Part shown: piece by piece, positions 1 through 64,000 of the stretch
Layout: every line of letters begins with the position of its first letter
Numbering within the stretch: position 1 is the stretch's first letter
Assembly (NCBI GenBank): GCA_021527695.1
Contig: JAKFAO010000005.1
Location: forward strand, 124,001-188,000
DNA length: 64,000 bases
Direction: 5' to 3'
Source of the DNA: Naematelia aurantialba
Lineage: Eukaryota; Basidiomycota; Tremellomycetes; Tremellales; Naemateliaceae
Notes under the pieces: model-generated
The model's input: the letters and a program-made list of their open reading frames with translations, nothing else
Told to the model about the DNA's origin: nothing
The model's database searches: none
Made by a program: the position numbers and the translations under genes

Positions 1-341
1 GCCTATCCGATGACGGGAGAAGTCAGGGTCAGGGAGAGAGCGACAGGACGCGTCATAGGGATGTGGATCTAGACGACTGGCGAGCAGTGCTGTTGCTGTT
101 GCTGTTGCTGTACAAGTATACGAGAAACCGTACCGTTACTTTTGGATCTCTAGGATCTGCTCGGCGTTATATACCCCTTAGTCTCATATACTGGACATTG
201 TGTTCTGTGATACTTGTAGTGACAGACCAAACAGAGGTCTGCGAGATCAAAACATGTATCTCGTGTATACCCCGCCCAGCTTGATTTCACCCTTGATTTC
301 ACCTCGAGGCTCAACATGGTGCAGCATTTCATTACGCATGA
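1..341. other. 3' flank of the nuclear-basket gene, no gene seen
   Basis: This stretch follows the stop codon of the minus-strand gene that ends at 342. The open frames in it are short and have no recognisable protein character. It probably holds the 3' untranslated region of that gene and the edge of a neighbour outside the window. The only structure is a short hexamer repeat at 88-111. Confidence 0.6.
88..111. repeat. (TGCTGT)x4 microsatellite
   Basis: Four perfect copies of the hexamer TGCTGT lie back to back in the non-coding 3' flank. No coding role is visible. Confidence 0.8.
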
Positions 342-3300
342 CTAGATACAGGGGTATGATCCTCCCTTTGCACCGCCCTCACCCGCTGCACCACCATCAC
401 CACCAGCGGTACTGGTATCGGCACCCGCAGCACCTGTTCCTGCTGAGGTCCCGGTCGCGCCTGTGGGCGCACCTGCTTGCTCACCGCCTGCGCCTGCTTT
501 TCCGCCGCCTGCACCCGCTTGTCCACCACCACTGGCTTGCGCCGCATCTGCCGACGCGGTCGGACCCCCCTCTGGCGGAGCTTCCGTCGCCGTCCCAGCC
601 TGACTGGCCCGCCTTGCTCCGCCTGCTCCACCCGCTCCACCCGCTCCACCCCGCGCTGCAGCGCCTCCACGTGCAGGACCAGCGCCTCGAGGTCGTTTCA
701 AGACTCGCGCACCTCGTTCCGCTCCGCTCGCCCCCGCGGCACCACTCTGTAAGCGCGCAAGAATGTCCGTTGATCCGCTTGCCTCCGAGCCAGTTCCGGG
801 AGCGGCTTCGGAAATCTCCCCTTCCTCAGGAAGAGGGCGTTTGGTGCCTCCCGTAGGAGAGATGGGGTTCGGGTTCGTAGTGGAGGGTAAAGCTTGTGCT
901 AGGGTCGCATTGACCGCTAGGAATATTATATCAGTCCTTCGCCTTGATAGGAGGGTATAGGAGGAATACAGAGAGCACAGGAAAACACTGAGATCCGACA
1001 ACATACCTGATAAGACAGAGTTTGCCCGACCCGGCGCTGCACCACGAGGAGCGCCTCGCACTGTCCCTCTCGCTCTTCCTCGGGCCGCTCCTCTAGCCGG
1101 GAGTGACCCAGGCTGTACACCGGCCGAAGTAGGCACCATAGGAAGCGACGCAGCTGCTGGACCTGTCGGGATAGAAGTCGGTTTGGCTCCAGCAGCAGTT
1201 GAAGTGGAGGCCGGACTGGTCGGTTTGAACTCGCTAGCAGTGACCGAGAGACTCGGGCTTGCGCCTGCATTAACAGCTGGGGCTGGAGAAGGGCTCTGTG
1301 CAGATCCCTGATCTCCGCCCACTTCCATACGCTTCAATCGGGTCTCCGCATCCGCTTTTTGCCTCTCAAGGGTTTTACGGGAGATCTCAGCAGTGCGAGC
1401 TTGTTTCTCCAGCTGCTTCACCTTGAGCTCCAGCTCCTCCACCTTGGCCGTAAGCTCATCTCGCTCCTTCTCAAGCGCCGCAATGCGCACCGCGGCCGCA
1501 GCTGGAATAGAGGTAGGGGTGTCTGCCGCGTTTGCCGGACTCTCCGCAGGCTCGGTCTTGACGGCTGCCTTCGCTGCTTCGAGTTGACGTGCGTGCTCGG
1601 CAGCAAGCTCGGCTTCACGTGCAGTCACTGCAGCTTGAATGGCCTCTTGAATTGATTCCTGAGGTTCCGCCTTCACCTCCACAGATGCAGCATTAGACGA
1701 GGTCGATGCGTTCGCCAGCTGTGTTCGCAGCTCGGCAATCTCTTTCTCCAGTGCCTCGATGCGCTCTATATGTGAGACTTTCTCGGCTGTCAGTTCCTTA
1801 TTGCGCGCCGCAAACTGTTGATTGGCTCTGTTGACTTGTCGTACATTGGCATCGTAGCGCTGCACATCCATCAGTCCAGGCACGTCTTGGTGCCGCAAGA
1901 ACCCACCTGCTCCAATTCGGCTTTTTGGCTTTGTGCTTCAGCGAGCTGCTGCGACAGCTCAGCCACCTTGGCTCCGTCGGGAGCAGCCTCGGAGTTGGAC
2001 GTGTTCGTTGCAGACGTGACAGGGTTGGCGGCCGCAGACTTTGCGGTCTCTACTTCTCTTTGAGTTTGGGCAAGGCGCGTTTGCAGGTCGTCACGTTCCG
2101 CTCGAAGAGCAACCTGGACAATCAGCTCAACGATTGCCGAAATATGTGAAAGAATGTACTATAGCGCTGTCATCAGGAGCAGCATTTGTCGTCGGCGCGG
2201 CGGATTGGGCCGGTACCTTCTTGGCGGCAGCCAATTCGGACTGCAGCCTAGATACTGTCGCCTCCTTCAGATCGTCTGCACGTTTTGCCGTCTTCAACTT
2301 CTCCTCCGCCTCGGTCAACGACTGCTTCACAGCTTCAAGCTCTTTGTTGAGCTCATTAATCTTTTCGTTCAACGTCGCGATTTCCTGATCTTTGGTCGCA
2401 AGTGTGGTGTTCCAGGTCGCCTTCTCAGTGTGGAGGATATCCGTCCTCTTCTTCCAGTTCAGACCGATGGACTTGAAGTTTTCTGCGCTCTTGTTGGCGG
2501 TCTGGAGATCGGTTTGCAGCTTGGCGATCTCTGCTGCACGTGAAGTAGCCAAGGCTTCGGACGCGTCCTTCTCAGCTCGAACTCCTTCAGTAGCCGCCGC
2601 CAGACGTTTGTCGAAGTCCTCGATGCGTTGCTGTAAAGTCAGCCCGAGCGGTCTGGGAAGTAAAGAGCTCACCTCTGCAGCTCGTGTTGCCGCTCTCGCC
2701 TCCTCGATCTGCGAACGCAGAGTTGTCCTGATCCCCTTTAGCTTTGGAGCATGACGAAAGACAAGGTTCACGGACGCTTCTCGCTGCAACTCTTCAATAC
2801 GCTTGTTCAATCGGATGCGCTCCTCGGCGCGAGTCTTTTCATTCTCAGTGCTAACGCCGTTCAGATTCTCGATCAGTTGCTGAAGCTTGGCACGCTCAGT
2901 TTGCACAGTGCGGAAGTCAGACTGCAGTCGACTCTCGGTGCTCTTCAGGAGATCAACATCTGATTTCTGATTTTAGGTCGCACACCTCACCTTCAACTGA
3001 TCTTTCTCCGCGCGGACATTTGCTAATTCATTTCGAAGCCGATCCGCTTCTGCCTGCTTGGAAGTAACCTCCTCGAGCGCCTGTCCACGAGTGAGTGGTG
3101 AAACGAACGCTGAGCGATACGACTCACAGCACGACGATCGTTGTGGGCCTGTGTGATGGTAACTTGTAGTTGCCGCAGCTGAGACTCAAGATTGGCAGTC
3201 TCCTGTTTCTGCAGTGCTGCAGTATCGTTCAGCATCTTGCGTTGCTCTGAACAGCATCAGCAAGGAGCCGCATATCACATTGAGAACTCGCCTTCTAACA

Positions 3301-5629
3301 AGGTAGCTTTTGCCTCGATCTTTGCCCGCTCGACCTCCGCCAAGCCAGCAGCCTCGGACTTTTGCCTGGCCAGTTCTTTAGCCTCAGTGATCTCTGCATC
3401 CGCTCTATGCCTGATAACGTCGATCTGTGCTCGCAGGGTATCAATTGTCTGCTGGTGAGGTGCCACTCCATCGTCCAGTGGACCAGAAGTAGAGTCATGA
3501 CTCCACTTCAGTCCTTCGCCCTTGGCCAAGAGTTTCGAGAAGAAATCGCGTTCCCTTGTGGCTTCGTTTATCTTCTTCTGCGCATCAAGCAGCTGCGTGT
3601 GTAGTTTGGTAATGGTCTTAGTTGCTTGATCCAGGGATGCACCTGTATCCACATCTTCAGAGTTGGCAGCGGCTCGACGGATCTCACGATCGTTCAGCTG
3701 AGACATAAGGGATCGAGTGAGTTTGAGAAGCTTCTGGTTCTGTTCCTGCAAGGACCGAATGGAACGGAACTCGACAAGATGGTCGGTAATGATATCGCCC
3801 GTCGCCTCGGTAAACAAGCCATCGACGGCTTGCAAAGCAAGCGAAGGGTCATCTCGAAGGGCCAATTGGCGTAACAGGCCGTGTACCTGTCGTGCGAGGT
3901 CATCGGCGATGGCCTGGAGGGACTTGACTTCTTCGGCATGGTGTTCCGCTTCTGCCCTCAGTGTCTTGATTTCCAGTTCTCGAGCCTCGCGGGTGGTGAT
4001 CGCGGTTGCAAGCTCAGCTGCCAAAGCGTTGGCTCGATCAATGGCATGAGCGTGCTCAGCTGCTTGCTCGTCGAGCAAGGGTTTCTGCAACATAAGGTCC
4101 TGTCCCAGTCGAAATGTTGTTACCCACCTTCTCGCTGATGTCCTGACTGATCTCGTCCAGCAGACTCGTCAATCTGGCTACCTCATTCTCCGCTGTCCGT
4201 AGTTTACCCTCCTGGATAGTGTAGTCGGTGTAAAACTGAGTGTATGATTTGCCCATATGACGCAATTCTCCAGCAAGAGCAGCTGCAGGGCTCAAGTCGT
4301 TGCCTTCTCCGCCTGCCATTGCCAGCCGCTCCACCACGACTTTTAGGTCATCCGCCCTCTTCTCCGCCTCACGCCGCCCGCGCTCTTCCTTCTTGCAGCG
4401 TTCCTCCCATACTTTCTCTCTCTCCGTCTGCGACTCGGTCAGACGCTCAAGTTCTGCCTCACGCTCCGCGATGACAGCCCTGGCGTCATCTCCTCGCTTC
4501 TCCAGCACTCTGTTCTCCTCGACCAGTCGATGCATCTCCATTGAAGTGTTGGCCTTGTTGGCTGCGGCGGCAGAAGTGAGGGCAGCAATATTAGAATGGG
4601 CTTCAGCGAGACGGCGTGACTGGTCATTATAGGTGCGTTGAAGAGAGTGGTAGGAACCCTCCGCGGCGGTGAGGCGAGCCACTAAAGAATCGTGTTCGAC
4701 TTGCAGTTGCGAGGTCTCAGCTTGCTATCTTGTCATCAGCGTTGTCATCTACCTTTAATCTGCAGGCACGTACTTTCTCAGCTCTATACCGTCCGAAACG
4801 TTCCTCGATGTCCGTGGAGATCTTGCTTATATTAAGGATCTCTGTTCGAGCTGCTAGCAAAGCTTGTGTACTTCGCTTTTCGTTGAACTGCAGGGATTAT
4901 GAGTAACCTTCACGCCCGAGATAACTTGGAGCATACCTCTGCTGATTCGGCTGACATCCGCAGCCCAGACACCTCCACCTCCAGACGAGCGATCTTCTGC
5001 ACGGCATCGGTTCTCTGAGAGCGAAGGGTAAAGAGCTCCTCTGCCGATCGTCCATTAGTCCTCTCCCTTGATAGGAGTAACAACGCACGGGTGCTTCGAC
5101 TAGATCGCTCCTTGAGACGCTCGATCTCGTCCAATAGTTCTCGTTTCTCTCCCTCGATTGCCTTTGATACCAGGTCAGCTGAATGCTATGCTATATCGAG
5201 TCAGACTAACCTCAACACGAGTCTGAAGTACGACTAGCTCTGAGCTAGTCTTGTGATGTGACGACTGCAATGCAGAGAGCTGTGTACGCAGCTGATCGGT
5301 CGTCGACGCTATGACGAATGAGCTTTCACTCGAAGACCGCAGAAGAATGCGGCCAGATCTTGAATTAAGCACGTACAAGCACCATTCTTCTCGCTCTGGA
5401 TACGCTGCTTCTCCTGGTTGATGCGGGAGATCTCATGTTCGAGGTCCTTTATCTTATTTTGAGCGTCCAAGAGAGCCTGCTCTTCCTCGACCTGTTTCCT
5501 AATATCATTCGCAGATTCCTCCTGAGCTACAGCTTCCTGCTCCTGTGTCGGAACGGGAACAGGAGGTTGCGTGGGCATTTCCACGGCAGCAGCGGGAGAC
5601 TCAAATGAAGCAGGTGGATCCGAAGACAT
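342..5629 (-). CDS. MLP1: Nuclear pore basket coiled-coil protein, TPR/MLP1 family
   Basis: Likely the filament protein of the nuclear pore basket, which scaffolds mRNA quality control and spindle-checkpoint proteins at the nuclear face of the pore. The exons, read right to left, give roughly 1,600 residues of almost unbroken heptad-type coiled coil rich in E, K, Q, L and A. Near the middle the stretch 'LQEQNQKLLKLTRSLM' matches the conserved TPR/MLP segment around 'LQEQNxxLLxVxRxL'. The C-terminus changes to a Gly/Ala/Arg-rich tail with RG and GGA runs, which fits the disordered tail of this family. The start MSSDPP (ATG at 5629) opens a disordered acidic leader before the first coil. Many short introns interrupt the gene, for example one with acceptor near 930 and donor near 1006. 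The alternative is another long coiled-coil protein such as a golgin, but the QNQ-LL motif favours TPR/MLP1. Confidence 0.82.
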
Positions 5630-5844
5630 TGTGAATGCCACCGGATCGCCTGCGCTACTGCGACTTGGCAGCGGACAGAGAAGAACAAGAAGGAGAGGAA
5701 AGAGGAACAAGACTGGCGACTGCTTAGCACGCGAATACCTTAAACAGCCGTCCCTTTAGTGCAGTACGACGTTTCAGACGGCATGATGCGCCGCCTTGTG
5801 CGATAGATTATATACCGCGCGCATTGCAACGGAGGTTGGCAACG

Positions 5845-8223
5845 ATGCCTGTCCCTCCAGACGAGTCGCTGCCTGCGGAGAACCCAGGCACATCGTCTCG
5901 GACAGATACTGCATCTTCACCACCCACAACCGAGGAGGTGTTGGAAAGGTTCAAGCAGCTGGGCGAGGAGGCTGCAGCTGAGGAGAATGAGGACGACGAT
6001 GAGGATGAAGAGGAAGGCGCAGAGGAGGGTACCACCTCTTTAGATGCAGGAGGACAAGTCACTGGCGGCGGGGACCTTGGAAAGAAAAAGAAGAAGAAGA
6101 AGAAGGGCAAGGCCAGCAAAGCCATGGCCAAGCTGAAGTGAGTAACCTGTTTTATGCGGACAGGCCGAGCTGAATCGCGATGTCAGGGCTCTTAGTACTG
6201 GCCAAGCACCCCAGGAGGTCATCGATGTTGTGAGAGAGAATATGGGTCCACAGGACGAGCCCGTCGATGATGGTAGGCGCTGCATCATGTTTCTCCTCCA
6301 TGGTTGCTGATTCCGGATAGATGAGATCCGCAAAGCGCTGAAAGCAATGGATCTGATGAAGATCCTCGATGGTCAAGCTGCGTTGGGGAACAAGAGCGGG
6401 ACCAAGAATCTCGGTGAACACAAGGTCAGCCCCCTCTTCCAGGCTTTCTCTTAGGCGAGTTGGACTGACCGCCGTTTAGTTCTGGAAGACCCAGCCGGTT
6501 CCGCAGCTCTTAGGCGCCGTGACCAATCCTGCTGAGATCAAAGAAGGCCCAATTGACCCACCAAAGACACGTGCAGATGTCAAACAAGAACCGGGACAAC
6601 TGCCTAGCGGATTTGAGTGGTCCTTGATAGACATAAAGAATGAGGAACAAGTGAGCTCCTATTTGGCCTTCGCAGCATCTGCATCCAGAGCTGATGAAGT
6701 GTAGTGCAAAGAGGTGTATGTGCTACTGTCGGAAAACTATGTTGAGGACGACGACGCCATGTTCCGGTTCAATTATTCCAAAGAGTTCTTGCTATGGTGA
6801 TTTGCTAGACTCGCCAGTAGAAGCCAAACTTATTCCTCAGGGCATTGACAGCACCGGGGTACTATCCAGATTGGCACATCGGCGTCCGCGTCATCAAGAC
6901 TGGTAAACTTGTAGCATTTATCTCGGGCATAAAGGTGGAGATTCGTGTGCGCTCCAAGTATGTGCCTTGCTGAGTCTCTACACCCAGCTGCGCTGATGAT
7001 GTGTAGTGTTTTTGATGCAGCTGAGATCAATTTCCTCTGCGTTCACAAGAAGCTACGGTCCAAACGCCTGGCGCCTGTGCTCATCAAAGAGGTCACACGT
7101 CGGGTGAACTTGACGGATATCTGGCAAGCTATATATACTGGCGGAGTTGTCATTCCTACTCCAATTGGGACTTCGAGGCACGTCTACCTAGGGATTTAGG
7201 TATTTGCAGCTAACACGTCTCAGATATTATCACCGTAATCTAAACCCTCCCAAGCTTGTTGATATTGGCTTCGCCGCCCTACCCAGAGCGATGACAATCG
7301 CTCGCCTGGTCCGCCAATACGCTGTCGGTTCTCACCCTCGTACAGCCGGGTTCCGTGAAATGATGCGATCCGATGTGACTCAGGTCGGGGCGCTGTTAAG
7401 ACGATACATGGCGCGGTTCGACGTGGCGCAGACTTTTGCAAAGGATGAAGAAGTGGAGCATTGGTTCCTCAGTGGACAGGGGCGGGATATAGATGGCGAG
7501 CGGAAGGAACAGGTTGTCTGGGCATATGTCGTCGAGGTGGGCAAACGATTGTCCGAATTCTGTCGCCGTGCTGAAGTGACTAGGACCCGACAACACATCT
7601 GGTCACCGACCTAGTCTCGTTCTACTCTCTTCCGTCGACGGTAATGAAACACAAAAAACACAACCTCCTCAAAGCCGCATACCTTTTCTATTACGCGTCC
7701 GACGTCATCTTTTCTCCTGGAGGCTCGTCGGACGACGCGGCAGCGCACGAGGCAAAGGCAAAGCAGAGGCTTGGAGAGCGGTTGAATGCATTGATCAACG
7801 ACATATTGGTGATCGCTCAGAATGTGAGTTCATATACTTGTAGGGACTGCCTAATACGGACAGGCCAGCTTTGATGTGCTGAATGCGTTGACTCTGGGGG
7901 ACAACAATATGTTCCTGAATGAGCAGAAGGTGAGTCTTTACATCTTGGGCAGTGTCCGCCAGGGCTGACTCTGTGCAGTTTGGAGCGGGTGATGGCTTCC
8001 TCGTGAGTATCGCGCCTGACGAGTCACATATTGTAACCATCGTTGCTAATCACTGGATCCATTCGCTCGTAGAACTGTGAGTGAACACCTATTCCAGGTG
8101 GGGAATAGGGAGCTGACCATCGATGTAGACTACCTTTACAACTGGCAATGTGCCCCTGTCGACGGTGGCGGAAAAGGCACGGCTTCTCGCCAGAGCGCGG
8201 GCATCGGCATGGTCATGCTGTAA
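5845..8223 (+). CDS. NMT1: Glycylpeptide N-tetradecanoyltransferase (N-myristoyltransferase)
   Basis: Transfers myristate from myristoyl-CoA to the N-terminal glycine of client proteins in the cytosol and at ribosomes. Family hallmarks appear in order: an acidic leader followed by a [10 protein letters not shown] lysine tract (the ribosome-targeting region), '[10 protein letters not shown]', '[13 protein letters not shown]', '[20 protein letters not shown]', '[20 protein letters not shown]', '[12 protein letters not shown]' and the terminal '[18 protein letters not shown]'. The ATG at 5845 is the first in frame and starts MPVPPDES. About ten short introns split the gene; the first joins 6137 to 6187. 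The codons of the near-terminal NYYLYNW segment are joined through a four-base exon. The tail after NWQC is a short Gly/Ser-rich extension ending GMVML, longer than in many family members. It is divergent from the minus-strand nuclear-basket gene; the start codons are only 215 bp apart. Confidence 0.95.
8073..8076 (+). other. NMT1: Four-base micro-exon in the N-myristoyltransferase gene
   Basis: The exon AACT lies between acceptor 'ctcgtag' and donor 'gtgagtg'. Joined to the exon before (..CTC) and after (ACTACC..), it reads L-N-Y-Y-L-Y-N-W, the conserved end of this enzyme family. Leaving it out would delete the Asn and shift the frame before the functionally required C-terminus. Confidence 0.8.
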
Positions 8224-8506
8224 TCGGATTACAGTCTCAATCATTCATCCTTACGAAGTCCCGTTGTGAGACCATATACACTGCATGCATATATCCCTTT
8301 CACCCCGCACCGCATGCAGGCTGGCAATTCTGGTGATGCAGGATGGGAATGACGCGTCGTGAAGGGTATGCTCGATAAGGGTATGCGCGGTGGTGAGTGA
8401 GATCTCAGAGACCGCTTGCTTGAATGAGGTACGCTAAGCCTAATATCAAGACTACCTGAGCCGCAAGGACTCGCCACTGCCGGGTGATCGCATGGAACGA
8501 CGGTTC

Positions 8507-9947
8507 CTAAGTCACCGATGAGCGGGATACCGCCCGCTTAGATACAGTAGGTGGACGTACGAATTCCATTTCTGGGCCGAATGGCAGATCGGCGAAAGTC
8601 TTCGTCACCCACGGTGTAACCGGCTCGGTGTCTTCCACCAGGACTCTCGAGTGGGTATCGTTAGTCGAAGAGCTTGCATCCTGGTCGCGCGTCATGGCCC
8701 CGTCGTTCGTTTCCAAGTCTGATTGTATAGATACGACAGATTTAGCGGAACCAGGAGGAGATGGGTCGTCAGATGCTGCTCCGACCTTGCTTATAGTCTC
8801 AGTCGCGGTCGAAACTGACAGAGGTCGCCAGTGCGTCGCTAGGCTTTCTTTCGCCACGGTGTCGTCTGTGCTACTCTTCTGGTCGCTGTCCCCAGAGCTC
8901 GTTCCATCCGAGTTCATCTCGCTTTCCGTGTGGATAGGATGTCTCAGGCTCGAGTGGATCGAATGGTGAGGCATGTCGTCGGCTGCACCTTGGTCCGTCT
9001 CCTCTTCAAGCCCTAGTATGAGATCGGTGATACTCGGTGCCGAAGAAGTACTGAACCGCTGAGCCGACGTTTCATCATTGGCCTCAAATCGCGGAGGACC
9101 CGATGAAGTTTCGGGAGGAGGTTTGGGAACGGGCACCAGCAAATCCCCCATCTCCCACAATGTTGCCGGTCTGTCGTTCGCAGGCTTGTGGCTCTCGGCG
9201 TCAGGCTCCATGGCTGAAGATTCACTCCCTTGCCAAGCAAGAGCATCCAAATCAACCATCAAACCAGGCTCGTCGTTGTCGTCACTCTCACTGGAATCTT
9301 CGGCATATGTGGGAAGTAGGTGCGGGAGATCAGAGCCATAGGGCCGGGGCTGGGCATTCGTCTCATCTTCGAAGTATATGACCTTGGCTGGCATATAACT
9401 GCTGCCGTGTTTTGCGGCCACCACCTCTGCTTCAGTAACCGTTTCTGTGTTGTTTTCGGCGCTTGGAGAAGGCAACACAATCTGTGCGAGTCGATTTCTC
9501 CGCGTTTCCATGGAATTGATTTCGTCCTCCGAAGGTCTAAGCTGGATTTCGAAAAGGTCTTCCGGCTCCCGTGATAAGTTTTGCTGTAGTGGTGAAGGAG
9601 CAGGGGCTTTCATCTTGCTATCCTCAAACACTAGCCATTGTCGAGGATAGCCATCGTGGTCCGCAAAGCGTATAGCAGGTACCCTCGGTATATCGAAGAG
9701 CGAGTCACATAACGGCTGAATCACGGCACATAGTCTCCCCGGATGCAGCTCTTCCAGAGCCACACCAATGTGTGCTGCAATAGACCCCACGTTCAGCGCC
9801 TAGACTCGTTCTTAGCTTGTGAATCCACATTGTGAAAGCGCGGCTGCGGCTCACCGGTGCCCCGAAGAGTATATTCGGTCGAGGATCTTCGTCGATTAGA
9901 TATAGTATCGTTTCTATGATCTGTCCTTCTGGGATTCTGTCGTCCAT
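8507..9947 (-). CDS. Hypothetical acidic/Ser-rich protein
   Basis: Not recognised. One intron separates a 31-codon first exon (MDDRIPEGQIIETILYLIDE...) from a 427-residue open exon; donor gtgagc and acceptor ctag join in phase 0. The first ~110 residues look folded (hydrophobic and helical, with 'IGVALEELHPGRLCAVIQPL' and a W/F-containing strand); the rest is acidic, Ser/Thr/Pro-rich and probably disordered, ending KRAVSRSSVT. The start lies 285 bp from the start of RRP12, so the two genes share a divergent promoter region. It is convergent with NMT1; the stop codons are about 280 bp apart. Tail-to-head character suggests an N-terminal interaction domain with a regulated tail, but that is inference. 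No catalytic motif was seen. Confidence 0.75.
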
Positions 9948-10231
9948 TTAGTGAATACACGACCTCTCTGAAATTACATGTCAGATTGCGGGCCGGTCAA
10001 CAAGCTATTGCCTCCAGTAGAGCCGTGGATCCTTTCATCCCTAATAACGGGGTAAGTGGCGACAATGGAACTGCCACTTTTCGCCACCGCCACGACCTCC
10101 ACATTTGCCACGTGGGCGGCTCGAGATTTTGCAAAATATCGCGGCCAGCCGTTGATGTATAGATTCAGTTCTGTTCAGAGACGTTGACCCGAGCTCGGCA
10201 ATAGTCGTACAGGTCGAGAATCTTGGCAGCG

Positions 10232-13200
10232 ATGGAGCCGCCTGAGGAGACATTTGCGGTCGAGCTCACGAAAGTGCGCCGATTGACAGGATCCAACCTC
10301 GCGCATCAAGCCAAACCTGCTCAACTGCTCGTGGCTGTAGAATCAGCGCTCGCAGCAACACTCAAGACATCCACTCTGCCTCATACGCCAACAGCATACT
10401 TCTCGAGCTTACTCCAGTGTCTCGAGAAATCATGTGCGGACGACATAGCCGAGGGCGAAGACGGGGACACGATAGCCGAGACGGAGAAGATGGGTCAAGG
10501 CGCTCTCATACCTGCAACATTGTACCTCCTCGCCATTGTCATTCCTGAAGCACCTCCGCAGGTGGTTCTGAGCAAGTTGTCACCTCTCCTGGAGTGCCTT
10601 TTGCCGTTGTTCGATACCGCTTTGGAATACCCGCCAGCCCTTCGCTCGCTGTTGCAAATCATCACTTCCCTGCTCCTCATCTCGCCGGGCCCAACCCTCA
10701 ACTCGTCGCCAAACCTCAAACGGTCTTGGGCGTACCTGCTAGAATTCAACCTTGATCCCCGTCCAAAGGTCCGGCACACGGCCCAAGAAGGTGTCCGCAA
10801 GGTCCTTTGTACACCTGTGCCTCCCAAAGTCACCCCCGGAGCTCATCCGTACCTGCCAAAAGCAAGGGATTGGGTGGTCGGCCATCTGAAAGAGGAGGTC
10901 CATTCTGGCGGGACATCCAGCGGCGGGGGCAAAGGAAAGACGGCAAGATTCGCCGATGCTGAAGAGTCGGATGGCAAGAAGGCAATCTGGACTATTCAGG
11001 GATTGCGAGGCTGGGTTGTTGTCTGGGGAGACGAGGTGAGCTGCCTCGATTTCGCGACGACCTCACCGAGCTGCAACTGACAGCATCGCAGCACTTGTCG
11101 GAACTGTGTTCTTTACTCCTATCACTACCTCCTCTCGCCCACCTCACACCTCAAATCTACTCTCTTCTCGCGCATCTGCTCTCACCCCCACCAGCAGAAG
11201 CCTCATCCGTCAAACCAGCCGTGCTGTCCAATCTCCCTACCATCATCGACTCGCTACTTGCTTCGCCTCCGGAACTCAAGTCGACTACCTCGGACCTGCC
11301 GACCTATCTCAATGCTCTCGCTTCCGCTCTGATCAAGCTGTCGCTCCAAGATCCGATATCGCTTCCCTCGTACTTGCCAAAGGCTTTCAGCTTGATCTTC
11401 AGCAACGTTCTCCTTTCGGCTACCGCACCGCACATCCTCAAAGCCGCTTCAGATACTATTGGATCCCAGGGTATAATCCGGTATTGTTTGACGGATGATA
11501 TGATCCTTGCTTCGGTCAACTATTCTCGACAGGGATCTCTGGAAGTGGGGGCGCGAAAGAAGCAAAAGACGCCATTCGTCTCTCGAATCATCTCCACCTT
11601 GACGCAGGCCATCGATGCGCATGCGTTGAAGCTGCCGTACCTGCTCCCAATTCTTTCGGCCCTGGTATCCAGGCTACGTCTGCGGATCACGGAGGGCGTT
11701 GCCGAGGTGGATCCGTCTGGGCGTGGCAAGACTGCGGCGGAGGAGTTGCTACTGGGCTTGATAAAGGATGTTGGAGGCTTGCGGGTTCAAAAGGGTTTCG
11801 AGGCCGTTGCGATGGTCGACGACGTTGTTGGCATGGCCATCGAGGTCGTCGGGGTTGAGGGAGTCTTGCGGGCTTTGCCTCTGAATATCGAGGCCGATGC
11901 GTATGTCGCTGCTGTCAAGTCGGTTGAGTCAAAGCTGATGCCAGCAGGAATGGCAATACTCCTCGACCAGGACGAGCTCACCTACTCCCTCTTATCCGAT
12001 CCCACGTGACCAACGACTCTCTGGCTTATTTTGCAAAGTACTTCCGCCCCCTTTCAGAGCGCTTGTTCGGACGGAAAGTCGCTGCTGAGGAGAGCGGCAA
12101 GGACGCTGAAGGAAAGGTCTGGGAGGTGCTCGTCGGACAGATTTGGGACTGCTTTCCAGGATTTTGCGAGATGCCTCGCGATATGACAGAAGTGAGTCGC
12201 TTGAGATTGGACCGGCTTTATAGACGCTCACGCGCAACAGGGCTTGACAGCGCCTTTCTTAACCCTCATCACGAATCTCCTGTACACACAACCGACATTG
12301 CTGCCATCTCTGCTACGAGCGCTTTCACTGCTGGTGTCTTCTACCCGAACGCTACTTACGTCTGGCTCACCGCCTGAAGAGCTTCGAAAGCAGTTTGGTC
12401 TGGATCAGGAAGCGGCTAAAAAGAATCTGGCCCATCTCGAGACTCTAGCAAAGGACATGGTCTCGGTGCTCCTGAATGTCTTCAGCAAGCTGCCTAGAGA
12501 GCAGAGAGGTATGGTAGGAGACGTCATTGGCGCATGGGTTGGAATAATGTCGGAGAAGGTACAGTAATCTCCGTTCTGTGTTTGACTCTGCTAAGTGAGC
12601 CGTAGGATGTCGTCCACACGTACAGCACCGTCACGACCCACCTTTCTTCCAATCTTCATGACCTCAACCCGCCATCACCAGGAGCCTCACCGATTAACCA
12701 CACGATGTTGGATCTTCTCATAATTTTCGTCCCTCACTTACCGGCGACACAGAGCGCCCAGCTCTTCAGCGCTACCGCCAACCCAATCATGCTGGAGCAC
12801 AAGGATGCAACTGTGCAGAAGAAGAGTTATCGATTGTTGAAACGATTACTCGAGGCGGGAAAATTGGGGGATCTTGGACGCGGTGATCAGCTGGAGAAGT
12901 TTGTCGAGAAATTGGGAGACGTTGGCGGTAGCGTTGGACCTGGAGCTCAACGTGTAAGTCGCTCTTCGGCGAAGTGGTATCTGCAGCGCTGAATGGGAGT
13001 AGGATCGCCTTCAACTCTTGACCGCGCTGGTCGAGTCACTTCCCAAGAACCGTCTGAATCTTATACCAGAGCTTCTCTCCGAGGCAGTCTTGGGAACGAA
13101 AGAAGTCAATGAGAAAGCTCGGGACGCGGGTTTCGATCTCCTCGTGACTATGGGTCACAAGATGTCACAAGGCGGAGAGGTCAAACAGGTTATTGACGAT

Positions 13201-14676
13201 GACGACGATATGGCTGAGGGTGAGAGCGAGTTTACACGACTTGAAAGGGTAGGCAAACTGATATAACCAGGCCACGTTGAAACGGTTACAGCGAGCGCGG
13301 AAGAGTACCTCACAATGGTCGCCGCTGGTCTGACCGGTACCACACCACACATGATCAGCGCTACCATAAATGCGCTTTCGAGGCTTGTCTTTGAGTTTAG
13401 GAGTGAGCAGTTTCGTACAAACAAATCCTTTTGCTCACTCGGGCTAGCATCGCTGTCTGACTCGACACTCTCTGAGCTGATCTCGACGGTGGCTGTATTC
13501 GTCGCTTCGAAGAATCGAGAAATCGTCAAATCTGCTTTGGGATTCATCAAGGTCGCTGTCGTCGCTCTGCCGGCTGTCACCATGCAGCCACATCTCCCCA
13601 CTCTCGTTCCGGCTCTCCTCGGATGGGTTCACGACCACAAAAACCACTTCAAGAGCAAGACCATCCATATTTTTGAGAGGACGATCCGCAAGTTTGGCTT
13701 TGACGAGGTGTACAAACATGCCCCTACTGAAGGTGGAGAGCGCAAAGTGCTTGATGGTATACGGAAGCGAAAAGAGAGAGCAAAGAGGAAGAAGGCTAAA
13801 GCGGGAGACCAGGATGAAGAGGAAGAACCAGTAAGTGTTTCTGGTCTCTTGAGAGAATCAGCTGATCCGCGTAGGTGCAAAAGACTTCTTCGGGCAACGC
13901 TTTCGATGATATCTTGTACAATTCGGACTCGGATCTGTCAGACGATGACGATGGGGAGGACCCCGGTAGCCGAAGACCTATCAAGCCTTTGGGCAAGAAA
14001 GGTAAGAAGGACATCCATGCCTCGTACATCCGTCACGAAGGAGATGAACCGATGGACTTGCTCTCGAGATCCATTGCCGGTGGAGTGTCCAGTAAGTCGG
14101 TAATATTGTATTCTGGGCTGTTCTGACTCCTGCATAGCTTTGGATCCTCACAACTCTCAGCGAAAGCGAAAGCCAGGACAGGATGCAGCCCATTTCAAGA
14201 CGGACAAAGCTGGAAAGCTCATCATCCCCGCCGACAGCGATTCCGAAGGCCATGACGAGGTAGACGTGCAAACTCGTCTTGCAGGAAGCGCGTTCAACGC
14301 TGCCACTCGCGGAGTCGACGGTGCGACCAGGGACGCAAGAGGTAATTTGCGTTTCAACAAGAACACCAAGCGGACGCGAGAGGAAGAGAAGGAGTTTGGA
14401 CTGGATCTTGACGAGCCTGAAAAGAAGGTTGGAAAGAAGAAGAGGGAAGTCGGACGACTCGGAGAAGAGTTCCGAGCCAAGGTTTGTCAAATATCCCATC
14501 CTATCTGTGTAGACGGCGGGCTGACGGTGGACTCACAGCGTGCTGGGGGAGATATCAAGCGGCAAAGCGGACCCGATCCGTATGCGTACGTCAGCCTTGG
14601 TCAAGCTGCAGGACGTAAGAAGGGTCAGCAGTCAAGAATCAGCTTGACTAATAAGAAGAAGGGCTCGAGGGGATAG
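10232..14676 (+). CDS. RRP12: Ribosomal RNA-processing protein RRP12 (HEAT-repeat, NUC173 domain)
   Basis: A karyopherin-like HEAT-repeat protein needed for export and maturation of both pre-ribosomal subunits. The product, about 1,300 residues from around ten exons, is made of amphipathic helix pairs. The family signatures are 'PGRAHLLPLIRSHV' followed by 'LAYFAKYFRPLSERLF', the NUC173-like central block, and 'RKFGFDEVYKH' followed by 'IRKRKERAKRKK'. The C-terminus is acidic then very basic and ends NKKKGSRG, typical of the family's nucleolar tail. ATG 10232 gives MEPPEETFAVEL and is the first in frame. An apparent frame change near 12,000 is resolved by an intron with donor gtatgt near 11,900 and acceptor ccagcag near 11,946, so the gene is intact. 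It lies 211 bp upstream of the next + strand gene. Confidence 0.92.
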
Positions 14677-14887
14677 CTTGTGATGTATAGCGGGGACGAT
14701 ATGTATGCATCTTCACGTATGACAGTACCACAGGCATAGCTCTCGGTGCGAGCGGGCGGAGCGACGTGGCATTTTTGGAACCTCCTTATCACGTCCCCCT
14801 TTCTTCGTCCTGACTTTGCAATGGATTGTTGCTGGTTATTGTCAACGATTATCAGAGCGATATCTGAACGAGCGAGAGATACCTGGC

Positions 14888-17800
14888 ATGGCAGCGACTG
14901 GGGCCGGTCAAGCGACTCAAGCTGTCTTGCAGGCGTTACATACATTGTACCACGACCCCGACTCGAGCTCAAAAAAGAGGGCGAATGAATGGTTGGAGGA
15001 GTTTCAACATAGCGTATGTTGCTTGCTGGGCCTGAGTCTACAGGGGGTAAAAGAGCTGAGACGGTGGAATTGATAGGTGGAAGCATGGCAGACATGTCAT
15101 ACGCTACTCACGAGCCCAGAGTCACCATTAGAAGGGCGCTTGTTCTCCGCGCAAACGTTACGAGCCAAAGTGAGTTTGTTGTCCGAAGCAAACGTTCGGG
15201 AGTCGATGCGCTCGGGCCAAGCTGCTCCGGCAATATGGACAGACTGTCCTCATCCTGTTTGGCAGCAGGAGTGCCAGTGGGGCAGCTAATTGGCGGCGGT
15301 ATGGCTGACGAAGGGCGCGCTTAGATCCTGTACGACCTCCCTCAACTACCTCGTGATCAGCTCCCTCCTTTACGCGACTCCCTTCTTAGCTCCCTATCTC
15401 CTCTCACCCAGCCCGGCGCCCCAGCAGGATCTCGCGCGGTACTCACACAACTATGTTTGGCGCTGTCGGATCTGGCACTGCAGATGCCAGAGTGGCCAGA
15501 TATCGTCGCGGGGATGGTCGAGCACTACGGCAAGGATCCTTCGACCGTGACCATTCTGTTGGGATTCGTAAAGGCACTTGTGGAAGAGGAGGGACACCCA
15601 AGATTACCCATATATGTTAGTGTTGCCTCGGTCGCCTATCGACGAATGGAACGAGGTACGCTAATGTTGGCAGAGTAATGAAGCTCGGGCATACGTCGCG
15701 GATCTCCTTGGGAATGCTGCGGAACACGTCACTGGGATTTTGAGCATGTACATCCAAGCTGCAGGTGAGCTATCATTGTGAAGCGCGGACTGATCGTGTA
15801 GGCATCACAACCGCAATCCAGATCGCCGTCTTCGATACTCTTCGAAGCTGGCTCATAGGAGGCTACATCGTACCGACACAAGTCGCGCAGACTCCCCTCT
15901 TCGCCGCCCTGTTCGACGCGCTTGCATCAGATCAGCTGTTCGATTCGGCTGTAGACTGTCTTTGTGATCTCATTCACGAGACACAAGAAGTAGAGGACAA
16001 CGTTCAGGTGGTCGAGCAGATCGTTCCGCGGCTGTTAGCTCTACGTCCTCAGCTAGAAGCACACAAAGAGGATCCCGATCGGATACGAGGGTACTGTCGA
16101 CTATACTGCGAGGCTGGCGAGTGCTACAAAGACCTCATTGCGCGGCATCTGGATCTCATACCGCTCGTGGAGGCCATCCTCGTCTGCTCCGAATACCCCG
16201 ACCTCGACATTGTTCCTATAACCTTCAACTTCTGGTACACGCTTGCGCCAGCCGTAGAAGCGCATGCACTCGAACCCTCCTTTACCCCCCTCCTCGAGGC
16301 TTATGCCCGCCTGCAAACCGGTATTATCTCCCACCTCCACTTCCCTCGAGACGACGAGCCCCAGACTGCGCAGGAGCGCGACGAGTTCCGGCTCTTCCGG
16401 CACCGCATGGGTGATACCCTCAAAGATTGCTGTCATGTCCTAGGGGCACCGGCGTGTCTGCGAAAATCGTACGATCTGGTCATTGCGGCCTTGGAGAAAG
16501 GCTCTCCGTCATGGCAGGAGATTGAAGCACCGCTTTTCTCCATGCGCTCCATGGGCGCAGAGGTCGACCCAGACGACGACGAGATCATTCCCCATATAAT
16601 GGAAATGTTGCCAAAGCTGCCCGAACATCCTCGAATACGCTATGCTGCCATTCTTGTTATTTCACGCTACACCCAATGGACAGATCGCCATCCGCAAAAT
16701 CTCGCATTCCAACTACAATACATATCCGCCGGATTCGATATGGCCGACGAGGAAGTGTCAGCAGCCGCGGCGCAGGCCATGAAATTCATGTGCCAAGACT
16801 GTAATCAGCATTTGGTCCCTTTCCTTCCACAATTGCATGCTTTCGTCAACACTGTTGGGCACAAGCTTGATCAAGCCGATATGGTAGAGGTATGTGAGGC
16901 GATCGGATACGTCATCAGCTCTATGCCGGCGGAGCAAGGAGCGCAAGCCTTACAACAATTCTGCGAGCCCCTTATTGAGCGCGTACGGGTCATTGCCGAT
17001 GACCCGGGAGAAGCTCCGAAACCAGAATTGCAGAAGGTTGCCGGTGAGTGGCCATCATGGATTTCTGGCAACGGGGCTAATCGAGTAGACGCTTTGGAGC
17101 AAATCGATGCTTTCCTAGCCGTCGTCCGTACGCTTGACCCTGTTCCTGAGCCGTGCTTCCCCACATGCCCGCTTGTATACTCGATTCTTGATCGTCTTTT
17201 GTCTCGTTACGCAAAATTCTATTTCATTTCGGAACGCGTTGGGTCTGTGATGCGACGCGGCTTAGCATTCTTTCCGGCACGCGCATTGGAGCCGGTCATC
17301 CAGCCCGTGCTAGAGCGTATGACTTCTGCATTTGGAACCACGGGCTACGCAAGCTATCTGTGGATCGTGGGCAAAGTCACAGCGAAACTCGGCGATTCAG
17401 CAAGAGGACCAGGAGGAGAGGCGATCGCTGCCCTGCTCGGCAGAGCATTTGAGGGGGTCACGTCGTCTCTGAGCACGACTCTGCAAACCAAGGTTGCGGT
17501 AGAGATTCCCGATGGTAAGCCCTACGCTGGTCATGAAGCTGACATCTAGTCATGGATGACTATGTGCACTGTTTGATGGCGTATCTAAATACTCTTCCTG
17601 CTGTGCTGTCATCCCCGGCCATCCCCCTCGCTGTTCGGCATACGCTGTCCGCCCTTTCGTTGCCCGCTTCAGAAACCATCTTCGCTTCCCTCGATACGTT
17701 AGCTGTCCTATCGCAACGGTTATCCCACGCGCAGTATCAGCCTGTTCTTCGGCCAGTGTTCGTTCAATATGGAGAGATCATTGTCGGCTTGACGATATCG

Positions 17801-18158
17801 GGGATTGTACAGGACTTTCCTGAAGAATCACTCGATCAGGTGCAACAGATTCTTGGCGCGACGTTGAGTTGTGCCGAAGCGGCCGTTGCTCAATCTTGGG
17901 TCAACAAGGCTGTTGACGGTCTACCAGGCAATGTTTTGCCTGCTGCAGAAAAGCAAAAGTTCGTAGGCGAGGTACAACAGTAAGTCGTGTCAGGCGATTT
18001 ACGAGTTGCGAATTTGCTGATGTCGTTTTCTCAGGCATTTGGCGATCCCCGGTACGGACAGGCTGAAGACTGCGCTGAACGATCTCGTACGAGCGGCGAG
18101 GCGTGCAAGGGAAAGGGGACGGCAATCGCGAAAGAGTCTTGGAGCAGGAGCGGACTAG
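14888..18158 (+). CDS. MTR10: mRNA/SR-protein import receptor MTR10 (transportin-3 type karyopherin)
   Basis: An importin-beta family receptor that carries SR-type RNA-binding proteins into the nucleus. The N-terminal helix pair reads 'LQALHTLYHDPDSSSKKRAN' then EWLEEFQHS, and the next exon starts 'VEAWQTCHTLL', close to the start of the family. The main exon (about 15,800-17,540) is a continuous run of HEAT helices; 'CYKDLIARHLDLIPLVEAIL' matches the conserved central part. The last exon, spliced at acceptor tctcag (18,034), gives 'NDLVRAARRARERGRQSRK' and a stop at 18158, the usual basic C-terminus. ATG 14888 (MAATGAG) is the first in frame. About 960 residues, normal for the family. Upstream RRP12 is on the same strand, and downstream begins the accessory cluster. 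Confidence 0.92.
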
Positions 18159-18738
18159 GCGGCTCTGGCGTCGGATGGAAGACGGAAGACCTGAACAAAG
18201 GGAGCATGTTTGTGTTGTTGTGGAGGCCGTCGGTGGGGATAGAGGCGTCTTCTGACACCGAAACGGCGGGAGCACGTGTGGGACGGACTTTGGTGATGCT
18301 TGCCGCAAAGGCCGTCAGGAGTCGATGACATTACGCACATTTTTGCACGGACGAACATCATGCATCTGTTACAGATTAGAGAACCGCAACGGCCGCCCTC
18401 GGCGATTGCAGAATACGGCAACGCCAAACGCTTCTGCTGACCCTAGCATGTAAAGAACGGCAGTGAGAACGGTCGTCGAGGTTTCGGATACGGTATCGGA
18501 ACCAAGCTTTGGTCTGGACGATCCTTTGTGTGAGATCCCCTGTATGGGTAAGAAAGACGCCGAATAGAAGATCTACGGGATTTGAAGGATGGTGAGCAGA
18601 TTGAGAGTCTGGGTCTTCGCTTTGTGAGCCAATCTGATTGAGATAGAAATTACGCGAAGTTGGCTGTTGAGCATATCCTTCATCTGCCCAATCCGTCTGT
18701 CTATCGTCTCGCCACTCTGAGGAAACGTGAGCCTGACC
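18159..18738. other. Spacer between MTR10 and cluster gene A
   Basis: No confident gene. On the minus strand short coding-like fragments with possible splice sites are present between about 18376 and 18735, but three different splice patterns give three different proteins and none is recognisable, so they are not annotated as a gene. No TATA box is evident in front of gene A, unlike C, D, E and G of the cluster. Confidence 0.5.
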
Positions 18739-20276
18739 ATGTCTTCTTCACCGCCGCCTAGTACTCGCACGTTGCGGTTCAAACCTAGCGCTCGCAGCCT
18801 CAGCATCGATCCTGAGCGCGCTGAGCGGTCTGTGCGGGGCTCTCTGCCCGTCGGGTCCAGGAGCACCTCGCAGCTCCCAGCATCCTCGTTGCCGAATTCG
18901 CCCATGTCCTCCCGGTCGTTTGAGCACACTCGTCTCAAGTAAGTCTGTCCGATTTGCCTTGATCCTGGCAGTACTAATATCGGCCTTCCGTAATATAGAA
19001 GTCCTGGCGGGCGTCAATTCGGCTCCTTTGCCGACATGTTCGGCCACACGTCACCTTCAACTCCTGCGCCTCCAACCAACAAACAGCTGCCAGAGCTACC
19101 GGCGGAACCCCAGAGCCCGTCACTACTGAGCCGACTTCCAGCCTTTTTCCACCAGCTCAAGAATATCAAGCGCAGTTCGATCAGACCGCGGTCCCGGAGC
19201 AACTCGCTCGTCCCTCCCACCGGGCAGGAGGCGCCGCGCGACCCTCGAAGTAGTTCTGGGTGCGTACTGTAGCTCCTGGACTGCGCAACGCACAGATCTG
19301 ACGACTTGGTGTACAGTTCCACATCCCCAATTTCTCCTCCCTCGCCGCTCGGAAGCAAGTCACCCACGTCAAGGAGGGGGCCACTGAGTCCCGTACGCAG
19401 CCGACTCCGCCTCAGGCCCAAGACTCCCCCGACGCCGTCTGATGGTGGCGAAACTTTGAGAGATACCAGTACGAGGGAGAGCCCGCATTCACGCGCGTCA
19501 TCAAACACTTTCGTGGGAGATACTGATTGTCCGCTCGAGAGTGATCGCAGTTTGGCGGAATCTGGATGTAGCAGGGACGGTGCGCAAGGGCGGCGCGGAA
19601 CATACGACCCGGCCGGGGAGCGTCCACCGTTCCCGCTGATTCAGGAAACGTGCGGTGAGTGGTCTGTGAGTAACGTTGGGGCTGTTGGCTGAGATCATCC
19701 TTAGCCACTGGCATAACTGCAATGACAGGGCCCGGCTGCCCGCAAAGTTTAGACAGACAATCAGCTGCGAACTCTCCCAGAGGCGTGACGTTCGAGCCGC
19801 ACCCGGTCGATAGACTGCACAGAACACGGGCTGCAAGTACCAGCGTGCTCGGCAAACAACGGTCACGGACAGCAAGCTCAGTGGATACTGACTCGAACAG
19901 CGGAAAATTCATCCTTACAACCGTCACAGAGACCGAACAGCCAGCCCCACGCTGGAGGATAGACAGCCAGACTACGGCCGGCCAAGGAACATTGAACCCT
20001 CGCCCACGCCGAGCCAGTGACTCGAGCGCTTATTCAGGCCGGGAAGACATCTGCCTCACTCTGAATAATACTGTCTCGTTCGATTCGACGCCGGATCCCC
20101 GTTTGCAGTTGGTGCCGCTCTCTTCCAAGGAGTCTACAGTACTGCCCTCAGCTTGCTCTAATTACCTCGTCGTGAGACCGTCGCGGCTTTCTTTCGGTGC
20201 CGACCAAGAAAGGCCACCCATTGAGGGCGACTCTGAGCAGCTGGTGTTTCCCACCCCTCCCAGATCAGTGCGATAG
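18739..20276 (+). CDS. Cluster gene A: Ser/Pro-rich disordered protein
   Basis: Not recognised. Four exons (18739-18938, 18999-19259, 19317-19654, 19705-20276) with introns of 50-60 nt keep frame and give 456 residues; the first intron contains a good branch site (gtactaat). The product is rich in Ser, Pro, Arg and Thr and looks disordered, apart from a hydrophobic-basic stretch in the second exon, 'SLLSRLPAFFHQLKNIKRSS', that could form an amphipathic helix. It starts MSSSPPPSTRTL, similar in style to gene G (MSSSSSSGLRTP). A short motif 'SFADMFGHTSPS' resembles motifs in D, E and G. SP/TP dipeptides are frequent, so it could be a substrate of proline-directed kinases (inference). First member of the + strand cluster. 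Confidence 0.75.
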
Positions 20277-20980
20277 ATAGGTGGGGAATTTGGGCTCGAG
20301 GATTCGCCGAAACCAAGGACCATGAGCACCCTCATATTCACATGCATCTGCTTCTCAAGAGCTCTTTGAGCCTGAATGATGCCACACCTGTTCATAACTC
20401 TGTCTCACTCAAGACGAATTGTTGCCCTAGCGCCACGCGTCCTTTTGTACCTCGTCTCGACACGACTACTCATACTTTCTTTTCCAGATAGTCGGGAAAA
20501 TTGGTGCAGTCGCGCGACATGCGATTCTGTCTCGGCCTCGGGTGCAGCTCGGACCAAGTTGCCTTCCGTTTCGTCTCGCTTCCACAAATATGTTTCAGGA
20601 GTACAGGTAATCCTTTGTGGATAAGCCGACCCTCTGGTCGCCGCTGTGTCGTTGCCCAGCGCCGCGTTCTGCTCCCAGACTTTAAGGGTTGCGCGCTTCC
20701 CACCGCGGCATGGGGACGAGATGCCGGTGTCTCTGTAAGCCAGATGGGTTCTTGCCTTGCTGGAGACTTCGGCAACCAAGACGAACTCCAGGCGAAGAAG
20801 TGTCGGCCAATCGCCACTATCTTGGCTCCTAGTGAGGGTGGTGTAGAATTGTGGTATATTTCATGGGGTTGAAGGCCAGTACGAAGGCTGCTTCTTCGAT
20901 ACAGTACTGATCGATCCAGGCCCCTTGCCCACTTCTGAACCTCCCAGAACTATTGCGAAGCCATCGAATCTCGCTTGGCG
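20277..20980. other. Spacer between cluster genes A and B
   Basis: Open frames on both strands are short and overlap one another without protein character or convincing splice sites. A TATA-like tatatt occurs near 20851, about 125 bp before the start of gene B. Nothing else is seen. Confidence 0.5.
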
Positions 20981-21923
20981 ATGACCGCAGTTTCTTTATT
21001 ATCTTCGCACCTTGCTACACGCGCCCGATCAGTAATGAATCTCGACTCTTCCAGTTCTATCTGTCATGAATCAGAAATCTCCACTCTGGTCAACACCCCC
21101 ACGTATGTTGAGCTCCGTAGCATCCCAACTTGCCCCGCGCTGCCTTGTCTCCTCCACAAGCTCCTCACTCTGTTCCCCTCCCTCTTCCCCCTCCCGCTCC
21201 CGCTCCCGCTCCCTCTCTCACCGTGTTTCATCACCCCTACCGTACTCGGAGCTAACTGGAACAGGAGCGAAAACCCGCTGAGCGATATCTCTGGTTGGAC
21301 AGACCCGTGCGCGTCCATTTATGAAGAGGACTCCATTTCACGGCGGTCTGATCATTCAGACGAGGGTGTAGAGGGCTCCATTTCGCGATGGTCAGACCAC
21401 TCGGACGAGGGAAAACATGCTTCGGCAAGGCGGAAAACAACCGTCACGAAGCTTCGGAACATGATGCGTTCTGAGACGCCCAAACATCATGAATCGCTGA
21501 CTTGTCCATCTCGGGCCAGGAAGCTATCCGCCTCGGCCTACGACTGTGCTCTGTAGGCCTGCCCCCATTGTCCAGTACTGAAAGATGACACCTACACCCA
21601 ATAGCGAGCGGGCTACTAGGGCCTCCAAGAGCTCTCGGAAATTACGAGATCGCTGGCCATCCTCCAAAGGCTTGAAAGCAATCACCAGCTTGTTCAGCAC
21701 CCAAATCCGATCAGACCAAGAACGGAAAATCGTACGTGACTGCTTGAGAATAATGTGTGCGGCTAACTCGGCACCTCCCAAGGATCGATTGCATGATCTG
21801 TACGAATGTCTCGACACGCCATTTGCCAGGAGATTCACTGTACCTGTGGATGAGTATTTTGATGACGAGACCACATCCTCCAGAAGTAGAAAGTCTATGC
21901 TGCGCATGCAGGGCTGTTCGTAG
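20981..21923 (+). CDS. Cluster gene B: Ser-rich protein with a 15-residue tandem repeat
   Basis: Not recognised. Exons 20981-21102, 21265-21552 and 21605-21923 join in frame to 242 residues. The first intron is long for this genome (162 nt) and holds a CCCGCT-type pyrimidine microsatellite. The second exon carries two copies of a repeat built on SISRxSDHSDEG. The third exon changes character: it is basic then mixed and may fold, with 'SKGLKAITSLFSTQ', 'QERKIVRDCLRIMCAANSAP', a DECLD-like 'LYECLDTPFARRF' segment and an acidic 'DEYFDDETTS' end. ATG 20981 (MTAVSLLSS) was chosen as the first in frame; MNLDSSSS at 21035 is an alternative. It does not have the five-base first exon of C-F. Confidence 0.65.
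21326..21415 (+). repeat. 45-bp in-frame tandem repeat, two copies, in gene B
   Basis: Codons 21326-21370 and 21371-21415 encode EDSISRRSDHSDEGV and EGSISRWSDHSDEGK. The two copies differ at about ten sites, most of them third-position synonymous changes. Confidence 0.85.
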
Positions 21924-22585
21924 CTCTTTTCAACAGGGTAATTGCGCACGCCCTAGTTGGTGGAGACCATATCATTTCTGGATGGACACTCGAGATTCGT
22001 GAGAGCCCACCATCGCACAAAGCAGGAAGCGGAGGGAAGAGCTTTACCCCAGACTGTTTAGGCTCACCCTATTAGTCCGGAAATCACAGGAGTTACACTG
22101 CCACTTGGTCCTGGCATCTTGCGCGCCGGAGCATGTTTAGCTGTCCACCACGGTCGCGGCCTTGTCTGTATACGCGTCTGCAGCGGCCCCTTTTCGTTTT
22201 TCTCATCCCGACGAGGAGGCTGAACGTAAAGGATGGTCTAGTCCGCTGTTGCGTGAGTGAGACCGGAGCTCCGGTCCCAAAAGGACGCAGTGTCTCTAAC
22301 TGCGATAGGATGAGGAGCTCGCGATGCGGCCTCACCCAGCCTGTCACAATCGCCTGGCTTTTGACGAAGGATGCGTGCTGTGCAGAGATTGGAGTGCTCC
22401 TTTTGAATTCCCACGCTATCTTCTGTGGACCTTCCTATGTTGTCCTTGCAACTCAGCATCGATAGTAGCCAGCACCGAAGAAGATATAAGGCAACTTGTA
22501 TGTGAACTGCATTTGAACCCCCAACCCTACTTGTAGGTCAATTCGAATCTAATCAGATCCTTCTCTCCACACATATCGCACTGTC
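21924..22585. other. Spacer with the promoter of cluster gene C
   Basis: No gene is seen. The right end is the promoter of gene C with a TATA box at 22493-22499. Overlapping open frames on both strands have no protein character. Confidence 0.55.
22493..22499 (+). promoter_or_regulatory. TATA box of gene C (gatataag)
   Basis: A TATA element lies about 92 bp before the ATG at 22586, within a stretch otherwise of average composition. D, E and G have comparable elements at similar distances. Confidence 0.6.
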
Positions 22586-23556
22586 ATGCCGTGAGTCGTC
22601 CAAACTCATATTTGCGTCCGCACCCCTAGATGATCACTGATTACTCTTCGTCTTCAATCAGACCGTCAAAGAAGTCAAAGGACCAGAACCCTCGATCGTT
22701 GGGACATGGGCCCAGTACGAAACTGTCTGCAGGAAGGCTGTGGGTTGGGCGCTCTGGCGCAATCTGCGCTGATTTGCGATCAGGTCTCTGGATCTGGATC
22801 AAGAATTTGGCGCGGAACGGACGACTTCCAATTCGGCTGATGATCCCACGAAGAGAGCGGGACAGACGACTTCAAACTCTGCTGGTGGTAGTACATTTGG
22901 GATGGTCGGTTGTGCTCAGCTATTTCCAAGCACCAAGCTAAGACTTTGCAGCCCTTGCGTAGCTCTCCAGAGCCGGTCCTGGAAATCGTTGAGGATCCTC
23001 GCCGGGCATCATGGAGATCAACCACGGCTACAATCGGCTCCAACAATTCCAACAATTCCACGAACAGCCCTTCAGGGTCGAGTACGCTGCCTGTGTTGGA
23101 TGGGAATGCTGATCATCGTTAGGTGCACTTCCAAACCGAAAGGATTTCTTTCAACCTCCGGTAAACCCCAGCGACGAATATCCTCCAAAGTTGTCATCTA
23201 GCCTATCTTTTGGTTCTTCAGCTTTTGCTGCGCACACAACTCGGCAACATGGGACCTCTTCCAGCGGCTTCCAGGGAAGAAGAGGGACAGATCCCTCAAC
23301 TGCAACGCCTAATGATGAGCAGCAGACAGACGATACTCCTCGTTCGAATACAAATCACTACCCTCTAAGCGTCACTCCTCGTTCGAATACAAATCACTAC
23401 CCTCTAAGCGCCGCGTCCTCCACCTTCCTCCCTGGTGCCCAACACCACAATCCCGCATCCCACTCCACTCGCTCTCTGGGAAGGCGTCCCGCTGGTAGTC
23501 TCCCTCCTCGGCACCCGCCACCTAGTGGAGCTCCCCCTCCGCCCCCATACATGTGA
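22586..23556 (+). CDS. Cluster gene C: Ser/Asn/Pro-rich protein, five-base first exon
   Basis: Not recognised. Five exons (22586-22590, 22662-22739, 22784-22904, 22952-23081, 23123-23556) keep frame and give 255 residues. The first coding exon is only ATGCC, then donor gtgagt; translation continues PPSKKSKDQN. Introns are 41-71 nt. The product is disordered: a basic start, 'RLSLDLDQEFGAERTTSNS', Asn/Ser runs (GSNNSNNSTNSPSG), a near-perfect 13-residue duplication (TPRSNTNHYPLSV/A) and a proline-rich end, SGAPPPPPYM. The frame in exon 3-5 is supported by composition, since the other frames give long but chemically random text. A TATA box lies 92 bp upstream. Second intron 44 nt, the shortest in this gene after the 41-nt fourth one. 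Confidence 0.7.
23335..23412 (+). repeat. 39-bp tandem duplication in gene C
   Basis: Units 23335-23373 and 23374-23412 differ at one base only (gtc versus gcc, Val to Ala) and encode TPRSNTNHYPLS plus V or A. In frame. Confidence 0.95.
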
Positions 23557-24392
23557 CGGAGGCAGATCTGGCTCGATCGGACTAGAGAAACTTGAATTTT
23601 TGCTTGTTCTTAGTTTATGCAGCCTTCATATACAACACCACATACGAGCCCAGCTTCTGAAGCAGGGCTGAATGACTGCTTTCTAGAATTGTATTCTGTG
23701 CGGCCAGTATGGAGGGTGTAATGTCGTGTGAATGCTTACGAGACGAGGCGTATTGGTTGCACCGAGAACACGGCTTCTGCCTCGGATCATGTATTCGCCA
23801 CTTTGTGCTTCCATCCCCAAAATGCTGGGTTGCAAGGGAAACAGGAAATGAAGTTTTCTCACAAGTGCATAGTGTGCGTGAGAGTGAATCCTTAGTATCC
23901 AGGGTTGTGGTTGTATGGAGAAGCAATTGTGAGTGTCTGTGGAGTGGGAAGTGAAGCATTGTCATTCAGAACCGGGAGGGGGTCGGATATTGTCATATAT
24001 TTATATCCACAGTCGGTCTTGGCGAGATAACACGGCGATCGGGCAAAGAAGCACTTGGGTCCACCCATCCCGCCATGTCAGTACCCGGCTCGGCCTGTCT
24101 TATCCGTGGCAAACGCACATCATTCCATGCTCTCCTACAATCGGCCAGAAAGGCAGCATCAAATTCACAGGCCAATCGCCCACGTTTCAGCTAGCAAGAA
24201 GAAGATCAGGCATTTCTTCCGTGGAAGTCCTCGATAAGTCGGAGTTGACTCGAGCAGAAGTGTCACAGCCATTTGAGGGCGAAGACTGCCCTATATAAGA
24301 GAAAATTGCCCACCCAAGGGTCGACCAATGTGAGCCAGTTTTTTTCATACAGCTCGCGGACAGAGTACCAACCACTTCAAACCTCTTGCAAC
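23557..24392. other. Spacer with the promoter of cluster gene D
   Basis: No gene is seen. The left half is 3' flank of gene C; the right end carries a TATA box at 24292-24299 in front of gene D. Confidence 0.55.
24292..24299 (+). promoter_or_regulatory. TATA box of gene D (ctatataag)
   Basis: A canonical TATATAA element lies about 100 bp upstream of the ATG at 24393. Confidence 0.7.
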
Positions 24393-25198
24393 ATGAGGTA
24401 AGCTGTTAAGCTAAAAACTACCGATAAACACGCACGAGCTGATAATCGAAGTTTCAGAAAGGACGATTCCAGCAAGACTAAACCCAAGCCTCACAAGATT
24501 CCCAGAGTGAGCAAATGACAACTGAACCTGGCTGATGTTCGCAAAGGGCCTGACATCTGCAACGTCTCTTGGCGGCCCAAGTTCACTGCTCCCTAAAGGA
24601 GAATCTTCGGCTGGAGCTACAGAACCGATACGAATTCGGTACGCATGAAGTTCCAGGACAGAGGGAAGACCGCTGATCCTTACAGCCCGAGTACATCATC
24701 CAGGCCCGTGAGTGCTTCCATCCAGATCGTATTTGGCTGAAAAATGCAGTCTTACTCCGGGAGGCATGTCGAGTGAGCATCTATGTGCGCTGGCAAGATG
24801 TGCTGAAAGGCTGCCGTAGGGGTCCATCCCGAGCTGGTGAGAGCTCCAGGACAAGCGTGCAGGGCAAAGCTGCTCGCACTGACAGCTCTGATAAGTCCAC
24901 CTGGGACAAAGCACCCCGCAGCGATGAGACAAAGAAAGCTTCTTCTGCGAACTTACCCGAACTTGATAGTTTCCTGGATTTGAACAGCTCTGCATCGTCT
25001 CTGGGACTGAGCGAGTCCCCAAGCAAGCCTTCCATCCCTGCGGGTCCCAGCCTCGGTGGATCCCGCCCTGCAACTACCGACCCTGCCAGTTCCAGCCCTA
25101 CGGGCTCCAGCCGTGGTGGTGCCAGCCCTTCGGGATCTCTCATTGGTCAATTTCCTGCGCCTCCTGATAGGTCGAAGAGCATAATGGAGGACCGATGA
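24393..25198 (+). CDS. Cluster gene D: Ser-rich protein, five-base first exon
   Basis: Not recognised. Six exons (24393-24397, 24458-24506, 24547-24638, 24686-24707, 24750-24772, 24820-25198) join in frame to 189 residues. The first coding exon is ATGAG, then gtaagc; the protein starts MRKDDSSKTKPKPHKIPR. Two internal exons are only 22 and 23 bases. The last exon is Ser/Lys-rich, contains 'LDSFLDLNSSASSLGLS' and ends with Gly/Ser/Pro repeats of the type SSPTGSSRGGASPSGS. No domain, signal peptide or membrane segment is visible. Coding is supported by six junctions that all preserve frame and by the composition of the last exon. Like C, E and G it has a TATA box near -100. Confidence 0.7.
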
Positions 25199-26372
25199 GG
25201 TCATGCTCATGGGAGCAGCGCAACAGACTAGGCATTCCTCGTGCTCGTCTATCAGGTTGTCTTGCTGTTCGCCCTCAAAAATAATGTCCATGTATTCTGC
25301 GTTTCGTGTTGGCCGGATAAGTGATGCCCATGACGCTCGTTTCGGACGATGGTATGATTCCATGATCCAGTCCAAAGCCGGATGTGGTGTCGTGGACGGA
25401 TTAAGTGGTGTCGTGGATTCGCACTGGTATGGATGCAGCCGAGAGCGTTCCCACTTACAGTACTTTCCAATAGCACCTTTTTGTGGTAGTAGCGCCTTGA
25501 CCCAATGGGTTAAGGGTGACAACTAGTTACCCATAACAGACGCACTCGAGGTGCCGCTATACCCGCTTGGGGGGACTGGTTCCCACACCGGCAGAAAGGA
25601 TCAGACACTCAACTCCTGGTGTCTCAGCAGCCTTGAGGGCCTGTGGGATCCGTCATGATCCTCAGCGATACCCAGGATCTGATACCCGGATGCCAGAAAG
25701 ATGGCTACGGCGTGCGAGTGGGTTCAAAGGAAAGGACGACCTATCAACCTCGGCTTTCCTTCGTCCGCGGCGGTACACTAAGCTGGATCCATTCGCCACT
25801 TTCTCCGCCCACCTACACCCACCAGTAAGAACCCAGGGAGTTTCAGGCGGTCGAGACCGAGGAGTATGGGAATGTTAGCAGGAGATTCTGTCAATGGTGA
25901 GTGAGACTGCGGACATATATGATGCGATGTCCGTCGTGGAAGAGGCTACGCCGGCGACTCGTCCGTCCACCAGCGATCCCTTCGCGCTAAGCGCCAGAAC
26001 GCTCCATCGGCTTTTGGCCTCTACTACTCATGCTCCACGTCTTCAAAGGTGGCCCCGTTTGCGTCCGCTGATCTTGCCGATTCTGCGAGGTGTTGAAAAG
26101 GTAGAGGACAAGTACCGCTTCTAGCCCGGAGTGTCCTGCTCTCTTGGACCGAAAAATGGGAGTATTGTCTACTACCTCGTTTGGAAAGGAGAAACTGAGG
26201 ACCTGGTCAGCTCTTTTGACAGGTCGGAGTACCGTAGAGTCGACTTGTCAGCCCAGCTTAGGCTGATGCTTCCCTATAAGAGACCGCTCCTGGACGGTGT
26301 TCATGTTCAATCCCATTCCACTCTCTTCACCGTACAGCAACGAGAAACACCACTCAAGCATCAGTAGTCGCA
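25199..26372. other. Spacer with the promoter of cluster gene E
   Basis: Two + strand open frames (about 25567-25878 and 25894-26124) look partly protein-like but lack a coherent splice chain, so they are not called. A 13-bp direct repeat gtggtgtcgtgga occurs at 25384 and 25405. The right end holds the TATA box of gene E at 26274-26280. Confidence 0.45.
26274..26280 (+). promoter_or_regulatory. TATA-like box of gene E (cctataag)
   Basis: Located about 99 bp before the ATG at 26373, the same distance as in gene D. Confidence 0.6.
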
Positions 26373-27182
26373 ATGTCGTAAGACAAGGATTTGCGTCGGC
26401 ATGTATGCTCGGCTAATGTTTACCATAGAGGGGATTCGAACAGCCAGAACACCCATAGATATGTGAGAGCTTCATTGAGTTGTTGTAGGCTTACCTTGTC
26501 CTAGTGGCACGAACTGCCTAAAAGAACGGATTCCCTCCTTTCGCCAGACCAGAGACGGCAACATTCAAACTCGTGAGTACCGGGCCACCGAGCATGTATA
26601 CAGTGCTGAATTCGGAATGCAGCGATGGAAGGACAAATGTAGGCCGATTCCAAGTCTCCTGCGCTGATTTAACAGGCGTCGAGCGTACCGTCACAGACGC
26701 CCCACTCGTGAGTACCGATGGATGCCCAGTTCAGTGAAACTCAGTGCAGCTCTTAGAAGTTCTTCACTCAGCAACCCGTCTGCATCGAGGAGTACAGTTC
26801 CGAGCAGCTCGGGCCAACCGTCACGTCCGCTACCTACGTTGAGCATCTCGACAGACACATCTACCAAGGGCTCCCAACCAGGACCTATGAGTTCATTCAT
26901 GGACATGTCGTCCACGCCCGCGAGCAATAATTCTGCTCTTCCGAGTGGTTTCCAACAGGGTCAGAGCCCGAATCTTTCCAGTGCGCTGGCGACGGGGCAT
27001 TCGGGCGATTCCCAAGGATTTATCACTTTCCAGTCCCCTTCTTCCGAGGGAAATCTACCCAGCGGGTGAGTAATAGTCAATTTGCTTGCTTTAGCTCGTT
27101 CATACTTTGTCGTAGGTACCCAAAGAGCGCCGTCTCAAACCAATCAGGTTCATCTACCAACCCTTCTCCTAAACGTAGGTGA
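26373..27182 (+). CDS. Cluster gene E: Ser/Thr/Pro-rich protein, five-base first exon
   Basis: Not recognised. Seven exons (26373-26377, 26429-26462, 26505-26572, 26623-26638, 26676-26707, 26745-27065, 27116-27182) keep frame and give 180 residues. The first coding exon is ATGTC, then gtaaga; the fourth exon is 16 bases. The protein starts MSGDSNSQNTHRY and is polar and disordered throughout, with 'SSFMDMSSTPAS' close in pattern to motifs of A, D and G, and a basic end NPSPKRR that could serve in nuclear targeting. All acceptors are preceded by a plausible branch site. The many very small exons make automatic prediction likely to miss this gene. Confidence 0.7.
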
Positions 27183-28232
27183 GCTTCGGGCGGGAGGGGG
27201 CATGGGAATGTCCTTGACTTGCTTCCTCTTTCCTGGCGACACGGCCGCCAGTTGACGGATACGGGAATGAATTGCGTCCCCGATGGAATATACACTTTTG
27301 TTTTCACTCTTTCTTTCTATGTAGTCTGCTTTGCGCGTGATGAGAAAAAAACTTGAAAACATTCCTCGAGCCAGAAAGTAAACGAGACCGAGACTGAGTC
27401 GTGCTACGTCCAGGTGGACAGTCGACAGCAGGGCTCTGTTCTCTGTGAGAATCCGGAAACAGGAGGGATGGATGATGGTGGAACACTCCGCCACGACAGA
27501 TACTAGAAGGCTGACACGGGTCTTCACAGCACGCTCGACTATGAAGAAGGTTGCCGTTGGCAGGTATATCGGCCGCTATGGGTATACAGTAAATTGCACT
27601 CGACGACAAACCGCCTTCCCTAAGTGGCCCGCCTCGATTCTCAATTCGAAGCCCCACGCCGCCCCAGCGATGCTCCGCTCGGGAAGTGGCATATTGCTCA
27701 GTGTGGTCCACCACGCTAGTCTTCGGAATGAAGCCAGCACCACGACTAAAATTGACTTGAAGTTCTTGTGCGCGGAAACGGCGTACTCCAACACTCAGAG
27801 GTCTTCCTTTCAGTCCTCACTGGGCCTTCTCAATGTCGTGCAACATCTCTGATTGCTCGGCCGCGGCTCCTCGGGTACGCTGAGAAGCAGAGCACACCAG
27901 GATTAGAGCTTCTGATGCTCAACCGTGCTTCTACTACTCAGCTGTCAAAGGGCGGATCGGGCGTATTGACATCCTGACCGGCTTCGGCGTTGTTCACTCC
28001 TAAAACGCTCACTGAAAGGAGAGAGGCGTTGTCTGATCGCCTGTGCTTGGTATATAGTTCAGACTCGTATATCACCCTCGGGTTCATCTGTCTTTGTACT
28101 GTAGCTTGCGAAGTCAGTGTCGCATCGCAGCCTGTCCTTCAAGACCCGGACAATTTTACATACTCTTCCCCGCTACGCGCCGCTTGTCTGAAAGCAGTCC
28201 GCCGACGTACTATCTACCAGTTACCCGCAATC
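27183..28232. other. Spacer between cluster genes E and F
   Basis: No gene can be supported. A 135-codon + strand frame at 27445-27852 lacks splice context and protein character. TATA-like elements at 28051-28057 and 28066-28072 are 160-180 bp before gene F. Confidence 0.5.
28051..28057 (+). promoter_or_regulatory. TATA-like element upstream of gene F
   Basis: The sequence tatatag lies about 180 bp before the ATG at 28233, further away than in C, D, E and G; a second TATA-like cgtatat follows at about 28066. Weak assignment. Confidence 0.35.
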
Positions 28233-29380
28233 ATGAGGTGAGTCCACATGCGTAATCATACGTAAATCACGGCACTGAACCGTTTCGATCCGTCCTCAGC
28301 TCTATTTACAGAATCTGTTCACTGCCCAGCCGACCACTCCCCCACACCCGACCAAGCTATGCGAGAAGTGAGACCTGGAACGACAACCTTCCCGGAGCTT
28401 GTAGTACCAGATGGTCATCTTTGCGTGCAGCCAGAGAGAAGCTGTTTAGTCGATCAAAGATGTCACAGGGTGCAGCCGCTTCTTCCTTGGACGCAGACCA
28501 TCCCACCTCCGACGGCAGGTATGTACAATCCCGCGTCATTTGCACAGCGCTCAGCTCACTCCATGGGCACCTTCAGCTCCCCGGCAGCGCTTGTCCAAGT
28601 CCTTGACATCAGAAGGCTAGGCGACGAAGAGTTCGGTCCAAGTACTCCTACAAGTACCCATCCATACGCCAAGTGAGGATGCCCCGTAGGAAAGAACTGA
28701 CTTGAACACAGCGTGTTCACGGAGGAGGAGTTTCTCAGCATGCACAACACGCCAAGTGACCACGTTCTCGGCGACCCACTGTACGTCATGAAGGACTGGG
28801 CCGGCGACCTCTCCTTTTCTGGCTCTGGTAAGGCTGATGCGTGGCCGTTGGGGTGGGAAGATACCCTCAGCTTGGCCTGGGGCCAGCTCTGCCCTGGAGC
28901 GCCGGACCAACGTGGCTCGCCGTGAGCACTATTCATATTCTAGTGTGGAACTCCGTTCTGATTGAGGGGTAGTCTTCCAATTCAACAGAACCCGGAAGAA
29001 AGCGAAATCGAGGGTTCGAGGAGTGATAATGTGATCCAATCAGGCCCTGAAGGTCCAAGGATCTCAATTCCTATGATGACTGTCACGGAAGGCAAGTGCG
29101 ATGAATGTACGCCAGAGAACTGCCAAACGGAGATTACTCAATCCCCAACCCCATGGCGGTCTTGATAAAAGTTGACATCCTCGTAGGTAGTGGGGGGACA
29201 TCTCCGTACCCCACGTGCCCCGGTTCCGCTGTCACGATGTGCTCCTCGGCAGACGATTTAGACGCTCAATGTGGCAGCGCAGGTGCTCCTTTTGTCGAGA
29301 GCGACTTACGACTTGAACCACGACCAGATTCTCGGCAGATGATCGACGAGCTCGCATTTTCGCTGATGGAAGGACCTTGA
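28233..29380 (+). CDS. Cluster gene F: unknown protein, five-base first exon, GC-AG intron
   Basis: Not recognised. Six exons (28233-28237, 28300-28518, 28577-28672, 28712-28921, 28973-29091, 29187-29380) join in frame to 280 residues. The first coding exon is ATGAG, then gtgagt; the protein starts MSSIYRICSLPSRPL. Unlike its neighbours the middle is not Ser-rich: 'FTEEEFLSMHNTPSDHVLGD' and the Trp-containing stretch that follows look able to fold. The last intron (29092-29186) starts with GCAAGT, the strong GC donor consensus. If it is not spliced, translation stops at 29165 with a short tail, CDECTPENC..., so two C-termini are possible. The GTAAGG inside exon 4 (near 28829) could be another donor. 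Confidence 0.6.
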
Positions 29381-30490
29381 GCGGTTGTAGAGGGAAATAT
29401 TTGTGAAGTGGGACGCACGCAGTGCAGAGGCACCAGGAAGTACGCTTGGTGTCTATATCTACATCCAGATAACCGAGTATGCATGACTCGAGGGTGTCAC
29501 GAAAGACACCGACTAGCCTGCTCCGAGCCCCTGAACTCAGGATATCGTATACCTCCAGTCGATATGTAGATTCTCGCACTCGCCCTTTCACTTTCTCTCA
29601 AGGAATGTATCTCTTGTCACACACACACCCTCTCTCTCTTGCTCAAGTAAACTCTTCAGTCCCCACAGTCACCGTCTCGTCCTGGGGCCTCTAGTGTCCA
29701 CAGTCCCCGTCGCGACCGCAGGGTAGAACTGTCTCAGGGAGCAGCTACGCACGGACCTCGCCTGCGCGCGGACCTCTGCTGAGCTTGAAGTGATCGACTC
29801 GCCACCAGGCGGAGCTCTCGGCAAATCACTTGTCAGACTGGTCGAAAACCCAGAACAGGCTATACAAACTAAGATACGGGGAGGTGGGCCGTGCTTCCGA
29901 AGACACCGCTCTCGTCGGTAGGCCACCACGCCAAAGGAAATGCCACAGTGGTGAGAACGCTTCCTTTGGTATCCGGCTGATCGGTCCGGGGCGACCGCGA
30001 TTCGAAGTCTCGACTCCAGCGCTCGCTACCCGCCACAAGGCAGCTTCCACAGAGTTGAAGCGTGGTGTCTTCTGTCTAGACTCTCTGTTTCTCGAAAACA
30101 ACAGGCCTTGACGGCCCGAAATGCTGCACATTTGATTCGATGGTGGGTGACCAGGGGGAGAGCGGCGGCTCAACCCTGCCCCGTACTCCTGCTGCGAAGG
30201 TCGCACGACTCGCGGAATGTAAAGGAGGGCTGGCGTAGATTGCTGTCGGCGCCGAGTAGAAGGCCAATCTCGGTCAAAGGTGCTCTGAGGAGTCTTGCTT
30301 TGAACGGTGAAGTTTCACAGTGATGGCACGTTTGCGCGCTGAAAGTCCACCCTGTCGACCCGGTTTCTTGTATGCTGAGCGAAGGCCAGCGAATTCGACC
30401 TGGCTGGCGCCCCGGTATAAAGACCAACAGGCGGTATTCTCAAGACAGGCATCAGCACTGTTTCTAAGCACTCGAGTGGAATCGCCCACC
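29381..30490. other. Spacer with the promoter of cluster gene G
   Basis: No gene can be supported on either strand. Short CA and CT runs occur near 29620-29645. A TATA box (gtataaag, 30415-30422) lies 75 bp before the start of gene G. Confidence 0.55.
30415..30422 (+). promoter_or_regulatory. TATA box of gene G (gtataaag)
   Basis: A TATAAA element about 75 bp upstream of ATG 30491. Confidence 0.65.
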
Positions 30491-32728
30491 ATGTCAAGCA
30501 GCAGCTCAAGCGGCCTGCGAACCCCGTAAGTCCCCTTGTGTCGTTGCCGCCTCCTTTGGGGAGAATGCTACAGTACGTCCAAGAGCTTACGGCGCCATAG
30601 CAAGGGCTCCAAATCCTCGCAGGGCGTCACGTCGCCCGCTACGTCCTCGGTAGACAGCAGCCCGGTCTCCTTGTATCCCTCACCAGGATGGCTATCGAAA
30701 TGGTTCGGTGGTCCTCGCGTGCAACGACGAGGATCGGCGCCGATTTTAACGGTCGAGATGCCTACGAGCCAATCCCACGCGCAGCCAGGGGCGTTCATGA
30801 CCTCTCCGACTTCCTCGGCATCTGCAACGTCAGGGCAGGCGTTCAGTTCGCCGACCGACGGTCCGGTGCTGAGGCACAACAATTACGGGTTTCGCTCCCT
30901 CAACGAAAGGTCGACCCTTGAGTCGCCGAGCGATAACTCTCCTTTTGGCTCGCCGACAGAGAACCTCACAGGCTCACCAACCGAAAGAGACAGGGCACCA
31001 ACAGAAAGAGACAGAGACGGCGAACTGCCGTACCCACTCGAAGCACCGTCTTCTAGGAACTTTCTCGACGTCGAGCCCAGCCCCACCAGCCCCGGGTGGA
31101 AGTTCCTCTCCAACTTGGGGAGGTTCAAGACCGCCTCTACACCGAATATGCGCAGACAACGTCCGTTCCAGACGACCTCGTCATCGCCAGCTGTGACCCC
31201 GTAAGCTATCGCTGGACCAGACGTGGGCGGCCGCTCACGTACCCGTTTGTAGGACATACGGCAACGTAGGGGCTCGGGTGTCCAGAGGCAACTCGGTCAA
31301 CCGGGACAAGGCACTTCCCTCTGCTCCATCGCCACCTCGGGTCGGGTAAGTGCGATTTTGATACTGTACATGGCTTCACTGGTCGAGGCGCTCTTACCAT
31401 AACCGCCCCTGTACACGCCTTCACGCCACCGAGATATGGTGCAGCTGACGACGTGCCAAGTCCTCCGCCAGCAGATTCCTCTCTGTACGCCCCCGGGTCG
31501 CCATCGACCAACCGTCGGAGTCGACAATCCAGTATGAGCTTCTTCACTGACATTCCGACGATCGATACGGCGCTCTCGGGCCTGGCTGAGAAGCCGCCAG
31601 GCGAGTCGGAAATGCCCGTGGCGGCGCCCCGGGCGTCATATGACGGAAGCTGCGAGAGCACCAGCACGGCAGGTCGGGCGGAGATTGTACGCATACACGA
31701 TCTGGCCCTCCCGGCCGACTAGTGAGCCCAACAGACCGGCTCGCTCTACTCCCCAGCTCAGACCGTCGGAAGGGCTGGAGTGGCAGCCGGAACCCAAGCA
31801 CTAGACCTCTTGCTGACAAGTCACAGCAACGCCGTCCCAGGCTCGTTGACGGAGTACAATGCCGGCCCATTGGAAAGCTCGCCGACCCGGCGGCCAGGCG
31901 CACTGCTGCGTGGCCAGTCGTCCGACCTCGTCGTAAGCGGCACGGTGCTGCGCTCTCGAACCCAGTAAGCACACTCTTGGCATCCAGCCAGAAAGGGAGA
32001 AGCCTTATCTCTCTTCTCGCTTTGCTTCGACGCGCCACTCTCCCAGTGACTGTAGCATGCCAATATGTGCTACCACATATGGTTAGGATGGGAGTGCAGC
32101 ATGGAGGTGCACTTGCCCGAAAGCGGAACGGACAGATCGGGGAGACGACGTGCTGATCCCGATACGCAGGAGCACATTCGCATCCACGGGCCCCACTGCG
32201 CGACCCGCAGCCGACCAAATCGCAGCGAGGCCGATCCCCGCCCACTCCACTTCTGCGAGGCCGATCCCCGCCCGCTCCACCTCTGCAAGGCCGACCGCCC
32301 ACTCCACTTCCGCCAGGCCCTCGACCACCCGATCTGCGTCCGCGTCTGTGACAGGTCGACCATCGACCGTCGGTTCCACGGGGAGATCATCAGCCACCAC
32401 CCCCCGATCCACTTCCGCACGACCCTCGACTGGAGACGATACCCTTCACCGGGGGCGTCCGACCCTGCCCCTCTCACCGGTACCGACGCGTCATATGGGC
32501 GAAACAAGCCTTGATACGTCCGTCAAGAGCGGGAGCGAGACGGGACTCTACACGTCTGTCAAGAGCGGGGGCGAAACGGGACGTGACACGTCTGTGAAGA
32601 ACGGGATCGTAACGGATCGTCCTCCTTCGAGCCCCAAGACCCGCGTCAGGTCGCACAGCCAGCCCGCTAAGAGACGGGTCAAGATCTTCAGTCTGTTTGG
32701 ATCCGACTCGCCTGCGCAATTCTCATAG
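30491..32728 (+). CDS. Cluster gene G: long Ser/Pro/Thr-rich repeat protein
   Basis: Not recognised. Six exons (30491-30525, 30574-31200, 31253-31345, 31434-31686, 31735-31964, 32170-32728) keep frame at all five junctions and give 598 residues. It starts MSSSSSSGLRTP, is rich in SP/TP sites, and contains short aromatic-basic islands: 'PGWLSKWFGGPRVQRRGS', 'PGWKFLSNLGRFKTAS' and, at the very end, 'AKRRVKIFSLFGSDSPAQFS'. These three similar islands (W/F with K/R spaced by hydrophobics) could bind membranes or a partner. 'RNFLDVEPSPTS' and 'SFFTDIPT' resemble the motif seen in A, D and E. Two in-frame repeat blocks lie in the last exon. The last member of the cluster; it converges with the histidine kinase gene. 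Confidence 0.75.
32225..32311 (+). repeat. 30-bp tandem repeat, about three copies, in gene G
   Basis: Units at 32225-32254, 32255-32284 and a 27-base unit at 32285-32311 encode ARPIPAHSTS, ARPIPARSTS and ARPTAHSTS. Further diverged STSARP copies follow. Confidence 0.85.
32516..32617 (+). repeat. 36-bp tandem repeat, 2.8 copies, in gene G
   Basis: Units at 32516-32551, 32552-32587 and a partial unit at 32588-32617 encode TSVKSGSETGLY, TSVKSGGETGRD and TSVKNGIVTD. Confidence 0.85.
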
Positions 32729-33297
32729 CTGCGCCAACACTCTCCCAGTCAGTAGGTTGATGTGATACAGTACCAAGACTGCCGTTCCGACATACCAGTA
32801 CCGTCAGTAGCGTTCGTCTTCTAATCACATGCATGTCGATACCGCTAGGCTCGCCTGTGACGGATTGTCATGGTGCCGACAGGCGGCAGAATACCACGGC
32901 GCGTGCCACTGCCAAACGAGTGGCCCGGGTGAAGAATGCATCCGTGACATGCTCATGTATATATATGCGTGTATGCTGATATGGAACTTTTATGACAATG
33001 ACAAACATACAGTGCAGGCGGCTCTTTGCTTCAATCCAGTGAGACGCCATAGCCTGAAGATCCTAGCGCAAGCCTGCCATAGTGGCGTACGCTTCATCCC
33101 AGAAATCCTCTGCAGACACCCTTCACCGCCCAACCGCCTCTCTGATTCTATCCCCATCGGTATAGGTCTTGAACCCTTTATACCCACTGTTAACCGCCCG
33201 ATTCGTTTGCAAGCACGGTTGGGCCCCAAAGTTCCAGCACAGCCCACTCACCCCAGCCCGCCGCAAAACCAAAGAACCCATAAAAAGAAATCGTCTA
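32729..33297. other. Convergent spacer between gene G and the histidine kinase
   Basis: Both flanking genes end here, so the stretch holds two 3' untranslated regions. No further gene is seen. Confidence 0.6.
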
Positions 33298-36200
33298 TTA
33301 CTCCGTGGGGTGTTCCGCCTTCCACCTCTCAACATCCTCTTTCAGACTCTTGATCCCCACAGGCTTTGTCCTCCACTCGTCAATCCCGCACTCAATCATA
33401 CCTCGTCGTCTCTGCGCCTCCCCAGATAAGGCAGTGACTGCAATTATCCGACTACGCTGCCACTTGTGCGTCGACTCGATGTGCCGCATCTCTGCTGCCG
33501 CGACGAAGCCATCCTTGACTGGCATGTTGATGTCTAACAAGACGATGTTTGGCCGGAACACGCGGAACTGGCGGATGGCGTCTTGTCCGTCGACGGCTTC
33601 GGCAAAGTGGCAGGCCTAACTACGTCAGCAATAGGTCACAAAGAAGCGACACTGATCAGGAGGTAAAGAGGCAAAGAGGCAAAGGGACAAAGACACAAAA
33701 AGACAGAGAGGCAAAAAGGCAACAATGCAAGACAAGAGAAGCGGGAGAACAACAAGGATCCAATGGTAACTCACAGTACGTTTCAGCATCGTAGTCAAGA
33801 TCCGCCGGTTGACCGAGTTGTCCTCCACGACCAGCACTGAAAACTTCAGCACGGGACTCCGCGGAGGGGGGGAGGTAACGTTGTCAAAGCGCGGGGTAAG
33901 ACGGTGGGAAGTGACACGCCCTGAACGCAAGCTAGACGTACCTCTCATTGGACCATCTGCGGGACCCTGCCCCTCCACCATTGGACCGCTCACGGCTTCG
34001 CGCAGGGTCGGCCTTGAGATCTCTTGCGACGATTCGTGCGAACTATCCGAGTCGCTCCAGTTGACCAGCGGGAACGGGTCCGACGCATGTTCGTGCCCCA
34101 GGCCCGGCCGCTGTCCAACCAGGACGGTAAACGGACTGCGCTCGAAGAAGGGGCCGTGCAGGTCGTCCGGAGTATGCGGTGGCGAGGGCATGAGGTCTTC
34201 ACTCGTATCCGTTCGCCTAGGGGACAGACTCGTCGCGGCTGAGATGGCAGAGGAGGACGTCATCGAGCCAGTGGAGAGCTCTCGCGGTCCGGCAGGAGGG
34301 CGAGCTATGATGGTCGATGCCGCCGAGCCAGCCATGCTGGAAGCGGAATCGAGTGCCTCAGGACTGCTGATAGGACCACCAATCTCGGAGGGGCTAACGA
34401 CGGGACCACCAGCCTCGGAACCACCGACGACGGCAGATACGTACGTCTCTTGCGGGGGAGCGGACAACTCTGGCGGTTTCATAATGGCCGCCATCACACT
34501 TGGCCGTAGCGGGCGGCTCAGGTATGTGATCGGCACGTTTGCCAGAGCGGGATGTGGTGAACGTAGAGGTACATCATCCTTGGTGAGTATGATGACCTGA
34601 ACAGTTGGCCGTGCCCCTTGGGCTAAGGCGGCGATTTGAGAGGGATGGAGGGAACCATCGGCGACCACAATCAAGTTGGCATAGTGAAGGTCGCTGACTA
34701 CGCGGCACGAGTTGAGCTTGAGTTGGCGGTGCAGACTCTTGCCAACACGTCGGACACCAGCATCCATCCCGTCGAAACCAGCAAGGTAAATCCCATCTTG
34801 TCGGACTGCGTTCCTACTTCCCTCGATTTCGTATTGAGAGCCAGATGCACTGATCGATGTCCCTGGCCCTTGTTGTTGCAACTCGTCTTGATCCGATATG
34901 TTGTCGTCGTTAAGCAGATGGACGGGCAATTCGACGTGGACCAGAGTGCCCTTATTGAGCGTGGAGGCGATGGCAAGTTTACCCCCGAGAATCTCAATCA
35001 TGCGCTGGGCGAGACCGAGACCTAAGCCGGAACCAGGCATAAAGGGATTTGCTTTTGCAAATGGCCGCAGCACCTCTCGCTCGAGGAACTCGCCCGTCAC
35101 TTGACAATCGTCAGTTCCATATTACTATGAAAGTTGGACCACTCACTGCCACATCCAGAATCCTTTATATCGATACTGATAGTAGACAATCTAATGCTGT
35201 TGTCGTATCCGGCAGGCAGCACAACATCGCGTGAAACGTCTTGTACAGTGATATGGATGAAACCCTTGTTGGTGAACTTGCACGAGTTTTGAATGATCTT
35301 CCCAAGCGCCCTGCACAAACATTAGGAACCGATTCACAAGCTCTCAGTAGAAGCAGAAACTTGCCTGATAATCGGACCCGGATCGTTCATCATGAGCCAT
35401 CCCCCTCTATGCCTAGGCAAAATCTCCAATATCATCTCGACGTTTGACGAAACTCCTACCCCCGAAATGCTCCTCATCGTTTTCTCCGTTTCAGTGGCCT
35501 CCTGGATGACCTGTTCTAGCACCTGTGCAAAGTCTGTGTACCGCTCATCCGTTCGTGAGGTTTCCTGCGATCGCACCTGCCCATCGAGCACAGCTGTGGC
35601 TTCGTCAATCCTGCTCGCCATACGTCCTATATCAAGCGTATCGATGATGTTCTCGAGAATATTTCCCAGGGCGAGTCCATTCGACTCGATGATTTCGAGA
35701 TGAGATATTGCTTCCGTCCGGTCTTCAGGCGACAAGGTCTTCGAGGAAGGATTCGTCACGATACGCGGCGATCGGGGGCTCTCAGGGCTAGTACCAGTGT
35801 TTTCTGTAGAAAGCGGAGGAGTGACGACGGGTGAAGATAACGCAGGGTGGAGACAAGCGCGAAGTAAGGTGGCAGCAGCATTGATCTGATGTAAAGGCGT
35901 TCGCAATTCGTGTGAGGCAGCGGCAGCAAAGCTGAGCTGTGCGCGCTCCGCTTGATGAAGCCGTTCCTTCATGACTGCCAACGAGTCAGCTAGTGGTTGT
36001 GACCTGGCTGCTGAAACTCCAGCCTGGCTGCTGAAACTCCAGCCAGCACTTACCTGAAGCGAGTAGGGAGCCAGCGATAGTCTCGACGAATTGCATCGCA
36101 CCGGCGGGATATGTGTACAGCGGATCCGTCCAGCAGGCGACCACAGCGAATGCGACCTGATGCAGCGTCAGCATATTCTGCTGCTGCTGTAAGCCGTGAA

Positions 36201-38998
36201 TACTCACCTGACCGTCAAAGCCAAAGACCGGCATCGCCATCGAAGTCTCCGTCCCATGCGGCATCAGTTGAGTGATACTTTGGGCGATCCCAGCAGAGTC
36301 ATCCCGGGTATACCATACCCGTCTGGTCTACGCCGGATCAGCCAAGAAATTCCCCCCAGGAGTGCAGCAAGTTCGCGTGAAGAGGCCAAGCATGTAGCAG
36401 ATTCGTCAGAATGGAGCAGTAGAATAGCCAACGAGAGTGAAGGGGTTTCACCAATATCATATCCGATTGAAATACTGACCTTGACATTGGCAGCAATGAA
36501 GTCTGATATGATCTTTCTTGCGGCAAGTGAGGAAGTAAAGTTGAATGCGAACCCGTCTTCGGCGCAACTATACCCCAACACTGCAAGCTGCTGGGAGGCT
36601 CAGCCACGCCCCAAGATGAAAAGAATACTGGACCCACATCATCTGAATCTCCTTGTGCCTCCGGTAGACCCATGAGCTTTGCTGTTTTCGCGTCCGTCTT
36701 GCGTCGGGCGGGAATGAATAGGACTTGAGGAGTACGACTTGGCGCAGTGGGATCGGTCATTGCATAAGTCTGTCGTGCAAGTTTGCAGTTCATCGGTTTG
36801 GCATATGCCTCCGACTCTTCTGACCCTGCCCGAAATCCAGCGCTGGTCGAAGAATAATCCCTCGCTTGAGGATTGCCGGAAACCGAAGATCCCGATGACG
36901 TGTTACGCGGAAAGGACTGGCCGGGTCTCGTCGATGCGGTGCGGGACGTGGATGGACCAGTGTCCTGCTTGGAGCCAGTATTGAGGGTGGTGGAAGATCC
37001 TGCGGTGCTGGAATTCTGATACGCGGGGTAGAACAGGTGGAATTGGCTCAGGTCCACGACGGCCACAGCGTAGGCGTCCAACGCGAGTCGGATCTCGGAA
37101 CACGCTTCGTCGTACATATCCACATCCAAGTCCGATACATGCTGATCGGCTCCTTCCTTCCGCTTCTTGCCTGATGACGAGGAAGCCGAAGTCCCGCTAG
37201 GGCGAGACGCGCCAGCGTTCTCGTTCGGACGGGTTTTGAGAGACCGCCGAAGGAAGTCGACCGAAACTAATATGATGATCAGAACGGCCACACTCTACGT
37301 TCCAGAACAGGATAGTGGCGGCAGGACGGCGGGAAGACGTACTTTGGTGCAGTTTGGCGGATTCCACGCTGGCCTGTTGATTGTATAGTAATTCCAGCTG
37401 TACGAGTGAGCAATGCACTCAAATCATCGACAAGGATGCTCACTTCGGAAACCACACAATCAGCTAAATCCTGAAGCAACCGTGTCGAATGCTCATCAAA
37501 TTCTCGCGGGTGGTCATCGAGGATGCAAAGAGACCCAATAATCGCGGCCTTGTTGCCAGTACCGACTTTGAGCGGTGCACCGGCATAGAATTTGGCAGGG
37601 TTTTTGGTATCTGTCACGACGGGATTGTGGCGGAATCGCCAATCTTCGTCCGCGTTTGGCACGATCAGGCATTGTTCACCGCTGCCCATGATGGCATGAC
37701 AACAGAAGGATATTTCCAGTTCAGTCGACGATACGCCAAATCCTATCTCGGAGAGAAATATTTGTCGATCCTGCCCGACAATGGATATCAAGGCCATCTT
37801 GGTTTTGAAAATGGATACTGCAAGGCGGGTAAACCTGTCGAGCGTTACCCTATGGATTTCTTCGGGCGTCTCGATGCCCAGTCTTCGAATCACGCGGAGT
37901 CGACGATGTGACGCGTCAGGCGCTTGTCGAGGAGCAGGCATGAATCCGTTTTTCTCGTAAAAGTCGCGTAACCGTTTCCGTTCCGCGGCATAATCATAGG
38001 GCATCTCAAAGTGATCAGCTGAGGAGGTGGTATTGCTTCCACTCTCCAGTAAAATCTGGTCCACGGGCAATGGATGGGCGACAACGGACGGAATGGAGGT
38101 GCGCGAGTAGCGGTTGCGAGTAGAATATGGGGGACGTGGGCGTCCTGTGGTCTTTCGGCGCGTCGAAGTTCCTGCCCCATCGTCTGAACTTGAGTTTGCC
38201 GATACTGCTCGCCCGACAGAGGCCAGCGCTGCTCGGTCCTTACGTGCTGCCCTCCTCCTCCGGGGCTGAGCCTCGCCATCAGCCTCCGCCTTCCTGGCAA
38301 TATCTCCTTCTTGTCGCTGCTGGGCTTGCGCCAGCTGGTCCATATTGGCTTTTGACAGTGCCATGTCCGACGGCCCACCTTGTTCATCGGGTAACGGGGG
38401 CGAGAGAAACGGGGCTGCGCGCACTGCCGGTTGAGCCTCGTTTGAATCGGGAATATTGGGGATGCTGGGATCCTGGTTGGACGGTCCAGAAGCCGATACG
38501 TCTGGATGAGAATCTGACAGTCCCGGCGGTCCGCTCGAGTCACTTTCTTTACTTTCAGAGTCCGACGTCTGTAAAGGTTGGTGGCGGAGCGAGCGGGTGG
38601 CCGAGGAAGATCGAGGGACGGAGGCCCGGCGGGATAAGGAGGCAGGGTCGGGTTTCAAGGTGGAGGATTCGAGTGTGGATTCAACAAGGCTCCCCCGCCT
38701 ACCATCGTCGCCCGTCGTGTCTTGCGGGGATGCTTGGCGGTCGGTGAAGTTGAACGAAACGAACTCGCCTTGCGTATACCTAGTAGAGACAGATAAGCGT
38801 CGGAACTGCAAAAGAGAAAAGAGAGAACCAGAGAACAGAGAACAGAGAACAGAGAACAGGAGGAAATGTGCCAACGACGCGGGGTGCGAGGGAAACGTTT
38901 CTTCACCTGGCAAGAAACTCGTTCCACTCTTCTTCTCCCTGTGGCACAGTCACGACTCCCGTACGTGCTGGCCACGGATCGGCTGTTGGTGAATGCAT
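33298..38998 (-). CDS. Hybrid sensor histidine kinase with two GAF domains and a receiver domain
   Basis: A two-component sensor that would autophosphorylate on His and pass the phosphate to its own receiver Asp, then via a phosphotransfer protein to the HOG-type pathway. Order in about 1,650 residues: a disordered Ser-rich N-terminus; GAF 1 (about 320-476, 'TLDRFTRLAVSIFKTKMALI'); a diverged GAF-like region (about 560-840, ending 'AGAMQFVETIAGSLLAS'); H box 'AAASHELRTPLHQINA'; N box 'IIQNSCKFTNKG'; G1 'IDIKDSGCGM' and G2 'GSGLGLGLAQRMIEILGG'; a long low-complexity linker; receiver 'FSVLVVEDNSVNRRIL' with phosphoacceptor in 'IVLLDINMPVKDG' and 'TKPVG'. All catalytic boxes are present. The start ATG at 38998 (MHSPTADPWPARTG) was chosen because its exon joins with a GTGAAG donor to the next frame; longer upstream frames have no ATG. 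Several introns contain simple repeats. Confidence 0.92.
33640..33740. repeat. Purine-rich AGAGGCAAA-type repeat inside the receiver-domain intron
   Basis: The 159-nt intron 33616-33774 splits the receiver just after VNRRILTTMLKRT. Its + strand reads as degenerate 8-10 base units (aagaggcaaa, agggacaaag, aaaggcaaca), a polypyrimidine stretch on the transcribed strand. Confidence 0.7.
36005..36044. repeat. Perfect 20-bp tandem duplication in a histidine-kinase intron
   Basis: The unit tggctgctgaaactccagcc occurs twice in a row (36005-36024, 36025-36044) inside the 79-nt intron 35975-36053, making up half of it. Confidence 0.95.
38831..38860. repeat. 7-bp (agagaac)n repeat in the first histidine-kinase intron
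   Basis: About four copies of agagaac lie in intron 38780-38906. On the transcribed strand they form a pyrimidine-rich run upstream of the acceptor. Confidence 0.85.
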
Positions 38999-40357
38999 GG
39001 CGCGTCGAGTCGAGTTTCTGGGCGAACACCAAAGAAGCGATGATGGGATCTGGACGATAAACAGGCTCTTGTTCGTTCGGGGACTTGGATGCGGTGGGCG
39101 TGTGGACCGTGACTGCTGTTATGTACAATAGAGGAGTGTCGATCCCTCGCGTCACGTCGACTACCACACCGCCCCTCTGCCGTCAAGAGCAGCCAGAAGC
39201 AGAGATGGCAAGAGGAGAAGGGGATGACAAGATCTATATAATTCCCCCTCAGGGTTCAGAAAAGTGCCGCGAGGGAAATGCAGTCGAGGGAGGGGGTTAC
39301 AACCATCCGACTGTTTTGTGGCGTATGGCGGGCCCAAAGAGGGGATTTTGATCCCGCCGGAAGTTTGAGACTGTGGGAAACAGGTCAAACCCCCCCTAAA
39401 TCAGCCTGGTCATGATCGGGGGCAGTTGGGCTGGTGACCGGCGCTTTGGCTACAGCAACTTGGTCGGGTGGGTAGAGCGACCCCTCCCTCCCGTGGGTAA
39501 CCGGGCTGGTATAGAACAAAATCCTAATAGCTTGGTTTTGAGGATTTGCACAGACCAAGATTCCCAGTAAAGGGCTACGAAGAGTCCCGGCCATCAGGCA
39601 CGCCGCCGCGCCCCCCGGGGGAGAAGAATTAGGGGGAGTCACGTGACTTGGGCGATTTTAGGATTGGCGGCTGTGCGGTAGGATCGTATGAACGAAGTTG
39701 GACAGCTTGAGGACATGGCTCCCAGCGAACCCCGCTGGGCAATCCAAGGCTATCCCATTGCCATCGGCATTGTTCATCTACTATGCCACCGAACATGCAA
39801 CCCACTTCATTTGTAACAAGTTTCCCCGCTCCTCAAAAGACGGAGCATACGATTAGACTCCTCTGGACGATAGGCACCTTCTCGTGGAATGACTTGGCAG
39901 CGTTGGCTCCCTCATGCGCACAAGACGCGGTTGGGTGAATGAATGGCCAATCCACCAGTCCAGACACCACGTCGTGCTTCGAAGCAAGAGAAAGGAAAGG
40001 GAAAGAGGTTGTTACGGATTCTAGGCACGCGACGTCTTGCTTTGCACGCCTAACTCACGCGTCTGATGTTTGTCCTTGGTATCGGTTCCCTACTTCATTC
40101 ATTGTTCTAGAGACACTCATCAACCTCGACGTTCAAGCACACGACACTCGGGTGCCTCCTCCGCGTCCTCGCTACGTACTCGGAGACTGTACTCGTCCAT
40201 GATGTTTGCGCTCATATAGCGCCGTCGAGGCGATCTCAACTGGAAACCCTCGCCGCCTACGCCTCTGCGCACTGGCGCTCGTTGGGCTACATATCATCGC
40301 CGTTTCACCCTTCATTTCATCCCTTCTCCGGGAAGGCTTTCAGTATAGACGGTAGCT
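38999..40357. other. Divergent promoter region, histidine kinase / BYR4
   Basis: A 1.36-kb intergenic region between two divergent genes. It has a TATA-like element on the minus strand near 39235-39243, poly-C/poly-G tracts near 39391 and 39610-39620, and a 12-bp palindrome with CACGTG. No gene is seen. Confidence 0.6.
39637..39648. promoter_or_regulatory. Palindromic E-box AGTCACGTGACT
   Basis: A perfect 12-bp palindrome centred on CACGTG, a core bound by bHLH factors of the CBF1/PHO4/SREBP type. It lies in a divergent promoter region, about 640 bp from the kinase start and 710 bp from BYR4. Function is inferred. Confidence 0.5.
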
Positions 40358-43304
40358 ATGCCTTTCATGTCGGCGCCTACACGGTTGTCGGTCCCACTGG
40401 AGAACTGGGACGATGACCCGGCGTTTGATATTCCGGACGGCGAACCTCTCCAGCTGTCTTCGTCGCCATCCTCTTCATCGTCTTCATCACGAGGTCCTCG
40501 TCACTCTCTCACGCTCTCTCACCAGGCCGGTACGTCCTCCCCCCTTCGCCAGTCAGTGACCTCGCCTCCTCGGCCAGCAAAAGGCATCTTGCAGGGCGAG
40601 GAAATCGACGACATGGACGATTTTACCGACGTGCCTTCCATTCTTCCTTCCTTACGACAACCCCCGTCGGTCACCTCGCCAAGTGCGTCTGTGAAACGAC
40701 AGAATATTTCAGCAACTATTTTGCAGAGCCAGTTCAAGGGCATTGGGACCGTCACCAAGCTCACGCCCAAAGTGCCGAATCTCCCTAATGGCAGCGTCAA
40801 GGCGCGCGCAAAAGCGATCGAGCAGGCGTTTGAGGAGGATATAGATTTTGACGTGGCGACCGACTTGAAGCCGCACCGCCTGACCCGCGCAATGCTCAAG
40901 CGCAACGAAAAGCTCGCAGAAGCCGATGCGTTTGCTTTGGACGGCTTGGAGATTGATGAGACGGAGGACAACGAGGCTACATTGAAAGCTAGTGCGACGC
41001 TGAAAGCGCAACTTCCTCCTCGCAAGAACCGCAATGACAACACCATCAAGGCCAAAACCCCTGTCAGTGTCCAGAAGGAAAGCGATGAGGCCGGATTTGA
41101 CATCCCCTCTGGTCAATGGGTTCTCACGTTACCCAAACGTCCTACAGAGGCGATTGTGCCCAGCGCGTGGGACTCATCGGGCACGTCAACTTCCGGCCAT
41201 CGCAGTGTCAAGTCATCCTTGTTTGACGGGAGCCCCAAGCGACACTCGGACACCAGTGTAACCAGTCTTGACAGTCCGACTTCTGATAAACACACATACA
41301 AGCAGAGCAAGCCGGTCGTGGACGCCGGCGACGATATGGAAGACGGTCTCGATCTTGGTTTCTTCGCCAATAAACGTGCGACCGAGCTGACCAATATCCT
41401 CGACCGGAAACGACTGGCGCAATACGTCCCTCCGACCCCAGCTTCGACGTTCACCCGGCATCACGTCGCTACCAACCACTCGTCTCCCACGGGGGATGAG
41501 AGCATGGAAGATGGGCTCGTACTCAGTGATCCAAGAAGTCAACTGACGCGACATCGCCTATCAAAACCGAGCTCGCGGGCTTCGGTGGCCGCCAGGCGGG
41601 ATTTGAGACCATTTGTGCAAGACAAGGCGGCACAGCGAGAGTTGGAGCAAGGCTGGAACCGGCCCTCACCAGTTATGCCGCCGCCCAGATCAACGAACCC
41701 GCTAAGCAGAAGGCATCAAGCAACTCCCTCGGCATTGCTCAACCACGCTTCTTCGTCTAGACCTCGCCCAGAGACACCGCGCAACGTGGCACGTGAGCCG
41801 GAGCTCAGCAAGCGGACATCTCGACTCTCTCTACAAAGCAATGGTCCTGCACCTACTCCCCTACGTCAGCCATCTACGCCTTCTCGTCTCCGGCACCAGC
41901 AATCTTATTCAGACTTTACACCTTCGCGCCAGCAGACACTCTCCCGCGTGCAGTCACATGCCTCGTTAGTGGACAGCCGACCGCGTCATCCTCGCCAAAC
42001 GACTGAACCTTCGATTCCTGCGGAGGAGCTAGTTGTGTACCCTACCAGGTACCATAGCTCAACCTCGCGATTGTTGAGTCCGACGAAAGCTTCTCTCGCC
42101 AAGTCGCGACCACCACTCGCAAGTGTCTTTTCGGCCTCCTCGTCCGCGAGCTCAATCTCGACGGCGGGCATGGCCACGCCCAAAGGCAAGGAAAAGGATC
42201 CGGCGGTGCAATCTGCTACATTGAGACTCGGTGAAGTTGGTCGGGGACGATCGTATTGGCACAGTGGGACGGAGCTGGAAGGGATCGAAGACCTCCCGGT
42301 GGATAGCCCGAAACCGACAAAGATGTCTGGCCAATTAGGATTGGGTCATCCCGGGCAAAAGAGTCAGTGACTTGAGTTTATGATCTGTGGGATTGTGCTG
42401 ATTGTTTTAGATCATGATGCGCAACAAGCTTTACAGAGCCACATGTCAAGGTTCGAGAATGACAAGGGGCGCGCTTCGAACACCACCGCCAATGTTGGTT
42501 CTACCAAGCGTCGGCGTGGGGTTAAGATCGGAACGATCCACCCCATGGGAGCTGCGCGATGTGAGCCAATTCGACGTGGTTTTTGTGTTGTGGAGCTGAT
42601 CTCGTCCAGCCAAAACTGTGAACGGACTGACGTACGATCCTGAAAAGCAGAAGTGGCTAGGGAACGACGAGGCGTACCGAAAATTCTCTCCGCCGCCACG
42701 CAACACCGTCCGACCTGCTCTGATCTCGCCATTCCCCGGCACATCAGGCACATTGCCGCCTGCATCGGTATCGAATGTGCGGCAGTCATCAGCCACCGCT
42801 GCGATCCGGGTTGTCGGGGATATGCGGTTCGATCCCGAGCAGATGTGCTGGGTGCATATTGGGGAAGAGCCAGAAGAAGATCCATTTGCGGGCATGCTGG
42901 ACGCCGACGACGAGGACGATATCGGGTTCGGAAAGGGGGGGACGATCACGCGCGCCTCTGGGAGGACGTACGTCTCTGTCGGGCAGCGAAGCGCCCTTTC
43001 AGAAACAGCCACCTCGGCATCGACGATATCGACCTCGACGTCGTCCAACCAGTCTAGCCAGCCTGTCTCGTGGGCGGCGGCAGCAAACACCGAGACACAC
43101 GAGAAGGAGAGGGCACGGTCAGGATTGGGAGGGGTTGTATCGGACGAGTTGAGGGCGGAGTGCAGAGAGGCCGAAGCACGGCATAGGGACGAGATGCGGC
43201 CGTGGGCGCGGGAGGGGAAGAACGAGCGGGATCGCGAGGTGCAGAGGAGGGAGGAGAGGACGCATCCGTTTTGGGAGATTATCAGGGTCGCCAAGGGGCT
43301 GTAG
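40358..43304 (+). CDS. BYR4: Byr4/Bfa1-type subunit of the two-component GAP for the septation GTPase
   Basis: With Bub2/Cdc16 this protein forms the GAP that holds the Tem1/Spg1 GTPase inactive at the spindle pole body and so delays mitotic exit and septation. Exons 40358-42362, 42411-42560 and 42610-43304 join in frame to 949 residues. Family features: an acidic start 'ENWDDDPAFDIPDGE', a second acidic patch 'DIDFDVATDL', and the conserved C-terminal part 'KTVNGLTYDPEKQKWLGND' followed by 'VVGDMRFDPEQMCWVHI' and DPFAGM. The middle is Ser/Thr/Pro/Arg-rich and disordered, as in the family, where it is phosphorylated by polo kinase. The protein is longer than the fission-yeast protein (about 665 aa). 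ATG 40358 is the first in frame; MSAP follows four codons later as an alternative. Confidence 0.88.
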
Positions 43305-43529
43305 GTCTTAGGTGCCGAGTTTCAGGCGATCCGTCTGGCAGTGAGGACATGATGCCGTGGGCGGCGTGTGAAGGGCCGGCGGCCTGGCCGGGGGACAATG
43401 CATCGTGTGGGAGCGGGCTATGGTATTGCTGCGTGCAGATGACCAGGAAGACTGCTGCTGCTCGAAGTTTGTCGAGTGCGAGATTGTCACGCGAGATTGC
43501 GACGCTGCAGTGTGGGAATGGTTGCTGTG

Positions 43530-43715
43530 TGGTGATACTGATACTGCGGTGATACTGAGCCGGGAATGATACTGATACTGCTGGTGGTGACACTAACACT
43601 GGTGGCGACACGATACGGGTGGCTAATGATACTGTTATGATATGAATGGACACAGCTACCGGGATGACTAATGACACCGATACGGATCGCGATCCCGACG
43701 GGACCGCTGATACGG
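43530..43715. repeat. Degenerate TGATACTG minisatellite
   Basis: Repeated variants such as gatactgatactg, gtgatactgag, atgatactgatactg, gacactaacactgg, tgatactgttatgatat and gacaccgatacgg follow each other. It sits in the 3' flank of BYR4 and is not coding. Confidence 0.7.
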
Positions 43716-43864
43716 TCCTCGTCTGACCAGACGCTCATCAGGAGCTCCAAAGTACTTCCCGAGCCTAGGGGAACCCAAATGCAAAGCAGGATAGTCTAGT
43801 CGAGTACCAAAGTGCAGAGCAGCCGGGGCGAGACACCATGCATCGCGGAGGCGCGCCACTGATC

Positions 43865-43915
43865 ATACGCGTACGAGTTCTACAGTATATCGAAACGCGT
43901 ACCACAGTATATCGT
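43865..43915. repeat. Direct repeat acgcgtac...acagtatatcg
   Basis: Two copies, acgcgtac + 7 bases + acagtatatcg and acgcgtacc + acagtatatcg, lie side by side at the 3' end of the YCII gene. Confidence 0.75.
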
Positions 43916-43921
43916 GAGAGG

Positions 43922-44712
43922 TCACGTCTCGTCGTCGTTGTACAGTTCGTGCCGGATAAACTCGCGCACGACGGCGTGCTCGCGGTCCCAGACGCCTTGG
44001 GTCCAGTAGACGTCGGTGGTGATGCGCTCCCAGGCGTGGGCGATGTCCGCCGCGCGGAAGACCATCAGCGAGCCTGCCATGGGGCTTGGGGTTGGGGTTG
44101 TCTGCGGCGGCAGCGTATGCGGCTGCTGTGCCGACGATTGGGGTAGGGTCGTCTGCTGCGTATCCAGCTGTGGGGGCAGTTGGGGCGGCAATTGGGGCTG
44201 CGGCTGTGCGGGCAACTGGGGCGGGACAGCACCTGCAGACAGGGAGGATGTGCCAGCGTCGGCGGCCGAGCCTGCTGAAGGAGTGGAGGTGGAGGGATCG
44301 AGACTGGGAGGGAGGAACGCGAGCCCGAACTCTGCGTCGTCAGTATCGGACTGCGCGACGCTGTTAGCGTCAGGAGGGTGGAATTAGAGGTGGTCGAGTG
44401 GGTCAGGCGGGAATACGAGCAAGGCAAAGACTAGTCCGACCAGCGCAGACAAAGAACAAAGAATAGCGGCCAACCGCGCAGACAAAATTACCGCCAACGG
44501 CACAGACAGACTAGCACAGAAGACCGAGCAGACAACGAAAAGACTAGCACAGAAGACCCACCGCCATACCCCTCGTCGCGATCCCGAGTCCACCGCGCCC
44601 AGTGCTCCGGGCGCACCCGCATGCGCACCGCCAGCGCCCCCGGCCGGTCCGGCACGTATGCGAAGAACAGCGGTAAGCGGCGCAACGAACGGCCCGTCGT
44701 CGTCAGTGGCAT
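43922..44712 (-). CDS. YCII-fold protein with a Pro/Gln-rich insertion
   Basis: Resembles the YCII (YciI-like) alpha/beta-barrel dimer family, small proteins of unclear enzymatic role. Exons 44570-44712 and 43922-44360 (minus strand) keep frame and give 193 residues. The first half of the fold is 'PLFFAYVPDRPGALAVRM' with RPEHWARW; the second half is 'MAGSLMVFRAADIAHAWERI' with YWTQGVWDREHAVVREF. Between the halves, where the family has a short loop, are about 70 residues of low-complexity sequence rich in Pro and Gln (QPQPQLPPQLPPQ). ATG 44712 (MPLTTTGRSL) is the first in frame; no earlier ATG exists, but an upstream exon cannot be excluded. The 209-nt intron contains repeated gactagcacagaagac. 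The family histidine/aspartate pair could not be assigned with certainty. Confidence 0.8.
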
Positions 44713-45281
44713 CGTGGTTGGCTCTCGAATTGCACCGATCTGCGACGTGGGTTTCTCGATGAACACCGATGGATTTCTCAATAGCACCGTGCAACGCTGA
44801 TATCGCACTGCCAGCGTCGCGTCAGACTGGTCTGCAACCTCGCTGCTCACAGAACTGATGGACTCGCGCAATCTGACAATCCGCCTCGACTACCCTACAC
44901 TACAACTGACAACTCGGCCGCACCGGCGTCAGTACCCCACCTTGCGGCCATCTCCGCCAACACTAACCGCCCTCTAATGCACTCGAGCACGCTTTGTCCG
45001 ACACTGTACATGCAGTTTTGTAACCCATCTATCCATGTATACCGTAGACTAAACGCAGAGGGGGTATTTCCGTCTCGCGAGAGAACGACCGGGTATCGTT
45101 CCTTGAATGTCCAGACAATTTGCTATCCCACACTTTCCACCCGCCAGACCCGTTTCCCCAACGCCCCCGCCCGCAACCGGTCGCAGCTCCATTCCAACTA
45201 CCCCAGCTCCATTCCAACTCCCCAGCTCCATTCCAACTCCCCAGCTCAACAACGCGCAACCCTCCACCTCAATTCGTCCCA
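44713..45281. other. Spacer between the YCII gene and MIG1
   Basis: Holds the promoter of the YCII gene and the 3' end of the MIG1-type gene. A 19-bp minisatellite lies at 45185-45242. No gene is seen. Confidence 0.6.
45185..45242. repeat. 19-bp minisatellite, three copies
   Basis: Units agctccattccaactcccc at 45205-45223 and 45224-45242 are identical; the first copy at 45185-45204 has one extra base. They lie 40-100 bp downstream of the MIG1 stop codon, so probably in its 3' untranslated region. Confidence 0.9.
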
Positions 45282-47514
45282 TCACGCCGCACCGTCCACC
45301 TCCATGCCCATGCTAAACCCCACGGGACTGCCGCCGCGACTGAAGCTCGGCAGCATCCGCACCGGCTCCGTCCCGATATGCATCGGTGCCAGCCGGTTTC
45401 CCGAAGGCGGCGAGTGCGCAGCCAACGACTTGGAGATGGGTGTCATCCCGAATGCCGCGCGCACCGAGTGCGCAATGTGCGCGTGCGTGTTGTTGCCTTG
45501 ATTGTGCGCCGTGGGTACCGGGCTCGACTGACGCGACGTCACGGGACTCACGTGCGCCGACGTAGGCTGCGAAGACAGCGAATACGACACGGACGGAACC
45601 GACGACGAGAACGAAGACGACGAGTTCGGCGGAGGCAACGTGCGGTCGTGCACAGGCGGAGGCGGAGGGATCCCAGGCGCATTGAGGATATCCTCGACGC
45701 TTTGTCGGGTATGCGACGACCCAAGCGACTGATGCATCTTGGGCGGCGACATGCGCGACGATTTGGACGGCGGGAAATGAGGGCTGTTGGGTGTCGAATA
45801 GTGCGTATATGGGTGAGAGCGGTGCTTGGCATCTCGAGCCGTGTGCGACCCAAGCCCATGTTTCCCACTGTTGGCACTGTGACCCTCGATCGGCGACGCC
45901 GCACGAGACGGATTGCGCGATTGCACTGGACTAGTGGCGGCCGACACAGGAGCGGTCATCGCCTTGCCGTGCAATGCCATGTGCCGGATTCCAGACAACA
46001 CGGGCGACGTTGCACCAATGTAGTCTGTGACCGGCACAAGTGCCTCATCGTCGCTCGAGTCATCCGACGACGGGCTCGCGGCTCTCGAAGCATGTGCCGA
46101 CGGCGCCGCAGATCGATGGTGGGTGTCGAAGCTGTGGTGAAGGCTCTGTCGGCCGTAATGCGTTGCATTGGGCACAGCCATGCTATGCCGATATGGATGC
46201 ACATGGGCGTGCTGCTGCTTTTGCAACGCGGACAAATGCTGCTGCTGAAGACGGGCAAGCTGCTGATGCAAGTTGTACGGGTGCAGATTGTAGTTGTTGC
46301 CGGTAGGTCCGCCCCCGCCGAGCTTGGTCAGATCATCAGACGAGTTTTTGCCGGACCGGTCCTTTGGGGTATTGGACGAGCTCGAATGATGCGAGTCGCC
46401 GCCGCTACCACCGCCATGTCCTGAACCTCCGATACCAGGTCCACCCGAGGTCGAGTTGCCTCCGTGAGGCATCGTCAGGCAGTTGGGACATGCTTGAGTC
46501 TGTTTGGCGACCTTGAGGCGCTTGCGATATGATTTATGGCAGTCTTCATGGCAACAAGCGGGCGGGACAAGGTAAGTCGGGTCGGCGAGTGTCCCAGCGG
46601 GCACAGCGGGATGGTTCGCGGTTGCTGGTTGCGGCGCCGAGACCGGGTAGACCATTTGACCACCGCCAGGCGCTGGCGCACCTGCACCTTGTAGAGCTCC
46701 CCAACGATCCCGCTCGTTGCTGAATCCATAGGCGCCAAAGTTGGGCGTGCCCACTGGACTCTCGCCGTTACTCTTCGATCTCGCACCAGCTATTTGACGA
46801 TGACGCAACTCGTATTCTGCTCTACGGAAAGCCTCGTGCCGCTCGAGCTCGTACAGCTGGTCTGACGCCGCAGCAGCAAGCGCAGAGATGTCGTTCATTC
46901 CGGCAGAGTTGCCCATGCCCAGCGAGCCAAGGGAAGAGTAGGGGTTGTACTCTGGACGATCAAAGTCCATGCCGTATGATGGACCCAGATGGGACATATG
47001 GCGATGGTGTTCATCGTGGTCGCTCTGCTCACGTCAGATGCACGCTCCAAGTCTGATCATGTGGAAGCTTACCTCTGGAGAATGCCGCTTGCTCTTTGTC
47101 CCTGGGGTGATCTCACCCATTGCAGGTAGATGAATACGAGCATGTCGAGTCAACTCATCCGATCGGGAGAAGCGCTTGTCACATCCTGGATGAGTACATG
47201 CGTGGGGCTTTTCACCCGTGTGAGTTCGGATGTGGCGCGTCTGAAACATGTCAACACGAGTCCAATGGGTACCATAACAAGCCCACCTGATGTTCCAAGC
47301 GGTAAAAGGCGCGATCACACAGTGGACACTTGTAAGGTCGAGGGATTTTCGACTTGTCCACGTTGAGGGCGGCATCGAGCTGTGCTTTTACTGCGGGATC
47401 GTTGATGTCGAGGTGACCGGTGATGGGGTCCACTTTGGGCATGAGTGATTCCGGGGCCGGAAACGCCGGGGTTCCATTCTCTGCAGCACCAAGACTGGGG
47501 GGAAGTTCGGCCAT
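45282..47514 (-). CDS. MIG1: Carbon catabolite repressor, MIG1/CreA-type C2H2 zinc-finger protein
   Basis: A DNA-binding repressor that silences genes for alternative carbon sources when glucose is present. The start [14 protein letters not shown] leads to two C2H2 fingers: '[20 protein letters not shown]' (first finger, completed by [11 protein letters not shown]) and '[20 protein letters not shown]' plus RIH; this pair and its linker are diagnostic of MIG1/CreA. The fingers are split by introns, one exactly after the His-Gln of finger 1. The remaining ~570 residues are disordered, with Ser, His, Ala and Gln runs, and a Cys/His patch '[18 protein letters not shown]' that is unusual outside the fingers. 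ATG 47514 is the first in frame. The last exon runs to the stop at 45282 (..MEVDGAA). Confidence 0.93.
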
Positions 47515-49464
47515 GTTGGGCTGATCAAGCTAGAGGCGATAGGAGTTGGTGAAGAAGGAGTATGGGCGACGTTGATCAGATCCGCTCCAGTATATGTACT
47601 CGCGGTCCCGGTTATATGCTTTCAAGCGGGTGCGAGGGGAACCACGTCGGTAGGGAACCGACGGGATAGAATAGGAGGACGGGATGTATTGATGTTTGAT
47701 GAGTCCCAGGATGGGATCGATCGAAAGAAATTTTCGGTCGCAGAGCACACTCGAGATAAGAGTGGCGTGGCGCGAGTGTCGAGCCTGAGATCTCACGTCA
47801 GCACTAGTGTCGATGGTGTGCTTGGAAGAGTCACGGCTCCGCAAGCTCTCAGCGATGGCTCCTTGGGAGGTGGATTATGGAAGGAAACAACGATGGGAAA
47901 GACGCGATCAAAGAGTTGGATAGATAGGATGGACGGGGACCCCAAGGCGGGGAATGGCCAAAGGACAAACGTGTCCCAGAGCGCTGCAGACCGAGCCGCG
48001 TGTTTTCTCGTCCTTGGCACACTGTCCACTCGACGTACCAATCTCCTTGCTCGTGGGAACGGTTTCCTCCCTACGATGGGAGGAGAGACGAACGAGCCAC
48101 TAGGTGTATGTACAAGATGCCCAAGTGGTGCTAATTGGAATGCGAGGGGCGAAGAAGGAAAGAAGCAACGGGGGAATGTGACGAAAAGAAAGGGAGAAAT
48201 AGAAAAAAACCTTAGTAGAGGAAAAATACGACGGTGAGCCAAAAGCAGGCAAAAGGGGGGGGGGGAACTGCGGGGGGGGAGGAAAGCGGAGGGGAGGGCG
48301 GCGCGTCGGGCGATTGAATTCCGTCTTTTGTGCAGTTTTCCTTGTCCCGATAAGCCTGGGTTCCAGCCAAAGTTCGCGCCACAAGCTACTGATGCACGAG
48401 GTCCAGGCAGGTTCCATCGTCAACCCCTCTCCAGGTCCCCCAGGCGAAATCCATACGCAGCTGGTATCTGCGCAATGCGCATTCCACGATGATGCGATGC
48501 GGTAACGGTGACGCCAGGGACAAAACAAAAGGAACACGACACGACACAAACACCGCCTGCAGAAAAAAAAAAAAAAGGTTGCCGCAGGAGCCCCGGCGGT
48601 ACCTCGAACTAGACTGATCCCGTCACTCACCTGCGTTCTCTACCGCAGACCAAGGGCGGCCACTACCGCACTTGCTATACAGGCTGATTCCGTGATACCG
48701 CAAACTGGGCTGAGAGTTGATATCGATGATGATGGAGGCGATGAAGAAGAGAGGAAGGAAAAGAAAAATGAAATCCCCAGCTGGAATGTGGTGACGGATG
48801 ATGACAGCTGTGGTCACCCACCCAGCCGCCAAAACTCGACAACAACATTGGGGCCGAATAAAGAAAACACGGACGGCCGAGCGGCGGGAGCCCCCAGCCC
48901 CCGATGGGCCCAGGGCCACTGCCGCCGAGTTTACCCGAACCGGACAGTCCGCAGCACGGGGGTTTGCGGGGTTTGCACTGTGGCGAGTGCAGTGGCATAC
49001 TCTACGGCCGATGCGAGACACTGTTCATCTGGCCCTCGTTGTCGAGGGCTGCGACCTGGGTCGGAGAGAGGGCATTCGTGAACACGATCGGTTGGTGATG
49101 TAGAACGAGTGGAAACCCGAGTTGCCGGTCACCCGTAACCTCACCCGTCATCCGCCATCCGTCGCCACCCAGACTAGCACTTTCGCAGCTGCAGTTGAAT
49201 AACGATCAGAACTGTAACGCGATGCTAGCCGACACAAGGGTGTGATCTGCTAGGCATGCAATCATCCCGGTAGATTTGCACCACCAGTAGATCTGCACCC
49301 CCTTTGCCGGTCGACTGGCTAGACCTATACTGAACGAGCCATACTGAACAGCTAGACTGAACCAGCCAGACTGACAAGCCACAAATCATGACATACAACC
49401 GTCAGGCGAAACAGCGCGAGTGTATACTGACCACGTACACATGTACTGTACTAACAAACGACCC
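47515..49464. other. Long upstream region of MIG1, no gene seen
   Basis: About 1.95 kb without a supportable gene. It holds purine-rich stretches, a G11 and a G8 run (48255-48265, 48272-48279), an A14 run (48563-48576), and a degenerate 14-bp repeat at 49325-49380. Open frames on both strands are low-complexity or chemically random. Part of it is probably the long promoter or leader of MIG1. Confidence 0.5.
49325..49380. repeat. Degenerate 14-bp tandem repeat
   Basis: Four units of the form ctatactgaacgagc, catactgaacagct, agactgaaccagc and cagactgacaagcc follow one another downstream of the stop of the His-rich gene. Confidence 0.7.
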
Positions 49465-51607
49465 TCAGCCATCCCCCGCCTCCGCCTCGCCTCCCAGGCC
49501 AACAAGCGCATCGACGAGGTTGATCCCCCCATCCCACACAATCTCCGGATGTCCATCCGCATCGACGTGGCCGTACTTGCCGTCCTCCTGCTCATGGTCT
49601 TCCCCAACGTGTCCGTGTCCGTCTGCGTCTCCGTGTCCATCTCTGCCTCCACCGCCTGTATCCCCAGCGAGACTTGCGACTACATCTGCACTTGCAAGGT
49701 CTGCGGCTGCTTCTCCAGAGTGGCCGGCTGCTGCTCCTGAAACGTCGGTAGCAGCAGCAGCAACGTCGCCCCGTGCAGGCCATACTCCCGCCTCCCCAGT
49801 TGCCCACATCCACCCCTCTCCTGCGTCGCCACGGGGTATTCTGCCCCGCCGCATCGCCGGCGGAGGCATGACGAACCGGCTGTGACTGGGCGCGACGTGG
49901 CCCAACCGAGTGGCGAGGTGAGTCATAGTGTCCGATGGTTGGGCGAGCGACGCCGGAAGCGAGCGCTGGGCGGCGGCGATAGAGGCGATCTCGTCGAGCT
50001 GGACATATATTGCGTTGAGCTGGGAAGTAACATGTTAGCGGCGAAACTCGTCACGCCACCCAACACAAAGCGAAGAGTTCCCTGCTTGTCCAACGGCTTA
50101 CCTCGTCACTCCGCCACCTCGCCCGCCTGACTTCCAACACTTTCTCACTCAACCCCTCCGCCCAACCAGCCTTTCCGCGTTCTTCCCGCTCCTGCTGCTC
50201 GGCCTGTCGCGCCTCTAGCGCCTCGGCCCATTTCGCCCTCCGTATGTTCTTCACCGCGTCGTCGGCGTCTTCAGAGTCTTCACCTGCCGACGAGTATTCG
50301 CTGGACACGTAGTCCATACCGAGGGCTGTGGGTGGCAGTGGTCGAGAGGGGAGGAATGCTGGGTCCAGAGAGGCTCGAGTGCGCCTCTTTTGTTTCTACG
50401 TGACCATCAGACACAGCGCTAGTGCAGAAAGGCAGACGACTCGCCAAGTCTTTGCGTGCCCAACGACGACGGCTCTTCGTGTACCGCTCCCTGCGCTCGG
50501 CGAGATGCGGATGGTTCTCCGCCGCGTACTTTTTGCACAGGTTGGTGAACGACGTATGTGCTGTCGCCTGGTGATCCGGATATATCAGTGGCCAGCATGG
50601 TAATGACCGCAGCGGTGTGGCAGTGGTAAGCACTAAGCAACGCACCATGACTGTATCCCAGTCCAGGTCCTCTGGGGGTATCTTCGGTGCGGGTGCCATG
50701 ATGACATCTCGCACGATCCCTTCGATCCACTATACGGCATCAGCAACGCATTGCCAGATCACTATCACGACTTGCAGTGGTGTGTTGCTCGTCGGATGGG
50801 TTTCGCCAGTTGGGCACGTAGTATCCCTCTATCGCGTCGGTCGAGGGATGGGGCAGCGGGTCTGCCGCGCCTACACCTAGCACTTCCCTCATCTGACGCA
50901 CACGCATCAGCCGAGACCGTGTGCTGGATGATGAGAGCTGCTTGAGACTGAGACCGCTGGCGGCGAGTGAGACGTACTCTTGTTCGGACGGCTTTACTGA
51001 GCTCAGGTCTGCGCGTCTTCTCCACCCGCTTTCCACTCCCATCGCTCCGGAGCACCTTGACCCTCGTGCCCTTCTCACCGGGGGCACCTGCGCTGTGTTT
51101 TCGAGTTCGTTTGCGCTTCCGTGTAGTCGCATTTGCTGACGCCACGTCCTCACCACCGTCATCATCCTCGAGCAGCGCGTGGTCGGTCGCTGGACCAGCG
51201 CTGTCTCCGTGCTCTCCGTGCGGTTCTGCCACACCGCGATCTACACCCCGGCGAGCCAGACGCCGCAGCCGCACGACCTCGGCCCGCAGAGCCGCTGCGG
51301 TCCAGCCTTCCAGGTCCAGCTCGTCTCTCACGTCTCCTTCTCCCGCCTCACCCGCCTGCCCCACGTAGTGCCTCCGCGACAGGGGTTCGTCCGATGGACC
51401 GGCCTCGTGATCTGCCTCATCGGCTTGGTGATCGTGTTCAGGATCAGAGTCGTTCTCCGCATCCGGATGGAGGTCAGGATGGAGGTTGGTGAGAACGTCG
51501 ATAATTGCGCCGGTCCCCAGCTCGTCGTGTTCGTGCTCGTGCTCGAGCTCGTGGCTGTGGCCATGTTGATGCTCGTGCTCGTGTTGCGCCGCAGAGTGGA
51601 CGTCCAT
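49465..51607 (-). CDS. Unknown protein with a His/Glu-rich N-terminus
   Basis: Not recognised. The chain runs on the minus strand from ATG 51607 (MDVHSAAQHEHEHQHGH). The N-terminus alternates His with Glu/Asp (HEHEHQHGHSHELEHEHEHD), which may bind metal. It is followed by a basic stretch, RKRKRTRKHSAGAP, that could act in nuclear targeting. A middle part looks folded: 'STRSRLMRVRQMREVLGVGA', 'EGYYVPNWRNPSDEQ', 'WIEGIVRDVIMAPAP' and 'FTNLCKKYAAENHPHLAERR'. A later helical segment, 'NIRRAKWAEALEARQAEQQE', precedes a Gly/Asp/His-rich tail (GHGDADGHGHVGEDHE) that again is His-rich. Junctions keep frame; one, after DEQHTT, uses a GC donor (gcaagt). The fold might be a DNA- or chromatin-binding one, but this is a guess from the basic helices. 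Confidence 0.65.
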
Positions 51608-52279
51608 GGTGGAGGTGAGGATGATACAAACAGGCCAACAACAGAAACGCATGTTGTCAGGCGGGAAGAGTGTGAGCACACCGTGGGAAAGTTGGCGCGT
51701 CGCGCTCCCAGTCATGGAAATATCCGTATCCAAAGGTCAGAGTACCAGATCAGAGCGGAGCATCGACGCAAGGGGGTGTGTGACTCTGCACGGCGTGACT
51801 CTGCATATCCGCTACTGGCGGAGCAAAGTAGAAGTGCAATGTGGTGAGTGTAGTGTTGCGAATGCAGCTGTTAGTGAGGCGGCGTGGCTGACTGGGCAGC
51901 AAACATATCTTGAACGCTCAGGTATCGATCCGGGCGCCTTGTTGTCGGAAATTCTTCGACGTGAGTTGCTTTCTGACTTGGTCCGATATTAGCATCGCAA
52001 GCACCTCCAGCGTGGGGTTTCCTAAAGGAGCAGCCTAAGACACGAGCTTGTCACCCACAGGCCTCCTATTCAGGAGCTTCTTGCAACACCGCTCCCTATC
52101 ACAAGCTTCTCTATCATGAGCCTCTTCCAAAACCTACTTCCCTACCACCACATGCTCATCATAAAGTTCTCCTTCTGATGTCATAGGAAGGAGAACAACT
52201 TGTATCGAGCTAACGAAGTTTGCAGTGCCCACAATGTCACGCCGAGCGAGAAGACCACCCGTTAGCGAAGACGAACGAG
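51608..52279. other. Divergent promoter region
   Basis: 672 bp between the starts of the His-rich gene (-) and the zinc protein gene (+). No TATA box or gene is evident. Confidence 0.55.
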
Positions 52280-52834
52280 ATGGCTTTCATATGTAAGAAA
52301 GTGAGTCTGAGTGTTCTTTGCACACGGGACCATTAGCTTGAGGCGGCATGGCGGCAAATGTAGGGGACCAGAGCTCAGATTGGTTTGAGCACGTAGAACA
52401 GGCTGAATGACTGACAACACGTAGTGTAAGAAGGCATTTCGGAAAGATATGACAGTATACGAAGAAGCCGACGAGTTCTGTCCTCACTGCGACAACCAAT
52501 ATGTAAGTGTGTGTGACGGTCTGGCATCGGGAAACGGAAAGACTGCAGACTGCAGTGGGCTGGTCCGATGAATGCTGATTCGCAGGTCATCGAGGCAAAA
52601 GAACCGCAGGCTATGATCGGCGTAGAAGGCGAAGATGCTCGGATAGATAATCGGTGCGTCGTGTCGGCTCTCCTCTTCCCTTGGGTGGCAGTCAAGCGCA
52701 AGCTGATACCTTTCCCTTCGTCCTTCAGGATGCTGAAAGACGATCGGGTGAAGGAACGCCCGGAGCGGTCATTGTTCGCTCAGAAGGACGTCTCGGACAA
52801 GATTGACCAGCAAGTATGGCAGCAGTATCGGTGA
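52280..52834 (+). CDS. Small zinc-ribbon protein, CHY-type zinc-finger C-terminal-like
   Basis: Four exons (52280-52300, 52425-52502, 52586-52653, 52729-52834) keep frame and give 90 residues. The N-terminal half is a zinc ribbon with two CxxC pairs: 'MAFICKKCKKAFRKDM' and 'YEEADEFCPHCDNQYVIEA'. The rest is 'VEGEDARIDNRMLKDDRV' and a charged helical end. From memory, the motif resembles the C-terminal unit of fungal CHY-type zinc-finger proteins, but the CHY part itself is absent here and no upstream exon encoding it was found. It may therefore be a complete stand-alone small protein or a shortened copy. ATG 52280 lies in a good context; an overlapping upstream ATG at 52233 is in another frame and stops quickly. 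Confidence 0.7.
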
Positions 52835-53884
52835 CATCGGCACCCAGGAGCTGGACAGCTCGACCAGTCCCACAAGGGGAGTACGTGGTCGTCGCTTGAG
52901 ACATCGTTGGTGGGGCGGCGTGCTGTGGGCAGGCTGTGGTCTGAGCAGTGGGATGGTCAGGCTCAGAGGTGGAGTCACATGGAGTGGACAGGAAGGTGTG
53001 CAGCCGGTAGGGCCAGGGTGTTGCATGTGGAGGAACGAGACGACGGTGCATGGCATAGTGGCATCTTTAGGGTCGTCGTCACGACGCTGCGGTATAAGCA
53101 TGTCGACCTACCAGCTTCTCAGAGTCAAGCACTGCAACACAGAATGCCGTCTTGCTGATGTTATCAAAGGAAGTCACTCAGCCGCTAACAGGAGTCGCCA
53201 GACTGATCCCAGCCTGCTGAGTGATCGCACAGCCTCGATCGCAGAACACCATTGCTGACGGGTCACAGTCTTGCTGATGGAATGCAGTCTTGCTTGCAAG
53301 ACCGATCTGGCTCACCCTGCGCTGCATCTCGTCTCATGCCTCCTTTCTCCCTGTATGCATCCGAAGCGACGAGTCGATCGGTTATTATCGATATCCGGAT
53401 GCAACCCCAGACGCGACAATGCGCACGAACCAGAAGGCTCCCTGCGAGCTGTGCTCTCCTTGGTCTGGAGCGATCGGGCGTCTGATCTTCTTTCTCAATC
53501 TTCGATGAACCCTGGGGTCCCGCCCAGAAGGCTCCTGGAAACGGCGCTTCCTGGAACAAGGAGCACAAAGCAAGTCGGGTTGCTGACAATGACACTAACA
53601 TGAAAACAGCTCCACCATCGTGGTCACGACATAATTGGCACGTAATCTTTCTTCGCACCTTCGCAATTCACGTAGGGAGCCTACGAAGACTGAGAAGCCT
53701 CTCCGAACGTGTCTACAAATGTATGACCAGGCTGATGGAAGTCCTCTTCGATTCATGAAAGCGTATAAGAAGTGTCGTCGGCGAGCCCTGGCTTGTATCG
53801 AACCCTTGCCGACTCGACACTGGAATTCCCATCCATCGACTTGAAAGACCATCGCCATACAAGCACCGCTTTCACCAACACAGC
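52835..53884. other. Spacer, no gene seen
   Basis: Open frames on both strands lack protein character. The 12-mer gtcttgctgatg occurs at about 53149 and 53269, with a third partial copy nearby; otherwise nothing is seen. Confidence 0.5.
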
Positions 53885-54911
53885 ATGGCCCAAACACTGA
53901 CTACTCCGCCTTCTCTTGCGAGTGCTGTCAGACAAAGCACACCGTCACCGAGCTTCAGCGTGTTTGCGCCACAAACGTCCGTATACCAAGGACGTGAAGA
54001 ACTTGTGAACCCGTGATGTCATCGTTTCGTGTCATGATCACCACTGACTTGGCACGACAGTGACAGCCAAGTAGATGCTGATCAGCCAGACGATGACGAT
54101 GGTCAGTCTGACGAGTCCATTCCTGACCAGTGAGCCTTTCCTTCTCCCACCGTGCTGGTGTCGACATTGCTGTAGAGGAGAAAGCATCCAAGACATTCTG
54201 GCTGAATTCGAAGCTCTCGAGGTCCAGAGGCTCGATCGCGCTGTCCTCAATGCCGGGCCAAATTACCCGCGCTCGTGGAGAAAATTCGGCTTCAACATGT
54301 ACCTGAACTCTGGCGGAGAAGATCCCGAGTTCGGAGCCCTCATGGGCAGTCTAATGGCCGAACCACACGCCAATCTTCTGGATTCCCAACCCGAAATTGG
54401 GGCCGAAGAGTCAGAATGGACAGACATGGGGATTGAAGAGTTCGTAAGATTGGACCAAGAGCAAGCGGGCTTACCACGGAGCGATCTCGGACTGAAAGAT
54501 GATTCCCCCATCATTTGGCAGTTTCCCCAAAGCACGTCCGAGGCCACCGAGTTTGAGACTGAAAACACTGACCCGGTCAGCACGTTGGCGGACCTCATCG
54601 CTGCTAGTCGGGGTCGTGTCTCTTCGTTTCGTTCAAAGAAGCAGAGTATGCCTACCGGGACGTCGACGGGCCGCAGCAGCAGGACACACAGTGCGGCATC
54701 GTTTACCGCTCCCTCCCTCGATGACTTCTTCGCCAGACAGGGCGGTACAGAGCGGCCAAAGGGGACACGGCCGAGCAGTCAAAGGGGGAGTACCAGAGCA
54801 GCGCAGTTGAGAGGACTGGGCGAAATGGCTGGCTCTCCCCACTCAAAGTCGCGCACACCGAAACGACCATCGACAGCGCCAACTCAATACCCTGAGAGCA
54901 CCGAACGGTGA
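53885..54911 (+). CDS. Hypothetical acidic protein
   Basis: Not recognised. Exons 53885-54012, 54061-54129 and 54176-54911 join in frame to 310 residues; introns are 48 and 46 nt. The start is MAQTLTTPPSLASAVRQS; an acidic run (DADQPDDDDGQSDES) precedes a probable helix, 'SIQDILAEFEALEVQRLDRA', and a segment with Trp and Phe ('NYPRSWRKFGFNMYLNSGGE') that may be a small folded domain. The C-terminal half is Ser/Thr/Arg-rich and basic, including 'APSLDDFFARQGGTERPKG'. No known family was identified. The gene is convergent with the short gene at 55176-55530. Confidence 0.72.
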
Positions 54912-55175
54912 TACTTCGGTAAAAGGGTAGATGAGGGCGATGCGGAGCACTGCGAGAATGTGTATGGTACCATAGAGGAGAATGCAGCGTTTGTGTAGTG
55001 CTTGGACTGCGGCGTGAGCGTACCGACGATCGGCTGGCCATCCACGCCAAGACCCCGTCCAGAGGTCCGTGCGTCGGCTGGCAGTGGATTGTGAGGGATC
55101 GGGGCCAAATGGGGCTGCGTCGTGCAGTCGTGCGCTGGGCGACTCGGGCGATCTGACTAGCCGTGAAAGGATCTG

Positions 55176-55530
55176 CTATACTGACACACTCGCTCTCTCG
55201 GCGGACAAGATCGGCGACGAGTCTCGCGCCGAACGGCCGCAGGCGATTGGCCTTCGTCCTGCGCTGGCCAGAGGACTCTTGACACGCTGCTCGGCATCGA
55301 AGGCCGTCGCTTCGATGCTCGACTGTGATGCTCGACTGTGGCCACAGCGCTTACACCGGCCATCTTCACTGCCTTGCCCGCCTTTCCCTCCTCCGAGAAG
55401 ACCCAACGCCTCCGTACTCTCTAAGTCGAAACCTATCGAATTTCGCCTTTCGAGCTAGAAGCCCATAATCACTCTCCTTTGAGACCGTCTCCGGCTTCGG
55501 GCTCGCCTCCATGTCTGGCGATAGGGACAT
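55176..55530 (-). CDS. Possible short Ser-rich protein
   Basis: Tentative. Exon 55486-55530 (MSLSPDMEASPKPET) and exon 55176-55454 join in phase 0 across a 31-nt intron, giving 107 residues. The second exon contains 'FDLESTEALGLLGGGKGG', a single CKRCGH pair and a Ser/Arg/Ala-rich end ASVSV. The intron is shorter than any other in the window, which weakens the call. A TATA-like element (55678-55690 region) sits in the divergent promoter shared with the large gene at 55767. Alternative frames on either strand are less coherent. Confidence 0.4.
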
Positions 55531-55766
55531 ACGACGTGCTTCGAACGAGGCGTAGTGAGATTTCAAGGCTCATCCTTGCTCAGCAGTGGCCTTCTTTGCG
55601 GGACTAGAAGAATGCGAGCTCCGTGAGCACGCAAATCCCACATTGACTCCCCTTGCCACCCGCACTCTTGCCACTTGATACTATACCCTTCCCCCATATC
55701 CCACGCTTGACTGGAAGACATTAATCATTGAACACCCTTCCACAGCGGTATCGTCGGTTTGAAGTC

Positions 55767-58700
55767 ATGCAGGGCTCTGGCCAGTGTCATAAGAGGAAAA
55801 CGCGCTCTCAGCTGGCCCAACAAGCCGCTGGCAGAGAGCTCGGGCGCCTGTTCTCCGTCCCAGACGCGGAACAATGGTCAGCGACCTTCTTGAGGTCAGG
55901 GCACCGACTCAGGCAAGTGGTGCACATGGCTTTGCGGCGGAGTCTGACGATACATCTTAGGATTTCGCAGCCGGACACCTCAAGCAGGCGCAGGGGCAGT
56001 TCCGAGGACGCAGAGTGAGCCCTCTCGCAATGTGGGTCGTTGGGCGACGCTGATGTGACAGCTCGCACACCCTCAAAATACCACGCAGGACCAGTCGAAG
56101 AAGAAGAATGGTGCTGGATAGCCCAGACCGAACGGAGAGCCCGGAGCCGACCGGGGCTGCAGCGCCTTCTGATAGAGTGGACCCAACACTATCTGAAGCT
56201 CCGGAGCCGGCTCTTACGTCGGAGTCGCAGGCGCTCAACGATGGCGTCGGGCATCCAGACGAAGACATGAGGAGCCCTGTCTCTCCTCTCTCCTCCCTCT
56301 CCAGCAGTCCCAGCCCGGCGCGGTCCACAAAGCTGGAATCGGTCGAGCCTGCGGGACCGGTGGAACTCGCCCAACAGCAGAACGCGACTGACAAGGAACG
56401 GGTCAACGCACCGCCCGACGACCGGAGTATCGCTCCGGCAGGCCGAAGCGTGGAGCACGCCTTGAGGAGGGGCGGCCACGAGGCGACGGCGACGAGGGCC
56501 CAACCTTCTTCCCGTCAAGCGAGGACCAGACCCGCGCCGCCACCATTCCCAACGCATCGGACCAGTCAGGAGAATCTTCCGCTACTGCCGTCTCACATAC
56601 GTCGCGTTCACGGCGGGTTCTCTGTCAGGTCGTCCTCTCGAGAGGGGTCGCTGCCAGATTTTGTGCACTTCGTGCCTGCTGAGGGAACTTCCCTTAGTCC
56701 ACATTTCCATAGAGCACTTGATCAGGACACAACGAGTCGGGCCACAACGAGTCCGACACAGACAGCAATGGGTGATACAGGCCACCTTCCCGGGCGGGAT
56801 GTCCAGCCACAGAGACATCGAGCTACAATGCACACAGGGATGGGCAGTCAGATGGGAGACGATGCGCCTTTGTTTTGGCCAGCTACGGCGAGGACCCATC
56901 AGTCCGAGAGCAGACAAGGCCGCCTGATGAGTCGCGAAAACACCAATCCCGACATGGGGAGTACCAGCCCTACGAGGGGTGACAGTGCGTTAGAGGAGTG
57001 GATACAGTCTGGACACCGTCGGTTGGTCTCTCCCTTGAGGAGCGAGTTGATGGGGCCGCCCATGACGGAGGGATCGGCAATGGGATCATCCACCTTGGGG
57101 CAGCGGGACGCCCGTGATCAAGCCATGCGACTCACACCTGACCTCGATTGGCAGTTTCAAATGAGCCAACAGGTCGCGAGGGCCAACACACGGCGAACAG
57201 TGCCGGGCTGGGCGGGGCCTGTACAGGCCAGTCGTCTGCAAGACGGACACCAGGCCACCCAGTCCCCAGGGTTGTTCGACGCGGTACGCCAGCCTCCTCC
57301 CCGCTGGTTGCAGCCATCGCAGAACAGCGGATATACCACCATGACTGGTCATTTGGCTCCTGGTGCAGACAGGGACTGGCAAATGCCGATCGAGCTAGCT
57401 CCAACCGTCCAGGAGAGTGCGATTCCGGATCTCACTCTTCAGATGAGACCACCGCCGGTTGATTCCCCGCCTCCCCTGCTTGCAAGTCAGCGGAGGGTGC
57501 CACCCAGGCTCAGACATCAACCCACACTCACACTCGAAACGCGGGATGACAGGTCTATGGCGAGCCTGTTCACAAGTGGTCCCGAGGTTGATGCGCAGAC
57601 ACCAAGTTCGCTGGACAGCGAGATCGATTGGCTCCTGGCGCAGCCCAGCCGGCACACGTTGCAGACGCAGGCGCAGGCTCTCCAGCGGGCACAAACTGAG
57701 GCGGCCAATGCAGCTCTTCAACAAGCGGCCACTGCGCAGCGGAGACGGGAACAGGCGATCTATGCTGTGCGCACACCCTCGCAGACAACGGCGCTTCAAA
57801 CGAGCAATGATTCCGCCACTGGTCCTGGACAGCCGCCTACGGTGAGTCAAGAAATGGATCCTCGAGCCGGCCGGTCTATCAGACTGCTCTCTCAACAGGA
57901 GAGTGCGCAGTGGGAGGCCATCTCAGCTTCCGCCGCGCAAAGACGTGCGCTGAGAGGCACGCAAGCGGCGAGAGTGCGGACGATATCAGGGAACACCATG
58001 CACATGAGCAATGCGTTCCCGCACACGAATATCTCACCGATGCGTCAGCAGCCAGCTGATCAAAGTGTTCAGTGGCCAATGAGCCATTCTCCAACTAACC
58101 AATGGACAATGGATCCACAGGCAATCCGTGAAAGGGCATGGAGTCAGATGAGTCAGATGAGTCACATGAGTCAGATGAGCCCCATGAGTCAGACCACATT
58201 TCACCCAATGCCCGGTCCTTCAGCGGCTCTCGACCAGTCAAGCTCGGCTTCATCGACGTCTGTTCACCGTTCTGTGTCGCATGTCCGGGCCCGCAGCATC
58301 AGTGAGCCCTCGCGCTGGGCGGCGGGGCTCGGCGGAAAAAACGCCATGAATCAATTTCTAGACCCTCAAGGGAATGTTCAGCCACACTACAACGCCGCTG
58401 CTGCCGACTGGGAGCCATTCTTACGCGAACAGAACCACCAGCGCTCGACTGAGTTGGTAGGTTCTGGCAGTATGGGTCAACCCAGTCTACTGGACAGTGA
58501 ACACACCTTGGAGGCCACCATGTTTTCCAGTCCAGTCCCACGCATCACCGTCTCAGGACCGGAGGAGCCGCTTAGGCCCCGTCGCATAAGCGCCAATCAT
58601 TCATTTCATTCCCCCCCTCGGCTGGGGAGCCCCAGTCTGCCCAACTGGCCAACTTACCATACCTCTCTGAATCCTTCTATGTCTCCCGTCACCCCAGTAG

Positions 58701-59008
58701 ACGTGGGTGCCGATTGGACCCAGCCCAGCCTTTGGGGTGCAGAGGGAATTGCTACGCACGGACCAGCATTGCATGCCGGTCTATTGGGTCCGACGGGGAC
58801 CAGCCGGTTCGGGGAGGCGGCGCAGTATCAGTTTCAAACCGCAACAGATGACTCCCAGTCTTCCTCTCAGCTCGAGGAACCAGAGGCGATGGGCGATGGT
58901 CTCGGGGCGATGCGGCAGCGTGCTCAGAGAATGACTGGTCAAAACGCACGCATGTCGTCGTCTATGGCCGACTCCAGTCTCGCAGAATGGCAGGGAAGAA
59001 CATATTAG
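55767..59008 (+). CDS. Large disordered protein with MSQ repeats
   Basis: Not recognised. Exons 55767-56014 and 56062-59008 join in frame to 1,064 residues. The start is basic: MQGSGQCHKRKTRSQLAQQ, then 'LRQVVHMALRRSLTIHL' and TSRRRRM, which may be a short folded or DNA-contacting part. Beyond residue ~100 the protein is low complexity, rich in Ser, Gln, Pro, Thr, Met and Arg, with no domain; one part is helical and Gln/Ala-rich ('LQTQAQALQRAQTEAANAAL'). Nine-base MSQ repeats lie near residue 795. The uninterrupted 2.9-kb exon contrasts with the intron-rich neighbours and suggests an unusual origin or loss of introns. Gln- and Met-rich composition would allow phase separation or a transcriptional role; this is inference. 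Confidence 0.75.
58140..58191 (+). repeat. 9-bp repeat coding for Met-Ser-Gln
   Basis: Units of the type agtcagatg encode SQMSQMSHMSQMSPMSQ within the large exon. Confidence 0.85.
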
Positions 59009-59175
59009 TTTGCATGGCAGAGCGCGAGGAGAGCAGAGGCTAGCAGTATGAGTCGAAGCATGTTAACCCTCTTGTATCTTCCATTGCGTCTTGCGAAACG
59101 GTGGGATGACGGTACGCACAACATGTGAAAGCGCGGACAATGCAATGCAAAAATGCTTGTGGGCTCCATGATCAT

Positions 59176-60503
59176 CTAGGAGGTCTCGGAGATTTCTTCC
59201 ACCCAGCTCCCCCGCTCGTCAATTTCGAGTACTTCCCAGTCGACCTCCACCGCTTCCTTCTTGAATATGCGTTGGATTTCAGCTGCGATGGTGTCGAAAT
59301 TGTGAGTGGCGAGAGCGAGGATTGTGGGTCCCGCCCCTGACAGGCAGATACCGAGCAGACCAGGATGAGAAGTATATGTCAGCGTGGATAGGATCTCGGG
59401 CAACCCTGGGATCTGTGGATGTCAGATTGATGAATTGAGTCCCAGGCCGTGAGACAGGGAGCGGCGACGTCCTAAATATGATGGCGGGAGGGAACAATGA
59501 AGGGAAAGGCAGGAAGGAAGGAAGAAGGAAAGAAGGAAAGAAGGAAGAAGAGCGATGGGGAGTGGCAAAGTCCTCAAGGTAGGAAGAAAGGGCACTGACC
59601 AGGGCCATGCGGTAGGGCTGATGTATCCGGTCCTTCATTGCTTCATAGATCAGGTCAGGATCTGGAGGCGAACGAGCGAGGGCTGTAGTGAGAACCGCTA
59701 GTCTCTGGAGATTGAACACCTGAACAATCTCAGCACAACCGCGCAGATCAGCCAGAATAGCCGCGCACCAAGTCTTTCCGGGAATACGTTTCTGGCAATA
59801 CACCCCTGGCTTTGGCCGTCGCCAGCTCGAACCTCGGCATTACTGCAATGGCCTTGATCTCCTTTGCCCAACCGAATTTGACATAGTGGCCGATATCGCG
59901 AGGGGCGCGGGGCGGATCCATGCCCCACTGTGGTCCGGCGTCCGGCGGGTACTCTGGCAACACTTCGGCGAGGGGGATGGACGCTGCGGACGTATCTTCT
60001 GGGGACAGTTCGCGGAGATACGAGCCTACGAAGCCGCCAATGAGCGCTGCCGTGACGTTGTCGGGATGTCGCTCGACCATCAGCGCAAAGTCGAGTAGCC
60101 GGGACCGAGGGAGTTGGAGGTTGCCTAGCAGGTCGCCGAGGAGTACGCCAGCGATGACGGCTGCTCCGGACGAGCCAAGGCCGCGGCCAAAGGGGATCTG
60201 GTTGTTGGCATGGATGGTGACGCCCGAGGGAAATGTGTGGATATCGTGCGAACGGAGCACGTAGAGTGCCACGCGGGTGAGGAGGTTCTGGTACGGGTCG
60301 AGCGGGACGTTCGACGAGTCGAGACCGGTATAGGTGATGACGGGGAGAACGGAGGTTGCTGGAGTGGATGAGGACGAGGAAGGCTGCGCAGGGATCGTCA
60401 CGGCCAAAGTGAGAGACAGGGACAGTGCAATGCCGCACACGTCAAATCCAGGCCCGACATTCGCGGTAGTCGCCGGGACGTGGATTTTGTAGGATCGCGA
60501 CAT
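59176..60503 (-). CDS. THR1: Homoserine kinase
   Basis: Phosphorylates L-homoserine with ATP to O-phosphohomoserine, the penultimate step of threonine synthesis, in the cytosol. A GHMP-kinase: motif 1 'KIHVPATTANVGPGFDVCGI', motif 2 (ATP loop) 'QIPFGRGLGSSGAAVIAG', motif 3 'GICLSGAGPTILAL'. 'ERHPDNVTAALIGGFVGSY' is also typical. Start ATG 60503 (MSRSYKIHVPA) is the first in frame. Three exons are joined: the first ends at 'ETYSRKDLV', the second ends 'QPYRMAL', and the last begins IPGLPEI. The intron 59413-59599 holds a GAAGGA microsatellite. The product is about 370 residues, normal for fungi, where the enzyme is required for threonine prototrophy. It shares a 513-bp divergent region with the SmE gene. 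Confidence 0.95.
59510..59551. repeat. THR1: (GAAG)n-type microsatellite in a THR1 intron
   Basis: Purine run of gaag/gaagaag/gaaag units in intron 59413-59599. On the transcribed strand it forms a long polypyrimidine tract upstream of the acceptor. Confidence 0.85.
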
Positions 60504-61016
60504 TCCACTGTCAGGTCAGCCATAATTCCCTTTTGAACTGCCATGTATCAAGAATGCCCTCGTCTGCTTTATAGAGCGGACCGCTGCATAGACCCGTCAT
60601 GCTCCCCCGTGGACAACCTCCACCGATGAATTGTGGGACATTTGAGGGATGTCAGGAAAGGTCAAGTCCTTGGATGTGCTTCTCATACACCTCGATCAGG
60701 GATGCCTCTACTCACCTAGCTACCTCCTGCGCAGAGACTGCTCGTCGCTGTCGTCACTCTGCACGTCGATTGCTATTCATGCCTGTAGAAAAGCCAGAGT
60801 CGTCGATACTCAATAAATCTCTGGCCAATTTTGGCATTTTCTCCCGATACATCGTCGGTTCGCGCTTCTCTCTGTTTCGTTCTATGCTCTTGCAGACTCT
60901 GTCTGCCTCGTCTCCTGTCTCCTAGTTTGTTGCTTTCTCTCATTTTAAGGCTAGACAAATTCACTACCTGACTCCTCATCTGGCGATAGCGTGACCCCAG
61001 GCAAAAAATCGGCATC
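60504..61016. other. Divergent promoter region THR1/SmE
   Basis: No gene is seen between the two start codons. A tttatag run near 60570 could serve as a TATA element for THR1. Confidence 0.5.
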
Positions 61017-61457
61017 ATGAGCGGCCGCAAAGTGATGGTGCAGGTATGTTACACCTTCAATCTTCTTTCTCCTTCCTGCCAATGACTGACGATTGCATCC
61101 TCCATCTAGCCCATCAACATCCTCTTCTCCTACCTGCAAAAACGTCAACGCGTTCTCATCTGGCTGTACGACAACACTGAGTTCCGTCTGGAGGGCTATA
61201 TTGCCGTACGTTCTCTCTGCCAGCTCGCACGACCAAGGCGCTAATCTGTTGGGTGTAGGGTTTCGACGAGTTCATGAATGTCGTGGTGGACGATACGGAG
61301 GAGGTGTACATCGAGAAGCCAGGAAAGGAGACAAAGCCACGGCGGGATCTGGGTGAGGACCGTTAACCAGCTTCAAGTGCGAAAGCTGACCTGGGTGGTA
61401 GGGCGGATACTGTTGAAGGGGGACAACATCACAGCTGTCCATCCTGTTCAGTCATAA
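61017..61457 (+). CDS. SME1: Small nuclear ribonucleoprotein SmE
   Basis: One of the seven Sm-ring subunits that assemble on U1, U2, U4 and U5 snRNA. ATG 61017 gives MSGRKVMVQ; the chain continues 'PINILFSYLQKRQRVLIWLY', 'DNTEFRLEGYIAGFDEFMNV', 'VVDDTEEVYIEK' and 'GRILLKGDNITAVHPVQS'. Sm motif 1 (up to GFDEFMN) and Sm motif 2 (ILLKGDNI) are present. About 90 residues across four exons, the family's usual size. The first coding exon is 27 bases. It converges with the first CaaX-box gene downstream; the stops are 296 bp apart. Confidence 0.96.
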
Positions 61458-61752
61458 TCGACTGGCGATGTGTGACGAGTTCCGGTGATGGAATGACGTA
61501 GACACTCAAAACGCTGTGGTGTGATATGGATCCCATGGCTTGACGCCGTTTCAGGTCATTAACCTTTAGAGGGGAAGCTAATGCCGAGCACGATCATGCT
61601 GTAAAACAAGATCTTCAAGCTATCTCCAGTCATCTCACTGCCCATGGAGGCTTTTGGATGACCCTTCTTGCACATCTGAGACGAACCAGTAAACCATCAA
61701 ATCCGGTATCGTCACTCTCATCATCAAGCTGAACTACCACGCCGCAAGCTCC

Positions 61753-62588
61753 TCACTGGACGACGCACATGCTCTCACTGGCACCTGATTGCGGTTCCTT
61801 CGTCTCTTGCGGGAGGATGTTGACCATTCTCGCATGGATCGGCGTGAGGATCCCACCGGGGAAGGCAGTGCCCGGCGGGAAGTACCTGGACGCTTATGAG
61901 CTGGCTCAATCTCATCAAGAGCATTAATGCTTGGCTCCGTGGACATTATGGCAAGAAGCAGTGGCTGGTGCCAAGAGCGCTTGCGTTGACGATCCGAGAA
62001 AGAATTGATGTCGTACTCACCCGCCGTACTTCAGCACAGTCATCGCTTGAAAGCTCGCGCCGAGGGGAAGAATCCTATCAGCGAATAGCCTGTGAGTACG
62101 AAACCAACAGCTTGTGGCCTGTTACTCACGTCCCGGCTGGGACAAAGTATCCGTCAGCGGCTTTGCCGGCTTTTGTGACATTCTTGAGGCAAGCGTCGTC
62201 GTCCTGAGCGCTGTCAGCGATGGGAAGCGGGAATCGTGCCTCAATCCTAATGACATTGTGACTGGTCTCCATAGTCCATCCGTAACTTCAGCCAAAGCAT
62301 GACGACCACTGCTAAGTATCGCCGCTCACAGTGCGCAAGGTCGATCACCAAATCGCAAAACCCAGCACTCACAAACTCAATATTCGCCCAGGCGGGCACC
62401 CACTGCTCGTACTCGCCCTCGAAATATTCTCGGACCACCTCCTCCCCCTGCAACATCTCCTCCTCCGTCCGAGGATTCAGACGCTTCAGATACTCTTTCT
62501 GCGGATCTTTCTTCTCCTTGCTTCTGGCCTCGGCCTCGGCTCGTGCCCGGAGGCGCTCCTCGTCTCTGCTGCTCACCCCGGGAGGCAT
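61753..62588 (-). CDS. CaaX-box protein 1, unknown conserved family
   Basis: Not recognised. Minus-strand exons give about 158 residues: a charged helical N-terminus (SSRDEERLRARAEAEARSKE), then 'GEYEQWVPAWANIEF', DDDACLKNV, 'AGKAADGYFVPAGT', ILPLGASFQAMTVLKYGG and 'YFPPGTAFPGGILTPIHARM', ending SMCVVQ. The core is shared with the paralogue at 63045-63735. The intron pattern is also the same: after WANIEF, after VPAGT and inside KYGG. The last four residues, C-V-V-Q, are a CaaX-type signal, expected to be farnesylated (X = Q). No signal peptide or membrane helix is seen. So the protein may be a peripheral, lipid-anchored one; function unknown. Confidence 0.78.
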
Positions 62589-63044
62589 GTTGACAGACTA
62601 TGCTCAATATCGCTCGCTTGCTGCGAAGGGATACGCAGTGGGCACCGCTGACGGCGAAGTTTGGCGTCAGATTCGAGCTTGAACACGGCGATCTGAGGAG
62701 TTCAAGGTGGCAAGGCGACAATAACAACAACAAGGGCTCCTTTCATGCAGCCCCTCGGAGCCCCTGTTTGCCATCAATCCTTTCACTCTCGTCTCCCTGC
62801 TCTGTCTTCTCAAGTTCGCTAAGGTTACTCTGAATGCTATGGGGTCCAAAACCTTCCACGTGCGGACGTGAGACATGCCACTCTATCGTCTCATGTTACT
62901 GCTGCTTTATTGCTGCATCTCAGGTGTAGGGTGGATCACTCTCTGTGCTGGAGCGCTGTGCGTCTGCTCATTTCGGGAAAGGAACCTAGTAGACCCATGG
63001 GCGCCTACGCCCCCAAGATGCCCGGTCGGCGGCGGGCTGGGCAC
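62589..63044. other. Spacer between the two CaaX-box paralogues
   Basis: 456 bp, holding the promoter of paralogue 1 and the 3' end of paralogue 2. No gene is seen. Confidence 0.6.
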
Positions 63045-63735
63045 TCATTGGATGAGACACATGCTTTCTGCCGCGGACGGTGGGGCCGGTTCCGTCGTCT
63101 CCTGAGGAAGGAGGTTGACCATCCGGGCGTGCACGGGCGTGAGGATGCCACCGGGAAACGCCGTTCCTGCTGGGAAGTAGCTGTTGGTCGAGCGAAAAAC
63201 TTGGATTAGCCCTGACTCTGCTGAGACCGAGACGACCCACCCGCCGTACTTGAGCACGGTCATTTCCGGAAAACTAGCACCGAGCGGCAGGATTCTGACC
63301 ACGTCAGATCCGATCCTTGCTGGCGGTTCAAGACGAGGCGGGAGCACGTACGTTCCTGCTGGCGCAAAGTATCCGTCTGCTGCTGAGCCGGCGCCATGGA
63401 CGTTTTTGAGACAGGCGTCCCCGTCCTATCATGTATCAGAGCCATCTTCACTCAGTCCACGCCTTGGTGAGCAGTGGGAGGAATGCGATCTCGGAAAGGA
63501 ACCCGGGGCAGCTGGGCTGAAAGACGAAAGGGCGGGTGATCAAGACAGGCTGGGGGAGGGAAAGAGGAGAGCAGAGGACAGGACTCACAAATTGGATCGG
63601 CGCCCACGTCGGTACCCATTCTCCACTGCCATTGAAGATTTCCGCCACAGCCTCGCCGTCCAGGTACTCTTCCGTCGTTGACGTGGCGGGGTTGGGCAGG
63701 CGACTGGCATACTTTTGCGCGGCTTTATTGGACAT
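63045..63735 (-). CDS. CaaX-box protein 2, unknown conserved family
   Basis: Paralogue of the previous gene, about 136 residues. It starts MSNKAAQKYASRLPN and has a shorter N-terminus; the core is 'EYLDGEAVAEIFNGSGEWVP' then TWAPIQF, DGDACLKNV, 'AGSAADGYFAPAGT', ILPLGASFPEMTVLKYGG, 'YFPAGTAFPGGILTPVHARM' and VNLLPQET, ending SMCLIQ. The final C-L-I-Q is again a CaaX-type box. Intron positions equal those of paralogue 1. The variable parts are the N-terminus and the short stretch between PQET and the CaaX box, a pattern fitting a conserved small domain with a flexible tether. The start codon at 63735 is the first in frame. Confidence 0.78.
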
Positions 63736-64000
63736 CTTGTACCCTTACTCCTTCACCGTTACTTCACCGTTATTTCTTCGGCTCTACGTTCACACCTTTA
63801 CAGCTACCGCACACCACCGCACAGCTCACAGGATCGGGAAATGTCCTTGATTGGGACAGAAGAACGACCTCACACGGCCACTAAAACCAAGGGTTTGGGG
63901 GTGGGGTATCGTCCTCTTTGTGCTTTCCACACGGCAAGATGGCCAGGAGACGGGAACGGGCTACGGAGGAGACGTATATATACCGCCGAATCTCTTGCCC
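63736..64000. promoter_or_regulatory. Upstream region of CaaX-box protein 2
   Basis: A TATA element (gtatatata, about 63974-63982, readable on the minus strand as tatatatac) lies about 240 bp before the start codon. No gene is seen in the remaining 265 bp. Confidence 0.4.

Follow-up and report, generated by a model that had tools for sequence, protein, structure and literature searches.

Seven putative genes between MTR10 and a hybrid histidine kinase

The window analysed here is a 64,000-nucleotide stretch of the Naematelia aurantialba genome (C11:124001-188000, in a genome of 21 Mb and 15 contigs), and all positions below are counted from its first letter. Between a gene for the MTR10/transportin-3 nuclear import receptor and a gene for a hybrid histidine kinase lie seven plausible multi-exon genes, g1 to g7, all on the + strand. 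They occupy 14 kb, from an ATG at 18739 to a final stop codon ending at 32728, and in this the coordinates, strand and gene count of the original prediction are borne out, as are the two conserved blocks it had placed at the borders. The left block (15746..18158, + strand) is an automatic model of the MTR10 gene that leaves out its 5' end; Pfam finds TNPO3/IPO13 repeats there, and the ORF at 15765-17549 is 86% identical to a Naematelia encephala protein across 96% of the query. The right block (33298..38998, - strand) encodes GAF, HisKA, HATPase_c and receiver domains. GAF, HATPase_c and receiver are above the Pfam cut-off, while HisKA scored 24.5 bits in one search and 27.7 in another against a cut-off of 26.9. 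The + strand run of 9 genes that includes g1-g7 is the longest among 45 runs in 278 kb, in a count that mixes hand models for g1-g7 with automatic models for the rest.

The exon chains of g1-g7 were curated by hand. The first gene, g1 (18739..20276), encodes 456 aa in 4 exons (18739-18938, 18999-19259, 19317-19654, 19705-20276). It is followed by g2 (20981..21923; 225 aa; 20981-21102, 21265-21552, 21605-21731, 21783-21923), also of 4 exons, which is the weakest model and has no GTRAG donor. The next four genes each begin with a 5-nt exon. In g3 (22586..23556; 255 aa, 5 exons) this is ATGCC|GTGAG, followed by 22662-22739, 22784-22904, 22952-23081 and 23123-23556; an automatic run offers another possible start at 22630 that bypasses the first intron. 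The hand model of g4 (24393..25198; 189 aa, 6 exons) opens with ATGAG|GTAAG and continues with 24458-24506, 24547-24638, 24686-24707, 24750-24772 and 24820-25198. Seven exons make up g5 (26373..27182; 176 aa): ATGTC|GTAAG, 26429-26462, 26505-26572, 26623-26638, 26676-26707, 26757-27065 and 27116-27182. The series of intron phases 2,0,2,0,2 is common to g4 and g5. A second hand model, g6 (28233..29380; 280 aa, 6 exons), consists of ATGAG|GTGAG, 28300-28518, 28577-28672, 28712-28921, 28973-29091 and 29187-29380, and its last intron is GC-AG. The array ends with g7 (30491..32728; 6 exons: 30491-30525, 30574-31200, 31253-31345, 31434/31461-31686, 31735-31932, 32087-32728), which is 606 aa long if exon 4 starts at 31461 and 615 aa if it starts at 31434.

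Coding structure and protein composition

Gene structure on the + strand of the interval exceeds chance. A composition-neutral stop-and-splice model scored this strand 18.1, against at most 1.3 in 80 dinucleotide shuffles, with the score contributed by g1-g3 (joined as one gene) and g7 and nothing coming from g4-g6. When chains were forced to begin at the curated starts, the number of shuffles out of 200 that reached the curated score was 0 for g1, 11 for g2, 3 for g3, 5 for g4, 5 for g5, 2 for g6 and 0 for g7. Exonic tandem repeats in g2, g3 and g7 have periods of 21, 27/30, 36, 39, 45 and 45, all divisible by three, and comparing adjacent copies gives 52 differences, of which 29 are in third codon positions (nominal P 7e-4, from comparisons that overlap); in the in-frame 45-nt repeat of g2, 6 of 9 differences are synonymous. 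One weak repeat pair in a g6 exon has a spacing of 86, not a multiple of three. Shuffle tests, splice and stop score and in-frame repeats thus agree with the earlier judgement that these are unlikely to be random frames. The preservation of frame at the junctions is weak evidence taken alone, because of 60 ATGs picked arbitrarily on the interval's minus strand, 8 also come out at p<=0.05 when tested in a comparable way.

Support is uneven among the models, being strong for g1 and g7 and fair for g3, whereas g2, g4, g5 and g6 draw theirs mainly from the hand-made chains. With cheaper starts, the stop-and-splice model gives g1 and g7 exactly and the ends of g2, g3 and g5, and g4 and g6 are absent. 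Only the 3' end of g5 was recovered automatically; g4 was recovered neither by the codon model nor by the stop-and-splice model, and automatic runs found part of g6, with a score of 0.4 and the start missed. Trained on the region's strong genes, a codon model sees almost nothing in the interval (2.3, 0.4 and 9.3, against 77.8 and 200.9 for the flanking genes). Synonymous codon bias (z) is 4.8 for g7 and 2.6 for g1 and lies between -1.1 and 1.1 for g2-g6, whose codon usage is indistinguishable from background.

This unevenness is what would be expected if g1 and g7 were functional and the smaller genes between them were degenerating copies or transcribed non-coding units of a partly decayed array. 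The best scores and the codon bias do belong to g1 and g7, g2-g6 are weak with g2 fitting worst, and g4 and most of g6 are missed by the automatic runs. We nonetheless consider such decay improbable, since none of the seven chains contains an internal stop, though 12 of the 31 donors are not GTRAG, since the in-frame repeats of g2 and g3 carry synonymous differences, and since g3-g6 have intact TATA and first splice sites.

Ordinary conserved genes whose exons have been wrongly joined, or a single long gene, would be another way to read the interval, and with one choice of parameters the neutral model does fuse g1-g3 into a single gene of 15 exons. They come apart, however, when starts and stops are made cheaper, each of g3-g7 has its own preceding TATA site, and there is no Pfam match. 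The same lenient model also yields seven models in each of two other gaps of similar size (C11 104-122 and 225-242 kb, with many that look ordinary by eye) and only g1 and g7 here, and we regard misjoining as very unlikely.

The absence of a recognisable domain was confirmed, with no Pfam match above cut-off for any of the seven proteins (g7 by its first 336 aa). The proteins had also been described as rich in Ser, Pro and Thr and alike in composition. This holds for five of them, in which these residues make up 39% (g1), 40% (g3), 41% (g4), 46% (g5) and 39% (g7), and does not extend to g2 and g6, both at 30% and by composition no more disorder-prone than many strong models. Among phospho-motifs there was no enrichment in the seven, the sole z above 3 being PxxP in g1, and no signal peptide was apparent by eye at any N-terminus in the translations.

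Searched against a database of 5.8 billion proteins, g1 had no match with E<=1 among the 7989 scored candidates, those with the most words in common, and g6 had none with E<=10 among 1459; the label lineage-specific may suit these two proteins. The family had further been called expanded, which holds to a limited degree, since no second copies of g1-g7 were detected elsewhere in the genome, with the N-terminal part of g7 as its query. Titles and abstract openings in the literature yielded no description of the array, which leaves its absence from print unproven.

A common 5' module in g3-g6

The four genes g3-g6 have a common 5' module, consisting of a TATA site and, 98-182 nt further on, a first exon of the form ATGNN|GTRAG. 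TATA sites lie on the + strand at 22485..22491 for g3 (-101), 24292..24299 for g4 (-101), 26275..26281 for g5 (-98) and 30416..30422 for g7 (-75), and a TATA-like site lies 5' of g6 at 28051..28057 (-182); between neighbours the spacing is 1.8-2.4 kb. The + strand of the interval contains four ATGNNGTRAG sites, and they are the starts of g3-g6. In g7 the TATA stands alone; g1 and g2 are without the module and show no TATA at -150..-50. Read unspliced, the 5-nt exon ATGNN gives Met-X-stop in each of g3-g6.

The P values for this pattern are post hoc, because it was noticed by eye before testing: a TATA lies 40-200 nt 5' of ATGNNGTRAG at 4 of 4 + strand sites of the interval and at 0 of 20 others in 278 kb (Fisher 9e-5), and 4 of the 7 genes have a TATA at -150..-50, which elsewhere occurs in none of 46 strong models and in 6 of 35 weaker ones (one-sided hypergeometric test: 1.2e-4 when the 46 are the reference, 2.6e-3 when all 81 are). 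If the search begins 40 nt past a TATA site, the next ATG is the start of one of g3-g7 for all five + strand sites of the interval, a count that drops to 1-3 of 5 at smaller minimum distances because nearer ATGs exist. Four of these five first ATGs are ATGNNGTRAG, compared with 0 at 85 TATA sites elsewhere. Genome-wide, TATAAR-N(78-108)-ATGNNGTRAG has six matches, three of them inside the interval; a reversed-pattern control has 9, and the matches outside are therefore at chance level.

Four of the 21 pairs of upstream regions (g4-g5, g6-g7, g4-g6 and g3-g6) show in-register similarity that equals or exceeds the 97.5% level found for seven-versus-control pairs (binomial 0.002); against control-control promoter pairs, one of which scores 56, the same four reach only the 95% level (binomial 0.02). 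An alignment of five 5' ends has a mean column identity of 47% and nine invariant columns, which is unconvincing by itself, and nothing aligns overall past scattered columns. The stress and glucose patterns STRE, HSE, CRE and Mig1, in the forms tried, are not enriched upstream of the genes.

Separately, some 7-mers stand out, such as TGATGCT, which occurs in 3 of 5 upstream regions and in 0 of 45 controls, counts that are uncorrected for how many 7-mers were tried.

Origin and possible role of the array

Paralogy had been proposed from order, architecture and style. It fails on protein sequence because no similarity was detected among the seven: the all-against-all comparison called for by the original prediction, run as pairwise alignment, gave 0 of 21 pairs at p<0.05 against shuffled sequence, and the best blastp E was 0.085. 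What speaks for paralogy is the TATA-ATGNN|GTRAG module of g3-g6, the four similar upstream pairs and the regular TATA spacing. Of the features of a tandem family, adjacency, common strand, regular spacing and, in g3-g6, common 5' architecture are thus present, and protein similarity is absent.

We give an even chance to the interval being a tandem array of old date, made up of lineage-restricted genes driven by TATA boxes, in which 5' modules are still recognisable and the proteins have diverged. A unit of about 2 kb would have been duplicated in tandem; its 5' modules would have remained recognisable, and the proteins, largely disordered and under weak constraint, would have diverged past alignment; g1 and g2 may be either older members or unrelated neighbours. 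The other account to be weighed is that seven unrelated young or de novo orphans arose in one tolerant interval and owe their similar style to base composition rather than descent. The lack of protein similarity, the near-background codon usage of g2-g6 and the missing database matches of g1 and g6 would all fit, and orphans are common in this genome, since the available text of PMC8777972 counts 2317 species-specific genes among the 5860 of NX-20. Independent births would not be expected to leave four neighbours with the same TATA and ATGNN|GTRAG module, or upstream sequences similar in register, and we consider this account possible, if rather unlikely.

For a tandem array of this kind, the TATA boxes suggest inducible expression. 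Splicing of intron 1 could then serve as an on/off gate for the translation of g3-g6, because an mRNA retaining it reads Met-X-stop. The proteins probably act inside the cell, as disordered factors with a regulatory or scaffold role in a condition-specific state; possible states are the dikaryon, fruiting and contact with the Stereum host.

Fungi have lineage-specific tandem gene families that likewise consist of adjacent, same-strand, short multi-exon genes without homologues found, but their members usually still align, whereas here 5' features alone are common. In Ustilago maydis and other smut fungi, effector gene clusters also bring together genes of seemingly restricted distribution in a host-associated fungus; their products are secreted, and in the array proteins no signal peptide is seen by eye. 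Cryptococcus neoformans belongs to the same order as Naematelia. In the available portions of PMC5006051 and PMC3744415, its expression is regulated by intron retention and intron position in many genes. The likeness is thus to a relative with intron-based regulation, and the difference, as far as those portions go, is that many genes are involved there and a particular 5-nt first exon is repeated in four neighbouring genes here. In yeast, TATA-containing genes are linked to stress and rapid evolution. Such genes are described as inducible in the accessible parts of PMC3495647 and PMC3553024; the array resembles them, to that extent, in having TATA boxes in apparently young or duplicated genes, and differs in that its inducibility is a prediction and the stress motifs tried are not enriched.

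If the tandem origin is correct, promoter and first-exon architecture can reveal the paralogy of proteins that no longer align, with consequences for how many 'orphan' genes are taken to be old duplicates. The array would also be a small natural system in which to test splicing-gated expression and the evolution of disordered proteins, in a cultivated, host-dependent mushroom. On a more speculative reading, which we consider unlikely, the copied and kept unit would be a 5' cassette, with TATA and ATGNN|GTRAG about 100 nt apart, and not the protein, making the array a tandem of splicing-gated promoter cassettes. The disordered coding regions under the cassette would be free to change wholly, a retained first intron would leave Met-X-stop, and the interval would be a workshop making new genes under common control.

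A link to the mating-type locus was rejected, as the STE3 matches were confined to C3 and C1, with none on C11. Other gene-poor gaps of the arm were rejected as equivalents of the array; their sequences look ordinary by eye, yet two models there have Ser+Pro+Thr contents of 36-37%.

Seven gene models and the evidence for coding

The roughly 14-kb interval between the MTR10/transportin-3 gene and the hybrid histidine-kinase gene (18739–32728) was read by hand, with each junction then checked by script, giving seven multi-exon plus-strand models, g1 to g7 in order, without internal stops. Counting the 615-aa form of g7, the 31 donors comprise 19 GTRAG, 11 other GT, and 1 GC (in g6), while CAG or TAG forms 28 of the 31 acceptors. 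None of the GTRAG donors lies in g2, and exon 4 of g7 has an alternative acceptor at 31434 instead of 31461. For comparison we used the 46 automatic gene models scoring above 40 elsewhere in 278 kb (strong models), most of them without a database check. The first intron is in phase 2 in all seven genes; among the 43 multi-exon strong models, phases 0, 1, and 2 occur 17, 12, and 14 times. First exons of g3 to g6 are 5 nt long; in the multi-exon strong models every first exon exceeds 10 nt. Phases run 2,0,2,0,2 over the first five introns of both g4 and g5.

When a gene finder was trained on the strong models, it found almost no signal in the interval. Under a neutral model, in which nothing but the avoidance of stops and the splice signals contributes to the score, the plus strand reached 18.1 and the minus strand 3.8, and the highest of 80 dinucleotide shuffles of the plus strand was 1.3. 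The plus-strand score comes from g1 to g3, which were joined, and from g7. Plus strands of two other gaps scored 34.0 and 23.8, as real genes should. With cheaper starts the model recovered g1 and g7 exactly, g2 and g3 in their later exons, and g5 at its end; it did not recover g4 or g6, and at zero codon weight it also produced three minus-strand models (scores 8.0, 3.5, and 3.2). Hand curation is therefore the basis for the whole of g4 and g6 and for where g3 and g5 start.

When sequences were shuffled with the start kept, the curated score was reached in 0, 11, 3, 5, 5, 2, and 0 of 200 shuffles for g1 to g7, in a test that is imperfectly calibrated, since 8 of 60 arbitrary minus-strand ATGs also gave p<=0.05 (the six listed lie opposite g1 or g7). 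All four of the 5-nt starts pass it, as do 1 of 7 minus-strand and 1 of 3 plus-strand starts of other ATGNNGTR sites. Exonic tandem repeats in g2, g3, and g7 have periods that are all multiples of three, and 29 of the 52 differences between neighboring copies fall at codon position 3 (27 synonymous, 25 non-synonymous). In g6, a weak repeat pair is spaced by 86 nt. A perfect 39-nt tandem duplication, evidently recent, sits in the final exon of g3 (23335–23410). Synonymous codon bias supports only g7 and g1. The original observation of seven consecutive genes on one strand stands and is now quantified, and its support differs from gene to gene.

TATA sites and a five-nucleotide first exon

TATA motifs (TATAAR/TATAWAR) are rare, at 0.017 per 100 nt per strand. 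One precedes the ATG by 75–101 nt in g3, g4, g5, and g7, and by 182 nt in g6. Elsewhere, 0 of 46 strong and 6 of 35 weaker models have one at −150 to −50, rising to 4 and 8, respectively, at −500 to 0. The plus strand of the interval contains four ATGNNGTRAG sites, in which a first exon ATGNN is followed by the donor GTRAG, and these are the starts of g3 to g6. TATA lies 40–200 nt upstream of all four and of 0 of 20 other such sites in 278 kb (Fisher 9e-5). When each plus-strand TATA of the interval is followed for 40 nt or more, the first ATG met is the start of one of g3 to g7 (5 of 5), reading ATGNNGTRAG in 4 of 5 versus 0 of 85 TATA sites elsewhere (binomial 3e-10); both P values are post hoc because the pattern was first noticed by eye. 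Shortening the minimum distance lowers the count within the interval, from 4 of 5 at 40 nt and beyond to 3 of 5 at 30 nt and 1 of 5 at 8 nt; outside, it stays at 0 of 85 at all distances tried. Across the whole genome the spaced pattern occurs 6 times, with 3 occurrences in the interval, and a reversed control pattern occurs 9 times. One of the three outside matches (contig C8, 1695811–1695931) starts TATAAGAGA, like g4 and g5.

Yeast genes with TATA boxes tend toward inducibility and fast evolution, and the rare TATA boxes suggest that transcription of g3 to g7 may be inducible. Retention of intron 1 in a g3 to g6 transcript gives Met-X-stop, as NNG is followed by TRA. The ATGNN geometry suggests that splicing of this intron could gate translation. 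In Cryptococcus neoformans, expression that depends on introns and on their retention has been reported (PMC5006051, PMC3744415). Upstream counts of STRE, CRE, and Mig1-like motifs showed no excess over controls, and g7 has the single heat-shock motif, which argues against a simple stress regulon.

Relationships among the genes and their proteins

Protein alignment placed 0 of 21 pairs among g1 to g7 above shuffles. An in-register comparison of upstream regions (600 nt, plus the gene's initial 60 nt) placed 4 of 21 pairs at or above the 97.5% level when seven-versus-control pairs set the scale. Against control-control pairs, whose distribution is long-tailed, these 4 attain no more than the 95% level. 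We read g3 to g6 as a tandem array, which g7 probably joins; g1 and g2 may be older members or unrelated neighbors. The family originally proposed from gene order, architecture, and protein style is restored in part, by the promoter and first-exon evidence and not by protein style.

Ser+Pro+Thr makes up 39, 30, 40, 41, 46, 30, and 39% of g1 to g7. The strong models have a median of 21.5% and reach 37% at most, and 36–37% occurs in two weaker models elsewhere. Mean TOP-IDP exceeds the strong-model maximum (0.225) in g1, g3, g4, and g5 and the 90% level (0.184) in g7 (0.203), and falls below that level in g2 (0.146) and g6 (0.160), supporting disorder for five of the seven. No Pfam match passed the cut-off (g7 by its first 336 aa), and no signal peptide was apparent by eye. 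In a database of 5.8 billion proteins, no homolog was found for g6, nor for g1 among the 7989 candidates scored. Searches of the genome with whole g1 to g6 and the N-terminal 252 aa of g7, each scoring few candidates, found no further copies; two weak matches (E 0.17 and 0.48) are at chance level. We infer that the proteins are intracellular, disordered regulatory factors.

Genomic setting

The genome comprises 20,997,016 bases in 15 contigs, and the N. aurantialba NX-20 assembly is reported as 20,998,359 bp in 15 contigs (PMC8777972). Over its reading frame, MTR10 shares 86% identity with an N. encephala protein. Another study places NX-20 under two names, N. sinensis in a text passage and N. 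aurantialba in a table; it gives 5860 genes for NX-20, annotated without RNA-seq, and a mean of 6564 for four N. sinensis strains annotated with transcriptome evidence (PMC13085929). On these figures, genes missed by annotation are to be expected in this genome.

Contig C11, which carries the window at 124001–188000, begins (C11:1) with CCCCCTAACC, a sequence compatible with a telomere, which would place the array about 143 kb from a chromosome end. On the same arm, outside the window, a run of five weak plus-strand models with 19–31% Ser+Pro+Thr (C11:104452–115223) is possibly a second gene array. Between g6 and g7, a dispersed repeat of about 225 bp (29490–29716) has 13 matches of 69–82% identity on nine contigs, and its ends resemble a solo LTR by eye. 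An automatic minus-strand model (45282–47514) has a profile match to C2H2 zinc fingers and presumably resembles the glucose repressor CreA/Mig1. STE3 pheromone receptor family matches occur at two places in the genome, C3:579987–580935 and C1:363126–363964.
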